This document shows, piece by piece, positions 1-64,000 of a DNA stretch of 64,000 nucleotides; position 1 is the stretch's first letter, and each line of letters begins with the position of its first letter. Position numbers and translations under genes: made by a program. The notes below the pieces were generated by a model. That model saw only the letters and a program-made list of their open reading frames with translations, did no database searches and was not told the origin of the DNA. The DNA is from Roseivirga seohaensis (GTDB lineage: Bacteria > Bacteroidota > Bacteroidia > Cytophagales > Cyclobacteriaceae). The stretch spans positions 186,001-250,000 of the forward strand of contig NZ_LRPB01000049.1 of NCBI RefSeq assembly GCF_001592945.1, read 5' to 3'.

Positions 1-2
1 GG

Positions 3-110
3 GTACAACAGGTCGTCACGTGCAACACCATCCCTCATGAAAGTAATCAGATTGACCTTTCAGATATTCTGGCAAAAGAGATTAACCAACTGATGAAGCA
101 TCATGCGTAG
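3..110 (+). CDS. prs: C-terminal end of ribose-phosphate pyrophosphokinase (partial)
   Basis: Only the last 35 codons are in the window; the gene begins upstream. The readable tail contains VVTCNTIPH followed by a hydrophobic-acidic IDLSDILA segment. This matches the end of the PRPP synthetase fold, where the family has a TNTIPH-type loop and then a final helix. The enzyme makes PRPP from ribose 5-phosphate and ATP in the cytoplasm. Its stop overlaps the start of the next gene by 8 bases, so the two are probably translationally coupled. Identification rests on this short tail alone. Confidence 0.7.
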   Translation, partial: VQQVVTCNTIPHESNQIDLSDILAKEINQLMKHHA

Positions 111-792
111 TGCGCTACTCACCTTAATAGCGTGTCTGCAACTTGCCCCTGCAATTTTGTATGGTCAGGAGAAAGAAATGTTCATTCAGCAAATAGCGCA
201 AAAAAGAATAGTACGTGAAAACTATGATCAAAATGGAGACCTGCAGGGCAAGCAGATATTTTTAACGGGTGAGTTAGAGCAGCAGGGTAAAACTTATCGG
301 ATAAAGGTAATAACCGAGCTCTATGACGAAAGCGGCCGGCTTACGGAAAAGTACTGGACCACATATAAGTGCAATCCCAATGAGTTTGATGTGCTATTGA
401 ATGTATTCCCTTTTACTGATCCGGATGACGAGAAGATAAAAGTGGATGTCACTTCAGAAGACTTTCAGCAACTGTATGAACTGGGTAAAGGAGAAGAATT
501 AAAAGATATTCATTTGAAGATGAGTGTTGAATCGGGGGTATTAAGTTTTTTCGGATCCAAAAGCCTGGTCACCATAAAAAACAGGAAAAAGGAGGTAGTG
601 AACCAATCAGTAAAAATCAGTAGTGAGGCTGTTATTGAAGCATACATGATGGGAATCCGTATTAAAACGATAAACTATGTCGTGGAAGAATACCTGACTA
701 ACGATTTCGTATTGCAACGTCAGCAGTTTACAGAGGATGATGGGGCCTGGTTTACCATGAAATATGAACAGAACGCAAAAGAAATTGAATAA
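103..792 (+). CDS. Secreted hypothetical protein
   Basis: A 229-residue protein with an N-terminal hydrophobic segment (residues 3-20) ending in an A-x-x-x-YGQ stretch, a typical Bacteroidota signal peptide with glutamine just after the cleavage site. The rest is charged, with beta-rich patches and no cysteine motif. I do not recognise the family. It starts inside the end of the upstream pyrophosphokinase gene and ends 6 bases before the polyphosphate kinase, so it belongs to the same operon and probably acts in the periplasm. Its role is unknown. Confidence 0.75.
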   Translation: MRSALLTLIACLQLAPAILYGQEKEMFIQQIAQKRIVRENYDQNGDLQGKQIFLTGELEQQGKTYRIKVITELYDESGRLTEKYWTTYKCNPNEFDVLLNVFPFTDPDDEKIKVDVTSEDFQQLYELGKGEELKDIHLKMSVESGVLSFFGSKSLVTIKNRKKEVVNQSVKISSEAVIEAYMMGIRIKTINYVVEEYLTNDFVLQRQQFTEDDGAWFTMKYEQNAKEIE

Positions 793-798
793 AAGCAG

Positions 799-1530
799 AT
801 GGTTGAGTTAGAACACATATCAACACTGCCACCGAAAGATGCCGATAAGGCGGAAACAAAGAAAGCCTTGAAAAAACTCCGAAAGGAGCTTTTTCAGTTG
901 CAGAATAAGTTCTATGCCGATGGAAGATACAGCATGCTCATTGTCTTGCAGGGGCTTGATACCTCCGGAAAGGATGGTACGATCCGTCACGCTTTTAGCG
1001 GCATGAACCCGCAGGGCGTGCAGGTAACATCGTTTAAGAAGCCCACAATTGATGAGCTCAAACATGACTTTTTATGGCGTGTTTATCCACATTTTCCCGA
1101 GAAAGGGATGATCAGGGTATTTAACCGGTCATACTATGAAGACATTCTGGTTCCGGCTACAAACAAGAGCCTTTCAGAAGATGTCTTGCTGCACCGCATC
1201 AACCTCATCAATGAACTGGAACATCATCTGTTGGCCAATGATACATTGATTTTAAAGTTTTATCTGCACCTATCGGCTAATGAGCAGGTAAAGCGTATTG
1301 AGGAGCGTAAAACAAAACCGCACAAACGATGGAAATATGCCAAAGAAGATGAACTTATCCCAAAAAAATGGGATGACTACAGGAAAACGTATCATACCAT
1401 ATTGAATGCCTGTGATCACTTGCCCTGGCACATTATTCCTGCAGATAAGCGATGGTTTCGTAATTATACAGCAGCTAAAATTTTAGCCGAACAGCTTGAA
1501 AAACTAAATCTGAAATACCCGAACAAATAA
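799..1530 (+). CDS. ppk2: PPK2-family polyphosphate kinase
   Basis: A 243-residue single-domain PPK2 protein. The family transfers phosphate between inorganic polyphosphate and nucleotides, usually making ADP or ATP from AMP or ADP. Visible signatures are the Walker A loop GLDTSGKDG (residues 52-60), the Walker B region around NRSYYEDILV (about 110-120) and the basic lid helix with EERKTKPHKRWKY (about 175-187). The length fits one-domain PPK2 enzymes. It sits between a secreted protein and a metal ATPase in a tight co-directional cluster downstream of a PRPP synthetase. That suggests an energy- or nucleotide-recovery role under stress (inference). Substrate class (AMP or ADP) cannot be decided by eye. 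Confidence 0.93.
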   Translation: MVELEHISTLPPKDADKAETKKALKKLRKELFQLQNKFYADGRYSMLIVLQGLDTSGKDGTIRHAFSGMNPQGVQVTSFKKPTIDELKHDFLWRVYPHFPEKGMIRVFNRSYYEDILVPATNKSLSEDVLLHRINLINELEHHLLANDTLILKFYLHLSANEQVKRIEERKTKPHKRWKYAKEDELIPKKWDDYRKTYHTILNACDHLPWHIIPADKRWFRNYTAAKILAEQLEKLNLKYPNK

Positions 1531-1542
1531 AAAATAGTCATT

Positions 1543-3612
1543 ATGGAAAATCACAAAGAGCATAATCACACACACCATAAGCACGAAGAAAGTAAAAAGC
1601 ATGAAGATCACGGCCATGGTAGTCATTCGGGTCACAACCCCGGGCATGGTGAAATGGGACATGATCATCATAAAATGATGATCGAAGATTTTAAAAAACG
1701 CTTTTGGCTTACCCTTATCCTAACCATTCCCATTCTGGCCTTTTCTCCCATGATCCAGAATTTTTTGGGTTACGAATGGTTGTTACCCGGTAACTCCTAC
1801 ATCCTGTTTGGGCTTTCTACCATCGTGTATTTTTATGGAGGTTGGCCTTTCCTTAAAGGACTGAAAAATGAGTTGAGTCAGGGAGCCCCCGGTATGATGA
1901 CCTTGATTTCCATGGCCATTAGTGTCGCCTATTTTTATAGTTCCGCCACCGTTTTTGGCCTTGAAGGGGAAGATTTTTTCTGGGAGTTAGCTACCCTGAT
2001 AGCTATTATGCTCCTGGGCCATTGGATTGAAATGAAGTCTGTACTGGGAGCCTCCAAAGCCTTAGAGTTACTGGTAAGTATGATGCCTTCTGAGGCTCAC
2101 AGGATGAGGGGCGATATAGTGGAAGATGTAAAACTGGAAGACCTGCAAAAAGATGATATTATCCTGATCAAACCCGGTGAAAAAGTTCCGGCTGATGGTG
2201 TTATCGTAGAAGGAGAAAGTTATCTGAACGAATCCATGCTGACCGGGGAATCCAAACCGGTCAAAAAAGGCCTGGAGAATAAAGTAATCGGAGGTTCACT
2301 CAATGGCAACGGCTCATTAAAAGTAAAAGTAGAACATACCGGCAAAGACAGCTATCTCAATAAAGTGATCACTTTGGTGCAGGAAGCGCAAAAGTCCAAA
2401 TCAAAAATGCAGAATTTGTCAGACCGTGCCGCCAAGTGGCTTACCTATATTGCATTGGCCATTGGTTTTGGTACGCTGGCTACCTGGTTGTTTTTAGGCT
2501 TTCCTTTCGTATATGCCCTGGAAAGAATGGTTACCGTCATGGTCATTGCTTGTCCGCATGCGCTTGGCTTAGCCATACCATTAGTGGTAGCCATATCCAC
2601 AGCAGTTTCGGCACAGAATGGCTTGCTGATCAGAAACAGAACAGCCTTTGAAGAATCCCGAAAGATTTCAGCCCTGGTTTTTGATAAGACCGGAACCCTG
2701 ACCAAAGGCGATTTTGGCGTTACCCGTGTAGAAGCGGTAGATCAGCAATTTGAGGCAGACGAACTACTGAGGCTTTCCAGTGCTTTGGAGCAAAGTTCAG
2801 AACATCCCATCGCTGTTGGCATCATTAAAAAAGTAAAAGAGAAAGACATTTCAATACCTAAGCCGGAAAACTTCAATGCCATCACAGGTAAAGGAGTTGA
2901 GGCTGATGTGGAAGGAAAAAAAGTCAAAGTGGTGAGCCCCGGCTATCTGAAGGACGAGAACATTTCAATACCTGATGGTGCCTATAGCAGTGCTGCCGAA
3001 ACAGTCGTTTTTGTTCTCATAGATGATAAACTGGCCGGGTACATCGCCCTGGCAGATGAGATCAGACCGGAAAGTGCGGAGGCGATTAAAGTATTCAAAA
3101 AGAACAACATCAAAGTGATGATGGCCACCGGTGATAATGAAACAGTCGCCAAAGCAGTAAGTGAAGAACTAGGCCTGGACGGATACTACTCAGAGGTATT
3201 GCCACACCAGAAGGTTGAAATCGTAAAAGACCTACAAGCTAAGAATGAATTTGTCGCTATGACCGGTGATGGGGTGAACGATGCGCCTGCACTGGCACAG
3301 GCCAACGTAGGTATTGCCGTGGGCTCAGGAACCGATGTGGCAGCCGAAACAGCCGACATTATTTTGGTCAATAGCAACCCGCAAGACATTGCCAATCTGA
3401 TCCTGTTTGGAAAAGCTACTTACAATAAGATGATCCAAAACCTGATATGGGCTACGGGATACAACGCGGTTGCCATTCCGTTAGCAGCAGGTGTTCTTTA
3501 CACTTCCGGTTTTGTATTGGGGCCTGCGGTAGGTGCGGTATTTATGAGTTTGAGTACCATTATAGTCGCCATCAATGCCCAGTTGTTGAAAAAGAAAATC
3601 GGTAAGAAATAA
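1543..3612 (+). CDS. copB: CopB-like heavy-metal translocating P1B-type ATPase
   Basis: A 689-residue inner-membrane ATPase that exports a transition metal, most likely copper. The first 45 residues are extremely rich in histidine, as in CopB-type pumps, and there is no CXXC metal-binding domain. The actuator motif TGES is at 234-237. The transmembrane metal site is C337-P338-H339, the CPH signature of the CopB class. The phosphorylation motif DKTGTLT begins at D381, the nucleotide-binding HP pair is H421-P422, and GDGVNDAP lies near residue 575. It starts 12 bases after the PPK2 gene and its stop overlaps the start of the MFS gene by one base. CPH pumps are reported for Cu and Ag; the exact ion is inferred. 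Confidence 0.93.
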   Translation: MENHKEHNHTHHKHEESKKHEDHGHGSHSGHNPGHGEMGHDHHKMMIEDFKKRFWLTLILTIPILAFSPMIQNFLGYEWLLPGNSYILFGLSTIVYFYGGWPFLKGLKNELSQGAPGMMTLISMAISVAYFYSSATVFGLEGEDFFWELATLIAIMLLGHWIEMKSVLGASKALELLVSMMPSEAHRMRGDIVEDVKLEDLQKDDIILIKPGEKVPADGVIVEGESYLNESMLTGESKPVKKGLENKVIGGSLNGNGSLKVKVEHTGKDSYLNKVITLVQEAQKSKSKMQNLSDRAAKWLTYIALAIGFGTLATWLFLGFPFVYALERMVTVMVIACPHALGLAIPLVVAISTAVSAQNGLLIRNRTAFEESRKISALVFDKTGTLTKGDFGVTRVEAVDQQFEADELLRLSSALEQSSEHPIAVGIIKKVKEKDISIPKPENFNAITGKGVEADVEGKKVKVVSPGYLKDENISIPDGAYSSAAETVVFVLIDDKLAGYIALADEIRPESAEAIKVFKKNNIKVMMATGDNETVAKAVSEELGLDGYYSEVLPHQKVEIVKDLQAKNEFVAMTGDGVNDAPALAQANVGIAVGSGTDVAAETADIILVNSNPQDIANLILFGKATYNKMIQNLIWATGYNAVAIPLAAGVLYTSGFVLGPAVGAVFMSLSTIIVAINAQLLKKKIGKK

Positions 3613-4847
3613 TGGATAATCAAAAAATGCTTGGCAGGATAATAATTGTCCTGTTGAGTATTTTTGTGGTCATGAGCGGGTATGGCGTACTGCTGCCCGT
3701 TTTACCCTACTTTACAGAAAGACTTGCGTTGAAGTCCGGTGTAGTAGCGGATGAGGATATCAACTATCACATCGGCATACTTACCAGTATTTACCCGTTT
3801 TTTCAACTGTTATTTGCGGTTGTCTGGGGCAGGCTTTCCGACCGTTTTGGTCGGAAAGTACTTATTATTATGGGGCTGGCAGGCTTTGTCGTCATGCAGC
3901 TCCTGACAGGGCTGGCTACTTCCTTAAGCATGTTGTATATAGCCCGCATCCTTGGAGGTATATTCTCCTCTTCCATTATTCCGGTGGGCAATGCGTATCT
4001 CAGCGATGTAACCAATAGCAGTCAGCGCAAGAAGGTATTGGCATGGTCGGGAGTAGCTGTAAGTACGGGTGTAATAGCCGGGCCTATGATTGGCGGATAT
4101 CTCGCTCAAACCAACCTTCACTTCAATACCACATTTGGGCACCTGCTTTTAGATAAGTTCAGTGTCCCGTTCCTGGCCATTGCACTGTTGGGCATCATTA
4201 CTTTAGTAGTCGTTGTCCTGCGGCTCAAAAACCCAAAGAAGCAACACGCAAATAACCAACAAGTAAAACTTAAAATGACCGGAATGCTGGCCAACCCTGT
4301 CTTTTTAAAACTGCTGCTTTTATCCCTGGTGCTGCAATTGGCCATCACTTTATTTGAGACCGTTTTCTCCGTGTATGCCAAAGATATTCTTGTCTTTGAT
4401 ACCAAACAGGTAGGTTTGGGTTTTATGCTTTGTGGTTTGGTTATGGCTGTTTTGCAACCCTTCTTCGCCAGTTTTAATGAAAATACGCTACCCCTGAGAC
4501 TACAGCTTATTACGGGGTTTTTACTAGCTGCTGTCGCATTAGGTGTTTTTCCGCTGATGACCACCGATTTCTATGTATTTACCATGATCGTAATTTTTGC
4601 AACGGGTGCAGCAATCATTACCCCAAACCTCATTGCCTCTATCTCATTTATAGATGAGCATAATACTGGAGCCTACTTATCGGCTCAAACCTCTGTGAAC
4701 AGCATTGGTCAGGTACTGGGGCCCTTGTTGGGAATGTGGATTTATTCCTTTGGGAGTTCATGGCCGTTCCTGAGTATCGGGGTGATCCTGTTGTTCACTA
4801 CCCTCATTCTATTTCCGAAACTGAAACTAAGAACTTCCGAAGCTTAA
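3612..4847 (+). CDS. MFS efflux transporter (TetA/multidrug-like)
   Basis: A 411-residue protein with about twelve hydrophobic segments, typical of a 12-TM major facilitator exporter. The loop between TM2 and TM3 carries the family motif as GRLSDRFGRKV (residues about 73-83), and the TM5 region has a GVIAGPMIGG antiporter-type motif. A charged central loop (residues about 205-218) separates the two halves. The start codon overlaps the stop of the metal ATPase by one base, so the two are co-translated. The substrate is not readable; the setting suggests a metal-complex or drug exporter accompanying copper efflux (inference). Last gene of the cargo operon. Confidence 0.85.
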   Translation: MDNQKMLGRIIIVLLSIFVVMSGYGVLLPVLPYFTERLALKSGVVADEDINYHIGILTSIYPFFQLLFAVVWGRLSDRFGRKVLIIMGLAGFVVMQLLTGLATSLSMLYIARILGGIFSSSIIPVGNAYLSDVTNSSQRKKVLAWSGVAVSTGVIAGPMIGGYLAQTNLHFNTTFGHLLLDKFSVPFLAIALLGIITLVVVVLRLKNPKKQHANNQQVKLKMTGMLANPVFLKLLLLSLVLQLAITLFETVFSVYAKDILVFDTKQVGLGFMLCGLVMAVLQPFFASFNENTLPLRLQLITGFLLAAVALGVFPLMTTDFYVFTMIVIFATGAAIITPNLIASISFIDEHNTGAYLSAQTSVNSIGQVLGPLLGMWIYSFGSSWPFLSIGVILLFTTLILFPKLKLRTSEA

Positions 4848-4903
4848 TTGATCAAGCAAAGACATGGCTACAGCCTGATCAATTCATTTTTGAGGAGCTT
4901 CGG
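4837..4903. repeat. Nested inverted repeats at the end of the cargo operon
   Basis: CCGAAGCT (4837-4844) pairs with AGCTTCGG (4896-4903), and inside it TTGATCA (4848-4854) pairs with TGATCAA (4876-4882). The outer arm overlaps the last codons of the MFS gene. It could be an extended stem that ends or stabilises the transcript, or a transposon-end scar; there is no T-run directly after the outer arm. Confidence 0.5.
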
Positions 4904-4987
4904 TTATATTTGTCAATCTTTCAATCATACGGCTCAAAAAAGGCTTCCCCATCTAAGCAGACTATGAGCTTTTGAATATAGATAGCC

Positions 4988-5131
4988 AGAACCCAGGCCA
5001 TAATTAAGGCCTTAAACATTTACAAGGACAGGGACAAAAATGATCATGGCAAAGGGTTCTATAATATTACTACAGAATTGGGTATGGGATCAGCAAAAAA
5101 AAACTTAGGGAAGATTTATATGGATTTATAA
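4988..5131 (+). pseudogene. Possible remnant of a recombinase C-terminal HTH
   Basis: A short open stretch without a start codon. It encodes a lysine-rich helix, then GKGFYNITTELGMGSA, then a final helix and a stop. The pattern resembles the small helix-turn-helix at the end of serine resolvases (where the usual form is G-x-S-x-x-x-I-A-x-x-L-G-V-S), but the resemblance is weak. There is no complete gene here. Treat it as a decayed fragment of uncertain origin. Confidence 0.25.
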
Positions 5132-5356
5132 AGGCTGGCTGAGGTATTATATATTTCAAAGATGTGTTAACTAGTTGCACTAAAGTGCTTTATAGATTAC
5201 TTACACAAACGAAAATATATCATTTTTTCGATTGCACCTCAAATATAAACTTGCGGTGCATCTGTACTTTTTTCAAACTCTGATTGTCCAACAGTCAAAG
5301 TAAATAATCCGGTTTTATTGAGAGTCCCAACAAGATAAAACATTTCAATTTACTAT

Positions 5357-5686
5357 CTAGTAATATTCATCATCCGAAAATTCGTCTAACATATCTTCCA
5401 TCAGTTCTTCTTCAGAAACATCATCATCTAACTCTTCGATGTCAAGGTTTTGGTACACTTCTGTTTGGTCTATAAAACCTGTCTCATCCACTGACCGATC
5501 AGATTTTGACGCTGCCTGAACCAGTTTACGCTTGTGCTTCTTTAAGGACTGTAATATATCGTCAAAAAAGATTTGATCAAGGCTTTCTTTGCGGATCTCT
5601 TTTTCAAATATCTCAACCGATGGGAGTTGAATATTAAGGCCTTCTCTAGTTAAAAAAGCTTTAAGCTCCTTATAAGCAGTAATGTA
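5357..5686 (-). pseudogene. 5'-truncated gene fragment with acidic tail
   Basis: Reading the minus strand from 5686 gives 109 sense codons with no usable start and an in-frame TGA directly upstream. The product has an amphipathic, lysine-rich first half (LPSVEIFEKEIRK, then SLKKHKRKL) and a strongly acidic C-terminus ending in DDEYY. Composition is protein-like and unlike the surrounding junk. I do not recognise the family. It looks like the end of a gene whose front was removed by rearrangement, which fits the decayed character of this stretch. Confidence 0.4.
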
Positions 5687-5750
5687 TCAAAGTATCTGAT
5701 TTTCACTTTTTAAGAGTTAACTGCCTGCTGGTCAACAAGCGTGTGTGGGG

Positions 5751-5788
5751 TTCGGTACACTTTTTACGTGTGCCGGACTTTATTTTTT
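5751..5788 (+). terminator. Candidate intrinsic terminator
   Basis: TTCGGTACAC (5751-5760) can pair, with some G-U pairs, to GTGTGCCGGA (5768-5777). It is followed by a T-rich tail at 5779-5787. It may be a leftover from a lost gene upstream. Confidence 0.45.
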
Positions 5789-6254
5789 GACAAAACAGTC
5801 TCCCTATCAGTCTTAAATCCCGTTTTAACAAACCTCATGTATAAAAGTATCTGATGGATTGTAAACTTGTCTAAAGTATCAGAACCGAGCTTATGATATT
5901 GAAATGGTCAAAGAGAAGCCATTAGACTAAAAGAGCCTTGTTCCAGTAAACCTTAATATCACCAGCGCATATCAAACCTTGAGGGTGGAAAGAAACAGGC
6001 CTAAACCAAACCTTTGGAAAAGGCAGGGAATCTGGTCAACTTATTAGCAGATAGCCTCTCTCCTTATATTTCTCAAAAGAATACTGCCCAATTAAGAAAC
6101 CCTTTGCTTTTTGTCTCTTCTGCACCGGTTAACCCCACAAAGCTTCATGGCCACGCGCTTCACCATGGATTTTCCCCTGACAAGCAGGGTTCCTCCATGG
6201 CTTGAGCGCCAATGCCCATGGTTTACGCTGTGAGTTTAACCCAAATGCAGAATT
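5788..6254. other. Gene-free, apparently decayed stretch
   Basis: No coding sequence that I can support. The phrase AAGTATCTGAT occurs at about 5690 and again at about 5844 in similar contexts, as if a short piece between them had been inserted or duplicated. A 63-codon open frame (6014-6205) lacks any protein-like character. The end of this stretch must contain the promoter for the RadC-like gene at 6255, but I see no clear consensus. Confidence 0.4.
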
Positions 6255-6746
6255 ATGGACAAAAAAGCAATAAGCAACCCCTTTCAAAGCACAGCAGCCC
6301 CCTTCAGCTCAAAAGTCAATGAAGTAGAGCTGCACTATTGCAGGCCAAGGATCAACACCTTGCCTGGAGTTTCCAAATCGTCTGATGTGGCCGCTATTTT
6401 CAGAAGTATCTACCCACCGGGCAAAATGGACCTAAAGGAATATTTTTATGTGGCCTACCTGACCCGGAGCAACCACGTATTGGGAGTGGCCAGGCTCAGT
6501 GAAGGAAGCCTGACAGGAACAGTGGTAGATATCCGTGAGGTTTTTGTGCTGGCCCTAAAGCTCAATGCCATCGGAATGGTGCTTTGCCACAATCACCCTT
6601 CCGGAACCATGCGTCCTTCACCATCCGACATATCCTTGACCAATAAGGTCAAACAGGTGGCCCAACTGATGGACATGGCCCTGTTGGACCACATTATACT
6701 GAACTCAGAAGGGTACTATTCTTTTACCGATGAAGGGGATCTGTGA
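6255..6746 (+). CDS. radC: RadC-like JAB/MPN-domain protein
   Basis: A 163-residue protein made of the RadC JAB domain alone, without the N-terminal helix-hairpin-helix region of full-length chromosomal RadC. The metal-binding signature is H112-N113-H114-P115-S116-G117 with the distal aspartate D125, and the conserved glutamate is E62 in KEYFYV. The domain has a metallopeptidase-like fold. Despite the old DNA-repair name the biochemical role is unsettled. Short RadC proteins are regular passengers of Bacteroidota conjugative transposons. The gene stands alone on the plus strand and marks the left part of the transposon backbone. Confidence 0.88.
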   Translation: MDKKAISNPFQSTAAPFSSKVNEVELHYCRPRINTLPGVSKSSDVAAIFRSIYPPGKMDLKEYFYVAYLTRSNHVLGVARLSEGSLTGTVVDIREVFVLALKLNAIGMVLCHNHPSGTMRPSPSDISLTNKVKQVAQLMDMALLDHIILNSEGYYSFTDEGDL

Positions 6747-6954
6747 GCCCTTATAATCCTGTCCGAAAGGTAGGCTTTTGGCGTGGGCACAGGAAAGCCC
6801 ATTGCTTTTCATTTGTTTCAAGGTAGACCAAAAAAACAAGGTTTCCCCCGTTGGGTGAGCCTCCTGATTTTTTCGCCTCCACCTTGCCTTTAACCCCCAC
6901 CAAAGCCTTTGACGGCTTCCATAATTAAATGTTCAACAATTAAAATTAAAGACT

Positions 6955-7377
6955 ATGGAAACGTACGCAAAGTTGGTTATCAAAAACCAAAAAGAATGGA
7001 ACATCGAAAGGGTCAACCAAGAACTACAGGCGTTGGGATATCCTTCGAAAACTTTTAACAAGGGGTTGTATGGAGCTTTCATAACAAGAAAAAAGCTCAA
7101 GGAAGACGCCCGTTTAATGAATCTAGACCCAGAGAGTTCAAGGCAACTTGTACATATGAACCGCCTGATAACCCCGGAGCTATTGGAACAGTTTTTCTGG
7201 AATAAGCTGGGTACGTTTGTCGTAAAAATATCCTGTTTTGATAAAGCCGGGAAAGAACGGTGGGAGATCGTTTTTAACTATGCCCTTAACCATACAGAGG
7301 ACTTCGACTGGGCAGCTTCCGAAAATTGCAGTAGAGAAAACCTAAGAAGCTGTGGTTTCAAAATTAAAGGGGGATAA
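6955..7377 (+). CDS. Conserved hypothetical protein, mobile-element type
   Basis: A 140-residue soluble protein with mixed charge and no signal peptide or membrane segment. It opens with an alternating hydrophobic pattern (LVIKNQKEWNIERVNQELQALGYPSKTF) and ends in a cysteine-containing tail with KIKGG. No domain is recognised. The upstream 200 bases have no gene and probably hold its promoter; an AT-rich stretch lies just before the ATG. It is on the same strand as the RadC-like gene and the mobilization genes. Function unknown. Confidence 0.6.
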   Translation: METYAKLVIKNQKEWNIERVNQELQALGYPSKTFNKGLYGAFITRKKLKEDARLMNLDPESSRQLVHMNRLITPELLEQFFWNKLGTFVVKISCFDKAGKERWEIVFNYALNHTEDFDWAASENCSRENLRSCGFKIKGG

Positions 7378-7503
7378 GCTCCTTTTTTTGGTCGGTTCAA
7401 ATTCCTGATCAAACAACGGGACACTACCAAAATTCACCTGCTCAATTCGAGCTTAATACACCGAGGGACAGGTATGGCCCAAAACGCTAAAATATCCTTT
7501 CTG

Positions 7504-7682
7504 CCCGGGCTTCAGCCGGTTCGTTTCACGGCTTATGTAAGCCTGGGAATTATTTGTTTCAGTGAGTCTTACAACGTCCGTTCCGCTCACCCGCTTCTGG
7601 CCTAGCGCAGCATAAGTTGGCGGTCCCGGTCTGCCTAGGCCAAACCCCGAGTCACCAACCCATGCTTTTTCCCTACACGCCA
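7504..7682. repeat. Copy 1 of a 180-bp structured direct repeat
   Basis: Begins CCCGGGCTTCAGCCGG and continues through GGCTTATGTAAGCC, CTCACCCGCTTCTGGCC and CCCATGC to CCCTACACGC. The same order of blocks recurs at 8080-8255 with scattered substitutions and small gaps. Inside, GGCTTA/TAAGCC and the outer CCC-GGCTT/AAGCC-GGG arms form nested stems. Confidence 0.85.
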
Positions 7683-7909
7683 TTTAAATAGACGCCATGT
7701 TACTTTTTGTCAATACATGGTTGACCCCAAAAAACAGGCATTTTAAAGGATGCCCCAACTGCTGTTGGAAAGTTGCCGTTTTCTCCTTCTGTCCATTGAC
7801 CGTGTATAAGTTGTGGTGTAATCTGTCCCGGACAAAAGAAATGAAATTCTGGATAGACAAAAACTTACTTTCTGGTAATAACTCAAGCATTTAAGAGCAA
7901 AAGCAATTA

Positions 7910-7950
7910 ACCAAAAAAGGCCACTTGTAAAAGCGGCCTTTTTGATTGGT
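7910..7950. terminator. Bidirectional intrinsic terminator
   Basis: A long inverted repeat: ACCAAAAAAGGCC on the left and GGCCTTTTTGATTGGT on the right, with a short loop. It gives an A-run on one side and a T-run on the other, so it can stop transcription from both directions. Confidence 0.8.
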
Positions 7951-8079
7951 GCCCACAGCCAGCTAAAAACAATTTTTCTCACAAGCTAACAACCGGCTAC
8001 GGGACTTAAATCTTAAATTCGGTGGTATAAATTCGGGAGACGAATATAGGGAAATTCATACAAAATGTAAACACCCAAA

Positions 8080-8255
8080 CCCGGGCTTTAGCCGGTTCGT
8101 TTCACGGCTTATATAAGCCTGGGAATTATTTTTTTTGGCCGGCCTTATAACGTTCTTTTTACTCACCCGCTTCTGGCCCAAGCGCAGCATGAATGGAGGT
8201 GTCCCGGCCAACCAAACCAACCCCGGTTTACCTCACTCATGCTTTTCCCTAACGC
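8080..8255. repeat. Copy 2 of the 180-bp structured direct repeat
   Basis: Begins CCCGGGCTTTAGCCGG. The inner arm is the perfect palindrome GGCTTATATAAGCC, and the copy ends TTTTCCCTAACGC. It is 576 bases from copy 1, in the same orientation. The CCCTAACGC end motif also occurs at 31937-31945 and 49027-49035. Confidence 0.85.
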
Positions 8256-8272
8256 ACAAAAAAAATGGAAAT

Positions 8273-8332
8273 TTATTTCACCCAAGTGGGGGCAATAGGG
8301 TGAAAAATAACTGGGGAAGTCCAGCACTTTTG
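8273..8332 (+). promoter_or_regulatory. Palindromic promoter module, copy 1 (mobilization block)
   Basis: TTATTTCACCC (from 8273) is mirrored by GGGTGAAAAATAA (8298-8310). Exactly 21 bases after GGGTGAA comes ACTTTTG (8326-8332), which with the base before it reads CACTTTTG, close to the Bacteroidota -7 box TAnnTTTG. The right half-site lies where the -33 element would be. The same layout occurs at 15016 and 34346. Confidence 0.75.
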
Positions 8333-8357
8333 ATCCGTACAAAACAAAAAAAGGATC

Positions 8358-8573
8358 ATGGACACAGATGCGAACAACCCCGAATTCAGGAAGGGTATGC
8401 CCCCTAAACTCGATCATGTGAAAATCTATTTCTCACAAAAAAACATACCACAAGAAGAGGCCGAAGTGTTCTTTTATTACCATCAGGATTTGGACTGGAG
8501 AACAGAGTCAGGTTTGCCCATTATAGACTGGAGGGCTGCTGCCAATGAATGGATGTGGAACCTTGAAAACTAA
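8358..8573 (+). CDS. Small protein with a replication-protein-like C-terminal motif
   Basis: A 71-residue acidic protein. After a short linker it reads KIYFSQKNIPQEEAEVFFYY, then DLDWRTESG, then DWRAAANEW. This is the spacing of the short YF-x-A-x-x-F-Y-x-W-x-DWKAA-x-x-W motif that I associate with the C-termini of replication-initiation and phage replication proteins, here standing alone. The start lies 26 bases after the palindromic promoter's -7 box. It is probably the first gene of the mobilization transcript. A role in binding element DNA or a replication partner is only a guess. Confidence 0.6.
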   Translation: MDTDANNPEFRKGMPPKLDHVKIYFSQKNIPQEEAEVFFYYHQDLDWRTESGLPIIDWRAAANEWMWNLEN

Positions 8574-8757
8574 CAAGAGATCAACCTTTCCCCTTTAGAA
8601 AATTACTTCATACCCTTTAGCAACAAGAAAGAAAGATTGCCGCGTTTGCGCAATCAGCAAGATGTAGGATTGTCTGACGCCAATCCGATCTTGCCCCTGC
8701 TGCCGGAGTTGCAGGGGTGCGAAAATTCTTCGGAACTCGAATTTTACGTACTTGATC

Positions 8758-9156
8758 ATGACAAAAGAAAACACCCTCAAACCTGACCATAGGCTGACGG
8801 TCAGGTTCAATAAAAACGAACTGGCCAAGCTTGAAAACTGGCTTAAAAAAAGTACTTATCACCGCAACATGAGCGAGCTGATAAGGCACTTGCTTTTTAA
8901 GAAAGAGATTACCATAAATACCTATGACGCCTCTTTGGATCGGCTCTATGAGGAATTGGTTTTGGTCAAAAAAGAACTCAATGCCATTGGGGTAAATATC
9001 AATCAGGTGACCCACTATTTTAATGCCGACCCTGACCCCTCACAGAAGTTGATCTATGCCAAGAAAATTGCTCCACTTTACGAGGGGACGACACAGAAAA
9101 TCGAAAAACTTTTTGACCTGCTTTCTGAATTAGCCCAGCGATGGTCGCTCGAATAA
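8758..9156 (+). CDS. mobA: Relaxosome accessory protein MobA (MobC-like, ribbon-helix-helix)
   Basis: A 132-residue basic protein. An N-terminal ribbon-helix-helix pattern (RLTVRFNKNELAKLENW, then MSELIRHLLF, residues about 12-45) is followed by a coiled region with LVKKELNAIGVNINQVTHYFN. This is the standard form of plasmid mobilization relaxosome proteins of the MobC/BfmA type. It binds oriT and helps the relaxase nick. I chose the ATG at 8758; a TTG two codons earlier also reads in frame. It overlaps the relaxase gene by 16 bases, so the two are co-translated. Confidence 0.88.
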   Translation: MTKENTLKPDHRLTVRFNKNELAKLENWLKKSTYHRNMSELIRHLLFKKEITINTYDASLDRLYEELVLVKKELNAIGVNINQVTHYFNADPDPSQKLIYAKKIAPLYEGTTQKIEKLFDLLSELAQRWSLE

Positions 9157-10391
9157 GCACCGGAAAAAGCATTGGCGGAATTATGAACTACAACGAGAAT
9201 AAAGTGGGACAGGGAGAGGCGAAATTCTTATTGGCCAAGGGCTTTTTAACGGACCAAAAACCGTTGACTTTTTCCAGTAAAATCAACCGCTTTTTAAAGC
9301 TGACGTCAAAGAACCAGCGTGCCAAAACCAACGCCTTGCACATCTCCTTAAACTTCTCCAATAAGGATGTACTTACAGAAGAAAAATTGACCGCTATAGC
9401 CGGACATTATATGGAGCGGATCGGGTTTGGCAACCAACCCTTTTTAGTCTATCAGCACTTCGATGCTGCCCATCCGCACATACACATTGTCACCACCAAT
9501 ATTGATCAAAGAGGCAAACGTTTGGAAACCCATAACCTCGGTAAAATACAATCCGAAATTGCCCGAAAAGAAATAGAAAAACAGTTCGGTTTGGTAAAGG
9601 CGGAAGACCAGAAAAGGACCAAGGAATTTTTGCTTGCCCCTTTGCAAAAAGCAGAGTATGGCAAGTCTGAAACCAAGGCGGCCATTTCCAATATCGTTAG
9701 AAACGTAGTACGTGCTTATCAGTTCACTTCAATGGCAGAACTCAATGCGGTGCTCAGGCAGTTTAACGTTACGGCAGACCGGGGCGAGGAAGGCAGTCGG
9801 ATGCATCAAAGACGAGGATTGGTTTACAGTATCTCAGATGAAAAAGGCAATAAACAAGGAGTGCCCATTAAAGCCAGCTCTATTTATTCTAAGCCCACTT
9901 TGGCCAAGCTGGAAGAAAAATATGCCCTGAACAAAGAAAAACGAAAAACCAATAAACCCCGCTTACAGCGAGTAATAGACAAAGCCCTGATTGATGCCAA
10001 CACCAAAGAAGCCTTTACAGAAACCCTTCGAAAGAAAGGGGTACGGGCATTATTCCGGGAGAACGAAGCAGGACGGATTTACGGGGTAACCTTTATTGAT
10101 AATGTAAACCGCTGTGTTTTCAATGGTAGTGCATTGGGCAAGGCCTATAGCGCTAACGCATTGGCCACAAAACTTTGGCCGGAACAAACCGCACCAAAGG
10201 ATGAAGAAAAATTTCCGACTGCCCCTATCCGGGAAGTGAGTAAAGGCGAAAGCACCTTTCCCCCAAAGGGCCGAACGCTATCCACACAGGATATTAAGGT
10301 CGATCTGTTGGGGGAAAATCCAGACGACCCGCTACCTTATCCCTTACGGCCCAAAAAGAGGAAAAGGAAAAAACGCAAACCCAACAATTAA
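9141..10391 (+). CDS. mobB: MobB relaxase (MobA/VirD2-like nuclease)
   Basis: A 416-residue relaxase that should nick one strand at oriT and lead the DNA into the recipient. The metal-binding histidine motif is H111-P-H113-I-H115, preceded by VYQHFDAAH, typical of the MobP relaxase family of Bacteroidota conjugative elements. The likely catalytic tyrosine is near the N-terminus (Y18, in IMNYNENK). The C-terminus is proline- and lysine-rich and ends in a highly basic tail. It lies between MobA and the coupling protein, in the same order as mobABC of CTnDOT-type elements. Confidence 0.92.
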   Translation: MVARISTGKSIGGIMNYNENKVGQGEAKFLLAKGFLTDQKPLTFSSKINRFLKLTSKNQRAKTNALHISLNFSNKDVLTEEKLTAIAGHYMERIGFGNQPFLVYQHFDAAHPHIHIVTTNIDQRGKRLETHNLGKIQSEIARKEIEKQFGLVKAEDQKRTKEFLLAPLQKAEYGKSETKAAISNIVRNVVRAYQFTSMAELNAVLRQFNVTADRGEEGSRMHQRRGLVYSISDEKGNKQGVPIKASSIYSKPTLAKLEEKYALNKEKRKTNKPRLQRVIDKALIDANTKEAFTETLRKKGVRALFRENEAGRIYGVTFIDNVNRCVFNGSALGKAYSANALATKLWPEQTAPKDEEKFPTAPIREVSKGESTFPPKGRTLSTQDIKVDLLGENPDDPLPYPLRPKKRKRKKRKPNN

Positions 10392-10404
10392 TTGACTCAA
10401 GTAT

Positions 10405-12387
10405 ATGAATACCGGAGAGAACATAGAAGGGCTCAGGAAGATCATCGACCTGACCCGTAAGATCAGCATGGGGCTTTTAGGCCTGCACCTTTATGTCTAT
10501 TGTTATCCGTCTTTCAAAGGTTGGGGACTTGCCCACGAGGTTTCAGACCGCCTGCTTCTAAGGTTGATGAGTACAGGGCTCTTCAAAGAATACTGGATAA
10601 GTAAAGGATTGGCACTTGTGTTATTGGTTATTTCATTATTAGGGAACAAGGGCAAGAAAGATGATAAGATAAAGCTCTCTCATGCGCTGACCTATATGGG
10701 TGCGGGACTATGCCTTTATTGGACAGCTTACTTTTTGCTCAATACAGCTCTTTCTTTGGAACTGGGCACATGGTTGTACATGGCAACGACTTCCCTTGGA
10801 TACATACTGGTTTTGATCGGAGGCGGCCTATTGTCCAGAAGGCTGAAACTCAGTTTTGACAAGGATGTATTCAATGCCCTTAATGAAACTTTTCCACAAG
10901 AGGAAAGGCTCCTGGAAAACGAATATTCGATCAACCTGCCTGCCCAGTATAACCTAAAGGGCAAAGCCCGTCAAAGCTGGATCAACATCATTAACCCTTT
11001 TCGTGCCTTGCTGGTCATCGGGACTCCGGGAGCCGGAAAAAGCTACTTTGTGATCCGTCATGTAATTACCCAGCATATCAAGAAGGGTTTTGCCATGTTC
11101 ATCTATGATTTTAAATATGATGATCTTTCCCGTATTGCTTTCAACACGCTTGAAAAGAACAAGGCCGCCTATAAAGTGACTCCAAAGTTCTATGCGATCA
11201 ATTTTGACAACCTTTCCCAGACCCATCGCTGTAACCCTCTAGAACCCGCAAATATGCTGGATATTACCGATGCCAGTGAATCTGCCCGAACTATTATGAT
11301 GGGGCTCAATCGGGATTGGATAAAGAAGCAGGGAGACTTTTTTGTAGAATCCCCAATTAATTTTCTCACCGCGGTGATCTGGTTTTTGAAAAAACATTGT
11401 TCGGGAAAGTATTGCACCCTGCCCCATGTGATAGAGCTCATGCAAATCGAATACGACAAGCTCTTTACCGTGTTGCGTACCGAGCCAGAGATAGAGGTGC
11501 TCATCAACCCCTTTGTGTCTGCTTACTTAAAAGGGGCTGTGGATCAATTGGAAGGTCAAATTGCCAGTGCTAAAATTACAATGGCCCGTCTGTCCTCCCC
11601 GCAACTTTACTACGTGCTTTCTGAGAGTGAATTTACATTGGACGTCAACAATCCAGATGAACCCAAGATTGTCTGTATGGGCAATAACCCCCAAAAGCAG
11701 CAGGTCTATGGAGCAGTATTGTCCCTCTATATTTCCAGGATAACCAAGCTGGTCAACCGTAAGAACCAACTTAAGTCGAGCCTGATCTTTGATGAGTTTC
11801 CCACCATTTACTTTAACGGGATCGACAGTCTTATTGCCACGGCAAGGAGCAACAAGGTGGCCACTACACTGGGCGTGCAGGACTATAGCCAGCTTAAAAA
11901 AGACTACGGCAGGGACCAGGCCGAAGTGATCATGAACACCGTGGGCAATTTCGTGAGCGGGCAAGTACTGGGCGATACTGCCAAACAGCTTTCCGAGCGT
12001 TTTGGTAAAATCCTGCAAGATCGTGAAAGCGTTTCCATCAACAGCTCAGAAACCTCAATCAGCAAATCCAACCAACTGGAATTGGCCGTTCCGCCTTCAA
12101 CGATTTCATCGCTTTCTTCGGGGCAGTTCGTAGGCATGGTAGCCGATGACCCCACCGAGAAAATAGAACTCAAAACCTTTCATAATGAAATCATAAATGA
12201 CCATGATGCGCTCAAAAAAGAAGAGGAAGCTTATCGGCCAATTCCCGATGTACGGGAATTATCACCCGGTGAAGTAGAAGATAATTACCGCCAGATAAAA
12301 CAGGAGGTGAGGGAGATTATTGAACGGGAGATGGAACGCATTTACAACAGCCCTGAACTAGGGCATTTGATTATTGAAGATGATTAG
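10405..12387 (+). CDS. mobC: Type IV coupling protein MobC/TraG (VirD4 family)
   Basis: A 660-residue membrane ATPase that would hand the relaxase-DNA complex to the transfer channel. The N-terminal 150 residues contain several hydrophobic segments (around 15-35, 68-80, 95-115 and 120-140). Walker A is GTPGAGKS at 206-213 and the Walker B region is SSLIFDEFPTIYF near 465. A TraM-recognition-type segment follows with ATTLGVQDYSQLK. The end is acidic. It follows the relaxase by 13 bases. A convergent LytTR gene follows 24 bases downstream. Confidence 0.92.
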   Translation: MNTGENIEGLRKIIDLTRKISMGLLGLHLYVYCYPSFKGWGLAHEVSDRLLLRLMSTGLFKEYWISKGLALVLLVISLLGNKGKKDDKIKLSHALTYMGAGLCLYWTAYFLLNTALSLELGTWLYMATTSLGYILVLIGGGLLSRRLKLSFDKDVFNALNETFPQEERLLENEYSINLPAQYNLKGKARQSWINIINPFRALLVIGTPGAGKSYFVIRHVITQHIKKGFAMFIYDFKYDDLSRIAFNTLEKNKAAYKVTPKFYAINFDNLSQTHRCNPLEPANMLDITDASESARTIMMGLNRDWIKKQGDFFVESPINFLTAVIWFLKKHCSGKYCTLPHVIELMQIEYDKLFTVLRTEPEIEVLINPFVSAYLKGAVDQLEGQIASAKITMARLSSPQLYYVLSESEFTLDVNNPDEPKIVCMGNNPQKQQVYGAVLSLYISRITKLVNRKNQLKSSLIFDEFPTIYFNGIDSLIATARSNKVATTLGVQDYSQLKKDYGRDQAEVIMNTVGNFVSGQVLGDTAKQLSERFGKILQDRESVSINSSETSISKSNQLELAVPPSTISSLSSGQFVGMVADDPTEKIELKTFHNEIINDHDALKKEEEAYRPIPDVRELSPGEVEDNYRQIKQEVREIIEREMERIYNSPELGHLIIEDD

Positions 12388-12411
12388 TCGTTTAATTTAC
12401 TTCTACCAAGG

Positions 12412-13248
12412 TCATCTAGGCATTTCCATCCAAGCGCGAAAACCACGTGCCCTGCGTTGACTCACAAATATCTGCTTATTTACAGGCGGGGATAAAAACA
12501 GTTCCAATTTCCCATAGGAGGCAGGCTCAAAATGCTTCAATGCCTTGTAATGCACTATAGTTTGACGGTTCACCCTAAAGAACATTCGGGAGGGCAACAT
12601 CTTTTGAAGATCATCCAAGGCATGCGGAGTCAGGTAACTATCTCCTTTATAGGAATGCAAGTAGTTGTAGCTGTTTTCCCTTTGAACATAACATATATCC
12701 TCAGTCTTTAGAGCCATGTGTTTGGAGCCCTGATGCACCATAATCGTCTGTATTTCTTCAGAAGCTTTATTAAAACCTTGCTTTTGCATTTCAGAAATTT
12801 GTCGTGACCTCAAGAAGAAATAGTAGCTCAAATAATACAGGTTGAATAACACGAGCATTATCATAATGTAGGGAAAAGCGTACACCATGTAATTGGTGTC
12901 TTTTAGTATACTCAACCCAAAGACTTTAAAGTATATAGCGGCCATAAAAAAATCAATGAGGCCAGGTAGTGCCACTCCTAAAATGATCTGTAAAACTGTC
13001 CGCATAACGGGACGCTTCTCCCAGTCATATTTTGAATCTAAATATCGTGTTGCCCTGGCGATGCACTCAATAAGGGTGAGTGCAATAAGTAAGCTGGAGA
13101 AAAACTCCTGATAAAAATACTTGCTGAGCAAACGGTCAAAAATACTTGCATTTCCCCCAAATTCTGTCACCAACAGTGCACCGATCACAGCGACCATTAG
13201 CCTGAAATATAAATCGTTGTATGAAACCTTCGGTCTGTATGTTGCCAT
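12412..13248 (-). CDS. Membrane-anchored LytTR-family transcription regulator
   Basis: A 278-residue protein. Four hydrophobic segments (about 13-30, 45-65, 84-110 and 125-148) form a membrane domain. A short coil (residues about 150-170) follows, then a LytTR DNA-binding domain to the end, with ICYVQRENSYNYLHS, MFFRVNRQTIVHYKAL and FVSQRRARGF. Such one-component membrane LytTR proteins sense an unknown signal and bind direct repeats. There is no response-regulator receiver domain. It is transcribed against the mobilization operon, from a promoter in the 13250-13475 gap. It may control transfer genes or be a passenger. Confidence 0.85.
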   Translation of the reverse strand: MATYRPKVSYNDLYFRLMVAVIGALLVTEFGGNASIFDRLLSKYFYQEFFSSLLIALTLIECIARATRYLDSKYDWEKRPVMRTVLQIILGVALPGLIDFFMAAIYFKVFGLSILKDTNYMVYAFPYIMIMLVLFNLYYLSYYFFLRSRQISEMQKQGFNKASEEIQTIMVHQGSKHMALKTEDICYVQRENSYNYLHSYKGDSYLTPHALDDLQKMLPSRMFFRVNRQTIVHYKALKHFEPASYGKLELFLSPPVNKQIFVSQRRARGFRAWMEMPR

Positions 13249-13475
13249 ATTGAGATATTTTAAAGACCACTTTAGTCAGTCTGGATTATAATTTTTCAAT
13301 GGTTCAAAAGCTGTTAGTATTCAATGTTAAATCTTGTAATACGTATGGAATATCGTGTTTTTTGTTGTTTAAAGCTGTATGATGATACTGCTATTGATTC
13401 ACAATTTTTTAAACAGTTAATCGTAATTATGTTATCTATAAACATTATCAATATTCTTATTTTAACAAAAAAATT

Positions 13476-13850
13476 ATGGAACAGTTATCACAACAAGGGA
13501 TCCAACAGAAGATAAATGCACTGTATAACCTCTCGGACACAGATCTGATGGAAGAAGCAAAAAAGATGTGTGCCGACTTTATGGCCTGGCTCAACGATAA
13601 CTTTGAACTGACCCCAGAACAAGAGCTATATTTTGAGGGTGTACCAGAAACCTTGCTTTTTGGCTGGGGAGCGCAGTTCGCAGGGCTCATTATTACACGG
13701 GGAGCAATTAACCTTGATGTGAGCGATCCGCCTGAAACCAGGCGTACTAAGCAAATTCGGACTCAAACCACTATAGAATTTGACTTTGACCCCGATAACA
13801 CCCTTGTTCTTAGTGGAAATGGTGCGTTGACCGCTGTATATAAGGATTAA
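13476..13850 (+). CDS. Conserved hypothetical protein
   Basis: A 124-residue acidic cytosolic protein. The first half is helical with a conserved-looking LTPEQELYFEGVPETLLFGWG turn; the second half is a beta-type region ending in LSGNGALTAVYKD. There is no signal peptide. It is divergent from the LytTR gene and upstream of RteC, a place where Bacteroidota transposons commonly carry small uncharacterised genes. An AT-rich leader with runs of T lies directly upstream. I do not recognise the function. Confidence 0.6.
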   Translation: MEQLSQQGIQQKINALYNLSDTDLMEEAKKMCADFMAWLNDNFELTPEQELYFEGVPETLLFGWGAQFAGLIITRGAINLDVSDPPETRRTKQIRTQTTIEFDFDPDNTLVLSGNGALTAVYKD

Positions 13851-14139
13851 CTTTTTATATCCAGATTTTATCCTCAACCAATCCATTTTTAGCAGTTTGA
13901 ACAAGTAGATTTCTCTTATAAGAAATATGTTTGTTTAAACTGCATTTAAACTTACCGAAATACTTCGGCCATTTCATAAGTGCTTTCAGCACCTTTCTTT
14001 GCTCTTTCGGCTGGTAACAGAAGTCCGGAATATTCAATTCCCATATTTGACTATATACCTTTGCTATACACAAAGGTGCTTATGCCCCTTTAAGAATAGC
14101 TGTGCACAGGTACGGCTTCAGGTTTAAAGCAATAGTCCT

Positions 14140-14982
14140 ATGAAAGTATTCAGTAACAGGTTATACGAACAGATGAACAGTGCTTTGGGCACGATAAACA
14201 TTGAGGCCGACAGCATGCTCAAACAAACCGAAAGCTCCTATAGAACCGTACAGGAAGCTATGCAGGAGTTAAAGGGGTTTATCATAGAGTATTCCTTTAA
14301 AGACCAACAAGAAGAAATCCACTTCTTTAAAAACATAAAACCTCGTTTTTTAAAAGAATTGATATTTTTCGAAGAACTTTATTATATCGAATCAGGCCGG
14401 CCTGTTGCATCAACAAAAGAAGTTCAGCGGTATTTGAATATCCATCTGGCGCACATTAACCGGTTTTTCAGGCGCAACCACAACCTGCACACCTATTACC
14501 TGATGGGAGAAGATCACAAAGACCATCAGTACTTTACACGCCAACCGCCCGGTTTGCGCCTGAAACCCGATAAGTACTATCTGGACATGGACATCCGTTT
14601 CTCAACGCTCCACAGCTTCAAGTTTGGGCGCATACAAGCCTATCAAAAGCTCAGTGAACATCTACAAAGGGCATTTGCCAATCTGAACCAAAAACTGCCA
14701 ATCCCCGAAACGGCTTTAAAGCCCAAACTCAAATGGACTGCTCCCAAAGTCTCTTTGGTAGAACTGGTTTACGCGTTTAAGGCTGCAGGGGTGTTCAACA
14801 ACGGTACGGCCAATATCAATGAGATAGCCGCTCTTTTGGAAGAAGTCTTTCAGCGGGACCTTTCCGATTTCTACCGCACCTTTCAGGAAATCCGCATCCG
14901 CAAAAAAAGCCGTACCGCTTTTATGGAACTTTTGCAGTCGCGCCTGTACCAGTGGATGGAGGATGCGGACCAAGCAGGCTAG
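14140..14982 (+). CDS. rteC: RteC-like transfer regulator
   Basis: A 280-residue protein with the RteC domain layout: a helical N-terminal half with FFKNIKPRFLKELIFFEELYYIE, then a long middle segment with YYLDMDIRFSTLHSFKFGRIQAYQKL, and a winged-helix-like C-terminus ending in IRIRKKSRTAFMELLQSRL. In CTnDOT, RteC activates the excision operon. Here the gene lies directly before the second palindromic promoter module and the tra cluster, so it may act on transfer instead (inference). The AT-rich gap upstream (13851-14139) contains no convincing gene. Confidence 0.85.
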   Translation: MKVFSNRLYEQMNSALGTINIEADSMLKQTESSYRTVQEAMQELKGFIIEYSFKDQQEEIHFFKNIKPRFLKELIFFEELYYIESGRPVASTKEVQRYLNIHLAHINRFFRRNHNLHTYYLMGEDHKDHQYFTRQPPGLRLKPDKYYLDMDIRFSTLHSFKFGRIQAYQKLSEHLQRAFANLNQKLPIPETALKPKLKWTAPKVSLVELVYAFKAAGVFNNGTANINEIAALLEEVFQRDLSDFYRTFQEIRIRKKSRTAFMELLQSRLYQWMEDADQAG

Positions 14983-15015
14983 CAGGCTTTTTTTGGTTTT
15001 GTGCTTTGGAGAAAA

Positions 15016-15072
15016 TTTTCCCCCACTTGGGGTCATAGGGTGAACAACCCGTAGCAGAAGCCTTCACTTTTG
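15016..15072 (+). promoter_or_regulatory. Palindromic promoter module, copy 2 (transfer block)
   Basis: Left half TTTTCCCCC (15016-15024, degenerate), inner CCCCACTTGGGG, right half GGGTGAA (15038-15044). Then 21 bases, then ACTTTTG (15066-15072). It stands immediately before the first tra-cluster gene. Spacing from right half-site to the -7-like box is identical to the copies at 8273 and 34346. Confidence 0.7.
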
Positions 15073-15105
15073 CCTCTATCATGTTTCATCAAAAGACATC
15101 CCAAA

Positions 15106-15579
15106 ATGCTTAAAGCCATACCCTGGACACAGCTGGCCATTGCTTTTACACTGCTTGCCGCTGCCTATTACCTATACATAGCTTGGAAGTACTACCCCAA
15201 GGAGATCAAGACATATCTAGGTATGGACACAATAAAAAGACTCCTTGGTATAAAGGGGCAGAAAGTCAAAACCACTTCGGTTATCCTTACCGAAGAGCAA
15301 TTTGTAGAAGCCTACCGAAAGATAGAGCAACTCCTCTATGAGGTGAGACAAAAGCTATTGCCCAAGGCCGAAGGTTCCAAAAAAAAACTACTGCAGCTAT
15401 TGGCCTTGCACCTTGGAAACTTTCAAGGGATGGTCGTCCCCGCTTTCAGGCTTACCATAAGCCGTGAGCTGATCAAAATTGCTTCTCAACGAAATATTGC
15501 GCTACAGGAAATTGAACTGGAGGAATTCTGGAAAAACCTGATTACCGCATACCAAGCTTCAAAAGATCCTTCAAAATGA
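15106..15579 (+). CDS. Small membrane-anchored protein at the head of the tra cluster
   Basis: A 157-residue protein. One transmembrane segment (residues 9-25) is followed by a cytosolic or periplasmic helical domain with VILTEEQFVEAYRKIEQLLYEVRQKL. An in-frame TTG at 15070 would give a longer form, but it lies inside the -7-like box of the promoter, so I prefer the ATG at 15106. The stop overlaps the TraE gene start by 4 bases, tying it to the transfer operon. The family is not recognised. Confidence 0.75.
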   Translation: MLKAIPWTQLAIAFTLLAAAYYLYIAWKYYPKEIKTYLGMDTIKRLLGIKGQKVKTTSVILTEEQFVEAYRKIEQLLYEVRQKLLPKAEGSKKKLLQLLALHLGNFQGMVVPAFRLTISRELIKIASQRNIALQEIELEEFWKNLITAYQASKDPSK

Positions 15580-15911
15580 GACCTATGAAAAACATCCCAT
15601 TTACAATCGTCCGCTCTGTCGGCTTACTTCTACTTATAACCGTAATGATATGCCTTAGTTATGAAGCCTTTGCCCAAGATGGTACTGCGGGCATCAATGA
15701 GGCGACCAACAAAGTAAAGAGCTACTTCCAGGCCGGAGCCAATCTAATGTATGCCATTGGAGCTGTGGTCGGGCTGATCGGAGCGGTCAAAGTCTTTAAC
15801 AAATGGAACTCCGGTGAACCCGACACGGGTAAAGTGGCCGCTGCATGGTTTGGCTCTTGTGTATTTCTGGTGGTCGTGGCCACGGTACTCAAAAGCTTCT
15901 TTGGCATCTAA
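15576..15911 (+). CDS. traE: Conjugative transposon protein TraE (DUF4134, pilin-like)
   Basis: A 111-residue protein with a signal sequence (residues 12-34, ending EAFAQDG). Two hydrophobic helices (about 55-70 and 85-107) are separated by a basic loop with KVFNKWNSGEPDTGK. This is the DUF4134 pattern, which corresponds to TraE of CTnDOT-like systems and resembles VirB2 pilin subunits in size and topology. The start overlaps the upstream gene. A second ATG four codons in (15585) is an alternative. Confidence 0.9.
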   Translation: MRPMKNIPFTIVRSVGLLLLITVMICLSYEAFAQDGTAGINEATNKVKSYFQAGANLMYAIGAVVGLIGAVKVFNKWNSGEPDTGKVAAAWFGSCVFLVVVATVLKSFFGI

Positions 15912-15941
15912 AACCCCCATTCACCTAAACAGCTCAAAAAC

Positions 15942-16394
15942 ATGCAACAACGCTTAGTAAGCAAACTCCATAACCATCTACAGCAATTCTACCCCGAACT
16001 GCTGATCGGTCTGGAAGACCGAGGCGAAACAAATACCTACCTGAATCAAAAAACAAATAGAGTAGAATCCCTGATCCAACGACTCAAGGCTACTGGTACT
16101 CCTAACTATATCATTGAAGAAGAATGCCTGCACACTTTAACCGCAGACCTTGGCGTATCACGCTACAATTATCTGCAAGCACTTTTGGAACAAGAGTTTG
16201 AGACGGTTTACTACCGAATGTGGGGAACTGGGACGCTCCATTATGAACTGATCAACCTGATCAACTTCTGCGCCTCCATTTTTGAATCCTTTGACTTTTG
16301 TGAAGCCAACGAAGACGACCGGATGTTGCGCTACGCCATAATCGGCACCGTGCAGGAATATTTGGACACCTTAAACCAGCCGCATGGCCTATAA
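15942..16394 (+). CDS. DUF1896-type hypothetical protein
   Basis: A 150-residue acidic, helical cytosolic protein. It includes [20 protein letters not shown] near the start, [29 protein letters not shown] in the middle, and an aromatic C-terminal half. The pattern matches DUF1896, a family found beside the large methylase-helicase of Bacteroidota mobile elements. Its stop overlaps the start of that gene by 11 bases, which suggests coupled translation and joint function. The biochemical role is unknown. Confidence 0.75.
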
Positions 16395-19300
16395 CCCCCG
16401 TCAAAAGTTATCGGATAACATCCGGGCCATTGACGTGGCACTGCGCTTTAAAGAAGGTGCCAAGGTCAATGCCGATGACCTTGGCCTTTTGGAGCGCTAC
16501 GCTGGCTTTGGAGGGCTAAAGGCTATTCTGTATCCCTATGGCCCTAAAGAAGAGTGGGAAAAACTCGGAGCCTCCAAAGCTGATATGGGGCTGCATGAAG
16601 ATTTTCAGAAATTACATGAACTCCTTAAAACCCATCTGGATGAGCAAACCTACAACCAAGCAGTAGCCTCGCTTAAAAACAGTGTGCTGACTGCCTTTTA
16701 TACCCCCGAAGTAGTTCCCCAAGCACTTTTTGACGTGCTGAAAAAACAAGGTATTCATCCTGAAAGCGTGTATGAACCTTCTGCCGGTGCCGGAGTGTTC
16801 GTAAAAGAAGCTACAAAAGCATTTCCCAAAATTCAGCACATAACTGCTGTAGAAAAAGACCTCGTAAGCGGCTATGTTTTACAAGCCAGAGCTTCACGCC
16901 TGAAGGTGGACAAAACCATCCATGTATCAGGGTTGGAACAGACCAGTGAAAACGAGTCAGGGCGCTTTGATCTTGTTACCAGCAACATTCCCTTTGGTAA
17001 TTTTCAGGTACATGACCCGGCTTTCCCGTCTCAGATAAACGGTAAAATACACAATTACTTTTTCGCCAAGGGGCTGGAAAAACTTAAAAACGGAGGCCTC
17101 TTGGCCTACATTACCACGGATGCCTTTTTAAACAGCCCCTCCAACAAGGGCGCGCGGGAATATCTTTTTGGCCAAGCTGATTTTGTTTCCCTAACGGTGA
17201 TGCCAGACTCTTTGATGTGGGACACCGGTGGAACACAAGCCCCCAGCCATTTACTTGTAGTACAAAAACAGGATATAAAAAATGAGCTATCCCCTGATGA
17301 GCAGCTCCTTCTAAGTACGGTAAAAAAGCAAAATGAATTTGGATCATTTTCTCTCAATAGCTACATTGAACATCATCCGGAAACCTTTTTGGGCAATAGC
17401 CTAGAAGCCGGAACAAACCAATACGGCCAGCCACACCAAAAGGTCACTTTTAAAGGTGACCTACAAGGCCTATACGTTCCATTGACCCTTCAATTAGAGC
17501 AAGACGTTAAAAACCATCTTGACCAGAAAGCTTTTTATGGAAAAGCTATAGTCGCCATACAGGATGAAAAGGCCAAAAAACTCACTTTCCTAGATCCGCC
17601 CGAAAGCCCTCAGCAAATCCCCGAAATGCAATTGGGTCTCTTTGACCTGCAACCTGAGCGCAATATCAACCGGGCAATGGCCTACCTGAGCGATGCGGAC
17701 AAACGTATGGTGGAAGAGCGTTCCGTAAGACTGATAAGCAGCCTGCACCCAACAGAAAACCCCAAACATGAAAGTTTGGTACTGCTGATTGCCAAAGGAA
17801 AAAAAACCAACAACTACCTCTATCGGCTCTATTCCAACCTGAAAGAAATTTCCGGTACGCAGAATTGGATGAACAGTACTGTTCTGAGCCGCGAAATGCA
17901 GCGGGTATCAGATGCATTACAGCCCTATGCGCATGATTACATAATAGAAGGTGAAAAACATTTGCAACCGCTCTTAGCGGCCAATGACACCTACATCGCC
18001 CGTGACCTGCCCGTTCATTACAAAGAAGGTACGCTGATCTCATTTAAAGGAGCGTTGGGGATTCTGGGAAAAATAGACCCAAATCAGCATCAAGCACCTG
18101 TGTATTTGATAAAGTCCAAACCGGGTGATAGTAAATTCTTTGAGGATTATTTGAATTTAAGAGACATCTATTTTAAGCTGATGGAACAGGGCGATAACAT
18201 GCCCGAGACGACCATGCTCCGTCAAATGCTTTCTGACCAATATGGGCACTTTGTGTCCAGCTATGGCCCCTTAAACCATAAACCCAACAAAGACCGGATT
18301 TTACAGGATGCCGCCTTTGGCTTTCAAATGTTAGCTTCCTTGGAACTGAGACAGGGGACAAGTTTTGTCCCTTCTGATCTTTTAAGGGAAGACCTGAGTG
18401 TCAAGGCCGAACCCCTGAGTACCGATGATCCGCTGGAAGGTTTGGCCATGAGTCTGAATGAAAAAGGTAAAGTCGACCTTGATTTCATAGCGGCCACCAC
18501 GGCTATGGATTCCAAGGAAGTGGTAGAGGCGCTGGGCGATCATATCTACCTTAACCCTGCTAACGGAAACTGGGAACCCAAAGACCTGTTTTTAAGCGAC
18601 CACGTGCGCGAAAAATTAGTAGCTGTTAAAAAGAAGGCCAACCAAGAACCAGCTAACCCAGAGTTTCAGCGTAGCCTGAAAGCACTGGAAAACGTGCAGC
18701 CCACTGCAATCCCCTATAAACTATTGGATTTTAACCTTGGAGAGCGTTGGATTCCACTGGAATATTACAACCGCTTTGCCCGAGAGTTATTTGATCTGGA
18801 TGTTAACGTGCATTACCTATCCTCACTGGATAGTTTTAAGGTTACCGTAAGGGGAAGCAATGCCAAGGTCAATCAGGAGTTTGCTGTAACACCCAAGAGC
18901 GGGCGCACTACTTACGGCTATACACTTTTGGAACATGCACTGGAAAACACGACCCCATTTTACACCTATACCATCGAAGATACCTTCGGGCGGGAGATGC
19001 GCAAGCCCGATAATGAAGCCACCCAACTGGCGCACCAGAAAATCGAGGACATCAGGGAACGCTTTGTAGAGTGGATGGCCGAGCAACCTGCGCAAGAGCA
19101 AACGACTATTGAGCTGCTCTACAACAAAATCTATAATGGCTATGCCCCGAGGGAGTATGATGGAAGCCACCTGACCTTTCCCGGCTTGGACAAGGCCGCT
19201 CTGGGAATCGAAGACCTGTACTCTTCCCAAAAGAATGCCGCTTGGCGCATCATACAGAACAGGGGCGCCTTAATTGACCATGAGGTGGGCTTAGGTAAAA

Positions 19301-21882
19301 CCCTGACCATGGTGGTAGCTGCCCACGAATTAAAAAGGCTTGGAATCGTTGAAAAACCTACGATTCTGGCTTTAAAGGCCAATGTAGGACAGGTTACAGA
19401 AACCTTTAAAAAGGCCTATCCCAAAGCGAAAGTACTAGCTCCCAGTGGAGTGGACTTCACTCCGCAGAACAGGCAAAGGCTCTTCCATGAGATTAAAAAC
19501 AACCGTTGGGACTGCATCATCATGACCCACGACCAGTTTGGGAAAATCCCACAGGCACCTGAAATACAACAGCAGGTTTTACTATCAGAACTGGGCAATC
19601 TGGAAAAGGATTTAGAGGCCATCAAAAATTCGGGCGGGGATATTTCCAGAAGAATGCTCAAAGGACTGGAAATCCGCAAAGTCAATCTACTTGGTAAGCT
19701 TAAAAAACTGACGGGAAAGATCGAAAGCAAAAAGGATGATCAGGTTCATTTTATGGATACGGGCATAGATCACTTGTTCATCGATGAATCCCACAAATTC
19801 AAGAACCTCACTTTTACCACCCGACACAGCCGTGTAGCGGGACTGGGCAATCCGCAAGGTAGCCAAAAAGCCCTCAACATGCTTTTTGCGATCAGAACCT
19901 TGCAGGAGAAATTTGACCAAGACCTTTGTGTGACTTTTTGTTCAGGTACGCCTATCTCCAATAGCCTTACCGAAATGTACCTGTTGTTTAAATACCTGCG
20001 CCCGCGTGAACTGGTACGTCAACGCATTGATAATTTTGATGCTTGGGCGGCTGTGTTTGCAAAAAAAACGGTGGATTTTGAGTTCTCCGTTACTAACGAA
20101 ATACGTGCTAAGGAACGCTTTCGTCATTTTATCAAAGTGCCCGAACTGGCCTTGCTCTATAACGCCATTACCGATTATAAAACCGCCAAACACATAGGGC
20201 TGGATAAACCCGAGTTGGAAGAAAAGCTGGTGCCGATTGCTCCCGATGCTATGCAAGAGGATTTCATACAACGGCTGATGGCCTTTGCCCGCAATGGGGA
20301 CGCCAAACTGATTGGAAGACCACCCTTAAGCGCAACAGAAGATAAAGCCCGTATGCTGATTGCCACCAACTATGGCAAAATGATGGCGACCGATATGCGC
20401 CTGATCGACCCTGAAAAATACAAGGATAACCCGGGTGGAAAACTTATGGAAGCTGCCCAGAACATCGAAGCATGGTATACCAAGAGTGCTGCGCAAAAGG
20501 GAACACAAATTATTTTTAGTGACATCGGTACACCCAAGGAGGGGTTTAATGTTTACGATGCGCTAAAACAATTATTGGTAGAGACCTATCAGATTCCTGC
20601 CCACCAGATCAGCTTCATTCACGATTGGGCAGATCATAAAAAGCCCCAGTTGTATAAGAAAATGAACAGCGGAGAAATCCGCGTACTGCTCGGCAGTACT
20701 GAAAAAGCAGGTACTGGACTCAACGTACAGGCCAGAGTAGTGGCGATACATAATTTAGATATACCCTGGAAGCCTTCTGAATTGGATCAGCGCCATGGAA
20801 GGGGTGCCCGTCAGGGCAATTTTGTTGCCAAAGAACACTTCGGTAACAAAGTGGTCAGCTATATCTATGCCACCGAAAGGTCGCTTGACAACTACAAGTT
20901 CAACCTGCTTAAAAACAAACAAACCTTTATCAGCCAGATGAAGGAATCTTCCCTGAGCGTACGCACCATTGACGAGGGTGCCATTGATGCGCAGAGCGGC
21001 ATGAATTTCTCGGAGTACATCGCCATTCTTTCAGGAGATAACACGCTTTTGGAAAAGTCCAAGGTGGACAAGAAACTGGCGGTTTTGGAAAGTCTCAAAA
21101 AAATCCACTACAAAGAATCCGCCAGAGCTGAGGCAAGCCTCAAACAACTTGGTCTTGATAAGCAGAAAACCACAGAAATCCTTAAAAATTTAAAGCAGGA
21201 CGAAGCCCATTATACCGCAAAGCGCACCTTCACTAAAGACGGGACTAAAAACAACCCCGTCCACTTAAAAGATCTGAACAAAGCCAACGCAACTTCCATA
21301 GGGCAGTTCCTGAACGAGCTTCACAAGCACTGGAAACCCAAAGGACAACAGAGTGAAGAAAAGATAGGAAGCCTATACGGATTTGACCTTTACATCCGTC
21401 AGGAAAAAACCGCTTGGCTGGAAAAACACGGTATTGATTACCACACTTCAAATGGCTTCTACGCAATCCACCCCAAGGGCAGTATCAAGTACACCTACAA
21501 CAGTGGGCAACCCGACAGCGAGAACCCAAAACGGGCTGCCCGACATTTTCTAAATGCCATTGACAGGGTAAAGCTCTTAAGGGAAAAAAGCGAGCAAAAA
21601 CTAAAGGACATCGGCCAAGAAATCTTACAGACCAAAGCACTGATCGGGAAGCCTTTTAAGCGAGAAGAAGAACTACTGGCTTTAAAAAAGGAAAGTACCC
21701 GCTTGGAGCATAAAATTACCACGAACATAAAAGCCGCTGAATTAAACCCTGAATCAACCGAATTGAAGGCTCCAGATAATCTTCCCGCCCTTAATGGGCA
21801 CACCCAAACCAAAAAAATGAACGGCCATTCCAAGACCGTGCATAGAACTAAAAAGAAAACTACTTCAACCCTGCGCAGATGA
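16384..21882 (+). CDS. DarB-like N6-methylase / SNF2 helicase giant protein
   Basis: An 1832-residue cytosolic protein. The N-terminal part is an N6-adenine methylase: SAM motif EPSAGAG at 131-137 and catalytic-type motif SNIPFG at 200-205 in place of NPPY. A long middle segment leads to an SF2 helicase of SNF2 type with Walker A EVGLGKT at 967-973, DESH box at 1134-1137, and later ERSLDNYKF and [11 protein letters not shown] motifs. The C-terminus is a basic coiled region ending [10 protein letters not shown]. Domain order recalls phage P1 DarB, which protects incoming DNA from type I restriction. An anti-restriction role during transfer is therefore likely but inferred. It sits between TraE and TraF in the transfer cluster. 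Confidence 0.88.
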
Positions 21883-22202
21883 ACGAGCTACCCATTAACA
21901 AAGGCATTAACAAACCCATAGAATTTAAGGGACTGAAAGCCCAGTATATCGGCTATCTGGCTGTGGGGCTGATCGTGCTGCTTATCCTCTTTGCCATTCT
22001 CTATGTACTGGGTGTGCAGGTGCTTGTCTGTGTGGGCATCGCCTTTGGACTGGGTACGGCACTCTTTGTTCAGGTATTCCGCCTTAGCCACCGCTACGGG
22101 GAACATGGGCTTATGAAAGCAACAGCCCACAGACAAGTGCCCGAAACCTTGGTGTTCAGAAGTCGCCAAGTATTTCTCAACCTAAAGTCCAATAACACAT
22201 GA
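21879..22202 (+). CDS. traF: Conjugative transposon protein TraF (DUF4133)
   Basis: A 107-residue protein. After a charged front ([19 protein letters not shown]), two adjacent transmembrane helices (about 24-47 and 48-67) are followed by a basic cytosolic tail. The layout is that of DUF4133/TraF, comparable to VirB3. The gene overlaps the giant methylase-helicase by 4 bases and TraG by 4 bases, so all three are translated together. In T4SS, VirB3-like proteins partner with the VirB4 ATPase, here encoded immediately downstream. Confidence 0.88.
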
Positions 22203-24673
22203 TCAACACAAGAAAAACCCGATCCATCGAAAAACTGATGCCCTTGTACAAGGTTGAAAATGATTGTATACTCTCCCGTCAGGGAGATGTGACCTTGGGC
22301 TTTAAAGTGGAGCTCCCAGAGATTTTCACCCTCAGCCCTGAAGAATACAAAAGCCTGCACCATAGCTGGGTGAAAGCTATACGTGGCTTGCCTGTCAATA
22401 CCATGCTGCATAAGCAGGATTGGTTTACAGAAAAAAAATGTCAGGCAGATTTTGAGCAAGCGGATCAATCGTTTCTCTCCCGTGCAAGCGAACGCTTTTT
22501 TAATGAAAGACCATTTCTTGATCACCACTGTTATCTGTTTATCACCCAACGTACCACGCGTTTTAAGCTGTCCAAATCCTCGCTTTCCAATCTTTTGCGC
22601 AGTTCACTTGCTCCAAAAGAAGCCATAGATTCCAAAAAAGTGGATGCGTTTTATGACACTATTGGGCAATTCATCCAAATCCTGCTCGATGGAAGGGTTG
22701 AACTCACCAGGCTTACAGCCGACCAATTGGTCGGAACACCTTCTACCACGGGCATACTGGAGCGCTACCTCTTTTTACAGGATGAACAAACGCCTCCTTC
22801 ACTTTGTGACATTAGTTTTAAGCCTGAGTGGAAGATCGGGGAAAAATATTGCCAGCTCTACAGTTTGGCGGATGTAGAAGATCTGCCCGGCAAGTGCAGC
22901 CCCTACATACATTATGAAAAATATTCTACCGATAGAACCAACTACACCGTAGGATTTGCTTCGCCCTTAGGTCAGCTTTTGCCCTGTAACCACATCTACA
23001 ATCAGTACATTTTCAGGGAAGACGTGGCCAAGACCATGAAACGTCTGGAGGCCAAACGGCTGCGTTTGCAATCGCTTTCAGCCTATTCACGCGAAAATGC
23101 CATTGCGCGGGATGCCACGGCCAGCTTTCTAAACGGAGCCATCAGTAAAGGCCGTCAGCCTGTAAAGGCACATTTCAATGTGCTGGTTTGGACAGAAGAT
23201 GCTGCCAAACGAAAAGAACTGCGCAATCTGGCTTCTTCATCACTGGCCAAAATGGATGCCCACCCCAAACAGGAAACCAAGGGAGCACCGCAAATCTATT
23301 GGGCAGGTTTGCCTGGTAACGCAGGGGCTTTTCCTGGCAATGATACCTTCGATACTTTTGTTGAGCAGGCCACCTGTTTTTTCAATATGGAAACCCATTA
23401 CCGCTCTTCGGTAAGTCCGGTGGGTATCCGTTTGGGTGACCGCTCCACGGGCAGGCCCCTGAACGTGGATATTTCAGATGAGCCTATGAAAAAAGGGCTA
23501 ATCACCAACCGCAATAAATTCATCTTAGGGCCTTCGGGCAGTGGTAAAAGTTTTTTCACCAACCATATGGTACGTGCTTATTATGAACAGGGCACCCACG
23601 TAGTACTGGTAGATGTTGGCCATAGCTATAAAGGATTGTGCGAACTGGTAGGCGGCTATTACTTCACCTACGAAGAAAAGAATCCCATCTGTTTCAATCC
23701 CTTCTATATCTCAGGTATACTGGACACCGAAAAGAAGGAAAGCATCAAAACCCTGCTTTTGGCACTTTGGAAAAAAGACGATGAAGTATTTACTCGCAGT
23801 GAATATGTCGCCCTCTCCAATGCCCTGACCCAATACTACCAGTACTTGGGTAAAAACACCGATACATTCCCGGGCTTTAATAGCTTTTATGAATTCTTGA
23901 AGGGTGAGTTTGTAAATGCTTTAAAACGGGATGGAGTTAAGGAAAAAGACTTTGATGTAGAGAATTTTCTTTACGTGCTAAAGCCTTACTATCAGGGTGG
24001 GGAGTTTGACTACTTGCTCAACGCCACAGAAAACCTCGACTTGCTAGAGCAGCGCTTTATTGTTTTTGAACTGGACAACATCAAAGACCACCCGATCCTG
24101 TTCCCCGTGGTCACCATCATCATCATGGAGATTTTTATTTCCAAAATGCGCACCCTCAAGGGCATCCGTAAAATGATCCTGATCGAAGAGGCTTGGAAAG
24201 CCATCGCCAAAGAAGGCATGGCGGAATACATCAAATACCTCTTTAAAACAGTGCGTAAGTTTTACGGAGAAGCGATAGTAGTGACCCAAGAAGTGGAGGA
24301 TATTATCAGCAGCCCCGTGGTCAAACAGGCCATTATCAACAACAGCGATTGTAAAATCCTCCTGGACCAGAGCAAATACCAGAATAAGTTCGATCAGATA
24401 CAGGAACTATTGGGATTGACCCAGAACGAGAAAACCTTGATCCTCTCTATCAATAAGGCCAACGACCTGACCAAAAAATACAAGGAAGTCTTTATCGGGC
24501 TGGGCGGACAGGCCAGTAAGGTATACCGCACGGAAGTTTCTTTGGAAGAATACCTGGCCTATACCACCGAAGAAAGTGAAAAAATCAAAGTCCACCGCTA
24601 TGCCGAGAAGTATGGCGGAGACATAAAAAAAGGCATTGCCGCATTGGCCGCAGAAATGCGTGAAACCCTTTAA
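22199..24673 (+). CDS. traG: TraG conjugation ATPase (VirB4 family)
   Basis: An 824-residue cytosolic/membrane-associated ATPase that powers assembly of the transfer apparatus. Walker A is GPSGSGKS at 444-451. The Walker B region is KMILIEEAWKAIAKEG near 658-672. Family features include the N-terminal VENDCILSRQGDVTLGF barrel and the C-terminal VTQEVEDIISSPVVKQAIINN. The length is typical for Bacteroidota TraG. It overlaps TraF at the start and is followed after 12 bases by a secreted transfer protein. Confidence 0.94.
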   Translation: MINTRKTRSIEKLMPLYKVENDCILSRQGDVTLGFKVELPEIFTLSPEEYKSLHHSWVKAIRGLPVNTMLHKQDWFTEKKCQADFEQADQSFLSRASERFFNERPFLDHHCYLFITQRTTRFKLSKSSLSNLLRSSLAPKEAIDSKKVDAFYDTIGQFIQILLDGRVELTRLTADQLVGTPSTTGILERYLFLQDEQTPPSLCDISFKPEWKIGEKYCQLYSLADVEDLPGKCSPYIHYEKYSTDRTNYTVGFASPLGQLLPCNHIYNQYIFREDVAKTMKRLEAKRLRLQSLSAYSRENAIARDATASFLNGAISKGRQPVKAHFNVLVWTEDAAKRKELRNLASSSLAKMDAHPKQETKGAPQIYWAGLPGNAGAFPGNDTFDTFVEQATCFFNMETHYRSSVSPVGIRLGDRSTGRPLNVDISDEPMKKGLITNRNKFILGPSGSGKSFFTNHMVRAYYEQGTHVVLVDVGHSYKGLCELVGGYYFTYEEKNPICFNPFYISGILDTEKKESIKTLLLALWKKDDEVFTRSEYVALSNALTQYYQYLGKNTDTFPGFNSFYEFLKGEFVNALKRDGVKEKDFDVENFLYVLKPYYQGGEFDYLLNATENLDLLEQRFIVFELDNIKDHPILFPVVTIIIMEIFISKMRTLKGIRKMILIEEAWKAIAKEGMAEYIKYLFKTVRKFYGEAIVVTQEVEDIISSPVVKQAIINNSDCKILLDQSKYQNKFDQIQELLGLTQNEKTLILSINKANDLTKKYKEVFIGLGGQASKVYRTEVSLEEYLAYTTEESEKIKVHRYAEKYGGDIKKGIAALAAEMRETL

Positions 24674-24685
24674 CCCACATCCATT

Positions 24686-25372
24686 ATGAAACGAATATTC
24701 AGACCCCTGACCCTGTTTTTGATTTTTACCCTGTCCACCGTTACGGTGCAACCCGCTAAAGCCGTTCCTGCGGTGATCATTGAGATCATCCGTCAGGGGG
24801 TAAAAAAGGTAATCAAAGCCATAGACCTTAAAATACAGCGCAACCAGAATAAGATCATCTGGCTACAGAATGCCCAAAAGACGTTGGAGAATGCCCTGTC
24901 CAAACTCAAACTGGAAGAAATAGGCGAGTGGACAGAGAAACAGCGGGAGCTTTATGACCAATACTTCCAAGAGCTTTGGAAGGTCAAGAGCTACATCGCC
25001 CAATACCAGAGGGTAAAAGACATTGCCAAAAAACAAGGTCAGCTAATGGCAGAGTATCAACGGGCGTGGCGACTGATACAAGCAGACCCGCATTTTACAG
25101 CCGTGGAGCTTCGCTACATGGAAGATGTGTATGAGGGTATCCTGCTTTCCAGTGTTCAAAATTTAGAGCATGTACTGTCCGTAGTGGATGCCTTCACCAC
25201 TCAAATGAGCGATGGACAGCGCTTGGAAATTATCCATAAGACGGAGAAAAATGTGGAGAAAAATCTGTCCGATCTAAGAGGGTTCAACCAGCGCAACATG
25301 CAGTTGAGCCTGAACCGAACAAGCTCACAAAAGAACCTTGAACTTTTAAAACAATACTATGGCATCCAGTAA
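24686..25372 (+). CDS. Secreted transfer protein, TraI-like (paralog 1 of 3)
   Basis: A 228-residue, almost wholly helical protein. The signal peptide spans residues 1-27 and ends AKAVP. The C-terminal third has MSDGQRLEIIHKTEKNV, then repeated glutamine-rich helices and the ending KQYYGIQ. That end closely parallels the gene at 26008 (ending KELYGIQ) and, less strongly, the one between them. It overlaps the next gene by 14 bases. Helical secreted proteins at this place may do the VirB5-like (pilus tip or channel) job; this is inferred from position. Confidence 0.75.
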   Translation: MKRIFRPLTLFLIFTLSTVTVQPAKAVPAVIIEIIRQGVKKVIKAIDLKIQRNQNKIIWLQNAQKTLENALSKLKLEEIGEWTEKQRELYDQYFQELWKVKSYIAQYQRVKDIAKKQGQLMAEYQRAWRLIQADPHFTAVELRYMEDVYEGILLSSVQNLEHVLSVVDAFTTQMSDGQRLEIIHKTEKNVEKNLSDLRGFNQRNMQLSLNRTSSQKNLELLKQYYGIQ

Positions 25373-26018
25373 ACATTCTTCAAAACTTCTGGTGCTTTTG
25401 ATGCTGATGGTCTTTGCAGCACCTGTATTCGCCCAAAACACAAACGAATGGATCAGGCAAAAAAAGACCCAGAAACGCTACTTGATCGAACAGATCATAG
25501 GACTGTATATTCAGGCAAGCCGTGTCAAAAAGGGCTACGACATCATGCGTAAAGGCTGGAATACGGTAGAGCAGATCACCGATGAAGATTATGGTCAGCA
25601 CAGCGATTTTTTTGCTGCCCTGAACACGGTGAGTCCTGCGATCAAAAAGGACTATAGGGTGCTGAAAACTATACAGCTGCAAAGCTGGATACTCAAAAAC
25701 TCTGGGAAGGTGTACCGGCAATTGCAAGATCAAGGCCAGTTGCAAGCCTCCACTTTACTCTATACCGACAAACTGCTCAGGGGAATCTTGAGCCAATCAA
25801 ATGGTCTGATAGATGAGTTGCTCCAGGTTTTGTCCAACGACCGCCTCGAACTGGACGATGCTGAGCGGATGGAACGTTTGGAAAACATCTATCAATCCAC
25901 TATGCGCCTCTTTGTACTGCAAAACGACTTTACCCGGCAGGTACTCGGCTACAGCCAAAGCCTCATTAAAACCAAAGAAAACCTCCAACGCCTTAAATAT
26001 CTAAACGATGACAACTAA
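25359..26018 (+). CDS. Secreted transfer protein (paralog 2 of 3)
   Basis: A 219-residue helical protein with a signal peptide (residues 8-25, ending PVFAQN). It contains IIGLYIQASRVKKGYDIMRKGWNTVEQITDEDYG, which lines up with MYQGYKILDKGYNTVKDIAAGEF in the next gene. It also carries a DDAERMERLENIYQS stretch equivalent to MSDHERIQAIDRIFS. It overlaps both neighbours (14 and 11 bases). The family is known from conjugative transposons, but its exact role is not established; a periplasmic part of the channel is inferred. Confidence 0.72.
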   Translation: MASSKHSSKLLVLLMLMVFAAPVFAQNTNEWIRQKKTQKRYLIEQIIGLYIQASRVKKGYDIMRKGWNTVEQITDEDYGQHSDFFAALNTVSPAIKKDYRVLKTIQLQSWILKNSGKVYRQLQDQGQLQASTLLYTDKLLRGILSQSNGLIDELLQVLSNDRLELDDAERMERLENIYQSTMRLFVLQNDFTRQVLGYSQSLIKTKENLQRLKYLNDDN

Positions 26019-26661
26019 AACCCTCCAACAAAAAAGTAGAGGATTTGCCCTTTGCCTTTTATTGCTACTGGCCACTCAACCGATGGCAAACGCTCAAAGC
26101 CATGAAGCTGCCCAATTGCTTTTGAACTATGAGAAACTCGTCCAGTTCAAAAAAATCCTTCAGAATATGTACCAAGGCTACAAAATTCTGGACAAAGGCT
26201 ACAACACCGTAAAGGACATTGCAGCGGGTGAGTTTTCCCTACACGAAGCCTTTCTGGACGAGCTTTTAAAGGTCAACCCACAGGTGCGCAATTATTACCG
26301 GGTTGCGGAAATCATCCGCTATCAGCAATACATCACGCGTGAATATAAAAACGCCCTGCAAAGTGCCCGCCAAAACGGTGGGTTCAGCCCACAAGAAGTG
26401 CTCTATCTGGGTGAAGTCTACCACAGCCTCTCCACTCAATCCCTGCGGAATTTAGATGAGCTGCTTCTTGTGATATCCGCTGGAAAATTGCGCATGAGCG
26501 ATCACGAACGCATACAGGCCATCGACCGCATTTTCAGCGACATGGAAGGTATGCTCGTTTTCTTGCGCCAGTTCAACACTGAGGTGTCCATTCTTCAGCA
26601 GCACCGCTTGGCACAACAGCAACAACTCAACCGCCAAAAAGAACTCTACGGAATCCAATAA
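26008..26661 (+). CDS. Secreted transfer protein (paralog 3 of 3)
   Basis: A 217-residue helical protein with a signal peptide (about residues 11-31, ending MANAQS). It shares the GYKILDKGYNTVKDI block with paralog 2 and the C-terminal MSDHERIQAIDRIF and KELYGIQ elements with paralogs 2 and 1. The three-gene tandem most likely arose by duplication inside the tra operon. It is followed 4 bases later by TraJ. Confidence 0.72.
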   Translation: MTTKTLQQKSRGFALCLLLLLATQPMANAQSHEAAQLLLNYEKLVQFKKILQNMYQGYKILDKGYNTVKDIAAGEFSLHEAFLDELLKVNPQVRNYYRVAEIIRYQQYITREYKNALQSARQNGGFSPQEVLYLGEVYHSLSTQSLRNLDELLLVISAGKLRMSDHERIQAIDRIFSDMEGMLVFLRQFNTEVSILQQHRLAQQQQLNRQKELYGIQ

Positions 26662-26665
26662 AAAA

Positions 26666-27646
26666 ATGATTATGAAAACAAAACACTTCCTTATCCCATT
26701 GATTTTTCTGACTCTCCTTGTCTGCCCCAACATGCTTCAGGCACAAAGCGATATGCAAGCCCTAAACAGTTTGCACGGCATCCTTGACCGTCTTTATGAT
26801 GAAATGATTCCCTTGAGCAGCCGCCTTATCAACGTTGCCCGTGCGTTGGCTGGCTTTGCTGCCCTTTGGTACATCGCATACCGCGTTTGGGGACACATTG
26901 CCCGTGCCGAGCCGATTGACATGTACCCTTTGCTTAGACCGTTTGCCCTGGGGCTGTCCATCCTGCTTTTCCCAACTTTATTGGCGCTCCTCAACGGGGT
27001 AATGCAACCCATTGTAAATGCTACGGCCAACATGGTGGAGGGTTCTAACCAGGCCATTGCCCGTCATTTTGATGAACAGTTCAAGGCACTATATGAAGGT
27101 TCTGGATCGGCAAGCCCGGGTAACAATGAAGATTGGCAGGTGTATGCCCAACAGGAAGATAACAACTCGATGGTCGGAAAATTTTTCTCTTGGTGGATTA
27201 TGGACCAGATAAATACGGTGGTCAGCGCAATACTGCAACTGCTCTATGCTGCGGCAACCTTGTGTATCAATACCATACGCACCTTTAACCTTATTGTATT
27301 GGCCATATTGGGGCCTCTGGTGCTTGGTATTTCCATTTTTGACGGCTTCCAGCATACCCTGACTGCTTGGTTTTCCCGCTATATAAATGTATCGCTCTGG
27401 TTGCCGGTAGCCAATATTTTCGGGGCTATTCTGGCCAAAATACAGGCCAATATGATGATCGGTGATCAAAATATCCTTTCGGGAACCGCCTACATCGTCT
27501 TTATGATCATTGCCATAGTAGGCTATTTCACCGTGCCCAGCGTGGCCAATTACATCATCCAGCCAGGAGGTCGCGATAACCTTTTAAACAAGACCAATAA
27601 TTTGGTACAGACTACCGCGAAGGCGGCAGCAACGGCCATTATTTAA
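26666..27646 (+). CDS. traJ: Conjugative transposon protein TraJ (polytopic membrane channel component)
   Basis: A 326-residue protein. The signal-type N-terminus (residues 6-26, ending LQAQSD) is followed by several transmembrane segments: around 53-75, 90-110, 178-205, 210-230 and 275-295. The layout corresponds to TraJ of CTnDOT-type systems, the functional counterpart of VirB6. A second ATG two codons later (26672) is an equally good start. TraK follows after 21 bases. Confidence 0.85.
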   Translation: MIMKTKHFLIPLIFLTLLVCPNMLQAQSDMQALNSLHGILDRLYDEMIPLSSRLINVARALAGFAALWYIAYRVWGHIARAEPIDMYPLLRPFALGLSILLFPTLLALLNGVMQPIVNATANMVEGSNQAIARHFDEQFKALYEGSGSASPGNNEDWQVYAQQEDNNSMVGKFFSWWIMDQINTVVSAILQLLYAAATLCINTIRTFNLIVLAILGPLVLGISIFDGFQHTLTAWFSRYINVSLWLPVANIFGAILAKIQANMMIGDQNILSGTAYIVFMIIAIVGYFTVPSVANYIIQPGGRDNLLNKTNNLVQTTAKAAATAII

Positions 27647-27667
27647 AACCCTTTTTCCAATACAACT

Positions 27668-28285
27668 ATGTTTAAACAACTTCTCAATATTGATACTGCC
27701 TTTAAGCACCTGCGCCTTTTCACCTTGGTGGTTGTACTGGCGGCAGCCCTTATAAGTTGCTTTTCTATTTATAAGAGCTTTCAAATGGTGCACCGTATGC
27801 AAGAACGCATCTACATACTGGCAAGCGGAAAAGCATTGGAAGCATTTTCTGCTGAACGAAAGGACAACATCCCGGTGGAGGCCAGAGATCATATAAAGAT
27901 GTTTCATCACTATTTTATGACCTTGAGCCCCGATGAGGAGCTGATCAAAACAAGGGTAACCAAAGCCCTTTATCTGGCCGATGGATCGGCCAAAAATGCT
28001 TACGACAACTTGCGGGAAAGCGGGTATTACACCCGTCTGGTTTCAGGGAACATGAGCCAGGAAATTCTGATGGACAGCATCCACATTCAGACCGATAACT
28101 ACCCCTTTTACTTCCGCTACTACGGCAGTCAGAAAATTGTGCGCTCCACAAGTATCGTCACTCGCAGGCTGGTCACCCAAGGGTATCTGCGCGAGGTAAT
28201 GCGCTCGGACAACAACCCGCACGGCTTCTTGATCGAGAAGTGGAAGACCTTGGAAAACGAAGACATAACGGTAAAAATAAGATGA
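27668..28285 (+). CDS. traK: Conjugative transposon protein TraK
   Basis: A 205-residue bitopic protein. A short cytosolic front (MFKQLLNIDTAFKHLR) is followed by one transmembrane helix (about 17-37) and a periplasmic domain with DHIKMFHHYFMTLSPDE and the C-terminal RLVTQGYLREVMRSDNNPHGFLIEKW. This is the TraK form, resembling VirB8 in topology. The stop codon overlaps the start of the TraL-like gene (ATGA). Confidence 0.9.
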   Translation: MFKQLLNIDTAFKHLRLFTLVVVLAAALISCFSIYKSFQMVHRMQERIYILASGKALEAFSAERKDNIPVEARDHIKMFHHYFMTLSPDEELIKTRVTKALYLADGSAKNAYDNLRESGYYTRLVSGNMSQEILMDSIHIQTDNYPFYFRYYGSQKIVRSTSIVTRRLVTQGYLREVMRSDNNPHGFLIEKWKTLENEDITVKIR

Positions 28286-28644
28286 CCATGAAAAAAATGG
28301 TAAGCCACTGGAATGACAAGGCCGCAGCCCTTCTGGCAGGACGCATCCTTAGCTGGCAACGAAAACTGGCAAACGTGCTTCAGGGCTGGGAAAAAAGGCT
28401 CAGCATCAAACAGAAAAAGCGAGGGCTGTTCCTGTTTTGCCTTTTAGGTGCCAGTGCCTGTTTTATTCCCCTTTACAATGGACTCTATAATACCCCTGCA
28501 AAGGCTTTGGATAGAGACCCTCAAATCATAACCAGTCCACCTATACTCCCCGATATAGATGGGCTGCAACCCGACACCCTTTCACTTAAAAAAACAAATG
28601 AAAAACCCCAAAACAAGCAATATGATGAAGACACAAAAAAATGA
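28282..28644 (+). CDS. traL: TraL-like small membrane protein
   Basis: A 120-residue protein with a basic N-terminus (MTMKKMVSHWNDKAAALLAGR), one transmembrane segment (about 53-70) and a charged tail. I chose the ATG at 28282, which overlaps the TraK stop; a GTG 14 codons upstream is less likely. Position between TraK and TraM and the topology match TraL (DUF3989-like). The sequence match is only moderate. Confidence 0.7.
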   Translation: MTMKKMVSHWNDKAAALLAGRILSWQRKLANVLQGWEKRLSIKQKKRGLFLFCLLGASACFIPLYNGLYNTPAKALDRDPQIITSPPILPDIDGLQPDTLSLKKTNEKPQNKQYDEDTKK

Positions 28645-29869
28645 CAAAAAACGAAGATTGCGCAGGTTGCTAATAGCCCTGCCTTTCCTGACCCTGCCCT
28701 TTATTTTACTGATATACTGGGCACTGAGCGGAGGCATTGCGGACAGCAATGCCCTGAAATTACAGGATGGCCTGAACACCAATTTACCTGAACCTGCTTT
28801 GGAGGAAGAAGCCTTGGATAAAATGGACCTGTATAAAAAAGCCGATAGGGACTCCATCAGCAAACAAGAAGCCCTGCGCAGTGATCCCTATGTGGATATG
28901 GATGAAATTTTTGACAAGAGTAATGCCAACACCTTACTTACAAAACCTACAGGCCTGCAAGAGTCAGATGAAAAAACATCCGTAGAAGTTGAAAAAGAGG
29001 TAGAGGAGAAGCTTTCCAAACTTAACGCCATCATTGGCCGCCCGGACAGCATACAAACACCTTCTAAATCAGAGCCGTCCAGCCAAGCCCAAATTACGGA
29101 TACGGAGCTTGGTCAAGACATCAAGCAACTGGAAGCCATGATGCAGCAAATGAACGAGCCCATGGCAGAAGATCCGGAGATGCAGCAGATTGAAGCTATG
29201 CTGGAAAAATTACTGGACGTACAACACCCGGGAAGGGTGCGTCAGCGGCTTGCCGAACAATACGAAAAACAGCGGGGAACGATATTTTCAGTCGAACCTT
29301 ACCCAACTGACGATATGCCCATTGTAGAGGGATACTTGCCAACAGAAACCAATGGTTTTTACACACTGGAAGATGGCGCCAATACTACCTACGGCATAGG
29401 GGTAAAAACTAAGCCCGCGATCAAAGCCGTAGTGCATGAAACCCAGACGCTGGTATCGGGAGCAACCATAAAAATGAGGCTCCAGCAAGAAGTCTTTATC
29501 AACGGTAGCCTAATACCCGAAGGTAGTCTGGTTTTTGGACAGTGCATTGTAGAGGGGGAACGCCTTCGGGTTACAATAGAAAGCATACGGCATGAAGACC
29601 GCATCCTCCCTGTAAGATTGGAAGTCCATAGTCTGGATGCTCTGCCAGGCATCCGCATCCCAGGAGCAATCGCACGCAAAGTTGCCAAAGATGGGACAGG
29701 CGCAGCGGTGCAGGGCATGCAAATGATGTCCCTTGATCCTTCTCTTGAAATGCAGGCCGCTTCTGCGGGTATAGAAACCGCTAAAAGCTTTTTCAATAAA
29801 AAAGTCAAACTCATCCGCGTCACCGTAAAGGCCGGACACCCAGTCCTGTTGGTGGACAAAAACAATTAA
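28598..29869 (+). CDS. traM: Conjugative transposon protein TraM (VirB10-like)
   Basis: About 423 residues from this ATG; an upstream ATG at 28559 and one at 28622 are alternatives, since all lie inside the end of the TraL gene. A basic cytosolic start (KNDKKRRLRR) and one transmembrane helix are followed by a long acidic, glutamine-rich periplasmic linker. A C-terminal beta domain has VSGATIKMRLQQEVFINGS and PGIRIPGAIARKVAKDG. This is the TraM layout, equivalent to VirB10, which spans the periplasm and connects inner and outer membrane parts of the channel. Confidence 0.9.
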   Translation: MKNPKTSNMMKTQKNDKKRRLRRLLIALPFLTLPFILLIYWALSGGIADSNALKLQDGLNTNLPEPALEEEALDKMDLYKKADRDSISKQEALRSDPYVDMDEIFDKSNANTLLTKPTGLQESDEKTSVEVEKEVEEKLSKLNAIIGRPDSIQTPSKSEPSSQAQITDTELGQDIKQLEAMMQQMNEPMAEDPEMQQIEAMLEKLLDVQHPGRVRQRLAEQYEKQRGTIFSVEPYPTDDMPIVEGYLPTETNGFYTLEDGANTTYGIGVKTKPAIKAVVHETQTLVSGATIKMRLQQEVFINGSLIPEGSLVFGQCIVEGERLRVTIESIRHEDRILPVRLEVHSLDALPGIRIPGAIARKVAKDGTGAAVQGMQMMSLDPSLEMQAASAGIETAKSFFNKKVKLIRVTVKAGHPVLLVDKNN

Positions 29870-29897
29870 AATCAATAATCATATAAACCTTTCTATT

Positions 29898-30767
29898 ATG
29901 AAACGAAATATCTTTTTGCTAACGCTAATCCTGTGCACCATGTTCTTTCAAAAGGGCAATGCACAAACCACTGAAAAAGCACTCTTTGAAGAAGCTTTTG
30001 TCCACGGCTACCCGATCGAGATCAGCTGGGACAAAACAACGCTGCTCGTATTTCCTACAGCAGTGGAAAGTGCAGACCGGGGCACCAAACACATCCTTGC
30101 CCAAAAGGATAAGAAAGCTTCCAACATACTTAAACTCAAAGCGGGCATGCGCGAGTTTACGGCCAGTAATTTAAACGTGATTACCGCAGACGGGCAACTG
30201 TATCATTTTAAGGTGAGCTACTGCGAAGACCCCTCGGAACTTACCATTGATATGGGCAAACAATTGGCAAGAGAAAAAGAAATGGCGCTCTTTAAAGATC
30301 TTAGCCTTAACCCGGATCAGGTCAATGCCTATGCCCAAAAGATAGCCCCCTTGAAACCTTTTTTACGAAAAAAAGAAAGGGACTACCACATGAAGCTGCA
30401 CTTGCAGGGTGTCTACATTGTCGAGGATATTTTGTTTTTCCAGTTTGGTCTTTCCAATACCTCTCGTATTGACTACCGTATTGATCAGCTTCGCTACACG
30501 GTAAAAGACCGAAAGCTGGCCAAGCGTACAGCGGAACGCCAAGAGGAAAAAATGCCTTTGCTCAACTGGTTTGAATCGGGTGAGGGTGTGAGCGGGCAGC
30601 ACTCCAATACATTGGTAGTTGCCTTTGAGCAATTCACCATTGCCGATAAAAAGGAATTTGTCGTGCAAATTCTCGAAAAGAGCGGAGACCGTCACCTGAC
30701 CCTGCGCATAAAGGGAAAAGACATTTTAAAGGCACGTCCGTGGCTGAATACTAATATTAAAAGATAA
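29898..30767 (+). CDS. traN: Conjugative transposon protein TraN (DUF4138, VirB9-like)
   Basis: A 289-residue secreted protein with a signal peptide (residues 4-22, ending GNAQTT). It has a beta-rich body with HGYPIEISWDKTTLLVFPTAVESADRGTKHI, the diagnostic N-terminal block of TraN, and FQFGLSNTSRIDYRIDQLRY further on. It is thought to form the outer part of the channel with TraM, like VirB9 with VirB10. It follows TraM by 28 bases. No TraO, TraP (primase) or TraQ homolog follows, so the tra set ends early compared with CTnDOT. Confidence 0.9.
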   Translation: MKRNIFLLTLILCTMFFQKGNAQTTEKALFEEAFVHGYPIEISWDKTTLLVFPTAVESADRGTKHILAQKDKKASNILKLKAGMREFTASNLNVITADGQLYHFKVSYCEDPSELTIDMGKQLAREKEMALFKDLSLNPDQVNAYAQKIAPLKPFLRKKERDYHMKLHLQGVYIVEDILFFQFGLSNTSRIDYRIDQLRYTVKDRKLAKRTAERQEEKMPLLNWFESGEGVSGQHSNTLVVAFEQFTIADKKEFVVQILEKSGDRHLTLRIKGKDILKARPWLNTNIKR

Positions 30768-30772
30768 ACATT

Positions 30773-31660
30773 ATGAATACTGAAAATTTAGAAAACTTAG
30801 AAAAACAACTGATGTATGCCGGTTTTGGACAGGATTTAAACACTGCCCTCGAACGTCAGATCAGTCAGGGGGTAGAGGAGTTTCAGCTTACCAAGGATAT
30901 GGAAATCACAACTCATTCGCTGGATTTTAAGCTGTATTTCCGAAAGTCCGATGACAACGATACCTATTATTTCAATAAGTACGATGTGAAGATGGAAGAT
31001 GCCAACGGAAAACAAAAGGAGCATACCTTTTACAAAAACCAGAACATCTCCGCCAAAGAAGCATTCAACCTCTTGCAGGGACGGGCTGTAAACAAAAACC
31101 TGTTTGACAAAGAGGGCAAGATGTACAACGCATGGCTGGAACTAGATTTTAAAAATACCGATGACAACGGACGGTATACCTTAAACTCCTACCACGAAAA
31201 ATATGGCTACGACATGGAAAAGGCACTCGCGAAACTCCCATTGGCGGAGCTTAAAAATACCGAGCAGCGCGATAAATTGATCTACTCTCTTAAAAAAGGA
31301 AATTTGCATACCGTAAGGGTAGTGGATGGCGATGAAAACCAGAAGTTGTTTTTACAGGCCAACCCTAAATACAAAGGCTTTGGGTTGTATAATGATACGA
31401 TGCAGCGTTTGGGCAAAGAAGACATTGCCCGGCTCAAAGGTTTGAAAGAAAAAGAAGTCCCTGATGTGACACAAGACCAGAAACAAGCCAAGCAAGAGGC
31501 ACAGGACAAAAAGGAAAGCAGCGGCCAGCGTAAAGGGCAAAAAGCAACTGAAAAGAAAGAGCCGTCAGGAAAAAGGCAAACGGCAGCCCAAAAGAATGCC
31601 GCGAAGCCCCGTGGACAAACCCCTCAAAAAAGAACAAGGGGAAAAGGAGCTAAAGTGTAA
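30773..31660 (+). CDS. DUF3945-type plasmid protein
   Basis: A 295-residue cytosolic protein. The N-terminal two thirds are folded-looking, with YFRKSDDNDTYYFNKYDV, AFNLLQGRAVNKNL and the repeat-like LFLQANPKYKGFGLYNDTMQRL. The last 70 residues are lysine- and glutamine-rich low-complexity sequence. The middle blocks match DUF3945, frequent in Bacteroidota conjugative elements beside tra genes and topoisomerase-like proteins. Function is unknown; the basic tail suggests nucleic-acid binding (inference). A strong terminator lies 20 bases after the stop. Confidence 0.8.
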   Translation: MNTENLENLEKQLMYAGFGQDLNTALERQISQGVEEFQLTKDMEITTHSLDFKLYFRKSDDNDTYYFNKYDVKMEDANGKQKEHTFYKNQNISAKEAFNLLQGRAVNKNLFDKEGKMYNAWLELDFKNTDDNGRYTLNSYHEKYGYDMEKALAKLPLAELKNTEQRDKLIYSLKKGNLHTVRVVDGDENQKLFLQANPKYKGFGLYNDTMQRLGKEDIARLKGLKEKEVPDVTQDQKQAKQEAQDKKESSGQRKGQKATEKKEPSGKRQTAAQKNAAKPRGQTPQKRTRGKGAKV

Positions 31661-31680
31661 ATGATTTTAGCTCTTTCTAA

Positions 31681-31720
31681 AAGTAAGCCACTTCTGTTTT
31701 ACAATGGAAGTGGCTTTTTG
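31681..31720 (+). terminator. Intrinsic terminator of the tra operon
   Basis: AGCCACTTC (31686-31694) pairs with GAAGTGGCT (31707-31715) and is followed by a run of T. It closes the long transcript that begins at the 15016 promoter. Confidence 0.88.
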
Positions 31721-32320
31721 CTTTATAGATTTCCGCTTTGGTTGTTATGAAAAATGATTAAAACGCAATAAGGTCGGGGTAATTTTTAGATTCTGCTCCT
31801 TTTAAAGCAAGTCTATCAAATTCACTTCTTCCCAAATCAGGTTTTCCTTTCGGTCGTTTCCCCGTCCAAGGCCGGAGCCGGGCTATACGCTTTTACTCCT
31901 CACCACCGATGGCGGCTGCGGGGTAACCGCTGCTATCCCTAACGCAAGGCCAAGCCTGTCCTATTTAAAATCTCCATTGAACCTTTGTTGTTAAAATGCC
32001 GACCTGTTTGACCCCATAAAATGCCAATCCTTGAAGAGGTTTAGTTTTTTAAAAGAACGGCATAAAAGCGCAGCTAAGATAGTGGCTGCTTTCCTCAACC
32101 TTTGTAAAGGGAGTCCAAAAGGGACGTCATAAACACATGCCCTGCGCGCCTCCCATCCTTTAAGCCGTTTCCTTTTGTCCCAATCCCAGCCCCTCCTTTA
32201 TCGCTTTCTTTTTTGCCGTTTTTTCTTTTAAAAAAACAGTGTTTTTGATGAGTGAGGCTTTGTAGCTAAAGGAAACTAGGGCAATCGGTAAGAAGTGTAA
32301 ACATTTAAAACTTAAAAATT
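31721..32320. other. Noncoding gap with shared CCCTAACGC motif
   Basis: No gene can be supported. The gap contains CGGGCTATACGC (31879-31890) and CTATCCCTAACGC (31933-31945), both also found at 48993-49003 and 49023-49035. The second is like the end of the 180-bp repeat at 8243-8255. The segment from 32200 on, with runs of T and A, probably holds the promoter for the DUF932 gene. Confidence 0.5.
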
Positions 32321-33373
32321 ATGGGACACAACATCCATTTTAATGAAAACACTGGAAAGCACAGTTTTTTTAGTGTACAACAAAAAGCATGGCACGGGTT
32401 GGGGCAAATCGTCAGCGATTACCCAACCAGTGAACAGGCCATGCGCTTTGCAGGCTTGGACTATGAAGTCATTAAACAACCGCTCTTTACTGTGGGCAGC
32501 GAAGCACCCGAAGACGATATAAGTATTCCTGAACTTGTAGTACCAGACCACTATGCCACCGTGCGTACCGATAATCACGAAGTATTGGGCGTAGTGGGCG
32601 AAAGCTACCAAGTAGTGCAGAACCGTGAGGCGTTCAGCTTCTTTGACACCATAGTTGACGGGGAAGGAATCCTGTACGAAACAGCAGGGGCGTTGGGCAA
32701 GGGCGAACGTATCTTTATTACCGCCAAACTGCCCGGCTATATCCGTGTGGGCGATGATGATTTGGTAGAGAAATACATCTTTCTGACCACCTCCCACGAT
32801 GGAATGGGCAGCATAACCGCAGCCTTTACCCCCGTGCGCATCGTCTGCAACAATACCCTTAATGCAGCACTGAAAAACCATACCAATTGCGTTAAGATCA
32901 GGCACACCGCCAGTGCATCCGAACGGCTCAAGCAAGCCCATAAACTTATGGGCATCTCCAATGCTTTGGCCGATGAACTCGAAGGCCTGTTCAACAACTG
33001 GACTTCTGTGCGCATTACCGACAAGGAGGTAAAACGCTTGATACAAATGGCTTTGGCACCCAATCGGGAAACCCTCGCACACCTGCAAAAAGGTGAGGAA
33101 GAAGAACTCTCTACCTGTTTTAACAACATGGTAAACGCAGCTTTTACCTATGCCATGTCCAATGAAACCCAACAACTGGCCACTACCAAAGGCACTTTGT
33201 TTGGGGCGTACAATACCGTTACAGGCTATTTTCAGAACGTGCGCAGCTTCAAAGATCAGGAAGCCAAGTACACCTCAATTATGAGTGGTACGGGCAAACT
33301 ACGGGCGCAGTCCGCTTTTTCTATCTGCAACGAGTTTGCCCATAGCGGTAAGCAAGCCCTTTTTCTCAATTAA
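32321..33373 (+). CDS. DUF932 domain protein
   Basis: A 350-residue cytosolic protein, complete against the DUF932 family. It begins with GHNIHFNENTGKHSFFSVQQKAWHGLG and continues with the family blocks HYATVRTDNHEVLGVVGESYQVVQN, FITAKLPGYIRVG and TPVRIVCNNTLNAAL. The family is widespread on plasmids and phages. Its function is not settled, although links to DNA recombination have been proposed. A 12-base gap-free leader without a ribosome-binding consensus precedes it. A GC-rich stem follows its stop. Confidence 0.9.
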   Translation: MGHNIHFNENTGKHSFFSVQQKAWHGLGQIVSDYPTSEQAMRFAGLDYEVIKQPLFTVGSEAPEDDISIPELVVPDHYATVRTDNHEVLGVVGESYQVVQNREAFSFFDTIVDGEGILYETAGALGKGERIFITAKLPGYIRVGDDDLVEKYIFLTTSHDGMGSITAAFTPVRIVCNNTLNAALKNHTNCVKIRHTASASERLKQAHKLMGISNALADELEGLFNNWTSVRITDKEVKRLIQMALAPNRETLAHLQKGEEEELSTCFNNMVNAAFTYAMSNETQQLATTKGTLFGAYNTVTGYFQNVRSFKDQEAKYTSIMSGTGKLRAQSAFSICNEFAHSGKQALFLN

Positions 33374-33380
33374 TCAAAAA

Positions 33381-33403
33381 GGGGGCGGGATTTAACCGCC
33401 CCC
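33381..33403. terminator. GC-rich stem-loop after the DUF932 gene
   Basis: GGGGGCGG (33381-33388) is mirrored by CCGCCCCC (33396-33403) around a 7-base loop. There is no T-run after it, so it may stabilise or process the transcript rather than end it. Confidence 0.6.
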
Positions 33404-33432
33404 TATATAAACCACTATTAAAAAAACACATT

Positions 33433-33834
33433 ATGAAACCCCTTCAAGAACTGGATAACGTAACACGCGCTCACCTTTTACACCAATTGTTCCCTAGTCA
33501 AATGCCACGCTTTTTGGAGTTTGCCGAAGACTTGGGGATTACCACCTTAGAGCGAAAAGAGCAATTGGCAAAAACATGGGACAACTCCTTTATATCCCTT
33601 GAGCTGTGGATAGGGTTTGCCCGTCATACCGCCCACACCATACAGCGGTATGGCAAGAAACTGCACAAATCCCCACGGTTGTTTGCAGACCAGCTTTTTG
33701 ATGGGCTGAACGCTTGCTTTATGAGCCATTGCCTGTACCAGTTTACCCATGTCAGGGAAAGCACAGACCCCAAGTTTAAACAGGCCGTGCAACTGCTTTT
33801 TGTCTATCAGTCCAGTGAAGAAAAAGGGAAATAA
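33433..33834 (+). CDS. Conserved hypothetical protein of mobile elements
   Basis: A 133-residue helical cytosolic protein. It includes MKPLQELDNVTRAHLLHQLFP, LELWIGFARHTAHTIQRYG and LFADQLFDGLNACFMSHCLYQF. There is no membrane segment or signal. Proteins of this type recur behind DUF932 genes in Bacteroidota transposons; the function is not known. It lies between two stem-loops and so may be its own small transcription unit. Confidence 0.65.
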   Translation: MKPLQELDNVTRAHLLHQLFPSQMPRFLEFAEDLGITTLERKEQLAKTWDNSFISLELWIGFARHTAHTIQRYGKKLHKSPRLFADQLFDGLNACFMSHCLYQFTHVRESTDPKFKQAVQLLFVYQSSEEKGK

Positions 33835-33839
33835 ATAAA

Positions 33840-33877
33840 ACAATGGGCAGGACAGTCCCAAGCTGGCTGCCCTGTTT
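33840..33877 (+). terminator. Intrinsic terminator
   Basis: GGGCAG (33845-33850) pairs with CTGCCC (33867-33872). The flanks AAAACA and TGTTTT extend the stem and provide the T-run. Confidence 0.75.
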
Positions 33878-33914
33878 TCAAAAACGGTACGGATTACCAT
33901 AAAAATATACGATT

Positions 33915-34250
33915 ATGAGAACAGCAACATACTTTCAGAACCATTGGGATAGCCTGAACAGGGAACTCGAAGCATGTATAAACCATACCGCACAAGCCCT
34001 TTTGGGCGGTGCGAACAGTATAGAAAGGGACGTAGCCCATTACGGGGTATGTTTGGGCGCTCACGAGCCAATCCTCAACGGCCATCCACTATTGGAATCT
34101 CTACAGGTTACCACAGATGGTCTTTTTATACAACTCGAACTGATCGAGGAGTATGCAGCCTTCGGAGAAATTACAACCCTTTCCATGCCCGACAAGATTG
34201 TACTGCTCAGCGTACTCCAAAGCGAACTGCCCGAACCTCGATATACCTAA
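33915..34250 (+). CDS. Hypothetical protein
   Basis: A 111-residue soluble protein. An aromatic, helical start (TYFQNHWDSLNRELEACINH) is followed by a mixed region with LLESLQVTTDGLFIQLELIEEYAAFGEI. No domain is recognised. It stands between a terminator and the third palindromic promoter, on the same strand as its neighbours, and is likely an accessory gene of the transposon. Confidence 0.55.
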   Translation: MRTATYFQNHWDSLNRELEACINHTAQALLGGANSIERDVAHYGVCLGAHEPILNGHPLLESLQVTTDGLFIQLELIEEYAAFGEITTLSMPDKIVLLSVLQSELPEPRYT

Positions 34251-34339
34251 AATTAAGGCCTTTGAAAACGGATTCTTTTTGGCCTAAAAGGCGTGAATAA
34301 AATAGGGTGTACAGCCGATCGCCAAGAGCTCAACTATAT

Positions 34340-34401
34340 AATTATTTCACCCACCTTGGGTATGCAGGGTGAATAATTTCTAGGAACAACCTTGACTTTT
34401 A
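34340..34401 (+). promoter_or_regulatory. Palindromic promoter module, copy 3 (recombinase block)
   Basis: ATTATTTCACCC (34341-34352) is mirrored by GGGTGAATAATTT (34367-34379), with inner CCCACCTTGGG. The spacer to ACTTTTA (34395-34401) is again 21 bases. It drives a 49-codon gene and the serine recombinase. This is the most symmetrical of the three copies together with that at 8273. Confidence 0.75.
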
Positions 34402-34422
34402 CCCCTTGGTAAAGGTCAAGGA

Positions 34423-34572
34423 ATGAAGAAAGCAGGAAGGGTTAAACCGAAGGATGTCGTAGAAATTATGAGCAAAAACAACTGCGATATTTCACTTAAT
34501 GAAGCCGCAAACATACTGGATTTCATGCGGAAATTCGCTATTTTAGCTATAGATCAAGCTTTGAAAAAATGA
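34423..34572 (+). CDS. Small protein coupled to the serine recombinase
   Basis: A 49-residue basic protein: MKKAGRVKPKDVVEIMSKNN, then CDISLNEAANILDFMRKF, ending ALKK. The second half has a regular helix with a hydrophobic face. The stop (TGA) overlaps the start of the recombinase (ATGA), so the two are coupled. It begins 21 bases after the -7-like box of the promoter. Similar tiny genes commonly precede serine recombinases in Bacteroidota, so it may be a directionality or partner factor (inference). Confidence 0.7.
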   Translation: MKKAGRVKPKDVVEIMSKNNCDISLNEAANILDFMRKFAILAIDQALKK

Positions 34573-36140
34573 AGATAGCAGACCTTTACATACGTGTAAG
34601 TACAGACGAACAAGCAGAAAAAGGGTACTCCCAAAGAAATCAGGAAGAAATGCTGTTGAAGTATTGCGGCATTCACAATATTCAGGTGCGCAACCTGATC
34701 TTTGAAGACCATTCGGCCAAAACCTTTGAACGCCCTGAGTGGAAAAAACTGCTGATTAACTTGCGCACGGCAAAGGCCAAACACAGCAAGGCAAACCTTA
34801 TACTGTTTACCAAGTGGGACCGTTTCAGCCGTAATGCGGGAGATGCCTATCAAATGATTGGAGTTTTGCGCAAGCTTGGTGTAGAACCACAGGCCATCGA
34901 GCAGCCCCTTGACCTTGCCATACCCGAAAATAAAATGATGTTGGCCTTCTATTTGGCAGCCCCAGAAGTGGAGAACGACAGGCGTGCCCTCAACACATAC
35001 TTTGGCATGCGCAGGGCAAGAAAGGAAGGCCGCTATATGGGCGTAGCACCAGTAGGGTATAAAAATACCCGTGACAAAGTAGGCAACAAAATCATTGCCT
35101 TTGACCAGCCACAGGCGTCCGTGCTGATATGGGCTTTTGAAGAGCTGGCAAAAGACAGGTTTGCAGCAGATGAAATACGAAAGATGGCCAATCAAAAAGG
35201 GCTCAGATGCAGCAAGTCCAACTTTTGGACAGTAATCCGCAACCCTGTTTATTGTGGTAAAATTAAAGTAGAGCAGTACAAAGACGAAGAAGCCCACCTT
35301 GTGGAAGGACAGCACGAAGCCTTGATTTCCGAACAATTGTTTTATACGGTACAGCAAGTATTGAATGATAGAAAAAAGAAATTGCGCACAGGAGCAAAAA
35401 TCACCTCCGATGAAATGCTGCCTTTAAGGGGGTTTTTAAAATGCCCCAAGTGTGACCGCATGTTAACGGGCAGTGCTTCCCGCAGCAGGTTAAAGCGCTA
35501 TTACTATTACTATCATTGTATATCCTCCTGTGGCATCCGCTACAAGGCGGCAGAGGCCAACGCCCTGTTTGAAAAAGAACTGGGGAAATTCAGGCTGAAG
35601 GATGGAATGGAAGAGGTGTATCGAAAGCTGGTCAAAGAAGTATATCTGGACGCTACCTCAAACCATCGGGAATCAAAGAAAAAGGCCATTGGGGAAATAG
35701 AAAGGCTAAATCAAAAGCTCACCAAGACACGTAACCTGCTTATTGCAGATGTCATTGACAGTGATGATTTTCAGGCGGTCAAAACAGACTGTCAGGAAAA
35801 AATAAGAAGGCTTGAAGCCACAGTAATAGCCTCAAATGAGCAAAGGCCAAACATTAATGCCACATTGGACAAAGCTTTGAGCAGCCTTTCCAACTTGGAT
35901 ATGCTCTACACCAATGCCCCTGTCAAAGAGAAACGTATCATAATAGGTTCAATATGGCCTGAAAACTTGACCTATGATGGAAAGTGCTATCGAACCCACA
36001 GGGTGAACACCGTTGCTTCTTATATATATACTGTAAATCAAGAGGTTATAAAAAAGAAAAGCCGTGCAAAATCAAGTTTTGCACGGCAGTTCGGTGTAGT
36101 AGCGGGAACAGGACTCGAACCTGTGACCTTTGGGTTATGA
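34569..36140 (+). CDS. Large serine recombinase
   Basis: Reads as 523 residues. The resolvase catalytic domain starts with YIRVSTDEQAEKGYSQ (catalytic serine S12) and includes FTKWDRFSRN. The recombinase domain follows (GYKNTRDKVGNK, FWTVIRNPVYCGKI), then a zinc ribbon with CPKCDRMLTGS and CISSCGIRY, and a coiled coil. It should integrate and excise the element. The last part is odd: from about codon 495 the frame runs through a tRNA terminator stem and into a tRNA 3' half, giving the ending GTGLEPVTFGL, with the stop in the anticodon loop. The original C-terminus was probably shorter or different. Confidence 0.9.
   Translation: MKIADLYIRVSTDEQAEKGYSQRNQEEMLLKYCGIHNIQVRNLIFEDHSAKTFERPEWKKLLINLRTAKAKHSKANLILFTKWDRFSRNAGDAYQMIGVLRKLGVEPQAIEQPLDLAIPENKMMLAFYLAAPEVENDRRALNTYFGMRRARKEGRYMGVAPVGYKNTRDKVGNKIIAFDQPQASVLIWAFEELAKDRFAADEIRKMANQKGLRCSKSNFWTVIRNPVYCGKIKVEQYKDEEAHLVEGQHEALISEQLFYTVQQVLNDRKKKLRTGAKITSDEMLPLRGFLKCPKCDRMLTGSASRSRLKRYYYYYHCISSCGIRYKAAEANALFEKELGKFRLKDGMEEVYRKLVKEVYLDATSNHRESKKKAIGEIERLNQKLTKTRNLLIADVIDSDDFQAVKTDCQEKIRRLEATVIASNEQRPNINATLDKALSSLSNLDMLYTNAPVKEKRIIIGSIWPENLTYDGKCYRTHRVNTVASYIYTVNQEVIKKKSRAKSSFARQFGVVAGTGLEPVTFGL
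36046..36090 (-). terminator. tRNA terminator on the minus strand
   Basis: GCCGTGCAAAA and TTTTGCACGGC (36061-36087) form an 11-bp stem with a 5-base loop. Read on the minus strand it is followed by a T-run (36046-36060 reversed). It lies just after the tRNA 3' end and inside the end of the recombinase frame. Confidence 0.85.
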
Positions 36141-36141
36141 G
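36100..36141 (-). tRNA. 3' half of tRNA-Met (CAT anticodon), attachment-site remnant
   Basis: On the minus strand one reads the anticodon loop CTCATAA, stem CCCAA, variable AGGTC, T-arm ACAGG-TTCGAGT-CCTGT, acceptor strand TCCCGCT and the discriminator A. The 5' half is missing: the five bases before the loop do not pair with CCCAA. It is therefore a displaced 3' fragment, as left when an element recombines at the anticodon-loop end of a tRNA gene. The element lies on the side of the break, to the right. Whether the parent is tRNA-Met or tRNA-Ile2 cannot be told. Confidence 0.85.
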
Positions 36142-36239
36142 CTTTAACATTATCGGTTTCATCTGGTTCAAAAAGGCTAATATGAGTAAATAATGGCCAT
36201 TTAAGTCTCAGATTGAACCGAATAATTCGAGTAAAAACA

Positions 36240-36312
36240 GCAAATGTTTTTACTATGTTTTTACAAAAATCGAATCGCATTTCGTATCTTAGGGTATTGA
36301 AAATCACTTCAA
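36240..36312 (+). promoter_or_regulatory. Probable promoter of the tRNA-targeting integrase
   Basis: TATCTTAG (36284-36291) is one base from the Bacteroidota -7 box TAnnTTTG, with TTTTTAC about 20 bases upstream. It is 22 bases before the integrase ATG. Confidence 0.45.
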
Positions 36313-37650
36313 ATGGCATCAACTAAGCTTGTTCTCTGGAAATATAGACAAAAGAAAGATGGCACTTGTTCTCTGGCAATTCGTATAACCAAAGACAGAA
36401 AGACTCAGTACATCCATACTGGATACTTCATTCATGAGAAAGACTGGAACCCAGAACTTTCCAATGTCCGAAAGTCATACCCTAACTCGGCTCGTCTGAA
36501 CAACCTGCTCTTAAAGAGATTAAGTGAAGTGAATGACAGCATGCTTGAATCCGAGACACTAAACAAGGATGTTTCAAGCCGGGAGGTTAAGAAAAAAATT
36601 AAGAAGAAAAGTCGAACGAATTCATTCTTCAAATTTGCTGCAGATCGGATCGAAGGTAAGTTTCTAAGTGGTGTTTTCTCGGTTGCCAAATCTGAAAGAT
36701 CATTGCTTTGTAATATTGAAGAGTTTACAAATCTCAAAAAATCTCAATCTCTAGAGACAGCAAAAGCGGAAATCCTTCAGCGCAAACGAGAAAGAATATC
36801 TAAAGGCCGACAGCCAGGCTATTCATTCCTGGAAGAAGTCAAACTCATAGGCAAGAAACAGAACTTGTTTTTTGAAGACATTAATGAGGCATTTCTCAAC
36901 CAATTTAAAATTTTCTGTGCTTCTCATTTGGGAATGAAAACCCGCTCCATCACCAATCACCTTATGTTCATCAGAACTTTGTTCAATGATGCCATATCGG
37001 AAGGCATTGTTGAGGCCAAATATTATCCATTTGCTGGAGACAAGGAAAAAATACGTTTAGGAACAAGTCAGAAGATTGGGCTTACCAAAGAAGAGGTAAG
37101 AAGAATTGAGGCTTTGAACTTAGAACCAGAAACGCAGATATGGCATACTAGAAACGTATGGTTGTTTGCATATTATTTTGCAGGTATTCGAGTCTCAGAC
37201 GTTGTAAAACTCAAGTGGTCTGATATTAAAAGTGGGCGCTTATACTATGTAATGGATAAGAATGAAAAGCCGGTTTCCTTAAAAGTACCAGACAAAGCGA
37301 AGGCCATTCTCGAATGCTACAAGGATAGAAAGAATAAGAAGACAATATTTGTATTCCCTCACATGGATAAGGCAAATTTGAAAGACGAATTTGACGTTTT
37401 TGTTAAAGTCAGAAACGCAACTTCCCTACTCAACGATTACCTAAAACAAATTGCTTCAATGTGCGACATAGATAAAAATCTATCCAACCATATTGCTCGA
37501 CACACTTTCGGGAATATAGCAGGTGACAATGTACATCCTCTTATGCTGCAAAAACTCTACCGCCATACGGAGTTGAAGACTACCATAGGTTACCAGGCAA
37601 ACTTCATCACCAAACCTGCAGACGATGCTCTAGAGAGTGTTATTGGATAA
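36313..37650 (+). CDS. int: Tyrosine recombinase (Bacteroidota-type integrase)
   Basis: A 445-residue site-specific integrase. The N-terminal arm-binding domain (LWKYRQKKDGTCSLAIRI, then YFIHEKDWNP) is followed by a SAM-like core-binding domain (about 175-240) and a catalytic domain with R293 (GIRVSDVVKLKW), H393-x-x-R396 (HIARHTF), H418 and nucleophile Y427 (HTELKTTIGYQ). All catalytic residues are present. The gene starts 170 bases from the truncated tRNA-Met half, the usual place for the integrase of a tRNA-targeting island. It should insert the element to its right. Confidence 0.93.
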   Translation: MASTKLVLWKYRQKKDGTCSLAIRITKDRKTQYIHTGYFIHEKDWNPELSNVRKSYPNSARLNNLLLKRLSEVNDSMLESETLNKDVSSREVKKKIKKKSRTNSFFKFAADRIEGKFLSGVFSVAKSERSLLCNIEEFTNLKKSQSLETAKAEILQRKRERISKGRQPGYSFLEEVKLIGKKQNLFFEDINEAFLNQFKIFCASHLGMKTRSITNHLMFIRTLFNDAISEGIVEAKYYPFAGDKEKIRLGTSQKIGLTKEEVRRIEALNLEPETQIWHTRNVWLFAYYFAGIRVSDVVKLKWSDIKSGRLYYVMDKNEKPVSLKVPDKAKAILECYKDRKNKKTIFVFPHMDKANLKDEFDVFVKVRNATSLLNDYLKQIASMCDIDKNLSNHIARHTFGNIAGDNVHPLMLQKLYRHTELKTTIGYQANFITKPADDALESVIG

Positions 37651-37741
37651 ATTGGAGCATGGTTGAAGTGATAATTTCATGTATAGCTTGTAAAATATAT
37701 CTCTATTCTTGAGCTTTAATATCATCATTACACAATAGAAC

Positions 37742-38008
37742 ATGCAGGTTATTTGCCTAGAAGAGCAAGCATTTTACGAATTGATTGAGCAAGTTGTGGA
37801 GCGACTAAGTGAAAAACTTAATGTTCCAACTGATCGATGGATAGATGGTGAAGAAGCGATGAGCTTACTCAAAATCAAGTCTACTACCCTCCAGACATAT
37901 AGAGATGAGGGGAAAATCAGATACTCCCAGCCATCCAAGAAAGTCATTCTCTATGATCGACTATCTATTGAAGAATTTATCGAGAATAACGCCAAAGAAA
38001 CGTTTTGA
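37742..38008 (+). CDS. Excisionase-like helix-turn-helix protein
   Basis: An 88-residue protein. A helical front (EEQAFYELIEQVVERLSEKL) leads to a winged helix-turn-helix of the MerR/excisionase type: WIDGEEAMSLLKIKSTTLQTYRDEGKIRYSQPSKKVILYDRLSIEEFIE. This is the classic form of Xis-like proteins next to Bacteroidota integrases. It lies 91 bases after the integrase and overlaps the following gene. Likely role: directionality factor or transcription regulator of the element. Confidence 0.8.
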   Translation: MQVICLEEQAFYELIEQVVERLSEKLNVPTDRWIDGEEAMSLLKIKSTTLQTYRDEGKIRYSQPSKKVILYDRLSIEEFIENNAKETF

Positions 38009-38271
38009 AAAAGGAAGCCCCAAATAAAGTATCAGAACTCTACAAGAAGGCTTATAACCATGCCGACATGATCTGCAACTATATGCCTCATTTACTCGAT
38101 GGAATGCACACTCCAAAAGAAGGCTCTTCTGAATATACACGCGGTTGGAACGACAGAGTCAGGGAGTACGAAAAGGAAAGAAGCCTGCTGAGAGATATGC
38201 CAATCCCTCCCAAAAAGGAGATTACCAAAAGCCCAAATAAAAACCTGGATATTGACCCGGATCTCCACTAA
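38005..38271 (+). CDS. Hypothetical protein
   Basis: An 88-residue hydrophilic protein. It starts at a TTG that overlaps the stop of the excisionase-like gene (TTGA). It contains YKKAYNHADMICNYMPHLLDGMHTPKEG and a proline- and lysine-rich tail. No family is recognised. Tight spacing (14 bases) to the coupling ATPase suggests it belongs to the mobilization unit of the element. Confidence 0.6.
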   Translation: MKKEAPNKVSELYKKAYNHADMICNYMPHLLDGMHTPKEGSSEYTRGWNDRVREYEKERSLLRDMPIPPKKEITKSPNKNLDIDPDLH

Positions 38272-38285
38272 ACACCCCCAACCTA

Positions 38286-39848
38286 ATGAGTCTATTCCGC
38301 AGAGAGAGCAAGATCAATTCCGCACCTGGTGAAAACCGTATAGAGGCCCTACTCGACCAAGAACTTATAAAAATGCCCGGTACAAACACCAAAATATCCT
38401 GGGGTGATTGTGTAGAGGGGATTTTGATAATGGGATCGACTGGTTCCGGGAAGTCGAGTGGCCCTGGAAAACATATTGCCATGGCCATGCTAAGGCAAGG
38501 GTTTGGATTTTGTATTCTATGCGCGAAAAATGATGAACGAAAGCGCTGGGAGGAATACGCCCAAAAAGCTGGCCGAACTGATGATTTGGTCATCATGAAC
38601 AAAAGCACAGGTCTAAAGTTCAATTTGCTCGAATATGAGATGAATAGAGAAGGCGAAGGAGCTGGTGATGTCCTAAACATCGTCAATGCCCTGATGAACC
38701 TGAATGAGCAAAATAAGGTGCATTTATCGGCTGCTAGTGGAAGTGAGGATCGTTTTTGGGACAACGCACTCAGGCGATTGATAGCCAGAATTGCTTCATT
38801 TCTTAAGCTTGGCGGTGAAACTCTGAGCATTCTTAAAATGCGTATCATTCTATCAGAGTCTTTTAATTCTGAAGATGTAAAACTTTATAATCATTTAGTA
38901 AACATTTCCCTCACCAAAGAAAAGATTGAAGCCACAGAAAGAAAGGAAGCCATTGACCAACTCGAAGCATGGAGAAAAAGGAGTTTGTTTTTGAGGCTCT
39001 TTGAAAAAATCAAAACAACCAACTTCGATACAGAAGAACAGCAATCCGAAGCACATATGGTTATTGATTTCTGGATTAAGGAGTTTGCCAACTTATCTGA
39101 ACGCCCACGCAGTATAGTACTGGAATCCCTAATGGGTGTAATAGAGCCATTTCTAAATCCAGGCATTTTAAAGAGTCAATTCTCGGAAGGCGTCAGCGAA
39201 GAACTTGTTCCTTCAAATATTATCAAGAACAAAAAAATCGTGATCATCGATTTCCCGATCAAGGAATTTGGCATATCGGCCATATATGCATCAACGCTTT
39301 ATAAGACAGCCTTTCAAGCTGCTCTTGAGCGAAGGGATATCACAACAGAAGATGACTTAAAGCCCATATCACTCTGGATAGACGAGTATCAGAATTTCTG
39401 CAATCCTACCAACGACACCCTATTCCAACTTACAGCAAGAAGTTCATGGGTATCTTCGATATTCATAACTCAGAATTTGAACAACATTTATTTTGTAATG
39501 GGTGACAAACAACCCGAGGCACGCACAAAAAGCCTTTTGGGAAATCTCAACTTAAAAATATTTGCTTCAAACTCTGATTCAGATACTAATCAATGGGCTT
39601 CTGATATGATTGGACAACATCTCTCAGTGCTCGAAAATTTAACAGTGAGTCCGGAAGGCAAAAAGACCAAAGCCTTTAATCAACAGCTCATGCCAAGGAT
39701 ACTTCCTGATCACTTTACAACTCTAAGAACTGGAGGGCTAGCAAATAAGCTGAAAGTAGATGCTGTGGTTTTCAAACCCGGGAAAAGTTGGATTTACGAT
39801 GATAAGGTGCAGAACTATGGCATTGTTGAGTTTGATCAAAGTGACTGA
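38286..39848 (+). CDS. VirD4/TraD-like coupling ATPase without membrane anchor
   Basis: A 520-residue ATPase. Walker A is GSTGSGKSS at about 50-58, close to the N-terminus. The Walker B region is PISLWIDEYQNF near 362-373, and SSIFITQNLNNIYF follows, as in VirD4 proteins. The usual N-terminal transmembrane segments of coupling proteins are absent. It may use another protein as anchor or act as a soluble translocase. Together with the MobF relaxase at 45281 it makes up the mobilization machinery of this element. No channel genes are present, so it would use a helper system (inference). Confidence 0.82.
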   Translation: MSLFRRESKINSAPGENRIEALLDQELIKMPGTNTKISWGDCVEGILIMGSTGSGKSSGPGKHIAMAMLRQGFGFCILCAKNDERKRWEEYAQKAGRTDDLVIMNKSTGLKFNLLEYEMNREGEGAGDVLNIVNALMNLNEQNKVHLSAASGSEDRFWDNALRRLIARIASFLKLGGETLSILKMRIILSESFNSEDVKLYNHLVNISLTKEKIEATERKEAIDQLEAWRKRSLFLRLFEKIKTTNFDTEEQQSEAHMVIDFWIKEFANLSERPRSIVLESLMGVIEPFLNPGILKSQFSEGVSEELVPSNIIKNKKIVIIDFPIKEFGISAIYASTLYKTAFQAALERRDITTEDDLKPISLWIDEYQNFCNPTNDTLFQLTARSSWVSSIFITQNLNNIYFVMGDKQPEARTKSLLGNLNLKIFASNSDSDTNQWASDMIGQHLSVLENLTVSPEGKKTKAFNQQLMPRILPDHFTTLRTGGLANKLKVDAVVFKPGKSWIYDDKVQNYGIVEFDQSD

Positions 39849-39904
39849 TTTGGGACAAATTACAGGTCAAAACACTAAATCAAGACGAAGTCACAGGTTT
39901 TTCC

Positions 39905-39912
39905 TATCTTTG
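39905..39912 (+). promoter_or_regulatory. Bacteroidota -7 box
   Basis: TATCTTTG matches TAnnTTTG exactly. A T-rich stretch precedes it. It likely drives the gene starting at 39982, with a leader of about 65 bases. Confidence 0.55.
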
Positions 39913-39981
39913 CAGTCGCTTTCTGCGATGGCACTTGACTTGTTCTGGAAACTGTGATTTTTTAAACTTTAGTGAGGTAGC

Positions 39982-40293
39982 ATGGAAAAAATAGAGAATA
40001 AATTCAATTCGGAAACACATTCATATCAAGACGACCTCTTCTATCAAGAAGGGATTATGGAGTATATTGAAGACCTGTGCTGGAAGAATGAGCCAAAAAC
40101 ATGTCCATCTGAGTTCAGTAAAAAAATAGAAGATATTCTAACCAAATTCCCTTATCAACAAACCCATCTGGATAAAGCCTTGGAGTATGAAATTAATCAT
40201 GGTAAAGGCTCCTATAGAAGCTATGTGGAAAAAGGCTTAGAATCATTGGATTTCCATTCCCTAGCCGATGAACTATTCGGCCCCGAACGTTAA
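39982..40293 (+). CDS. Acidic hypothetical protein
   Basis: A 103-residue acidic protein, mostly helical: MEYIEDLCWKNEPKTCPSEF, KALEYEINHGKGSYRSY and LADELFGPER at the end. No motif is recognised. Its stop overlaps the stop of the convergent sigma-like gene by 4 bases. The preceding gap contains a clear TAnnTTTG promoter box. Confidence 0.6.
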   Translation: MEKIENKFNSETHSYQDDLFYQEGIMEYIEDLCWKNEPKTCPSEFSKKIEDILTKFPYQQTHLDKALEYEINHGKGSYRSYVEKGLESLDFHSLADELFGPER

Positions 40294-40991
40294 TGTGGGT
40301 ATTTTGACCAAATCGTAAAGAACTCAATCAACTTTTCTTTTTCAATTTTCAACTCTATAGAAACGGCTGAAAAATCGATTTTCTCATTCATATATTCAGC
40401 CCAATCGAACAATTGAACGGCAGCCAAAAATGGCCTAGCAGCATTTTTGGCTTTGTTGATGCATTCCCCGACATTGCGTATAGTCGTATTCAAAACATCT
40501 GCAATTTCCTTATAGCTCTGGCCTTTCAATCTCAGCATCAAAACAGTATATCTCTTTTCAGTTAGCACATCCTTCAGGCCAGGATGCAGATATAGAGGGG
40601 AATTGATCCCCTCCTCATTTGAAGAAGCTAAATAATATTGCTTCCTCAGTGGGGTAAATCTCAAATCCCTTCTTTTCAGTTTCCTTGCACCATACCTAAC
40701 CCCATTAAACAAATACCCCTTCACTCTATCTTCATTACTTTTTGATGCATCATCATGAGGTGCCGAAAGAGGGATAGCTTCAACCAATAATATCTCTGAA
40801 AGCTTTAAAACAGCATCCATGTATAAATCATTACCATCTTGAGTATCATACCCATACCTAAAAGCAATATTCATCAGTAGCGCTCTGAATTTCTTATCCG
40901 AGGGCTTTTTCATACGCATAATATCTTTGAGGATCTCAATCTGGCGATCGAGATCTCCTTGGCTTCCGTATGGCTTTGAATCGATGGACAT
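40290..40991 (-). CDS. Sigma-70-like / HTH regulatory protein
   Basis: About 233 residues from the ATG at 40991; a TTG at 41036 would add 15 residues but is a weaker start. The central region resembles sigma region 2 in charge pattern (GYLFNGVRYGARKLKRRDLRF). A clear region-4-type helix-turn-helix follows: LTEKRYTVLMLRLKGQSYKEIADVLNTTIRNVGECINKAKNAA. It may be a divergent ECF-like sigma factor or a sigma-like regulator of the element. It is transcribed divergently from the HTH/hydrolase-like gene at 41111, with 119 bases between them. Confidence 0.7.
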   Translation of the reverse strand: MSIDSKPYGSQGDLDRQIEILKDIMRMKKPSDKKFRALLMNIAFRYGYDTQDGNDLYMDAVLKLSEILLVEAIPLSAPHDDASKSNEDRVKGYLFNGVRYGARKLKRRDLRFTPLRKQYYLASSNEEGINSPLYLHPGLKDVLTEKRYTVLMLRLKGQSYKEIADVLNTTIRNVGECINKAKNAARPFLAAVQLFDWAEYMNEKIDFSAVSIELKIEKEKLIEFFTIWSKYPH

Positions 40992-41110
40992 AATGAAATA
41001 TCTAAAAGTAACTATTTTGTTCTTAATAACAAACAAAATGTTTTTTATGTGAATATTTCTTTCACTTAAAACAAATTATGACCACATTCTGAAATTTAGT
41101 AACTTCCATT

Positions 41111-42394
41111 ATGGAACCAGACATGAATTTGACAGAGTACATAAATTGCTTAGAATTGGAATTGAGCAAAGCATACCCTAGAAAAAAGCAAGCGGATATC
41201 GCAACTTCTCTAGGTTTTGGGCTTACTACATACCACAAGATTTTTGGCAAAAAGCAGGTTTCCTCAAGTACACTTGATGACATTGCCAAAAAAATATCCT
41301 TTGTTACTTATGAACAATTTATAGCTCGAAGACCCCTCCTTTTAGCCTTTGAAGAACATCTTCTTGATGAAAGTAATTCTTGGAAATCTTACTGTTTCAA
41401 TAAGCGCAGAAGAATGTATGAATCAAACTGGACCTTTAAAAAAAGGAAAAGGAGGTGTGATGAAAAGAATGAAAACTGCGAGGAATATATTGAAGTAACT
41501 AGAGAGACAATTGATTACCATTATAAGGGAGAGATGGTTATTAATCCTGATCTTACTATCTCCATTTCCATTCGAACCAACCCTGATTTCCGCGTAAACT
41601 ATTTCACCAAACTGCCTGAAGTCAAGCACTCCGATTTTTTCGACAATTTGAATTTCCTAATTCTTGAAGCGTCCGCGGTTAGAAGGAAAGAAACCTTTAC
41701 CACAATGGAACTGCTTGTGCGATCCGATAAAGCGATAAAACCTAGGGTTATAGAATATGAGAATATCCATCCAATAAGCAATGAAAAAGGCATTCCACAA
41801 AACCAATCCTATTTGGCCTTTAACTATTTGACGAGGAATGTATCAAAATCCAGAAGGAACATAGATAACTACGACATCAATATTCAAAACGAATTGGGTG
41901 GTTTTTTAAATTACACTCATCAAATTTTTATATCCTGTCCAATTGGTTTCATCACCAAACGTGAACAGTTTGATCAACTAAAATTCACAATTGATCAAAT
42001 CATCGAAGTGCTTATTTCCAACTTTAGATTTACTCGTGATAACATCTTTTGCGAAATCGCCAAGTATAAAACCTTTGATGACATTCGCGTAGATGATCGA
42101 TTTGTTTTCTTCGAAACAAGGAAATTCATAAAAGCAACACATTTCATATCTGTTCTTCCAGAAGCCTTACTCAATCATAATTCTGGGGCTTACATGGAAA
42201 TCTATTTTAGAATACTGAAGAAAATGCCTGCCATTGTATTCGTTGAGAATAGAAAAATCCTACCGTCATTGTTGCAAGGGTTACTTGACAACCCAGATAG
42301 GCCAATAAATTTTGCCGTTAAAGATATCGAACTGAAAGAAATCCCATCATATATGAAATCGGCAACACAATACTTGTTCTCATTTTCTCTTTAG
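41111..42394 (+). CDS. HTH protein fused to a nucleoside-deoxyribosyltransferase/TIR-like domain
   Basis: A 427-residue protein. Residues about 15-55 form an XRE-like helix-turn-helix (KKQADIATSLGFGLTTYHKIFG). The middle is charged with a beta-rich part. The last 150 residues have the nucleotide-hydrolase layout: a first strand IFISCPIGF (about 270-278), DDRFVFFETRKFIKATHFI, and SGAYMEIYF with candidate catalytic E363, then PAIVFVENR. The SGxxxE signature and strand order resemble nucleoside 2-deoxyribosyltransferase, SLOG and TIR-like folds. An enzyme acting on NAD or a nucleotide is plausible but unproven. First gene of a three-gene cassette. Confidence 0.6.
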   Translation: MEPDMNLTEYINCLELELSKAYPRKKQADIATSLGFGLTTYHKIFGKKQVSSSTLDDIAKKISFVTYEQFIARRPLLLAFEEHLLDESNSWKSYCFNKRRRMYESNWTFKKRKRRCDEKNENCEEYIEVTRETIDYHYKGEMVINPDLTISISIRTNPDFRVNYFTKLPEVKHSDFFDNLNFLILEASAVRRKETFTTMELLVRSDKAIKPRVIEYENIHPISNEKGIPQNQSYLAFNYLTRNVSKSRRNIDNYDINIQNELGGFLNYTHQIFISCPIGFITKREQFDQLKFTIDQIIEVLISNFRFTRDNIFCEIAKYKTFDDIRVDDRFVFFETRKFIKATHFISVLPEALLNHNSGAYMEIYFRILKKMPAIVFVENRKILPSLLQGLLDNPDRPINFAVKDIELKEIPSYMKSATQYLFSFSL

Positions 42395-42492
42395 TAAAAA
42401 GTTTAGTTGACCAACTAATAAAATAGTCACATCTGGATATAGTAGTGAATGCCGACCAGGAGGTCGGTGCTTCAATTCTAAATACTATATCT

Positions 42493-44424
42493 ATGAAAAC
42501 GCTGAAATCATTCCTCAAGAACATTCTCGGCTTTCTGGGCCAGTTCTTCTCTGCAAGAGAAAGAGCCATCAAGAAAGAGTACAGATTAATGCTCCTGAAA
42601 TTCAAGGAGACTTCCGAAAAGGCCTTTGAATCAGGCCTTAGGGGTATTCACGACACCATTGAATTTCAAGAGATTGTCAAGAGTGTCGCCAACGCAACAA
42701 AGAAGAAACTGGAAAGCTTCTTCCCTAAGATCACCATTTTCAATGCAAGACTTGATGAAATCGTTAAAGAGCAGCAGGTCAGTTTGGATGAAATGAGAGA
42801 GCAGGAGAAAAGAAGAATTATGCCGACTGTTTATGCAAGCATTTTTAAGGTTCTCGCTAGCATAATTCCAGCCCAAGATCGACTGAACGTAGTCAGGACT
42901 AAAATCACTCTCCTGAGAGCGAAAGCACGAGTTTCTAATGGAGCTCTTAGAAGAATGATTGTAGATACGCCAAAAGCAATTTTTGTTTCACTAGTCATTA
43001 TAAACATTCTGGAGGTAATTTTTTCGACTGCAACATTCGAATCAATGGGCTACTGGCAGATTACCGGAGCATTGATTGCCTTTGGCCTATCTTTAATGTT
43101 GGGATATTCAGCCTTGATGACTGCAAAGTCCTATCATGAGTTTGAGACAAGAAAGGCTATCGCATGGTTGAGCATTGGCAGCTTCATAGTTTCAATTCTC
43201 AACATTGCCCGTATTCGTGAAGGGTTAGATATTTTCCCAGGACTAATCCTTATTGCACTGTTTGCTACGAGTATCATGCTCATGTTAGCCTACCTCAAGA
43301 ACAAAGAGCATTTTGACATTGTAGATGAACTCCTTAAAACCGAACGAGAAGAAGCACAACTTGAAACATTCATATTTGGGCAAAAAAACTTGGTTATACA
43401 GCTTCACTTAGAAGGAGTGGCTCAAATTGAAGAAGCCGTCCAAGGCCGTGTAACTCAAAACAAACAAGACTATTCGACTTATTACCTGGCCTTAGAAGCA
43501 GAGCAGGCTAGATTGGATACGGCTTTAGATTTTGTTGATACCTTAAAAGACAGTGCCTTAGCCTATGTTGCCCAACTCCATTCAGAAGGACTGTCCTCCA
43601 CCACATTTCGTGATGATATGTTCAATGACTCTGAGCCAGCGAGCGAGGCCAAGAATTTTTGGCGAAATGCCGCAATGACATTGATCACGATTATCGCTTT
43701 TTCGTCACTATCAAGTTGTAGCATAATCTCAGATGATAATAATAATAATAATAATAATAATGATGATGATCACATCTCAATTTTTATCAACACCGATGAG
43801 ACCGAATCAATTCCTGAGGGGCAGACAACCGCAAAAAGCGTTTACGATTTTATCGTTAACGAGAAACTTAACCTTGATGAGGAACCAATAATCAGCTCTC
43901 GTGTGGATGTTCACCTAAGCCACATCAGTGATAGCTCATTGCCTACAATAGTAACCGTATCCTTGAGCAAAGGCAGTCATCGTTTATTAACCAACGGACC
44001 GAGCCGAAAAAAGGAAATAGAATCGTTCAAGTTGAAATTGATGGAAGCCATTGAACAAAACTTCGAGGCTAAACCCACCAAAAGCAGAACCATCATCTAC
44101 AGGAACATTTTGAACCAGTTTGAAATGCTCAGGCAAGTTAAAGGTCATAAATCCATGATCCTTATCACGGATTTCATGGAGGAAGGTAGTATCACCTTTA
44201 CGGCTTATGAGGAAGCTCCTCAACGACTGAGAAATGAAGCTGAGAAAATCAGGGAATTGTTTGAAAAGCAAAGCAGTCCATTAGGAGACTTAACAGGTAT
44301 AGATATTTACATGGTCTATACAACTCATGGGAACGGTGAGGATCTGTTATACTATTCTCGCATGTTCTTTTATGACTGGTTCAAGGATGCAGGAGCTAGT
44401 ACCTCATTAAGGCCAAACTTTTGA
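42493..44424 (+). CDS. Membrane protein with a vWA-like C-terminal domain and asparagine tract
   Basis: 643 residues from the ATG at 42493 (a GTG at 42445 is an alternative). Residues 1-150 are basic and coiled; about four transmembrane helices follow (residues about 160-275), then a long coil. Near residue 405 a second hydrophobic stretch (TLITIIAFSSLSSC) looks like a lipoprotein signal and is followed by eight asparagines coded by an AAT repeat. The C-terminal 200 residues (ISIFINTDET, then KSMILITDFMEEG, then IDIYMVYTTHG) alternate strands and helices like a von Willebrand A domain. I do not recognise the full protein. Confidence 0.6.
   Translation: MKTLKSFLKNILGFLGQFFSARERAIKKEYRLMLLKFKETSEKAFESGLRGIHDTIEFQEIVKSVANATKKKLESFFPKITIFNARLDEIVKEQQVSLDEMREQEKRRIMPTVYASIFKVLASIIPAQDRLNVVRTKITLLRAKARVSNGALRRMIVDTPKAIFVSLVIINILEVIFSTATFESMGYWQITGALIAFGLSLMLGYSALMTAKSYHEFETRKAIAWLSIGSFIVSILNIARIREGLDIFPGLILIALFATSIMLMLAYLKNKEHFDIVDELLKTEREEAQLETFIFGQKNLVIQLHLEGVAQIEEAVQGRVTQNKQDYSTYYLALEAEQARLDTALDFVDTLKDSALAYVAQLHSEGLSSTTFRDDMFNDSEPASEAKNFWRNAAMTLITIIAFSSLSSCSIISDDNNNNNNNNDDDHISIFINTDETESIPEGQTTAKSVYDFIVNEKLNLDEEPIISSRVDVHLSHISDSSLPTIVTVSLSKGSHRLLTNGPSRKKEIESFKLKLMEAIEQNFEAKPTKSRTIIYRNILNQFEMLRQVKGHKSMILITDFMEEGSITFTAYEEAPQRLRNEAEKIRELFEKQSSPLGDLTGIDIYMVYTTHGNGEDLLYYSRMFFYDWFKDAGASTSLRPNF
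43738..43761 (+). repeat. (AAT)8 trinucleotide microsatellite within a gene
   Basis: Eight AAT units flanked by GAT units encode a run of asparagine between aspartates. Length changes of whole units would keep the frame and alter the linker length. Confidence 0.95.
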
Positions 44425-44427
44425 GAG

Positions 44428-45141
44428 ATGAGAACCGAACAAACTCATTTCGAAGATAAATCTCGTGGCAGGTGTTATGGAGACAAGGCACTTTACATGG
44501 GATTTAAGCAGTCTAGCCTGATCAGGGATTTGTGTATTGGGAAGAGAGAAGCACCTTATCAGGTTGCTTCTCTCTGGATCAACTTTAACAGAGCCATATT
44601 CACTTATAGTGGTTACATTGTCACCAGGTTCAACTTTGGTTCACAGAAATTTGGCCTCATTTTCTTTTGCTTCATTCTACTCATGCAGTTATGTATTGGA
44701 AGTGGAGCCATCCCGATCATTCTGAAACCACTTGTTCCATATAGCTTTGCCCTGCTGCCCATCTGGTATGACCATAGTGAGCTTTTTGACATTTTCATTG
44801 GACGTACAAGGTCGTATGCATTGCTGTCTTATTCGGCACTCACCTTGCTCTTCGGAGCCATCCATTTGGTGAGGCTGTGGTTTGTAAAGGACATTGACTT
44901 GAACAGCTCTGGAGAAAGCTTTCTATACATAACACTTGAAAAGACCAAACTTAAGGTGAGTGAGTCCTCTGTAGCCTACATAGAGGCCCTACTCTTTCTT
45001 GTCATTGGTGTGCTTAGTTGGAGATATTGGAATGATCCCTATTTCGGCTTTTTTATGATCATGGTGGGCATTTGCTCTTGGTCATCAGAATTCGACAAAA
45101 ATTCGGATATCGATCACCAAAAGTCGATTTCATCTATATGA
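44428..45141 (+). CDS. Integral membrane protein of unknown function
   Basis: A 237-residue protein with four or five hydrophobic segments: about 70-90, 92-108, 128-150, 185-197 and 203-215. The N-terminal part is cytosolic and charged, and the end is acidic (EFDKNSDIDHQKS). It starts 4 bases after the stop of the vWA-like gene, so they form one operon. No family is recognised. A membrane partner for the upstream vWA-like protein is the simplest reading. Confidence 0.6.
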   Translation: MRTEQTHFEDKSRGRCYGDKALYMGFKQSSLIRDLCIGKREAPYQVASLWINFNRAIFTYSGYIVTRFNFGSQKFGLIFFCFILLMQLCIGSGAIPIILKPLVPYSFALLPIWYDHSELFDIFIGRTRSYALLSYSALTLLFGAIHLVRLWFVKDIDLNSSGESFLYITLEKTKLKVSESSVAYIEALLFLVIGVLSWRYWNDPYFGFFMIMVGICSWSSEFDKNSDIDHQKSISSI

Positions 45142-45280
45142 ATAAAATTATGTGAATAGGATTTTATTCTTGAATCATAACGCAGTTTCAGATAAAGCTA
45201 CTAGTTGAAAATACGATAAAAGTGTCTCAAATGACTTCGGTTTTATCACCTGAATTCCAACTAAAATTTAAAGACCACCC

Positions 45281-48055
45281 ATGCTTCGCATTACTACATT
45301 CATGGCAGAGGCCATTTTTCTATATCTAGGTTCTGATCTAACCAAAGACAATGACTATTTCATAACCAAAGATATCAAGGTTCTATTTGAGGGAGAGACT
45401 TCAAAACTGCTGAATCTCCATAGTACGCAAGTTACCAAGGAACTGTTTAGAAAAATCGCTTATAACATTGACCCCAGAGTACCAGGAGATATTACTCTCA
45501 CCGCCAGAAATGTCGCCAATCGAAAAAGTGCTTTTGACTTTTGCTTTTCAGCGAGCAAGTCTGTCTCAGTCATGCATTTTGCAACTCAGGAGCCCGCAAT
45601 CCTAAAGGCGCATCAGCTTGCTGTTCGAAAGGCAATACGTTTTGTCGAAGAGAACACGATTACGCAAGCCAATTCTCAGAGGAATCGTGGCTATGAACAC
45701 ACCGGCAATATCATGCTCATGGTATTTGATCATTTTACTTCGAGACCTGTGGAAGTGGAATTAGAGGGTAGAAAATTTATCCCGGATTGCCAAATACACA
45801 GCCATGCAATTGTGCCCAATATCACCTGGAATCCACATAAAAACAGGTTTCAAGCTTTGGAAATGGGGAAAATACACGAGATAGCCCCATATGTGGAAGA
45901 GGTGTATCATTCACACCTGAGTAAAGAATTGGTCAAGGCTGGCTATGCTCTTCGGAGGACAAAAGACCGTTATGAAATCGAGGGAGTATCCAGAGAAATT
46001 ATTGATCGCTTTTCAAACCGAACAGCGCAGATTGAAAAAATCGCAAAAGAACAAAATATCACTGACCCGGTTGAAAAAGCCAAATTGGGCGCTTATTCAA
46101 GAGCCTCAAAGGCCAAAGCTGAAAAAGACCTCGATCTAGATAAAATCTGGTTGGACAGGCTTTCAAAGGAAGAGTTAGAAAAGCTTCGATCACTTAAAGG
46201 TAAGTCACAAAAGCCCAACAGGACAATTACTGCGAAGGAGGCAGTAGACCTATCCCTTTCCCACCATCTCCAACGCAATTCGACAGCAAAGGAAAAAATG
46301 GTACTCGCCCATGCCCTAAAATTAGGTTATGGACAATTGCTCCCCGAGGATGTCTCTGCAGAACTGAACAGTAGGGAAAATATTCTCAAAAATGATGTCG
46401 ATATGGTGTCCCATATAACGACCAAGGAATTGGTTTTTGAAGAAAACCGGATGATCAGTCTGGCCTCGGAGGGCAAGGGGAAATTCAAACCCTTGAATCC
46501 AAACTATGTTCCTGATGTGGATTACCTCAATGACCAGCAATTGGCGGCCATCCATCAAATCCTCCATTCTAGGAGTCAAACGAATATTTTACGCGGATAT
46601 GCTGGGGTCGGTAAAACCAGCCTTCTTGTTCAGGTCAAACAAGCCGTTGAACAGACAGGCATGTCTTTCTTTGGGGTAGCTACGAGCGCACAAGCTTCGC
46701 GTGGGGTAATGCGTCAAAAAGGTTTCGATGCAGATACGGTGGCAGCACTGCTTAACAATCCTCAATTGCAGAAAGAAAAACTGACCAATGGCTGCCTCCT
46801 GGTGGATGAGGCAGGGACTCTGGGTGTGAAGAATATGGCAGAAATTCTGGCTCTGGCTAAAAAATATAATGCGCGACTGATATTAAGTGGTGACACTCGA
46901 CAGCATGGTCCTCCTGGTCAATATGGAGACTCTTTAAGGATTCTTGAATCCAAAGCGAAAATAGAAACTGCCACGGTACAAAAAATAGTCCGTCAGAAAC
47001 AAACTGATCTTAAAAAAGCAGTTGAGAGGCTCAGTACAGGTAAGACAGATCAGGCCTACCGCATTCTTGATAAAATGGGGGCCATTCAACAAATCCCTGA
47101 TCGTGACAAACGCCTGGCAACAATTGCTGAGGACTATACTAGGTCAATCAAAGCGAAAAGGAGCGCAATGATCATCAGTCCAACCAATGCTGAAGGAGAC
47201 GCTATAGCACAGGTCGTACGAGCGCGCCTGAGACAGGAAAAAATTTTACAGGGTAAGGAAAGGCTTTTTGAAACTCTCAAAAGCCTTTCACTTACAGAAG
47301 CGCAGAAAAAAGATGCCGTCAACTATGATTTGGGGCATCTGGTACGCTTCTCAAAAAACCAGATAGGGGGGCTAAAAGCCGGAAGTCATTATGAGGTCAA
47401 AACCATAGACAAGAACGGAAATATCATGATTAGGGAGCCCAAGTCGGACAAAATGTTCCGCTTGCCGGTAGAGACTCCAGAGTATTTTGAGCTCTATGAA
47501 AAACGTCAGACGGCTTTGAGTAAAGGCGACATAATCCGGTTGACCAACAACCTGAAGACCATCGAGAAAACAAAGGTCAATAATGGTTCGAATTATCAGG
47601 TAAAAGGATTTACCCGAACCGGGGATATCAAGCTGAGCAATGGGAATACCTTATCCAAAGACGCCATGCATTTTAAGCAGGGCTATGTAGAAACCTCACA
47701 TAGCAGCCAGGGCAAGGACTGTCAGGACATATATATCGAAATGTCTGATAAATCGATAGCTGCCGTTAATCAGCAGCAATTCTATGTGTCCGTTTCAAGG
47801 GGTATTCATTCAGCCAGAATATACACACACGATAAGGAAGAAATGAAACGTGCGGCAATGCGCAGTGCGGATCGTATGACGGCCAAGGAAGTGGCTAAAG
47901 GACATCAGGAAAGGCTGATGAGAGAAAAACAGATATCGCATTATCAGGATTTAAACCAGAGACAGCAAGACAATGGAAGAACCCAGAGAAAACAACCGAC
48001 CATTGAGCTCGGCCTTCAGGCAGGGTCATACGGATCAGGAATCGACAGAAGCTGA
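45281..48055 (+). CDS. MobF-family relaxase-helicase (TrwC/TraI type)
   Basis: A 924-residue bifunctional protein. The N-terminal relaxase begins MLRI as is usual for the family, and carries the candidate catalytic tyrosine in NDYFITKD, the SKSVSV block and the metal-binding pair H173-S-H175 (QIHSHAIVPN). The C-terminal SF1 helicase has Walker A GYAGVGKTS at 439-447, LLVDEAGTLG at about 507, and the late motif GYVETSHSSQGKD. It would nick and unwind the element for transfer. This is a different relaxase family from the MobB protein at 9141, so two distinct mobilization systems lie in one window. Confidence 0.92.
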   Translation: MLRITTFMAEAIFLYLGSDLTKDNDYFITKDIKVLFEGETSKLLNLHSTQVTKELFRKIAYNIDPRVPGDITLTARNVANRKSAFDFCFSASKSVSVMHFATQEPAILKAHQLAVRKAIRFVEENTITQANSQRNRGYEHTGNIMLMVFDHFTSRPVEVELEGRKFIPDCQIHSHAIVPNITWNPHKNRFQALEMGKIHEIAPYVEEVYHSHLSKELVKAGYALRRTKDRYEIEGVSREIIDRFSNRTAQIEKIAKEQNITDPVEKAKLGAYSRASKAKAEKDLDLDKIWLDRLSKEELEKLRSLKGKSQKPNRTITAKEAVDLSLSHHLQRNSTAKEKMVLAHALKLGYGQLLPEDVSAELNSRENILKNDVDMVSHITTKELVFEENRMISLASEGKGKFKPLNPNYVPDVDYLNDQQLAAIHQILHSRSQTNILRGYAGVGKTSLLVQVKQAVEQTGMSFFGVATSAQASRGVMRQKGFDADTVAALLNNPQLQKEKLTNGCLLVDEAGTLGVKNMAEILALAKKYNARLILSGDTRQHGPPGQYGDSLRILESKAKIETATVQKIVRQKQTDLKKAVERLSTGKTDQAYRILDKMGAIQQIPDRDKRLATIAEDYTRSIKAKRSAMIISPTNAEGDAIAQVVRARLRQEKILQGKERLFETLKSLSLTEAQKKDAVNYDLGHLVRFSKNQIGGLKAGSHYEVKTIDKNGNIMIREPKSDKMFRLPVETPEYFELYEKRQTALSKGDIIRLTNNLKTIEKTKVNNGSNYQVKGFTRTGDIKLSNGNTLSKDAMHFKQGYVETSHSSQGKDCQDIYIEMSDKSIAAVNQQQFYVSVSRGIHSARIYTHDKEEMKRAAMRSADRMTAKEVAKGHQERLMREKQISHYQDLNQRQQDNGRTQRKQPTIELGLQAGSYGSGIDRS

Positions 48056-48398
48056 TTTCCTAATTGGAGAGGAACACGAATACTATGCTGTACATGCTAA
48101 GGAAAGTTCGCCTAAGAGACTAAAGCTGTATTTGCGCACCTCCGAACGTATCAGCCTTCCCTACTCCCTTCTACCTATCATTATGTTGGTAGACGGCTCA
48201 AAGCTATACATTAAAGCGCATGAGTTGCTGGTAACGATCCAAGGAAGAAATCTAGACCCCTTGGAAGAAGCCCTATCATTGGAACACGTCAAGTGGATTA
48301 AAGAAAGCCCTTCTGGAACAGATACCTTAGATGCCGAAACCTTTGTTGAGAGCATTACGGTTGAAGGCAAAGCAATAGAAAAATATGTTGAACCATAA
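47973..48398 (+). CDS. Hypothetical protein overlapping the relaxase
   Basis: A 141-residue acidic protein that begins 83 bases inside the 3' end of the relaxase gene, in another frame. It has a central beta-rich stretch (SLPYSLLPIIMLVDGSKLYIKAHELLVTIQGRN) and an acidic end. No family is recognised. The long overlap makes the early ATG less certain. It is followed 11 bases later by another small gene. Confidence 0.55.
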   Translation: MEEPRENNRPLSSAFRQGHTDQESTEADFLIGEEHEYYAVHAKESSPKRLKLYLRTSERISLPYSLLPIIMLVDGSKLYIKAHELLVTIQGRNLDPLEEALSLEHVKWIKESPSGTDTLDAETFVESITVEGKAIEKYVEP

Positions 48399-48409
48399 AC
48401 CCAAAAACC

Positions 48410-48904
48410 TTGAAAAAGAAAGATCAAAATGGGCTTTCCAATCAAAAGCCCGTTAAGGATGAATTCTCATCCAGCACGAAAAAAGAGTACAGTTCTAAAC
48501 ATAAGGAAAAAGCAGTTGAAGATCCGGATTTATCTCATCATGCGCTTATCGAAAAGCTTGATACTTACAGCAAAACCAACATTGAAGAGAATGTAGACGA
48601 CTATTTTGCATTTCAGAGGATGAAAGACAAATACATGGATGAAATAAAGCAAAAGGATGCAGACAGGATAAAAGGCGCAGTTCATTACGCTCAAGGACAA
48701 AGAGCAGGACTACCGCAGGCCGACTATGACACCCTTAAGCAGGGTCATGAACTTCAGGACCAAAACCTTCGAAATAATGTGGTGCGTGAAGCTGGCGAAT
48801 ACTACAAGAAAAATAACAACTTGAATAAAATTTATAATCAGGAAAGTCAGAAGACAAATGAACCTGATCAATCAAAAGATAAAGGATTGGACATTGAGAA
48901 GTAG
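48410..48904 (+). CDS. Hydrophilic hypothetical protein
   Basis: A 164-residue very charged, mostly helical protein starting at a TTG. The middle contains YFAFQRMKDKYMDEIKQKDADRIKGAVHYAQGQRAG. It resembles structural accessory proteins encoded after relaxases but has no clear family. No signal or membrane segment. Last gene of the mobilization unit before a noncoding gap. Confidence 0.55.
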   Translation: MKKKDQNGLSNQKPVKDEFSSSTKKEYSSKHKEKAVEDPDLSHHALIEKLDTYSKTNIEENVDDYFAFQRMKDKYMDEIKQKDADRIKGAVHYAQGQRAGLPQADYDTLKQGHELQDQNLRNNVVREAGEYYKKNNNLNKIYNQESQKTNEPDQSKDKGLDIEK

Positions 48905-49337
48905 CCGATTTTGAATAACGATAATGCTCGCGGTTCATCCGATTTTCTGAAGGTGATATGAACGTTTCTCTTTTTGGCGTTCCCCTTCGGGTCGGGCTAT
49001 CGCAGCTACATGGTAGCCTTCTCTATCCCTAACGCTAGATATCCATCAATGAGGAAATTATTCTAATCGTTAAGTGCTTTATAGATTCACTATCGAATTC
49101 CATTTCTTTCCGAATAGGCAAAGCTAGCCCCGCCCAAGTAAACACCAAGAGACTACGGCATAAAGCCAACGCTCAAAAAAGGCCATGCATGTTTATTCCG
49201 TTTCCTCTTGGCTTATTTCTTGGGCTTAGCAATTGACGGCCTAAGGAAAGATAATGGGGAGGTGTGAAATACTTAGGACGTCAGTGATCCAAGACAGTTT
49301 TGCGATAAACTTTTATTTTTGATAAAAAGCTTGGCTT
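48905..49337. other. Noncoding gap with shared motif and -7 box
   Basis: It holds CGGGCTATCGC (48993-49003), the inverted pair GCTAC/GTAGC, and CTATCCCTAACGC (49023-49035), as in the gap at 31.88-31.95 kb. TATTTTTG (49314-49321) fits the Bacteroidota -7 box and would drive the SRAP gene at 49338. I see no gene here. Confidence 0.5.
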
Positions 49338-50183
49338 ATGTGTTATTCAATGTCTGCAAATATGTCCCATCAGGAATGGTCGGACATTCAGGAAATCTAT
49401 CGAACGCTTTCCGGAAACGAGTTTCAGGAAATGTTGGAGAGCGGAACGAGAGCCTTCTATTTCCTCGATGCCTATGGCGATTGGCATCCTGAATTGCCGG
49501 TCATCGCTCAAAGCCGACCTGGTGAAGTCCAGATGATGCGGTGGGGATTGATCCCTCCTTTTGCAAAATACATTGAGAAAAACGGCAGAAAGCTTCATCC
49601 CTATGATTTCGGGAACTATTACTCCAAGACGGCTAATGCCATGGCAGAGGGATTGGCTGAGAAAACAACATGGAAGAGGCTCTACAAGAAAAACCGTTGC
49701 CTGATCCTTGCCTCAGGCTTTTACGAGTTTTATCATCTCTCAGGAAAGAAGGTTACCTATCCCCACTACATCACACTGAAAGACTATCCCGTATTTGCCT
49801 TTGCAGGCTTACATGACACCTGGACCGATCCTGAGACTGGAGAAGTAGTAGATACCTGCACAATCATTACCACACGGCCCAATCCCATGATGAAGGTCAT
49901 TCATAACAACCCGGATGCACATAGCGGCCCAAGAATGCCTGTAATGCTAACGCCTGAGGAATGGTCAAACTGGCTGGATGGTGAAATGAACTATAAAGAT
50001 GTCCTGAAATTTTGTGAGCCATTCCCTATGGATGGGATGAATGCAATTACTGTTAGACAAGGCCTCAAAAGTCGTAAAGTGAATTCTAATATCCCGGAAG
50101 TTCAGGAGCAGATTGCTTATGAGGAGCTTGGTACAAATTGGGCCCAATACCCCGGCACTGAAACTCAGGGCACTCTTTTTTAG
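49338..50183 (+). CDS. SOS response-associated peptidase (SRAP/YedK/HMCES family)
   Basis: A 281-residue protein that begins MCYS, so the catalytic C2 becomes N-terminal after methionine removal. Family elements are FGNYYSKTANAMAEG, the glutamate in LASGFYEFYH, and HNNPDAHSGPRMPVML with the active histidine. SRAP proteins crosslink to abasic sites in single-stranded DNA and shield them. On a mobile element that passes through single strands this is a sensible cargo. The preceding promoter box is of Bacteroidota type. Confidence 0.93.
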   Translation: MCYSMSANMSHQEWSDIQEIYRTLSGNEFQEMLESGTRAFYFLDAYGDWHPELPVIAQSRPGEVQMMRWGLIPPFAKYIEKNGRKLHPYDFGNYYSKTANAMAEGLAEKTTWKRLYKKNRCLILASGFYEFYHLSGKKVTYPHYITLKDYPVFAFAGLHDTWTDPETGEVVDTCTIITTRPNPMMKVIHNNPDAHSGPRMPVMLTPEEWSNWLDGEMNYKDVLKFCEPFPMDGMNAITVRQGLKSRKVNSNIPEVQEQIAYEELGTNWAQYPGTETQGTLF

Positions 50184-50245
50184 GCACTGGCTGTATTTGT
50201 AGTATTTTTAGTAAACTAAATATATTAGCTAACATCTAATTTATT

Positions 50246-50253
50246 TAGCTTTG
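50246..50253 (+). promoter_or_regulatory. Bacteroidota -7 box directly before a start codon
   Basis: TAGCTTTG matches TAnnTTTG and ends only 4 bases before the ATG at 50258. A transcript starting at the usual distance would have almost no leader. Confidence 0.6.
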
Positions 50254-50257
50254 TCCA

Positions 50258-50695
50258 ATGAAGTTTCAGGAAGGCAAATTCTTAGCCAAGCTCAGATCAC
50301 CGGATAATATCGATGAGAAGGAATTCTTTCTGAAGATCACTTTCGATGCTGGAAAGCATTACGTTTATGTCGATGATGGAGGAAAGAAAGAAATAGATGA
50401 AAGCGTACGAGATTGGCTTTTGAATGACGTTCACCTCATCAGACCACTCCATGAGACACATCGCCCTGAGTTTCGAAAGGTGCAGTTCGTTGTTAGAGCC
50501 GAAAGCGAATTTGGAACTCATCACGAGTGGACAACAACCAGTTGGGAGAGGCTTGAACAGATATTAAAGAAGTTCCCAGGGCTCTTGAAAGCTTACGTTA
50601 ATGACTCCAAACGCAGATCATGGCTTCTAGAGTTTGTACGAAATGCCAGGGAATTGAGAAACCAGAATATTTTTGGCAAGAAAGCTTCAAAATAG
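50258..50695 (+). CDS. Hypothetical protein, probably leaderless
   Basis: A 145-residue soluble protein. The first half is beta-rich (FLKITFDAGKHYVYVDDGGKKEI) and the second half is a basic helix pair (LEQILKKFPGLLKAYVNDSKRRSWLLEFVRNARELR). No family is recognised. Convergent with the HTH gene at 50709 (13 bases apart). Its own TAnnTTTG box sits right at the start codon. Confidence 0.6.
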   Translation: MKFQEGKFLAKLRSPDNIDEKEFFLKITFDAGKHYVYVDDGGKKEIDESVRDWLLNDVHLIRPLHETHRPEFRKVQFVVRAESEFGTHHEWTTTSWERLEQILKKFPGLLKAYVNDSKRRSWLLEFVRNARELRNQNIFGKKASK

Positions 50696-50708
50696 TCCCT
50701 CCTCTATT

Positions 50709-51224
50709 TCATGCCACTATATTTTTAAAAGCACCGATAATCCCTTTGATAATCTCTGGATCGGCACTCTTCGTCCTTCCACTCTTCCAGGCCTTCACCA
50801 CATGTGGTTTGACATCAACCCCCGCTTCTTTGACCAAGTCTTCGGCCTTCACTCCAGTCCGCAGCTCTTCCCTTTTCAGCATGTCCAGAAACTCAATTGT
50901 AATTGGTTCATAGCCGTATGATGGTGGCTTATAAATAGCTATTGGTTCGGTTTTCCTAAATTCTGAGCTTTTAGGCTTCGCCTCTTTTATCTTCTTATCT
51001 GGTGTGTCCTGCCATAACTCTAAAGCCAGCCTGATATGGTCTTCTCTGGCAGTGTCAGCCTTCCCGTTCTGTCCAGTAATGCGGTAAATAATGCCGGAGG
51101 TCAGTCCAAGCTTACGGGCTTCTTTATGACCCTTCAAAATCCTTTGCGGCCCTATTCCCGTGCGCTTGATCTCGGAAAGGATATGGTCTCTAACAGCCTG
51201 CTTTATCTGTATATATTCGGGCAT
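50709..51224 (-). CDS. Putative two-HTH regulator
   Basis: A 171-residue basic protein. The N-terminal 55 residues (VRDHILSEIKRTGIGPQRILK, then KLGLTSGIIYRITG) and the C-terminal 60 (ITIEFLDMLKREELRTGVKAEDLVKEAGVDVKPHVVKAWKSGRT) each look like a helix-turn-helix, joined by a proline-rich linker. It is divergent from the gene at 51466 and separated by 241 bases with inverted repeats, so it may regulate it. No named family is recognised. Confidence 0.6.
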   Translation of the reverse strand: MPEYIQIKQAVRDHILSEIKRTGIGPQRILKGHKEARKLGLTSGIIYRITGQNGKADTAREDHIRLALELWQDTPDKKIKEAKPKSSEFRKTEPIAIYKPPSYGYEPITIEFLDMLKREELRTGVKAEDLVKEAGVDVKPHVVKAWKSGRTKSADPEIIKGIIGAFKNIVA

Positions 51225-51325
51225 TTCTCATCCATAATGGATAATTCGTATTACCAGGAAGTATAGCAGGATAACCCCAAATATTTCAAACCAACAACGC
51301 CACAGTGAATAGATAAAATTTTAGA

Positions 51326-51402
51326 CAAATACGGTGGTTTAATAACCTTTTGTAAACCATTGAAAAGTATATACAATTTTATCTAAAGTTAAATCCGTAT
51401 TT
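51326..51402. promoter_or_regulatory. Possible operator region between divergent genes
   Basis: AAATACGG (51326-51333) and CCGTATTT (51395-51402) are inverted copies. Between them, TGGTTTA (51335-51341) is mirrored by TAAACCA (51353-51359). Regulator unknown. Confidence 0.4.
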
Positions 51403-51465
51403 ACCCTGTTTTGCTATCCTTATTGTGTCTGAAAGGACAATTGGGGGCAATTGAAGGGGTAAACC

Positions 51466-52260
51466 GTGTCTGACAAAGAAATAAACAAAGTTCATTTAGA
51501 AGCTGAGCAAGATAACCGGCACCGCTTTGACCTTACCTTAAAAGGTGAGGCTGATAATGCAGGTGTTCGTTCTGTTGGATCGGCAGCAGATGGTCAAGCG
51601 GCACTTGCGGAAAGCAAGGAACAGAAAAAGCAAAAAGAATTGATGGACTTGCTTTATATCCAAGGTCTACAGGCGAAAATGGGGGATATTCTTGATGACA
51701 TTAAAGACAAGATGGATGAGTACAGACAAAGCCGTGATCGTCAAAAAAGAATGAACAATTGTGTTCAAGATGGAGATTTTGCGACCTTAAGATTGATCTT
51801 CATTGAAGATTATCACATGGATGCGGACGAAGTTGATGCCATGAATCCTGAAGAATTGATTGAAGAAGCACAAAGGCGCAATCAGGGTGAATTGGATACG
51901 CAAGCCGTGCTTAGAGCTGAAATCAGAGAATTGGCATTGGAGTATAAAGAAAGAGCACAAGAATTAGGACAAGAGCGCCCAGCACTGGCTGAGGCCGAGA
52001 TGGAAAAGTTGGATGCGATTAAATATAGAGCAAGCGCATTGGGCTTTGATTTTGATGGAATGCTAAAGGACGTGGCTATTGAGAATGATGCGACTGCCTT
52101 TCATTCTATAAACAATAAAGCTGAACGGACGAATCTTTTAAACGAGACATTCAATAAAGTAGCTCCAGATTTAGATAGTCAGCCGAGTCAAGAACTGGAA
52201 AACAACCAAGATGCAGGTTTGTTCGGTCAGAAGAACTCTGCGCCATCATTATTCAACTAG
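51466..52260 (+). CDS. Hypothetical protein, coiled and acidic
   Basis: A 264-residue acidic, largely helical protein starting at GTG. It contains KEQKKQKELMDLLYIQGLQAKMGDILDDIKDKMDEYRQSRDR and then long glutamate-rich helices. No motif is recognised. The end (QKNSAPSLFN) overlaps the convergent secreted-protein gene by 4 bases. In style (GTG start, no Bacteroidota promoter) it resembles the genes that follow. Confidence 0.6.
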   Translation: MSDKEINKVHLEAEQDNRHRFDLTLKGEADNAGVRSVGSAADGQAALAESKEQKKQKELMDLLYIQGLQAKMGDILDDIKDKMDEYRQSRDRQKRMNNCVQDGDFATLRLIFIEDYHMDADEVDAMNPEELIEEAQRRNQGELDTQAVLRAEIRELALEYKERAQELGQERPALAEAEMEKLDAIKYRASALGFDFDGMLKDVAIENDATAFHSINNKAERTNLLNETFNKVAPDLDSQPSQELENNQDAGLFGQKNSAPSLFN

Positions 52261-52814
52261 TTCAATCCAACGATTAGTGTTGGGCTAACACCGTCTTTTA
52301 GAACGTTTTGATCTCCGTGTCTTTCAACGAAAATATTTCCTATCGCCTGAATAGCGCCAGCACCACCTATTTGTTCAGGTGTAAATAGGTTATAACCCTC
52401 TTTGGTTTTATAGGAAAGGCCATCCATATAGATTGAGGCGAGGGTCTTACCATCTTCGTCACGCTCTTCATAGGTCACGGTGATGTACATGGGCTTGTCT
52501 GTAAATTTTCTATCAGCAAATGCATTGGCCAATAATTTGGCATATTCTTCGGCAGACATTTTACCTTCATTGCGCCCAATAATATGGATCGCCATCTTTT
52601 TGTCGTAAGACGCCAGTGTTGCATCACCGGCATCACCTTCAAAAATAACAGGGGAGTTCATGACCTGCTTTTTAGCGGCCTCAACCTTGGATTTACCAGA
52701 GGCATCATTGAAGGCTACACGATTGTCATTCGCAGTGTCTTGCGCCTTGGCATTCAGGGTGAATATCAACCCTAATGCGGCAATTCCTGTGGCTATTTTC
52801 TTTGCTGGTTTCAT
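52257..52814 (-). CDS. Secreted hypothetical protein
   Basis: A 185-residue protein with a signal peptide (residues 5-24, ending NAKAQD). The mature part begins NDNRVAFNDASGKSKVEAAKKQVMN and contains a beta-rich YITVTYEERDEDGKTLASIYMDGLSY region. No domain is recognised. Single gene on the minus strand. The signal and composition are closer to proteobacterial periplasmic proteins than to the left half of the window (impression, not a computed result). Confidence 0.6.
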   Translation of the reverse strand: MKPAKKIATGIAALGLIFTLNAKAQDTANDNRVAFNDASGKSKVEAAKKQVMNSPVIFEGDAGDATLASYDKKMAIHIIGRNEGKMSAEEYAKLLANAFADRKFTDKPMYITVTYEERDEDGKTLASIYMDGLSYKTKEGYNLFTPEQIGGAGAIQAIGNIFVERHGDQNVLKDGVSPTLIVGLN

Positions 52815-52924
52815 ATCTTGATCCTATTATTACCTTTCTTTTATATCATTTAATGTTCGTATTGCGCAATCAAATGCTTAACTTCCGTTAAGATTTTAAT
52901 AAATAGTATCCGTGTGCATTAGAG

Positions 52925-52960
52925 AGAAAGGAGGAGCGCAAACGTGCCCTCTTTTTTTTA
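52925..52960 (+). terminator. Candidate intrinsic terminator
   Basis: GAGGAGCGC pairs with GTGCCCTC around AAAC with one bulge, followed by a run of eight T (52952-52959). Confidence 0.55.
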
Positions 52961-53068
52961 TACATAGTTGTATCCTTTGCCTCCACAGTCCGGGCAAGTA
53001 GCCATACCTGTTGAAGGGCTATGAATCCCACCCGTTCCACTGCACATCGTACATTTCACCTTTTTCAT
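52958..53068 (-). CDS. 36-residue zinc-finger peptide (DnaJ-type CxxCxGxG repeat)
   Basis: The frame gives MKKVKCTMCSGTGG, a short loop, then CPDCGGKGYNYV. Two CxxCxGxG knuckles make a four-cysteine zinc site like half of the DnaJ zinc domain. The size and the neat paired motif argue for a real gene. It is divergent from the XRE gene at 53193, and both share a region with two palindromic operators. Function unknown; a regulatory or chaperone-partner role is possible. Confidence 0.7.
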   Translation of the reverse strand: MKKVKCTMCSGTGGIHSPSTGMATCPDCGGKGYNYV

Positions 53069-53095
53069 GATTTTGCGTTTAAGGGTTTATAATCA

Positions 53096-53154
53096 ATTGC
53101 GTTCTATAAGACGCAATATAGTTAAAAATATGAAATAGCGTTTTATAAAACGCT
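53096..53154. promoter_or_regulatory. Twin palindromic operators of the XRE gene
   Basis: GCGTTCTATAAGACGC (core of 53096-53117) and AGCGTTTTATAAAACGCT (53137-53154, perfect palindrome) share the form GCGTT-N-TATAA-N-ACGC. They lie between the zinc-finger peptide gene and the XRE gene, so the XRE protein probably controls both. Confidence 0.75.
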
Positions 53155-53192
53155 GATTTTAAAGACGCTTTTATACTCCTTTAGCCATTCTT

Positions 53193-53429
53193 ATGAAGGA
53201 AGGGGAAGCGATAGATGATGCATTAAAGGCAATAGGTGAACGCCTGAAAAAGCTACGTGAGGAAAGCTTTGAGGGAGGCTATGTCAAATTTGCAATCCAT
53301 CATGTCAACATGCAGCCCAAGCAATATTGGAAGCTGGAAGCAGGAACGGCCAACTTTACAATCAAAACCCTTCTTCGTGTCTTGGATGTCCATAAAATCA
53401 CACTCGAAGACTTCTTTAAGGGCACATAG
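53193..53429 (+). CDS. XRE-family HTH regulator
   Basis: A 78-residue protein consisting of a helix-turn-helix: AIGERLKKLREESFEGGYVKFAIHHVNMQPKQYWKLEAGTANFTIKTLLRVLDVHKITLEDFF. It follows the Cro/C1 pattern of R-L-x-x-L-R at the start and LLRVLDVH-x-x-x-x-x-x-FF at the end. It is likely autoregulatory through the twin palindromes upstream. Located just before a ParDE pair but separated by its own promoter. Confidence 0.8.
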   Translation: MKEGEAIDDALKAIGERLKKLREESFEGGYVKFAIHHVNMQPKQYWKLEAGTANFTIKTLLRVLDVHKITLEDFFKGT

Positions 53430-53473
53430 TCTGTGTGCACCAAGTACATAATATTTGAACCTATACAAAATAT

Positions 53474-53526
53474 CTGTAGTTTTACTACAGTAATACTGTA
53501 CTATTGGTGCACTATTTGTGTATAAT
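53474..53526 (+). promoter_or_regulatory. ParDE operator and sigma-70-like -10 box
   Basis: CTGTAG/CTACAG (53474-53490) overlaps the 15-bp palindrome TACAGTAATACTGTA (53486-53500). TATAAT follows at 53521-53526. ParD-type antitoxins repress their own operon at such palindromes. Confidence 0.65.
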
Positions 53527-53547
53527 GAAAGAAGAAAGGAGTTACTT

Positions 53548-53838
53548 ATGGCACGTATTGATTTGAGCGATCCTTATGAGCGTTATCTAAAAAGTCAGGT
53601 GGATGCCGGACTATTCAGGTCTATCACAGCTGCTGTAGAGCATGCTATCTTGAACCAGATGAAGGAAGAAGAAAAGCTTCGTTTGTCGGGCATTCAGGCT
53701 GCTTTGGCCAAGGGTGAGGAAGACATTGCCAATGGCCGTACTTTTTCCTACACACCTGGCCTTATTTCTGAAATCTCAAAAAAGGGCAAGCAAGCTGCTC
53801 TGTCCGGAAAGTCCGTGAAGCGTGAAGTCAAAGGCTAA
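53548..53838 (+). CDS. parD: ParD-family antitoxin
   Basis: A 96-residue protein starting at the ATG behind a good ribosome-binding site (AAAGGAGTT). The ribbon-helix-helix domain reads ARIDLSDPYERYLKSQVDAGLFRSITAAVEHAILNQM, and the C-terminal part wraps the toxin. A frame extension upstream to 53518 lacks a good start. The end overlaps the toxin gene by 17 bases. It should bind and neutralise the ParE toxin and repress the operon. Confidence 0.88.
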   Translation: MARIDLSDPYERYLKSQVDAGLFRSITAAVEHAILNQMKEEEKLRLSGIQAALAKGEEDIANGRTFSYTPGLISEISKKGKQAALSGKSVKREVKG

Positions 53839-54127
53839 ATTCAATCTGGAACTCTCCCATGAAGCCTATGACGATTTGATCGATATTCAGGCCTATACCT
53901 ATTCGGAATTCGGTGAAGCCCAATGGAAGAAATATGAGGGGTTATTGAACGGTGCTTTCGAGCATCTTATCCAGAACCCCTACTCCGGCCATAAACGCAG
54001 AGACGTACCTGAACCCTATCTTTCCTGGAATGTCGGAGAGCATGTGATGGTTTACCGTGTAGAAGAAGACACCATATATGTTGTGCGTGTCCTTCATGGC
54101 CGTATGAACTTCCTGTACAAGCTCTAG
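53822..54127 (+). CDS. parE: ParE/RelE-family toxin
   Basis: A 101-residue basic protein starting at GTG inside the antitoxin gene. It shows the ParE-like order: LSHEAYDDLIDIQAYTYSEFG, then NPYSGHKRRDVPEPYLSWNVGEHVMVYRVEEDTIYVVRVLHGRMN. ParE toxins act on DNA gyrase; RelE relatives cut mRNA. Sequence favours ParE with a ParD partner. The pair probably stabilises the element. Confidence 0.9.
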   Translation: MKSKAKFNLELSHEAYDDLIDIQAYTYSEFGEAQWKKYEGLLNGAFEHLIQNPYSGHKRRDVPEPYLSWNVGEHVMVYRVEEDTIYVVRVLHGRMNFLYKL

Positions 54128-54255
54128 TCCTCCCCACACCATAGTAGGAATTTATTCCTTTTTCTCCTTGACTCCCTGTTGGCAGTCAACTAATGACTTG
54201 TTCCTGGCCTAGCAATAGGAATTTAATCTTATAACATTCAAGAAAGGAACAAAGG

Positions 54256-54666
54256 ATGAACAATACACTGTACTATGGAGAAATGGTAGCCCGGATTTCA
54301 GGTTTTATACACCACGACCCAATTACCCTCTCAAGGCTCGAAAACAAGCTGAGAATGAGCGGTGAAATGCCTGATAAAAACAACCTATGGACAATCTGTG
54401 CCGATGCCGCCCAGGTGTTTGATAAAATCGAGGACCTTTCAGGTGAGCACTATATCGACTGGCACAAGGCCCTTGATATCTATTCCAATAAATTGCGGGA
54501 AGTTCTATTAAACGGCACTACGCCAAGCATGGCCGATCTTATAGCTTTGGCCTCCTCTTCCATTCAGGAAAGCCGGGCAGTCAATGCAGACCTAAATTCA
54601 AATTCCCTTGAAGACGACTATCCAATGCATGCTTTAGGGCGTTCCCCCTCGCGCGGGCAAGGCTAA
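54256..54666 (+). CDS. Hypothetical protein of plasmid type
   Basis: A 136-residue acidic protein behind a purine-rich ribosome-binding site (AAAGGAACAAAGG). It contains MVARISGFIHHDPITLSRLENKLRMSGEMPDKNNLW and WHKALDIYSNKLREVL. No family is recognised. Its end runs into the GC-rich structured region before ssb. Probably part of the same maintenance block as SSB and ArdC. Confidence 0.6.
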   Translation: MNNTLYYGEMVARISGFIHHDPITLSRLENKLRMSGEMPDKNNLWTICADAAQVFDKIEDLSGEHYIDWHKALDIYSNKLREVLLNGTTPSMADLIALASSSIQESRAVNADLNSNSLEDDYPMHALGRSPSRGQG

Positions 54667-54854
54667 TACGAGCTGTTCAAACCGTATCCCCGCTTTTCCG
54701 CACCCTTCGGGCTTGTGCAAAGCGGGTGATCCCCCTCGGTTTGTCCAGGCCTTGTCCCTTGCTCACCCCCTGTTCGCCACATGGCAGGGGTTATGGCGAC
54801 CCCATAACCCTTTTCCAAAGGGATTTTTAACCAACGACATAAAGGAGATAAAAT
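54667..54854 (+). ncRNA. GC-rich structured leader upstream of ssb
   Basis: CCCGCTTT (54689-54696) and GCAC (54700-54703) pair with GTGC (54715-54718) and AAAGCGGG (54719-54726), closed by CCC-TTC-GGG: a very strong stem. Downstream, GGGTTATGG:CCATAACCC (54788-54796 and 54802-54810) and CCCTTT:AAAGGG (54808-54813 and 54817-54822, followed by T) compete for the same CCC. The phrase TCCCCCTCG appears at about 54645 and again at about 54730. It may be a regulatory leader or a single-strand initiation site. Confidence 0.5.
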
Positions 54855-55283
54855 ATGTCAAACACTGAAACCAACGAAACACAATCAACTGAAACCCTTT
54901 TTGCTGATACCAATATCAGCATGAAATCTGGCCACCTTGTGAAGGATGCCGAGCTGATCGGTGATGGAAAATTTGCCAAGTTCAGAATTGCCACAAACAA
55001 GGAGTTTTTGGACACCAAAGGCGAAGTTCAAAACATGGCCAACTATTTCAACATCATTGTATCAAGCAACCTTAAAGATGCTTTCGCCATAGCCCAGAAC
55101 CTCAAGAAAGGCGATTGGGTCTATATCAAAGGCGAAGACAGTTCCCGATCCATCGACACGGTCGAAGGCTACAAGGATACAGCCGTCACCACATTCGCAT
55201 ACAAGGTGGTTTTGAAGAAAGAGAAAACCGAGCAAGTGCCTGAAGAAGGCCAAGCCTCAGAAGCAAACCCACAACCAGCCTAA
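54855..55283 (+). CDS. ssb: Single-stranded DNA-binding protein
   Basis: A 142-residue protein with an OB fold: SGHLVKDAELIGDGKFAKFRIATNKEF, NYFNIIVSSNLKDAFAIAQNLKKGDWVYIKG and TTFAYKVVLKKE, then an acidic, glutamine- and proline-rich tail. The tail does not end in the usual DDDIPF-like tip. A strong ribosome-binding site (AAAGGAGAT) lies before the ATG. Plasmid SSBs protect single strands during transfer and replication. A terminator follows before ArdC. Confidence 0.85.
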   Translation: MSNTETNETQSTETLFADTNISMKSGHLVKDAELIGDGKFAKFRIATNKEFLDTKGEVQNMANYFNIIVSSNLKDAFAIAQNLKKGDWVYIKGEDSSRSIDTVEGYKDTAVTTFAYKVVLKKEKTEQVPEEGQASEANPQPA

Positions 55284-55290
55284 ACCTAAA

Positions 55291-55328
55291 AGGGAAAGTC
55301 ATTTCAATGGCTTTCCCTCTTTTTTTGA
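55291..55328 (+). terminator. Intrinsic terminator after ssb
   Basis: AGGGAAAG (55292-55299) pairs with CTTTCCCT (55312-55319), with CATT/AATG extending into the loop and a seven-T run after it. Confidence 0.9.
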
Positions 55329-55340
55329 TGGAGCGCATTC

Positions 55341-56249
55341 ATGTCTTATGCAAAGAACAAAACAGATATCCACCAGCAGGTCACAGATCAGATCATAAGC
55401 CTGCTCGATCAGGTTGACTTGAACAATTACCAGCCACCATTCGCCAGCCTTGCAGCCAAAGGCCTGCCGGTAAACCCAACCACAAAAAACCACTATCAAG
55501 GGATCAACATTCTAAACCTTTGGTTTAACCAACAAGCCAAGCAGTTCAGCTCGAACCATTGGGCGAGCTTCAAGCAATGGAAGGACAAGGGCGCGAATGT
55601 CAAAAAAGGCGAGAAAGGCACACAGATCATTTTTTACAAAAGCCTGATAAAAACAGAAGAAAACAGCAAAGGTGAAACTGAGACCCATAAAATCCCGATG
55701 CTCAGGCTCTACACTGTTTTCAATGCCAATCAGGTCGAGAATTTTGAGCCGGAATCGACTCCAGCAGATATCCAGACAGACAATGTTGAGCGCATATCTT
55801 TGGTCGATGAGTTTTGCAACGGCACAGGGGCAGACATTCGCCATGGTGGAGATGAAGCTTATTTTAGCCCGATGGAAGACTATATCCAGATGCCCGAAAC
55901 ACGGCTTTTTCTGGATAGTGAACAATCCACCGCCACAGAGAACTACTATTCCACCCTCCTCCACGAATTGACCCATTGGACAGGTGCAAAGCATAGGCTT
56001 GAGCGCGACTTGGCCCACAACCAAAAGGAGCGCGAAAAATATGCGTTTGAAGAGCTGGTTGCCGAACTTGGCGCAGCATTCCTTTGTGCGCATCATGGCA
56101 TTGCCCAGAGCCATCCCCCAAATCATGCGCTTTATATCAAGAGCTGGTTGAAAGCCTTGAAGGATGACAAAACCTTCATCTTCAAAGCATCTGCACAGGC
56201 AGCCAAAGCGGTTGATTATCTGGATCAATTGGTCATGGGAGAAAACTAG
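55341..56249 (+). CDS. ardC: ArdC-family antirestriction / zincin protein
   Basis: A 302-residue protein. The N-terminal ssDNA-binding domain is of ArdC type (YQGINILNLWFNQQAKQFSSNHWASFKQWKDKGANVKKGEKGT). The C-terminal metallopeptidase has H208-E209-x-x-H212 and the downstream EELVAELGAAFLC glutamate. ArdC proteins of conjugative plasmids protect incoming DNA from restriction. It is followed at 2 bases by a methylase-like gene, a combination seen on proteobacterial plasmids. Confidence 0.93.
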   Translation: MSYAKNKTDIHQQVTDQIISLLDQVDLNNYQPPFASLAAKGLPVNPTTKNHYQGINILNLWFNQQAKQFSSNHWASFKQWKDKGANVKKGEKGTQIIFYKSLIKTEENSKGETETHKIPMLRLYTVFNANQVENFEPESTPADIQTDNVERISLVDEFCNGTGADIRHGGDEAYFSPMEDYIQMPETRLFLDSEQSTATENYYSTLLHELTHWTGAKHRLERDLAHNQKEREKYAFEELVAELGAAFLCAHHGIAQSHPPNHALYIKSWLKALKDDKTFIFKASAQAAKAVDYLDQLVMGEN

Positions 56250-56251
56250 CC

Positions 56252-56986
56252 ATGACCGATTACTTTAATGAACTTACCAAGCAAATGAACCAAATGGGCA
56301 GAAGGCATGATTTAGCCCGTGTATTCAACGACCTTTTGACCATGGGGATTTGCTCATATCATTCCACCAATATCAAAAGCCGGCTGCAGGAAAAAGACGA
56401 GGTGAATGAACGCCTCTACCTTGAGACGATCAAGCCCTACAAAAAGGAAGAGCTTGAAGAATTCAGCAAGGCCTTAGGCCTCTTACAGTTGAATGTCTAT
56501 GAAAATCCCTATTCCGATATACTTGGCGAATTCTTCATGCAGCAGATCACAAGAGGCCAGAACGGGCAGTATTTCACGCCTGAGCCTGTGTGCGACATGA
56601 TGGCACGAATGAACTTGGCAGGCATTGAGGGCGAGGGCAAAAGGATTCAAGATCCTGCCTGCGGATCAGGGCGCATGCTCTTGAGTGCAGCCAAGATCAA
56701 CTACCGCAATTATTTCTATGGTGCGGACAATTCAGGCACCTGCGCAAAAATGGCAACCCTCAATTTCTTTCTTAACGGGCTAAAGGGGGAAGTCGCTTGG
56801 ATGAACTCTTTAAGCATGGAGTGGTTTGGAGGCTGGCACATCAACATGGATGGGCTTGGCATTACACCCATTGAAAAGGAGCAATCTCAACTCTGGTTTG
56901 AAGCCCCGAAAATCAAGACACCTGAATTTGACAAACAAGCACGGGGCAAGACCACAGAGCCAGCCCATCAACTCACACTTTTCTAA
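56252..56986 (+). CDS. Truncated N6-adenine methylase-like protein
   Basis: A 244-residue protein with the HsdM-type substrate region GQNGQYFTPEPVCDMMARM (about 103-120) and SAM motif DPACGSGRMLLSAA at 134-147. After that it lacks the catalytic NPPY motif; the corresponding region reads WFGGWHINMDGLG. It may bind SAM without methylating, or use an unusual motif. Two bases separate it from ArdC, so it is co-transcribed. A modulating or anti-restriction role is possible. Full-length HsdM proteins are roughly twice as long. Confidence 0.78.
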   Translation: MTDYFNELTKQMNQMGRRHDLARVFNDLLTMGICSYHSTNIKSRLQEKDEVNERLYLETIKPYKKEELEEFSKALGLLQLNVYENPYSDILGEFFMQQITRGQNGQYFTPEPVCDMMARMNLAGIEGEGKRIQDPACGSGRMLLSAAKINYRNYFYGADNSGTCAKMATLNFFLNGLKGEVAWMNSLSMEWFGGWHINMDGLGITPIEKEQSQLWFEAPKIKTPEFDKQARGKTTEPAHQLTLF

Positions 56987-57007
56987 ATCAAAACGAAAGG
57001 AAAATGA

Positions 57008-57175
57008 ATGAAAACCTATAAAGCCATAGCCGAAATGCGTACCTATCTACAAGTCAAAATCACAGCCAATTCGGAAGAGGAAGCCTATCAAAAAGCAAAG
57101 GAGTTATGTGGTAGCGAATTCATAGAAATTGAAGATGCTGGAAGTTGGGAGATTTACAATGTCGCAGAAGAATAA
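57008..57175 (+). CDS. 55-residue acidic protein
   Basis: A small gene behind AAAGGAAAATGA: MKTYKAIAEMRTYLQVKITA, then EEAYQKAKELCGSEFIEIED. It has an amphipathic strand-helix-strand form, like small plasmid DUF proteins. The end overlaps the RadC start by 17 bases. Function unknown. The ATG at 57004 in another frame stops after five codons. Confidence 0.65.
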   Translation: MKTYKAIAEMRTYLQVKITANSEEEAYQKAKELCGSEFIEIEDAGSWEIYNVAEE

Positions 57176-57632
57176 GGGAGGTCCGTTTGGTGTATTTGAA
57201 GAGGTGAGGCTTGTTTACAGAAACAAAACAAGAGCCGATGACCGACCCAAGATTGATTGTGCTGAGAGCGCTTACAAGATATTGAGAGCCCACTGGGATG
57301 ATGATCAAATTTCCCTTGTTGAGGAAGCCAAGGTCATGTTTCTCGATACACGCTTTAGGCTCATGTCGATTTCAACCGTATCCAAAGGCGGCTTATCTGG
57401 AACGGTCATTGATCCCAGAATAGTGTTTGCAACTGCCCTCAAAAGACGATGCTCAGCTATCATCCTGTCCCACAACCACCCTTCCGGAAACCTGAAGCCC
57501 AGCCATGCCGATATATCCCTCACCAAGAAATTCCATGAAGCCGGTCGGTTATTGGAAATCACTCTGGCTGATCATTTGATCATCAGTGAAGAAGGCTATT
57601 ACTCTATGGCAAATGAGGGACACATACCATAG
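57159..57632 (+). CDS. radC: RadC-like JAB-domain protein, second copy
   Basis: A 157-residue RadC JAB domain. The metal signature is HNHPSGNLKPSHAD, with the catalytic-type aspartate in HAD. The ATG at 57159 follows a GGGAGAT ribosome-binding site, so I prefer it to the frame start at 57129. It is only distantly similar to the copy at 6255 (N-termini differ), so it was acquired separately. A terminator follows at 57714. Confidence 0.88.
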   Translation: MSQKNKGGPFGVFEEVRLVYRNKTRADDRPKIDCAESAYKILRAHWDDDQISLVEEAKVMFLDTRFRLMSISTVSKGGLSGTVIDPRIVFATALKRRCSAIILSHNHPSGNLKPSHADISLTKKFHEAGRLLEITLADHLIISEEGYYSMANEGHIP

Positions 57633-57934
57633 TCCGGCCCACCCTTGACATTAGAAGCCATCAGAATAATCTAACATCAGCCTGAATTTGTTTCAGACTC
57701 CCACCACCTGAAGTTGCCATGGAGAAAAAATCTTCATGGCAATTTTTCATCCAAGGGGTCAGATAATAATGCTGTTTAAATATGGAATAGCCAACCTCAA
57801 TTTTTGTCTAGTGATTGGTCTTGGTTCAAGCTCAAAATCCAAAGTTCATTGACCTCATAATGCACCTCTTGATAGGAATACAATCCTGCTTCAGTTTACT
57901 TACAGACATCACGTCTAAGGCGATCAAACATGAA
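57633..57934. other. Gap between RadC and the ABC-3C operon
   Basis: It contains one terminator (57714-57747) and otherwise no feature I can support. It separates two convergent transcription units and marks the shift to a more AT-rich segment on its right. Confidence 0.6.
57714..57747 (+). terminator. Intrinsic terminator after radC
   Basis: TTGCCATG (57714-57721) pairs with CATGGCAA (57735-57742), followed by five T. Confidence 0.88.
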
Positions 57935-59677
57935 CTATTCCTTATCGTAATCAAGTTCAACCTGAACCCCTAACAGTTTGTGAGCTTCTGACTCATCTGT
58001 CAGTTCAAGAACAGTATTTTCTTCGATAATTTCAGAATACTTTTCCTCTCCAAGATATTGTTTAGTGGCTTCCAGTACATTTTCATTTGCCGAAATAATG
58101 TATTGAAGGTTAAATTCTTGAGTTTGCTTATGTGCTATTTCGAATAAAGTGGCTACCTGGCGAGGGTCAATTTCAGATAACAACCTTCCATCATGAAATA
58201 GAAACTTAACTGTATGATTATTTTGGCCTTTCAGCATTGTCCAATCGTAGCAGAAGATCTTAATATAGTTAACACCATCCCCCTTATCGTCATCAATTTT
58301 CGCTTTAATATCAAACCTATTTTTATTCTTACCATCATTGTTGTGAATCTCAATTCCAGCTCTTTTCTTTCCATAGAATTGATCAGCAAAAAACTTAAAT
58401 AATTTGATGTTCTTTCTTATCAGGTCGGACTGATCGTTTAGGTAGTTATTCGTTTTAATATTCTCATCGCTGAATTCCTTTGTAAATTCTTCCTGTTTAT
58501 TTTTGAATTCATTGATTAGGTTTTTGTATTGCTCTAATTTCTCAAGCCTTAATTTGAAACTCCTTAATTGATCATTCATGTTGGTGAATTCATCAAGAGC
58601 GCCCTTGGTGTTTAAGTAGCCAAGTTTTTCATCCTTTTTCCTGCCTAGGGTTCTTATTATTTCACTTATATCATGTAATTCCTTTTCAAAACTTTGCTTC
58701 TCCTTAAATAACCTCCGCCCCCGATTATCCGTTAATTTTTCATTGAAGCTCTGTACCTCATCCAGTCTTTTTATAACCATTTCCGGCAACTCCAGTCTTG
58801 CCTGCTTGTAAAAATTTTCAATTTTTGTTCTTGAAACATCTGGCTGGATTTCTAAGCTCTGATCAATATTGTAGATAGCTCTCTTTATCCTCTCAGCTCT
58901 GTTCTCGTATTCTTGTATTTGCCGCTTCAAATGGTCTGCTTCTTCAACTATTTCGTGATAATCTTCTGCGACTTGAAAGCCTTTAAGTCTATTCTCTAAA
59001 AGTTCAATGTTTTGCTTAAGGTCATAAATGTCTATTTCAATGTCTTCTCCTTCTTCAAAGAAGGACTTCATAATTTCATCGTTCTCAATCCCCTTTCTTC
59101 TTTTATCTATATCGTCTATTTCATCCTTTAATTCAGCCTTTCTTTGAACCAAATAAGGATCCAAACCCAGTAAGAATGCATTATTCAAGAGTTGGGGGTA
59201 ATCTTGTTCTTTATTGATGAACTTATAGTAGCTGTTATACCCAAATTTATTCGGGCGAATAAATCTTGAAATTAGACTCCTAAATTTTAGGAATTTGATT
59301 GGCTCTGGAAGCTTAAAGACTTTCGATTCTAAATAGTCCTTATAGTCTTGTAGAGAATATTCTTTCTCATTTAAAAAAACCTTATTTTGTTCTTTACACT
59401 TTCTTGTTGCGATAAATTTTTTCTCACCAATTTCAAACTCAAGTGTAAATTCCCAATCATTTAACTTTTCTTCAAATTCTAAGTTAGGATTAGACCCTAG
59501 ACAAAAATGAACTAAAGCGATTGAAAGCGACTTACCAACGCTATTATAGGTGTTTTTGCGGTTAACTAGGGTCTCGTTTGTTTGATGTTTTTTGCCGACA
59601 ATTAAACTAATCCCAGTTCGATTAAATGGGATAGTCCTAAAAGACTTCTTATTTGACCTTAACTCAATTAATCGCAT
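57935..59677 (-). CDS. ABC-3C system ATPase (DUF2326, SMC-like)
   Basis: A 580-residue protein. The N-terminus has the Walker A-like NSVGKSLSIALVHFCLG within the ATPase head. A long coiled coil spans residues about 170-430 (DEIDDIDKRRKG, QNIELLENRLKGF, SFKLRLEKLEQYKN). The C-terminal head has FHDGRLLSEIDPRQVATLFEIAHKQTQEFNLQYIISANEN. This is the SMC-like ATPase of ABC-three-component systems. It should sense a trigger and activate the nuclease partner. It overlaps the middle-component gene by 14 bases and is the last gene of the operon. Confidence 0.88.
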   Translation of the reverse strand: MRLIELRSNKKSFRTIPFNRTGISLIVGKKHQTNETLVNRKNTYNSVGKSLSIALVHFCLGSNPNLEFEEKLNDWEFTLEFEIGEKKFIATRKCKEQNKVFLNEKEYSLQDYKDYLESKVFKLPEPIKFLKFRSLISRFIRPNKFGYNSYYKFINKEQDYPQLLNNAFLLGLDPYLVQRKAELKDEIDDIDKRRKGIENDEIMKSFFEEGEDIEIDIYDLKQNIELLENRLKGFQVAEDYHEIVEEADHLKRQIQEYENRAERIKRAIYNIDQSLEIQPDVSRTKIENFYKQARLELPEMVIKRLDEVQSFNEKLTDNRGRRLFKEKQSFEKELHDISEIIRTLGRKKDEKLGYLNTKGALDEFTNMNDQLRSFKLRLEKLEQYKNLINEFKNKQEEFTKEFSDENIKTNNYLNDQSDLIRKNIKLFKFFADQFYGKKRAGIEIHNNDGKNKNRFDIKAKIDDDKGDGVNYIKIFCYDWTMLKGQNNHTVKFLFHDGRLLSEIDPRQVATLFEIAHKQTQEFNLQYIISANENVLEATKQYLGEEKYSEIIEENTVLELTDESEAHKLLGVQVELDYDKE

Positions 59678-59915
59678 TGTAGATTCTGTCTTCTGTATCT
59701 AAATCAATAGCACCAATTGCATAGAGATAATTGAGGGTTAATACAAGATCATCAAAACCGTGATAAGCATCAAAACTCTTACTCTTATTCAGCTTAACGA
59801 CTTTTTTCCAGAGTTCGTCAATATTGAGAGGTCTGATTTGTATGTAACTGAGAACATATGCCCCTAAGCCAAACAACGATTCAGAAACTCTAATATGTTT
59901 AGTGGGTAAAATCAT
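59664..59915 (-). CDS. ABC-3C middle component (MC6-like)
   Basis: An 83-residue protein beginning ILPTKHIRVSESLFGLGAYVLSYI and continuing LNIDELWKKVVK and LVLTLNYLYAIGAIDLD. This is the short middle-component pattern of ABC-3C operons (MC6 type). It lies 3 bases after the nuclease gene and overlaps the ATPase gene. It probably links effector and ATPase. Confidence 0.85.
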   Translation of the reverse strand: MILPTKHIRVSESLFGLGAYVLSYIQIRPLNIDELWKKVVKLNKSKSFDAYHGFDDLVLTLNYLYAIGAIDLDTEDRIYNAIN

Positions 59916-59918
59916 TGT

Positions 59919-60857
59919 TCAAAAAAGCTCAGCTTGAGTTGGTGTTATTGGTTCTTCAAATATATCACAGTAGGAGAAATAATATGCCATTAAAACCAAG
60001 ACAGCGCTCTGTATACTCTGCGTTCTAACTTTACAAGCTTTGTCGAGAATATAGAAAAAGACTTTGTCAGAATCTTGATCAGCCGGAAATTGTAAACGGC
60101 CTTCCTTATAATAAGATGAGAATATACTTCGAAGTTTTTCTTTGATAATAGGGTCCTCATATTTGAAGTATTTTTTCAGATCACCCTCTTTGAAAGATGC
60201 CGATCTCAATAATGTTTCAGTATGTTTAGAAAGGCTATTAAAGTTTATCTTTTGATCAAAGTCTGGGTTATCTGGAAAAGAAACATTCAAATTATCAACT
60301 TGAGCATTTAGCAGGTAATTAACAACATCCTGCATAACTACGTTATTGAAAAGGTCTGTATTAGGACTAGGTATGTGGCCCAGAACTGAGTAAATATCAT
60401 CTACATCCAATTCAAAGCACATCTTTTGCAGTTCACTTGGGATAGTAATTTTAAAGTGAATATTCGGGTATTCTTTTTTTAATTTTTCAATCTCCAAAGC
60501 GAGATCCGGGTGAACCCCTTTATACTTGTCGTTCAATACAAAAGAAAATGTACTAATTGGCGAGGCATCATTCCACTGATCATACAATCCTTTAAAATCA
60601 GTTTTTAACTTTTTTACAGCATCACTTACTTTGGCATTAGAGTCCTCAGGTGCATAAACTTGGTAATAAGTACCGCTAGATGGGTCGAACCCATCATTCT
60701 TTCTATCACCAATTCTACCAGAAGGCTTTATGCTTCTGAAATTGGGATACTTTTTATTCATTATTAGACTAAAGAAATCCTCAAAAGCCTGGCCGTTTCT
60801 TTTATGTACTTCTAGTTCAAACCATTTTTTGGCTATATATCTCTGAGCGTCATCCAT
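59919..60857 (-). CDS. ABC-3C nuclease effector (PD-(D/E)xK-like)
   Basis: A 312-residue protein, the first gene of the operon. The N-terminal 130 residues look like a restriction-type nuclease: E26 in GQAFEDFFSLIM, then GDRKNDGFD with candidate D55, and YYQVYAPED where a Q-x-Y replaces the common Q-x-K. The rest is the helical C-terminal domain typical of ABC-3C effectors, including LNNVVMQDVVN-like helices and an end with AYYFSYCDIFEEP. It probably cuts DNA when the ATPase is triggered. Catalytic residues are assigned by eye. Confidence 0.82.
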   Translation of the reverse strand: MDDAQRYIAKKWFELEVHKRNGQAFEDFFSLIMNKKYPNFRSIKPSGRIGDRKNDGFDPSSGTYYQVYAPEDSNAKVSDAVKKLKTDFKGLYDQWNDASPISTFSFVLNDKYKGVHPDLALEIEKLKKEYPNIHFKITIPSELQKMCFELDVDDIYSVLGHIPSPNTDLFNNVVMQDVVNYLLNAQVDNLNVSFPDNPDFDQKINFNSLSKHTETLLRSASFKEGDLKKYFKYEDPIIKEKLRSIFSSYYKEGRLQFPADQDSDKVFFYILDKACKVRTQSIQSAVLVLMAYYFSYCDIFEEPITPTQAELF

Positions 60858-60977
60858 TGTTGAATTCTTACAATCTGCAAACTAATTATCAAAATCAATT
60901 ATTACCAATTTTTGCATGTATTACCACATCCTACTTTAAAAGAATTGGAACAGAAACTGTTGACCGATGCATTGAAT

Positions 60978-60991
60978 AGGACTATAGTCCT
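60978..60991. promoter_or_regulatory. Perfect 14-bp palindrome before the PrtN-like gene
   Basis: AGGACTATAGTCCT lies 21 bases before the start codon and 8 bases upstream of the ribosome-binding site. A likely operator for the downstream regulator or the divergent ABC-3C operon. Confidence 0.6.
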
Positions 60992-61012
60992 ATGTGTTTT
61001 AAGGAGTGAATT

Positions 61013-61273
61013 ATGAATAAACTGGAAATGATGCTTTTGATGAAGTTTGAGTCTCCAATTATCCCTCTAGAGGAAATATGTCGAGATTACTTTGGTTGTA
61101 GCAAAAATACGGCAAAACAAAGGGCCAAATCAGGCACTTTACCAATCCCTGCCTTTAGGCTTGGTAAATCCCAGAAATTACCCTGGATGATAAACATCCA
61201 GGACCTCGCTCACTTTATTGAAAAAAACTCTAATGAAGCGAAGAAAGAATGGGTTGGAGTTATTTCAGAATGA
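61013..61273 (+). CDS. PrtN/AlpA-like regulator
   Basis: An 86-residue protein with MLLMKFESPIIPLEEICRDYFGCSKNTAKQRAKSGTLPIPAFRLGKSQKLPWMINIQDLAHFIE. This is the pattern of pyocin-activator PrtN-type proteins, small helix-turn-helix regulators beside integrases in proteobacteria. A strong ribosome-binding site (AAGGAGTGA) precedes it. The stop overlaps the convergent integrase stop by 14 bases. It may control excision of the element. Confidence 0.82.
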   Translation: MNKLEMMLLMKFESPIIPLEEICRDYFGCSKNTAKQRAKSGTLPIPAFRLGKSQKLPWMINIQDLAHFIEKNSNEAKKEWVGVISE

Positions 61274-62321
61274 GGCGATCTGGATTGAGGTCTGTATAAA
61301 TCCGCCACAATGTGTTTAAGTCTCTGTGTCCTGTGACTTGCGCCACCTGATCGACTGAATACCCTAACTCGAACAATCTAGATGCCCCTTCTCTTCTCAA
61401 ATCATGATATCTCAAATCTGAGATTTTAAGTTCATTTCTTACTCTCTGAAATCCAGCCGTTACTGAACGAGGGTTATAAGGGAAAATTCTGTTATCCTTT
61501 TCATTTCTCTTCTGTTGCAGCACAATCTTCAGTGCATCCCCCAAGAGAGGTACTTTCATATGATTGCCAACTTTCTTTCTGGGGTCCTTTCTATTGCGCA
61601 CCCAAACCCAACTTTCATCAACATTCAAGTCTTCCCAGACAATCGAACATACCTCAGATATCCTCATGCATGATAGAATTGAGAAATCCAGAATATCTGT
61701 GAAAGGTATAGTTGAATAAGTATGTTTCTGCCTTTCGGCCAATCCTTTTCTGAGCTTTTGAAGCTCATTGTTTGACGGCCTTCTTGTTCTAATGTTTGAC
61801 TTCCCAATTAACCCAAGAATTCGTAGTGTCGGCATTGCCTCAACGATTGATGAGGTATTAACGTCAATCTCATATAGTGCCTTTGCAGATCGCAAAACCG
61901 CTCTTATATGGCTTATGTCACATGCAATAGTTGCCGGAGATGCACCACCCGATTTTCTTTCCTTACAAAAATCCACGATATGCTTTGGTTTAAGATTTGA
62001 AAGCTTTGTGTTCGCTATATCAAATTCTTTGATTGCTTCTAAAGAGTATCTTTTAGAACGACCCATACCAATGTGTTCATCAGATAGATATTTTTCCAAT
62101 AAGTCTCTAAGAAGTAATAATGATGTATGATTGTTTGAGAAGTCTTGACCTTGGGAAATGCTCTTTTCAATCAGATCAACCTGGAGTTTTCCCCATGCTT
62201 TTGCGGATGCTTTATTTTTAAAGGTCTTGTTTTTGGATTTGCGCTCATCACTTTCTGGCTGAACCCATCTAACCTGACAACAATATTTACCATTTCGAGG
62301 AGAAACACTAAAGTACGGCAC
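61260..62321 (-). CDS. int: Tyrosine recombinase, probable dusA-targeting type
   Basis: A 353-residue integrase starting at GTG. The catalytic set is complete: R220 (CMRISEV), H306-x-x-R309 (YHDLRREG), H332 (TGHRDL) and Y342 (RIYTDL). The N-terminal arm-binding domain reads FSVSPRNGKYCCQVRWV, and a SAM-like core follows. It resembles proteobacterial phage and island integrases more than the enzyme at 36313. Just upstream is a short copy of the start of dusA flanked by TGTAGGCAA repeats, which identifies the likely attP. Confidence 0.92.
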   Translation of the reverse strand: MPYFSVSPRNGKYCCQVRWVQPESDERKSKNKTFKNKASAKAWGKLQVDLIEKSISQGQDFSNNHTSLLLLRDLLEKYLSDEHIGMGRSKRYSLEAIKEFDIANTKLSNLKPKHIVDFCKERKSGGASPATIACDISHIRAVLRSAKALYEIDVNTSSIVEAMPTLRILGLIGKSNIRTRRPSNNELQKLRKGLAERQKHTYSTIPFTDILDFSILSCMRISEVCSIVWEDLNVDESWVWVRNRKDPRKKVGNHMKVPLLGDALKIVLQQKRNEKDNRIFPYNPRSVTAGFQRVRNELKISDLRYHDLRREGASRLFELGYSVDQVAQVTGHRDLNTLWRIYTDLNPDRLILK

Positions 62322-62357
62322 TAGCTAATTTCCCTTCCCCAATTAGCGGTTATTACA

Positions 62358-62593
62358 TTGCCTACTGTAGGCAATATGTAGGCAAATTGTCAAGAAAATG
62401 TACTAAAATGTGTGAAAATGTATGAAAACGGATAAGAACGAAAAATCTCAAAAACCCCAGTATTCCTGCACTTTAGAAGGAAATCTCAAGCACAGGCATA
62501 TTTCCGTTGCCCCTATGATGGATTGGACAAATTCTGGTAATATCCCATTGAAATAAAACAATTCTGAAAAAGCTGTAGGCAATATGTTGGCAA
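62358..62593. other. Apparent attP of the dusA-type integrase
   Basis: Left arm: TTGCCTAC then two copies of TGTAGGCAA-type sequence (62358-62385). Core: the dusA-like segment with CCTATGATGGATTGGACA (about 62504-62521). Right arm: TGTAGGCAA and TGTTGGCAA (62575-62593). Three AAAATG blocks with 10-base spacing (62395-62420) lie between. Arms on both sides of a core are expected for an unintegrated attP. Confidence 0.55.
62422..62556 (+). pseudogene. dusA: 5' fragment of dusA (tRNA-dihydrouridine synthase A)
   Basis: A 44-codon frame. The part LKHRHISVAPMMDWTN matches the invariant N-terminal SVAPMMDWTD block of DusA. Immediately after it the similarity ends and a stop follows. Such replacement 5' ends are carried by islands that insert into dusA and restore its start. 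Here no DusA body follows. Confidence 0.7.
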
Positions 62594-62667
62594 CTTCATT
62601 TTATTGACTATTTGTTATCTTGATCAATCCTTCAAACTTTTAAGCTCTATAAACTCGACATACACTA

Positions 62668-62936
62668 TGGAAGACGAAAAGGACAACTACGATGAAATCA
62701 TGAAAATAATGCAAGTGGCAACAAATGCTTTTTGGGGAGCTAATATCCCCAAACATGAAATTCCGCACGTATTGGCTGACTATATTGTTATTTCTATAAT
62801 CGGCATGTGCGAAGAAGAAGGCGAAGAACTGACTGAGAAAGCCGTCATGTCGGTAATTGAAAGAATGAAAAACACACTTAATGATTGGAAACTAGGAAAA
62901 GGTGGATTTGACTATCGAAACTGGAAAATGAATTAA
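62668..62936 (+). CDS. Acidic hypothetical protein
   Basis: An 89-residue acidic protein: MEDEKDNYDEIMKIMQVATNAFWGANIPKHEIPHVLADYIVISIIGMCEEEGEEL. It is helical with one semi-hydrophobic segment. I prefer the ATG at 62668; the frame extends upstream to 62604 without a good start. No family is recognised. It is on the plus strand with a small membrane-protein gene behind it, between the attP-like site and Mrr. Confidence 0.6.
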
Positions 62937-62961
62937 AATAACACTCAATTTCACACACATA

Positions 62962-63093
62962 ATGAAAGGCAAACGCAAATACAACAATTCAAGACGGGAT
63001 CAGATGATTTTTGGGCTCATCCTTTTAGGGGTGTTCGCCTTGATTTACTTAATCAATTTTGCTTTTGACCTCGGTTGGTTTCCCGAGAATTAG
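62962..63093 (+). CDS. 43-residue single-pass membrane peptide
   Basis: The frame gives a basic front (MKGKRKYNNSRRDQ), a clear transmembrane helix (MIFGLILLGVFALIYLINF) and a short tail (AFDLGWFPEN). It is too short for usual gene finders but has the charge and hydrophobicity pattern of a real inner-membrane peptide. It lies 25 bases after the upstream gene and 3 bases from the convergent Mrr gene. Function unknown. Confidence 0.55.
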   Translation: MKGKRKYNNSRRDQMIFGLILLGVFALIYLINFAFDLGWFPEN

Positions 63094-63096
63094 CCT

Positions 63097-63993
63097 TTAA
63101 AAGGTGTCAAAAAATTCTTCATCAATTTTCTTGATGTGGAGGATCTGCTCATCTTCACAACCTATGTTATATTTGATCAATAGCCTAGATAACCTCTGTC
63201 CATCAATCAGAACAATTTTTTTACCCATTGCTTTTGCCGTGTTATGAGCAGAAGTGCTAAAAGTGGAAGTGGTAAAGAAAATACCCTTTTGAGTTTTCTT
63301 CATATCCAATGCACCGCTAAAGTCACGAATAGCACCTGAACCGACACTATTCCCTTCTCCATATCTTTTGGCCTGAACATATATTTGATCTACTCCTAAC
63401 GCATCTTGATCAATCACACCATCCACCCCATCATCACCACTTTTCCCCAAAAGTCTGCCGGGGTTATCTGATGCCCCTCCATAGCCCATAGCCAATAATA
63501 ATTGAACCACCACATGTTCAAACAATATTGGTTTGGCTTCACGAATACGACTTAGGAGTTCATCCGCAAGAGTATCAGTAATTGTTTGGTGCGAAGAACG
63601 AAGTAACTCATCCGGTGTAGATGAAGCTTCAATTACATTAGACTTTTCAATCTCATTAGAATTGTCAGTTCTTGTACCCCTTCTACTCTTAAATTCCTGG
63701 AATGCTTCAAATTGCTCAAGGAATTTATTGTCAATTTTTTGAGGTGCGTTTGCTAAAACTCTCCTGCCGTCTTCAGTAATAGTAAAATAACCTCGCTTAG
63801 TGTATTGAACCAAGTTAGCCTGCTTTAAATAACCTTTCGCCCAATGAACTCGATTCGAAAAAGTTGTTTGTCTTCCACTTGGCAAAAGCTCCTCTCGTTC
63901 CTCCTGTGTGAGTGAATATTCTTCTGCCAAATCATCTATAACCTCAGATGTTGAAATCTCTCCGTTAGCAGAGGATTTTAGAACTGGTAGCAT
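63097..63993 (-). CDS. mrr: Mrr-type restriction endonuclease
   Basis: A 298-residue protein. Residues 1-90 form the winged-helix Mrr N-terminal domain (LAEEYSLTQEEREELLPSGRQTTFSNRVHWAKGYLKQANL). The C-terminal catalytic domain has FEHVVVQLLLAMGYGG, GDDGVDGVI and YVQAKRY: the E, D and Q-x-K elements of this nuclease fold. Mrr enzymes cut methylated foreign DNA. There is no neighbouring methylase, as expected for a modification-dependent enzyme. The whole gene is in the window. Confidence 0.9.
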   Translation of the reverse strand: MLPVLKSSANGEISTSEVIDDLAEEYSLTQEEREELLPSGRQTTFSNRVHWAKGYLKQANLVQYTKRGYFTITEDGRRVLANAPQKIDNKFLEQFEAFQEFKSRRGTRTDNSNEIEKSNVIEASSTPDELLRSSHQTITDTLADELLSRIREAKPILFEHVVVQLLLAMGYGGASDNPGRLLGKSGDDGVDGVIDQDALGVDQIYVQAKRYGEGNSVGSGAIRDFSGALDMKKTQKGIFFTTSTFSTSAHNTAKAMGKKIVLIDGQRLSRLLIKYNIGCEDEQILHIKKIDEEFFDTF

Positions 63994-64000
63994 TAGGGTT

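Follow-up and report, generated by a model that had tools for sequence, protein, structure and literature searches.

A vWA-like membrane protein and its membrane partner among the transfer genes of a probable integrative mobilizable element from Roseivirga seohaensis

Passages of one survey state that some coupling proteins devoid of a membrane domain use small membrane proteins, and that TraG-TraJ pairs exist (PMC7434980). In TraJ/TraI of pIP501 and TraG-TraJ of R27, the VirD4/TraG-type ATPase lacks a transmembrane domain or is paired, and next to it is a membrane protein of ~200 residues with several transmembrane (TM) segments (excerpts of PMC7434980). The family presented here resembles them, with the membrane gene next to the coupling gene in 17 islands but four ORFs away from it in the window. 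The present type differs from these pairs in that it belongs to MobF elements, its partner family gave no above-threshold match in the searched libraries and a vWA module is found in one clade. Integrative mobilizable elements (IMEs) share with the element analysed here an integrase, tRNA repeats and their own relaxase and coupling protein, with no mating pore found. According to sections of a 2017 review, a MobF relaxase occurred in no canonical IME then known, and a coupling gene is missing from the few IMEs of Bacteroidetes (PMC5704250). In contrast, the present element has both.

Proteins with a vWA domain are known from other multi-gene systems. Membrane-remodelling operons of the FtsZl1/vWA/OmpA type encode vWA proteins, some with signal peptides, with a mostly intact MIDAS and with OmpA-type or TM neighbours (passages of PMC2875224), whereas the vWA islands described below have transfer genes instead of an FtsZ-like motif. 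The vWA-MoxR-VMAP conflict systems also comprise several genes, and some are near type III CRISPR loci (parts of PMC10910872); unlike theirs, the vWA domain of the present type looks periplasmic. The DUF4062/TIR-like NADase defence named Swarozyc (extract of PMC13174449) resembles the C terminus of a 427-aa protein of the locus at the level of a motif only, and profile similarity is absent. Within the literature searched, mostly the beginnings of abstracts, nothing was recognised as this coupling/membrane/vWA module.

The element and its transfer genes

The window, i.e. the whole 64-kb stretch of DNA that was analysed, contains one end of a 40.5-kb element that has inserted at a gene for tRNA-Met. 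The direct repeats flanking the element are 46 bp long with 44 identical positions (blastn), while shuffled 46-mers reached 29 at most (n=100). The following features were assigned to its borders and transfer genes:

36097-36142, no strand: left attachment site, a copy of the tRNA-Met 3' end (blastn)
76523-76568 in window coordinates (contig C48:262523-262568), beyond the window: partner attachment copy (blastn)
36313-37650, plus strand: tyrosine integrase of the element, adjoining the left attachment site (PF17293, PF13102, PF00589)
37742-38008, plus strand: small, putatively AlpA/excisionase-like protein, recurring in related islands (profile matches)
38286-39848, plus strand: type IV coupling protein that lacks an N-terminal TM domain (PF12696 1e-8, PF10412 1.4e-4)
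39982-40293, plus strand: 103-aa protein, no profile matches in the other mapped islands
45281-48055, plus strand: MobF (TrwC-type) relaxase-helicase (PF08751 7e-47, PF13604 7.8e-40)
47973-48398, plus strand: 141-aa protein adjoining the relaxase, recurrent in related islands (profile matches)
48410-48904, plus strand: 164-aa protein, relaxase-linked in close islands (profile matches)

The locus is best explained as a transfer module belonging to an IME, the element having its own integrase, tRNA-Met repeats, MobF relaxase and coupling ATPase. Single-sequence profiles of VirB4, TraJ and TraM, which can miss distant pores, detected no mating-pore genes in the element (36.1-76.6 kb). A CTnDOT-type system is located next door in the window, with its pore genes at ~22-31 kb.

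The sequence-only reading had singled out a three-gene cassette between mobilization genes, beside a divergent sigma-like gene. This arrangement was confirmed, with a TraG/TraD-type coupling protein upstream and a TrwC/MobF relaxase downstream. The three ORFs are real and share one strand, with gaps of 50 bases between the first and the second and 3 bases between the second and the third, and the divergent protein scored 25.1 bits with PF08281, just below the cut-off of 25.7:

40290-41036, minus strand: divergent protein with a sigma-region-4-like HTH, possible regulator (PF08281, E 1.4e-5)
41111-42394, plus strand: 427-aa protein with an HTH-like N terminus and SGAYME in a possible Ndt/TIR-like C terminus
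42445-44424, plus strand, GTG start: 659-aa protein with a helical part, four TM segments, a coil, a fifth TM segment and a predicted periplasmic vWA part
43711-44424, plus strand: end of a lipobox-like stretch (SLSSC) and vWA-like domain of the latter (MIDAS DETES ... TD)
44428-45141, plus strand: 237-aa membrane protein, probable partner to the coupling ATPase (33 of the 39 islands have the family)

The element also carries several defence systems, the recognisable ones starting on the downstream side at a distance of 12.8 kb from the cassette, in the direction of the other end.

Coupling proteins and their membrane partner

Related loci were collected as 39 islands, consisting of 37 coupling-protein places and two obtained from the vWA profile and the relaxase scan; L042-L049 extend other islands and L055 and L056 duplicate them, and each island was counted once. 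Island genes are mechanical ORFs with the longest starts, and the iterated mapping profiles were built from the islands that they then mapped. The island elements stem from the same order, family and phylum as the window (Bacteroidota, Cytophagales according to the Runella record).

TM segments were called by a hydropathy scan (19-residue window, cut-off 1.6). At this cut-off the segments of the coupling protein of an ICE were missed, and the coupling proteins were therefore rechecked at 1.0. The coupling protein of the window has its P-loop at residue 50 and no hydrophobic segment ahead of it even at 1.0. The P-loop was located at residue 32-76 in all 37 coupling sequences longer than 480 aa (three being duplicate records), and a single one of the 37 coupling proteins (L022) displayed a hydrophobic segment N-terminal to it at 1.0, compared to four in the control ICE protein.

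Three TM segments were predicted in the 237-aa protein, in line with the earlier description of a membrane protein lying close downstream. In profile-profile comparison it matched a coupling-linked membrane family at 92.8-94.4%, while 70 unrelated comparisons peaked at 0.96%. This family of ~240 aa was detected in the 33 islands mentioned above; it was not found in three, and contig ends cut off three more. L010-L012 have a coupling protein and a relaxase with the membrane partner undetected. The family goes with coupling, relaxase or vWA genes, 34 of 35 matches among 837 ORFs being at most two ORFs away, a count that is partly circular because the profile was seeded from proteins at those positions. 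In 17 islands that lack vWA, the membrane gene lies directly 3' of the coupling gene, with overlaps of 4-8 bases in L016, L038 and L040; in 16 others it follows the vWA gene. In the window, four ORFs separate it from the coupling gene, in contrast to the adjacency in the 17 islands. No library match above cut-off was obtained for the family in Pfam, PADLOC, NCBIfam or PHROG.

With no membrane domain in the coupling proteins themselves, the membrane-family protein is probably their anchor. The 237-aa protein would thus probably tether the soluble ATPase to the inner membrane, the two forming a split coupling protein. The coupling protein query also matched two plasmids, one of which has a non-membrane protein downstream. 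An 11.3-kb Runella plasmid with the same coupling type and a MobF relaxase was typed as mobilizable.

The vWA-like protein beside the relaxase

The second protein had been described with four TM helices, a coil and a vWA-like end. Hydropathy confirmed the four clustered segments and added a fifth ahead of the vWA part; no Pfam vWA match was obtained for the vWA-like domain. The layout of the whole 659-aa protein corresponds to helical, TM/coil and periplasmic vWA proteins that are encoded by separate genes in 11 of the 16 vWA islands. Comparison of the fused TM/coil part with the separate TM/coil proteins indicated weak homology (hhalign 7-42%; phmmer 2.4e-6 for L005 and 0.009 for L030). The MIDAS motif D-x-[S/T]-x-S is conserved in 11 of the 13 aligned islands having the column (exceptions L042 and L048), and the later MIDAS aspartate in 13 of 14 (exception L048). 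A 12-row vWA profile gave the vWA domain of TRAP as top PDB match (4f1j, E 0.0041), while a narrower profile favoured RNase A (E 0.0036), so that the PDB support for vWA is weak. The RNase A matches were taken as chance, as they cover a 40-residue stretch of an unrelated fold. PDB searches with the first and the second protein were empty or gave matches at chance level. One candidate relative (G396/L004) was dropped, its broken frame lying amid ribosomal and RNA polymerase genes.

The vWA and membrane genes are neighbours in all 16 vWA islands, which confirms the proposed pair as a recurring one within mobilization loci. In 14 of them the pair immediately precedes the relaxase gene, with overlaps of 4 bases in L026 and 1 base in L057, whereas in L005 and L034 it is not next to it. 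Presence of vWA followed the identity of the coupling protein to that of the window: it was found in 12 of 12 uncut islands at >=50%, in 2 of 6 uncut ones at 38-45% and in 0 of 16 at <=36%. The maps extended over ~4-20 kb at each coupling gene, and a more distant vWA gene would be missed.

The position 5' of the relaxase, and the membrane protein trailing the coupling gene in islands without vWA, speak against the view of the pair as cargo. Because of this synteny with relaxase or coupling gene an isolated defence cassette was rejected, and it is improbable that the three genes form an antiviral system of their own. Rather, two of the three are probably a membrane/periplasm pair that moves together with the genes for DNA transfer of a mobile element. 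The reading favoured here, with a probability of about 0.55, is that of an IME transfer module in which a split coupling protein is combined with a vWA docking or gating module. The 659-aa protein would surround or extend the 237-aa anchor; with its metal-binding vWA face in the periplasm it would dock to, or gate, a mating pore supplied by a helper, e.g. the neighbouring CTnDOT-type system. Both the 427-aa gene and its divergent sigma-like neighbour would be locally acquired regulators, or cargo, at a freely varying position. This offers a testable hypothesis for those mobilizable Bacteroidota elements that combine a soluble coupling protein with MobF: they may reach a foreign mating pore by a dedicated membrane anchor and, in one clade, also by a vWA protein that docks or gates in the periplasm. 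A further caution is that genes between transfer genes are not always defence cargo.

The same gene layout, suited to co-transcription with transfer genes, would be expected if the periplasmic vWA and its membrane partners served exclusion or competition, blocking related elements in the recipient or the helper's own transfer. The vWA rows are highly divergent (16-21% identical to that of the window), as would fit specificity factors, and signal-peptide or lipobox-like starts occur among the relatives (the lipobox pattern in 7 of 15, most others being signal-peptide-like; both were called by pattern or eye). However, a donor role predicts this layout as well, and no family match to known exclusion proteins was obtained in Pfam, PADLOC or NCBIfam; such a function is considered unlikely.

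The first gene and the distant vWA relatives

The 427-aa protein had been proposed to fuse an XRE-like HTH to a nucleotide-hydrolase-like domain. The HTH was not substantiated, the best match of the N terminus being a PHROG transcriptional regulator at E 0.06 (residues 26-60), with a TetR-type protein in the PDB at E 0.8. The SGxxxE signature is present as SGAYME, and together with the strand-like start IFISC it is reminiscent of Ndt/TIR-like signatures; the nucleotide-hydrolase fold itself is without profile support. Pfam, PADLOC and NCBIfam gave no match, and no PADLOC family was obtained at E up to 1 for any of four window proteins. Compared with NDT7, DUF4062 and TIR sets by hhalign, the protein remained below 1%, whereas the DUF4062-TIR control reached 89% despite two faulty rows in the sets (L064 on the wrong strand, L070 empty). 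No relative turned up among 394 further genomes of the class, and a pattern scan over 84,980 species, sensitive to close relatives alone, did not yield one either. PF05014, sought in 45 genomes, gave no result. Viral-contig scans were empty for the first protein, the L052 vWA, NDT7, the relaxase and the third protein, as were plasmid searches with the first and second proteins, the vWA and NDT7 proteins of L008, the TM/coil protein of L053 and the membrane protein of L014.

In all 15 related islands the place of this gene is taken by other families, NDT7 in seven and three others in eight. The 427-aa gene is thus probably a one-off in a spot occupied by other genes in the related elements seen. 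The idea of the three genes as one unit is not supported: all three together were not seen elsewhere, and two together were. The NDT7 counterpart of SGAYME, by analogy only, has Q in four proteins, E in two (L030 and L043) and neither in one (L048), and the NDT7 C termini scored 7.9% and 1.5% against the DUF4062 and TIR sets. An NAD- or nucleotide-consuming abortive system with the 427-aa protein as enzyme, the activity first suggested for this locus, would account for the two Ndt/TIR-like signatures. Against the missing profile support and relatives, and the inconstant NDT7 residue, it is considered very improbable, and the Ndt/TIR enzyme was rejected as a demonstrated fact.

Distant vWA relatives were encountered in other settings, and those away from transfer genes (L052-L054 and the proteobacterial OmpA loci) weigh against the transfer reading. 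In L051, TM/coil and vWA genes are directly upstream of a coupling protein (PF02534 6e-50; no TM segment at 1.6) accompanied by a PF03432 relaxase. This is a MobP-type transfer operon and an independent case of vWA beside a coupling gene.

In L052, a vWA relative lies in a type III-A CRISPR operon after Cas10, Csm2, RAMP, Csm4 and a CARF gene. This brings in a defence module inside the transfer operon, in which a TM/coil-vWA membrane effector, shielding or killing the host, would be switched on by variable neighbouring sensors (HTH/SGxxxE in the window, NDT7 elsewhere, CARF in the CRISPR locus). The changing gene beside the vWA operon, a weak PADLOC match of one NDT7 protein to a TIR effector (E 0.02) and the defence systems aboard the element are consistent with it. 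However, L052 is a single case whose TM/coil protein is at most a possible homologue of the island family (hhalign 33.9% over 45 columns). The lack of PADLOC matches for the four window proteins, the place of the pair before the relaxase and the membrane protein trailing coupling genes without vWA also weigh against this module, which appears rather doubtful.

In Proteobacteria, vWA relatives occur with OmpA genes, and five loci have OmpA-TM-vWA operons. These may be kin to the FtsZl1/vWA/OmpA operons, as far as the latter are portrayed in passages of PMC2875224. The FtsZ-like GTP-binding motif GG[GA]TG[STA]G was absent from the vWA islands and from the 91 ORFs of the five proteobacterial loci; it was found in one of 997 ORFs (L058, where vWA was not found).

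A vWA-like family without match in the searched libraries is now placed in four kinds of context. As a tentative idea, TM/coil proteins with a periplasmic metal-binding vWA could be a reusable envelope module recruited by unrelated machines, namely MobF and MobP-type transfer operons, a cyclic-nucleotide-linked type III CRISPR operon and OmpA operons. A swappable neighbouring sensor or regulator could time the opening or closing of an envelope gate, and the window would represent the most condensed form, with one fused protein. TM/coil-vWA genes were also observed as lone pairs in L053 and L054.

The 40.5-kb element and its neighbour

A 46-bp repeat was found at window 36097-36142, shortly before a tyrosine integrase gene, and a second copy (C48:262523-262568, 44 identities), further along the same contig, sits at the 3' terminus of a tRNA-Met gene. 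The best of 100 shuffled 46-mers reached 29 identities in the same sequence. A further 24-bp repeat, identical in its two copies, lies just inside both ends. The 46-bp repeats delimit an element of roughly 40.5 kb (36.1 to 76.6 kb in window coordinates), and the three genes are located inside it, with the following neighbours:

38286-39848, coupling protein of the TraG/TraD type, upstream
40290-41036, divergent ORF whose sigma-region-4 match is marginal, upstream
41111-42394, + strand, first gene
42445-44424, + strand, second gene (vWA-like), after a gap of 50 bases
44428-45141, + strand, third gene (membrane protein), after a gap of 3 bases
45281-48055, TrwC/MobF relaxase, 139 bases after the third gene

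None of the three products matched a Pfam or NCBIfam family above cut-off, and with E values of up to 1 allowed PADLOC gave zero families. Defence genes that can be recognised in the element are located away from these genes, partly on L089, the stretch of C48 that holds the right end:

Window 57935-60857, - strand, ABC-3C/PDC-M68 set: DUF2326 ATPase (PADLOC PDC-M68B), MC6 and CTD10 (PDC-M68A)
Window 63097-63993, - strand, Mrr-type restriction enzyme (PF04471, PF14338)
L089 806-7994, - strand, type I restriction-modification genes
L089 8813-12366 (C48 258813-262366), + strand, Gabija pair (GajA, 3.9e-265; GajB, 6.6e-223), immediately before the right end at the tRNA-Met gene

An ICE adjoins the element, and single-sequence profiles of its VirB4, TraJ and TraM gave no match inside the element, and none below E 1e-8 in the other loci mapped. 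This ICE (window about 9000-31000) carries transfer genes of the CTnDOT type, a MobA/VirD2-like relaxase of its own and a YWFCY-domain coupling protein, and is possibly a helper of the mobilizable element.

A conserved vWA-membrane pair with a variable neighbour

Among 390 genomes of the order, 16 carry the coupling protein, at 20 places in total (E up to 1e-30); among 390 of the family, 18 carry it, at 23 places (E up to 1e-60). Together these searches gave 37 places with the window counted in. The vWA profile matched in 6 of 296 genomes of the phylum, own genome included, and a relaxase scan gave four loci, namely two repeats of known islands, the new island L057 and a fragment (L058). With the fragment left out, two islands from these latter searches bring the total to 39. 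A vWA gene is present in 16 of them (window, L005, L007-L009, L025-L032, L034, L050, L057). A membrane protein without vWA occurs in the fetched stretch of 17 (L013-L024, L037-L041), neither gene in three (L010-L012), and contig ends cut the remaining three (L033, L035, L036).

Of the three-gene system proposed in the sequence-only reading, the second and third genes recur together: vWA and membrane genes adjoin in 16/16 islands, and the relaxase comes next after the pair in 14. The two exceptions are L005 and L034, in which the pair is placed on the far side of the coupling gene and is directed away from the relaxase. The first gene was not seen with the pair elsewhere; other families fill its place in all 15 vWA-bearing relatives. 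Its product had no detected relative among 394 further genomes from the class, and neither pattern scans of the species and viral collections nor a tblastn search against plasmids turned one up.

The most frequent neighbour, NDT7, stands beside vWA in seven relatives (L005, L008, L009, L026, L029, L030, L034), divergently oriented in each; one family of unknown function occupies the place in three (L007, L025, L031), and two further families do so in three (L027, L050, L057) and two (L028, L032). The NDT7 members, two of them on extensions (L043, L048) of islands already counted, are:

L005 12818-14257
L008 11109-12491
L029 8715-10385
L030 10512-11897
L034 10750-12288
L043 3136-4515
L048 4816-6204

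Their Ndt-like motif carries Q in four proteins and E in two, while one protein lacks both; five of seven have [FY][ST]xV[QE][LI]G[WF]A in an Ndt-like C terminus, and the middle part is possibly beta-rich. The two members scanned had no Pfam match above cut-off. The first protein showed no profile similarity to the NDT7, DUF4062 or TIR sets.

Over its C-terminal 230 residues or so, the second protein aligns with vWA-like proteins; in 12 of 16 islands these have a gene to themselves, and most of those inspected have a signal-peptide- or lipobox-like start. In the alignment, from which L050 and L057 were left out, the MIDAS pattern (DETES ... TD in the window) is kept in 11 of 13 islands having the column, and the aspartate further along in 13 of 14. 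Eleven of 16 islands encode the helical part, the TM/coil part and the vWA in three genes (L025 by layout only); the window, L005 and L007 have them as one protein, with intermediates in L029 and L034. Because the fused TM/coil part is only weakly homologous to the separate TM/coil proteins, the fusion reading rests on layout and vWA.

Link with the coupling protein

The vWA-linked and the coupling-linked membrane families are homologous, as judged by profile-profile comparison (probability 94.4%; 92.8% without the bridging sequence L038). In 70 comparisons of 35 unrelated multi-TM proteins with both profiles, the maximum was 0.96%, a value exceeded by 15 of 16 single coupling-linked members against the vWA-linked profile (range 0.66-34.6%). 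In the 17 islands without vWA, the membrane gene lies directly 3' of the coupling gene, several of them overlapping. The P-loop of the coupling protein is located at residue 32-76 in 37/37 sequences above 480 aa, three being repeat fetches, and only one of the 37 has a hydrophobic segment ahead of it at a cut-off of 1.0, at which the ICE coupling protein shows four. PMC7434980 describes coupling proteins without membrane domain that work with small membrane proteins, and the island proteins fit this class as outlined there.

As the strongest link of the second and third genes is with transfer functions, they are slightly favoured (probability about 0.55) to represent a split coupling protein together with an accessory vWA protein, which would dock to or gate a pore supplied by a helper. 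A role of the vWA and membrane genes in defence is unlikely, and is kept alive by the variable gene beside the vWA operon and by L052 (645-12793), a locus outside the islands that the vWA profile also matched; in its type III-A CRISPR operon, genes for two TM proteins and a lipoprotein with vWA-like features come after a CARF gene.

The L052 vWA had tblastn matches in 17 plasmid records. In three of five fetched plasmid regions, a gene of the OmpA family, one for a zinc-ribbon or hypothetical protein and a vWA-like gene annotated as hypothetical are consecutive (L059 5481-9384, L060 5573-9447, L061 5504-9471; Pantoea, Paraburkholderia, Aliarcobacter); the other two regions had no annotation. 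The middle protein is multi-TM in both cases scanned (L059, L061), and two aspartates are invariant across 12 vWA-like proteins of the L052/plasmid type. Among the vWA profile matches outside the islands, L051 has a vWA pair immediately 5' of genes for another kind of coupling protein and a relaxase of PF03432, and L053 and L054 are lone pairs.

The 11293-bp plasmid pSP2_3 of Runella sp. SP2, typed mobilizable, carries the same coupling-protein type and a MobF relaxase; no membrane-family protein was detected on it. In L034 and its extension L049, two MobF relaxase genes face each other about 1.7 kb apart and the membrane family is present in a second copy, an arrangement that looks like two such elements side by side.
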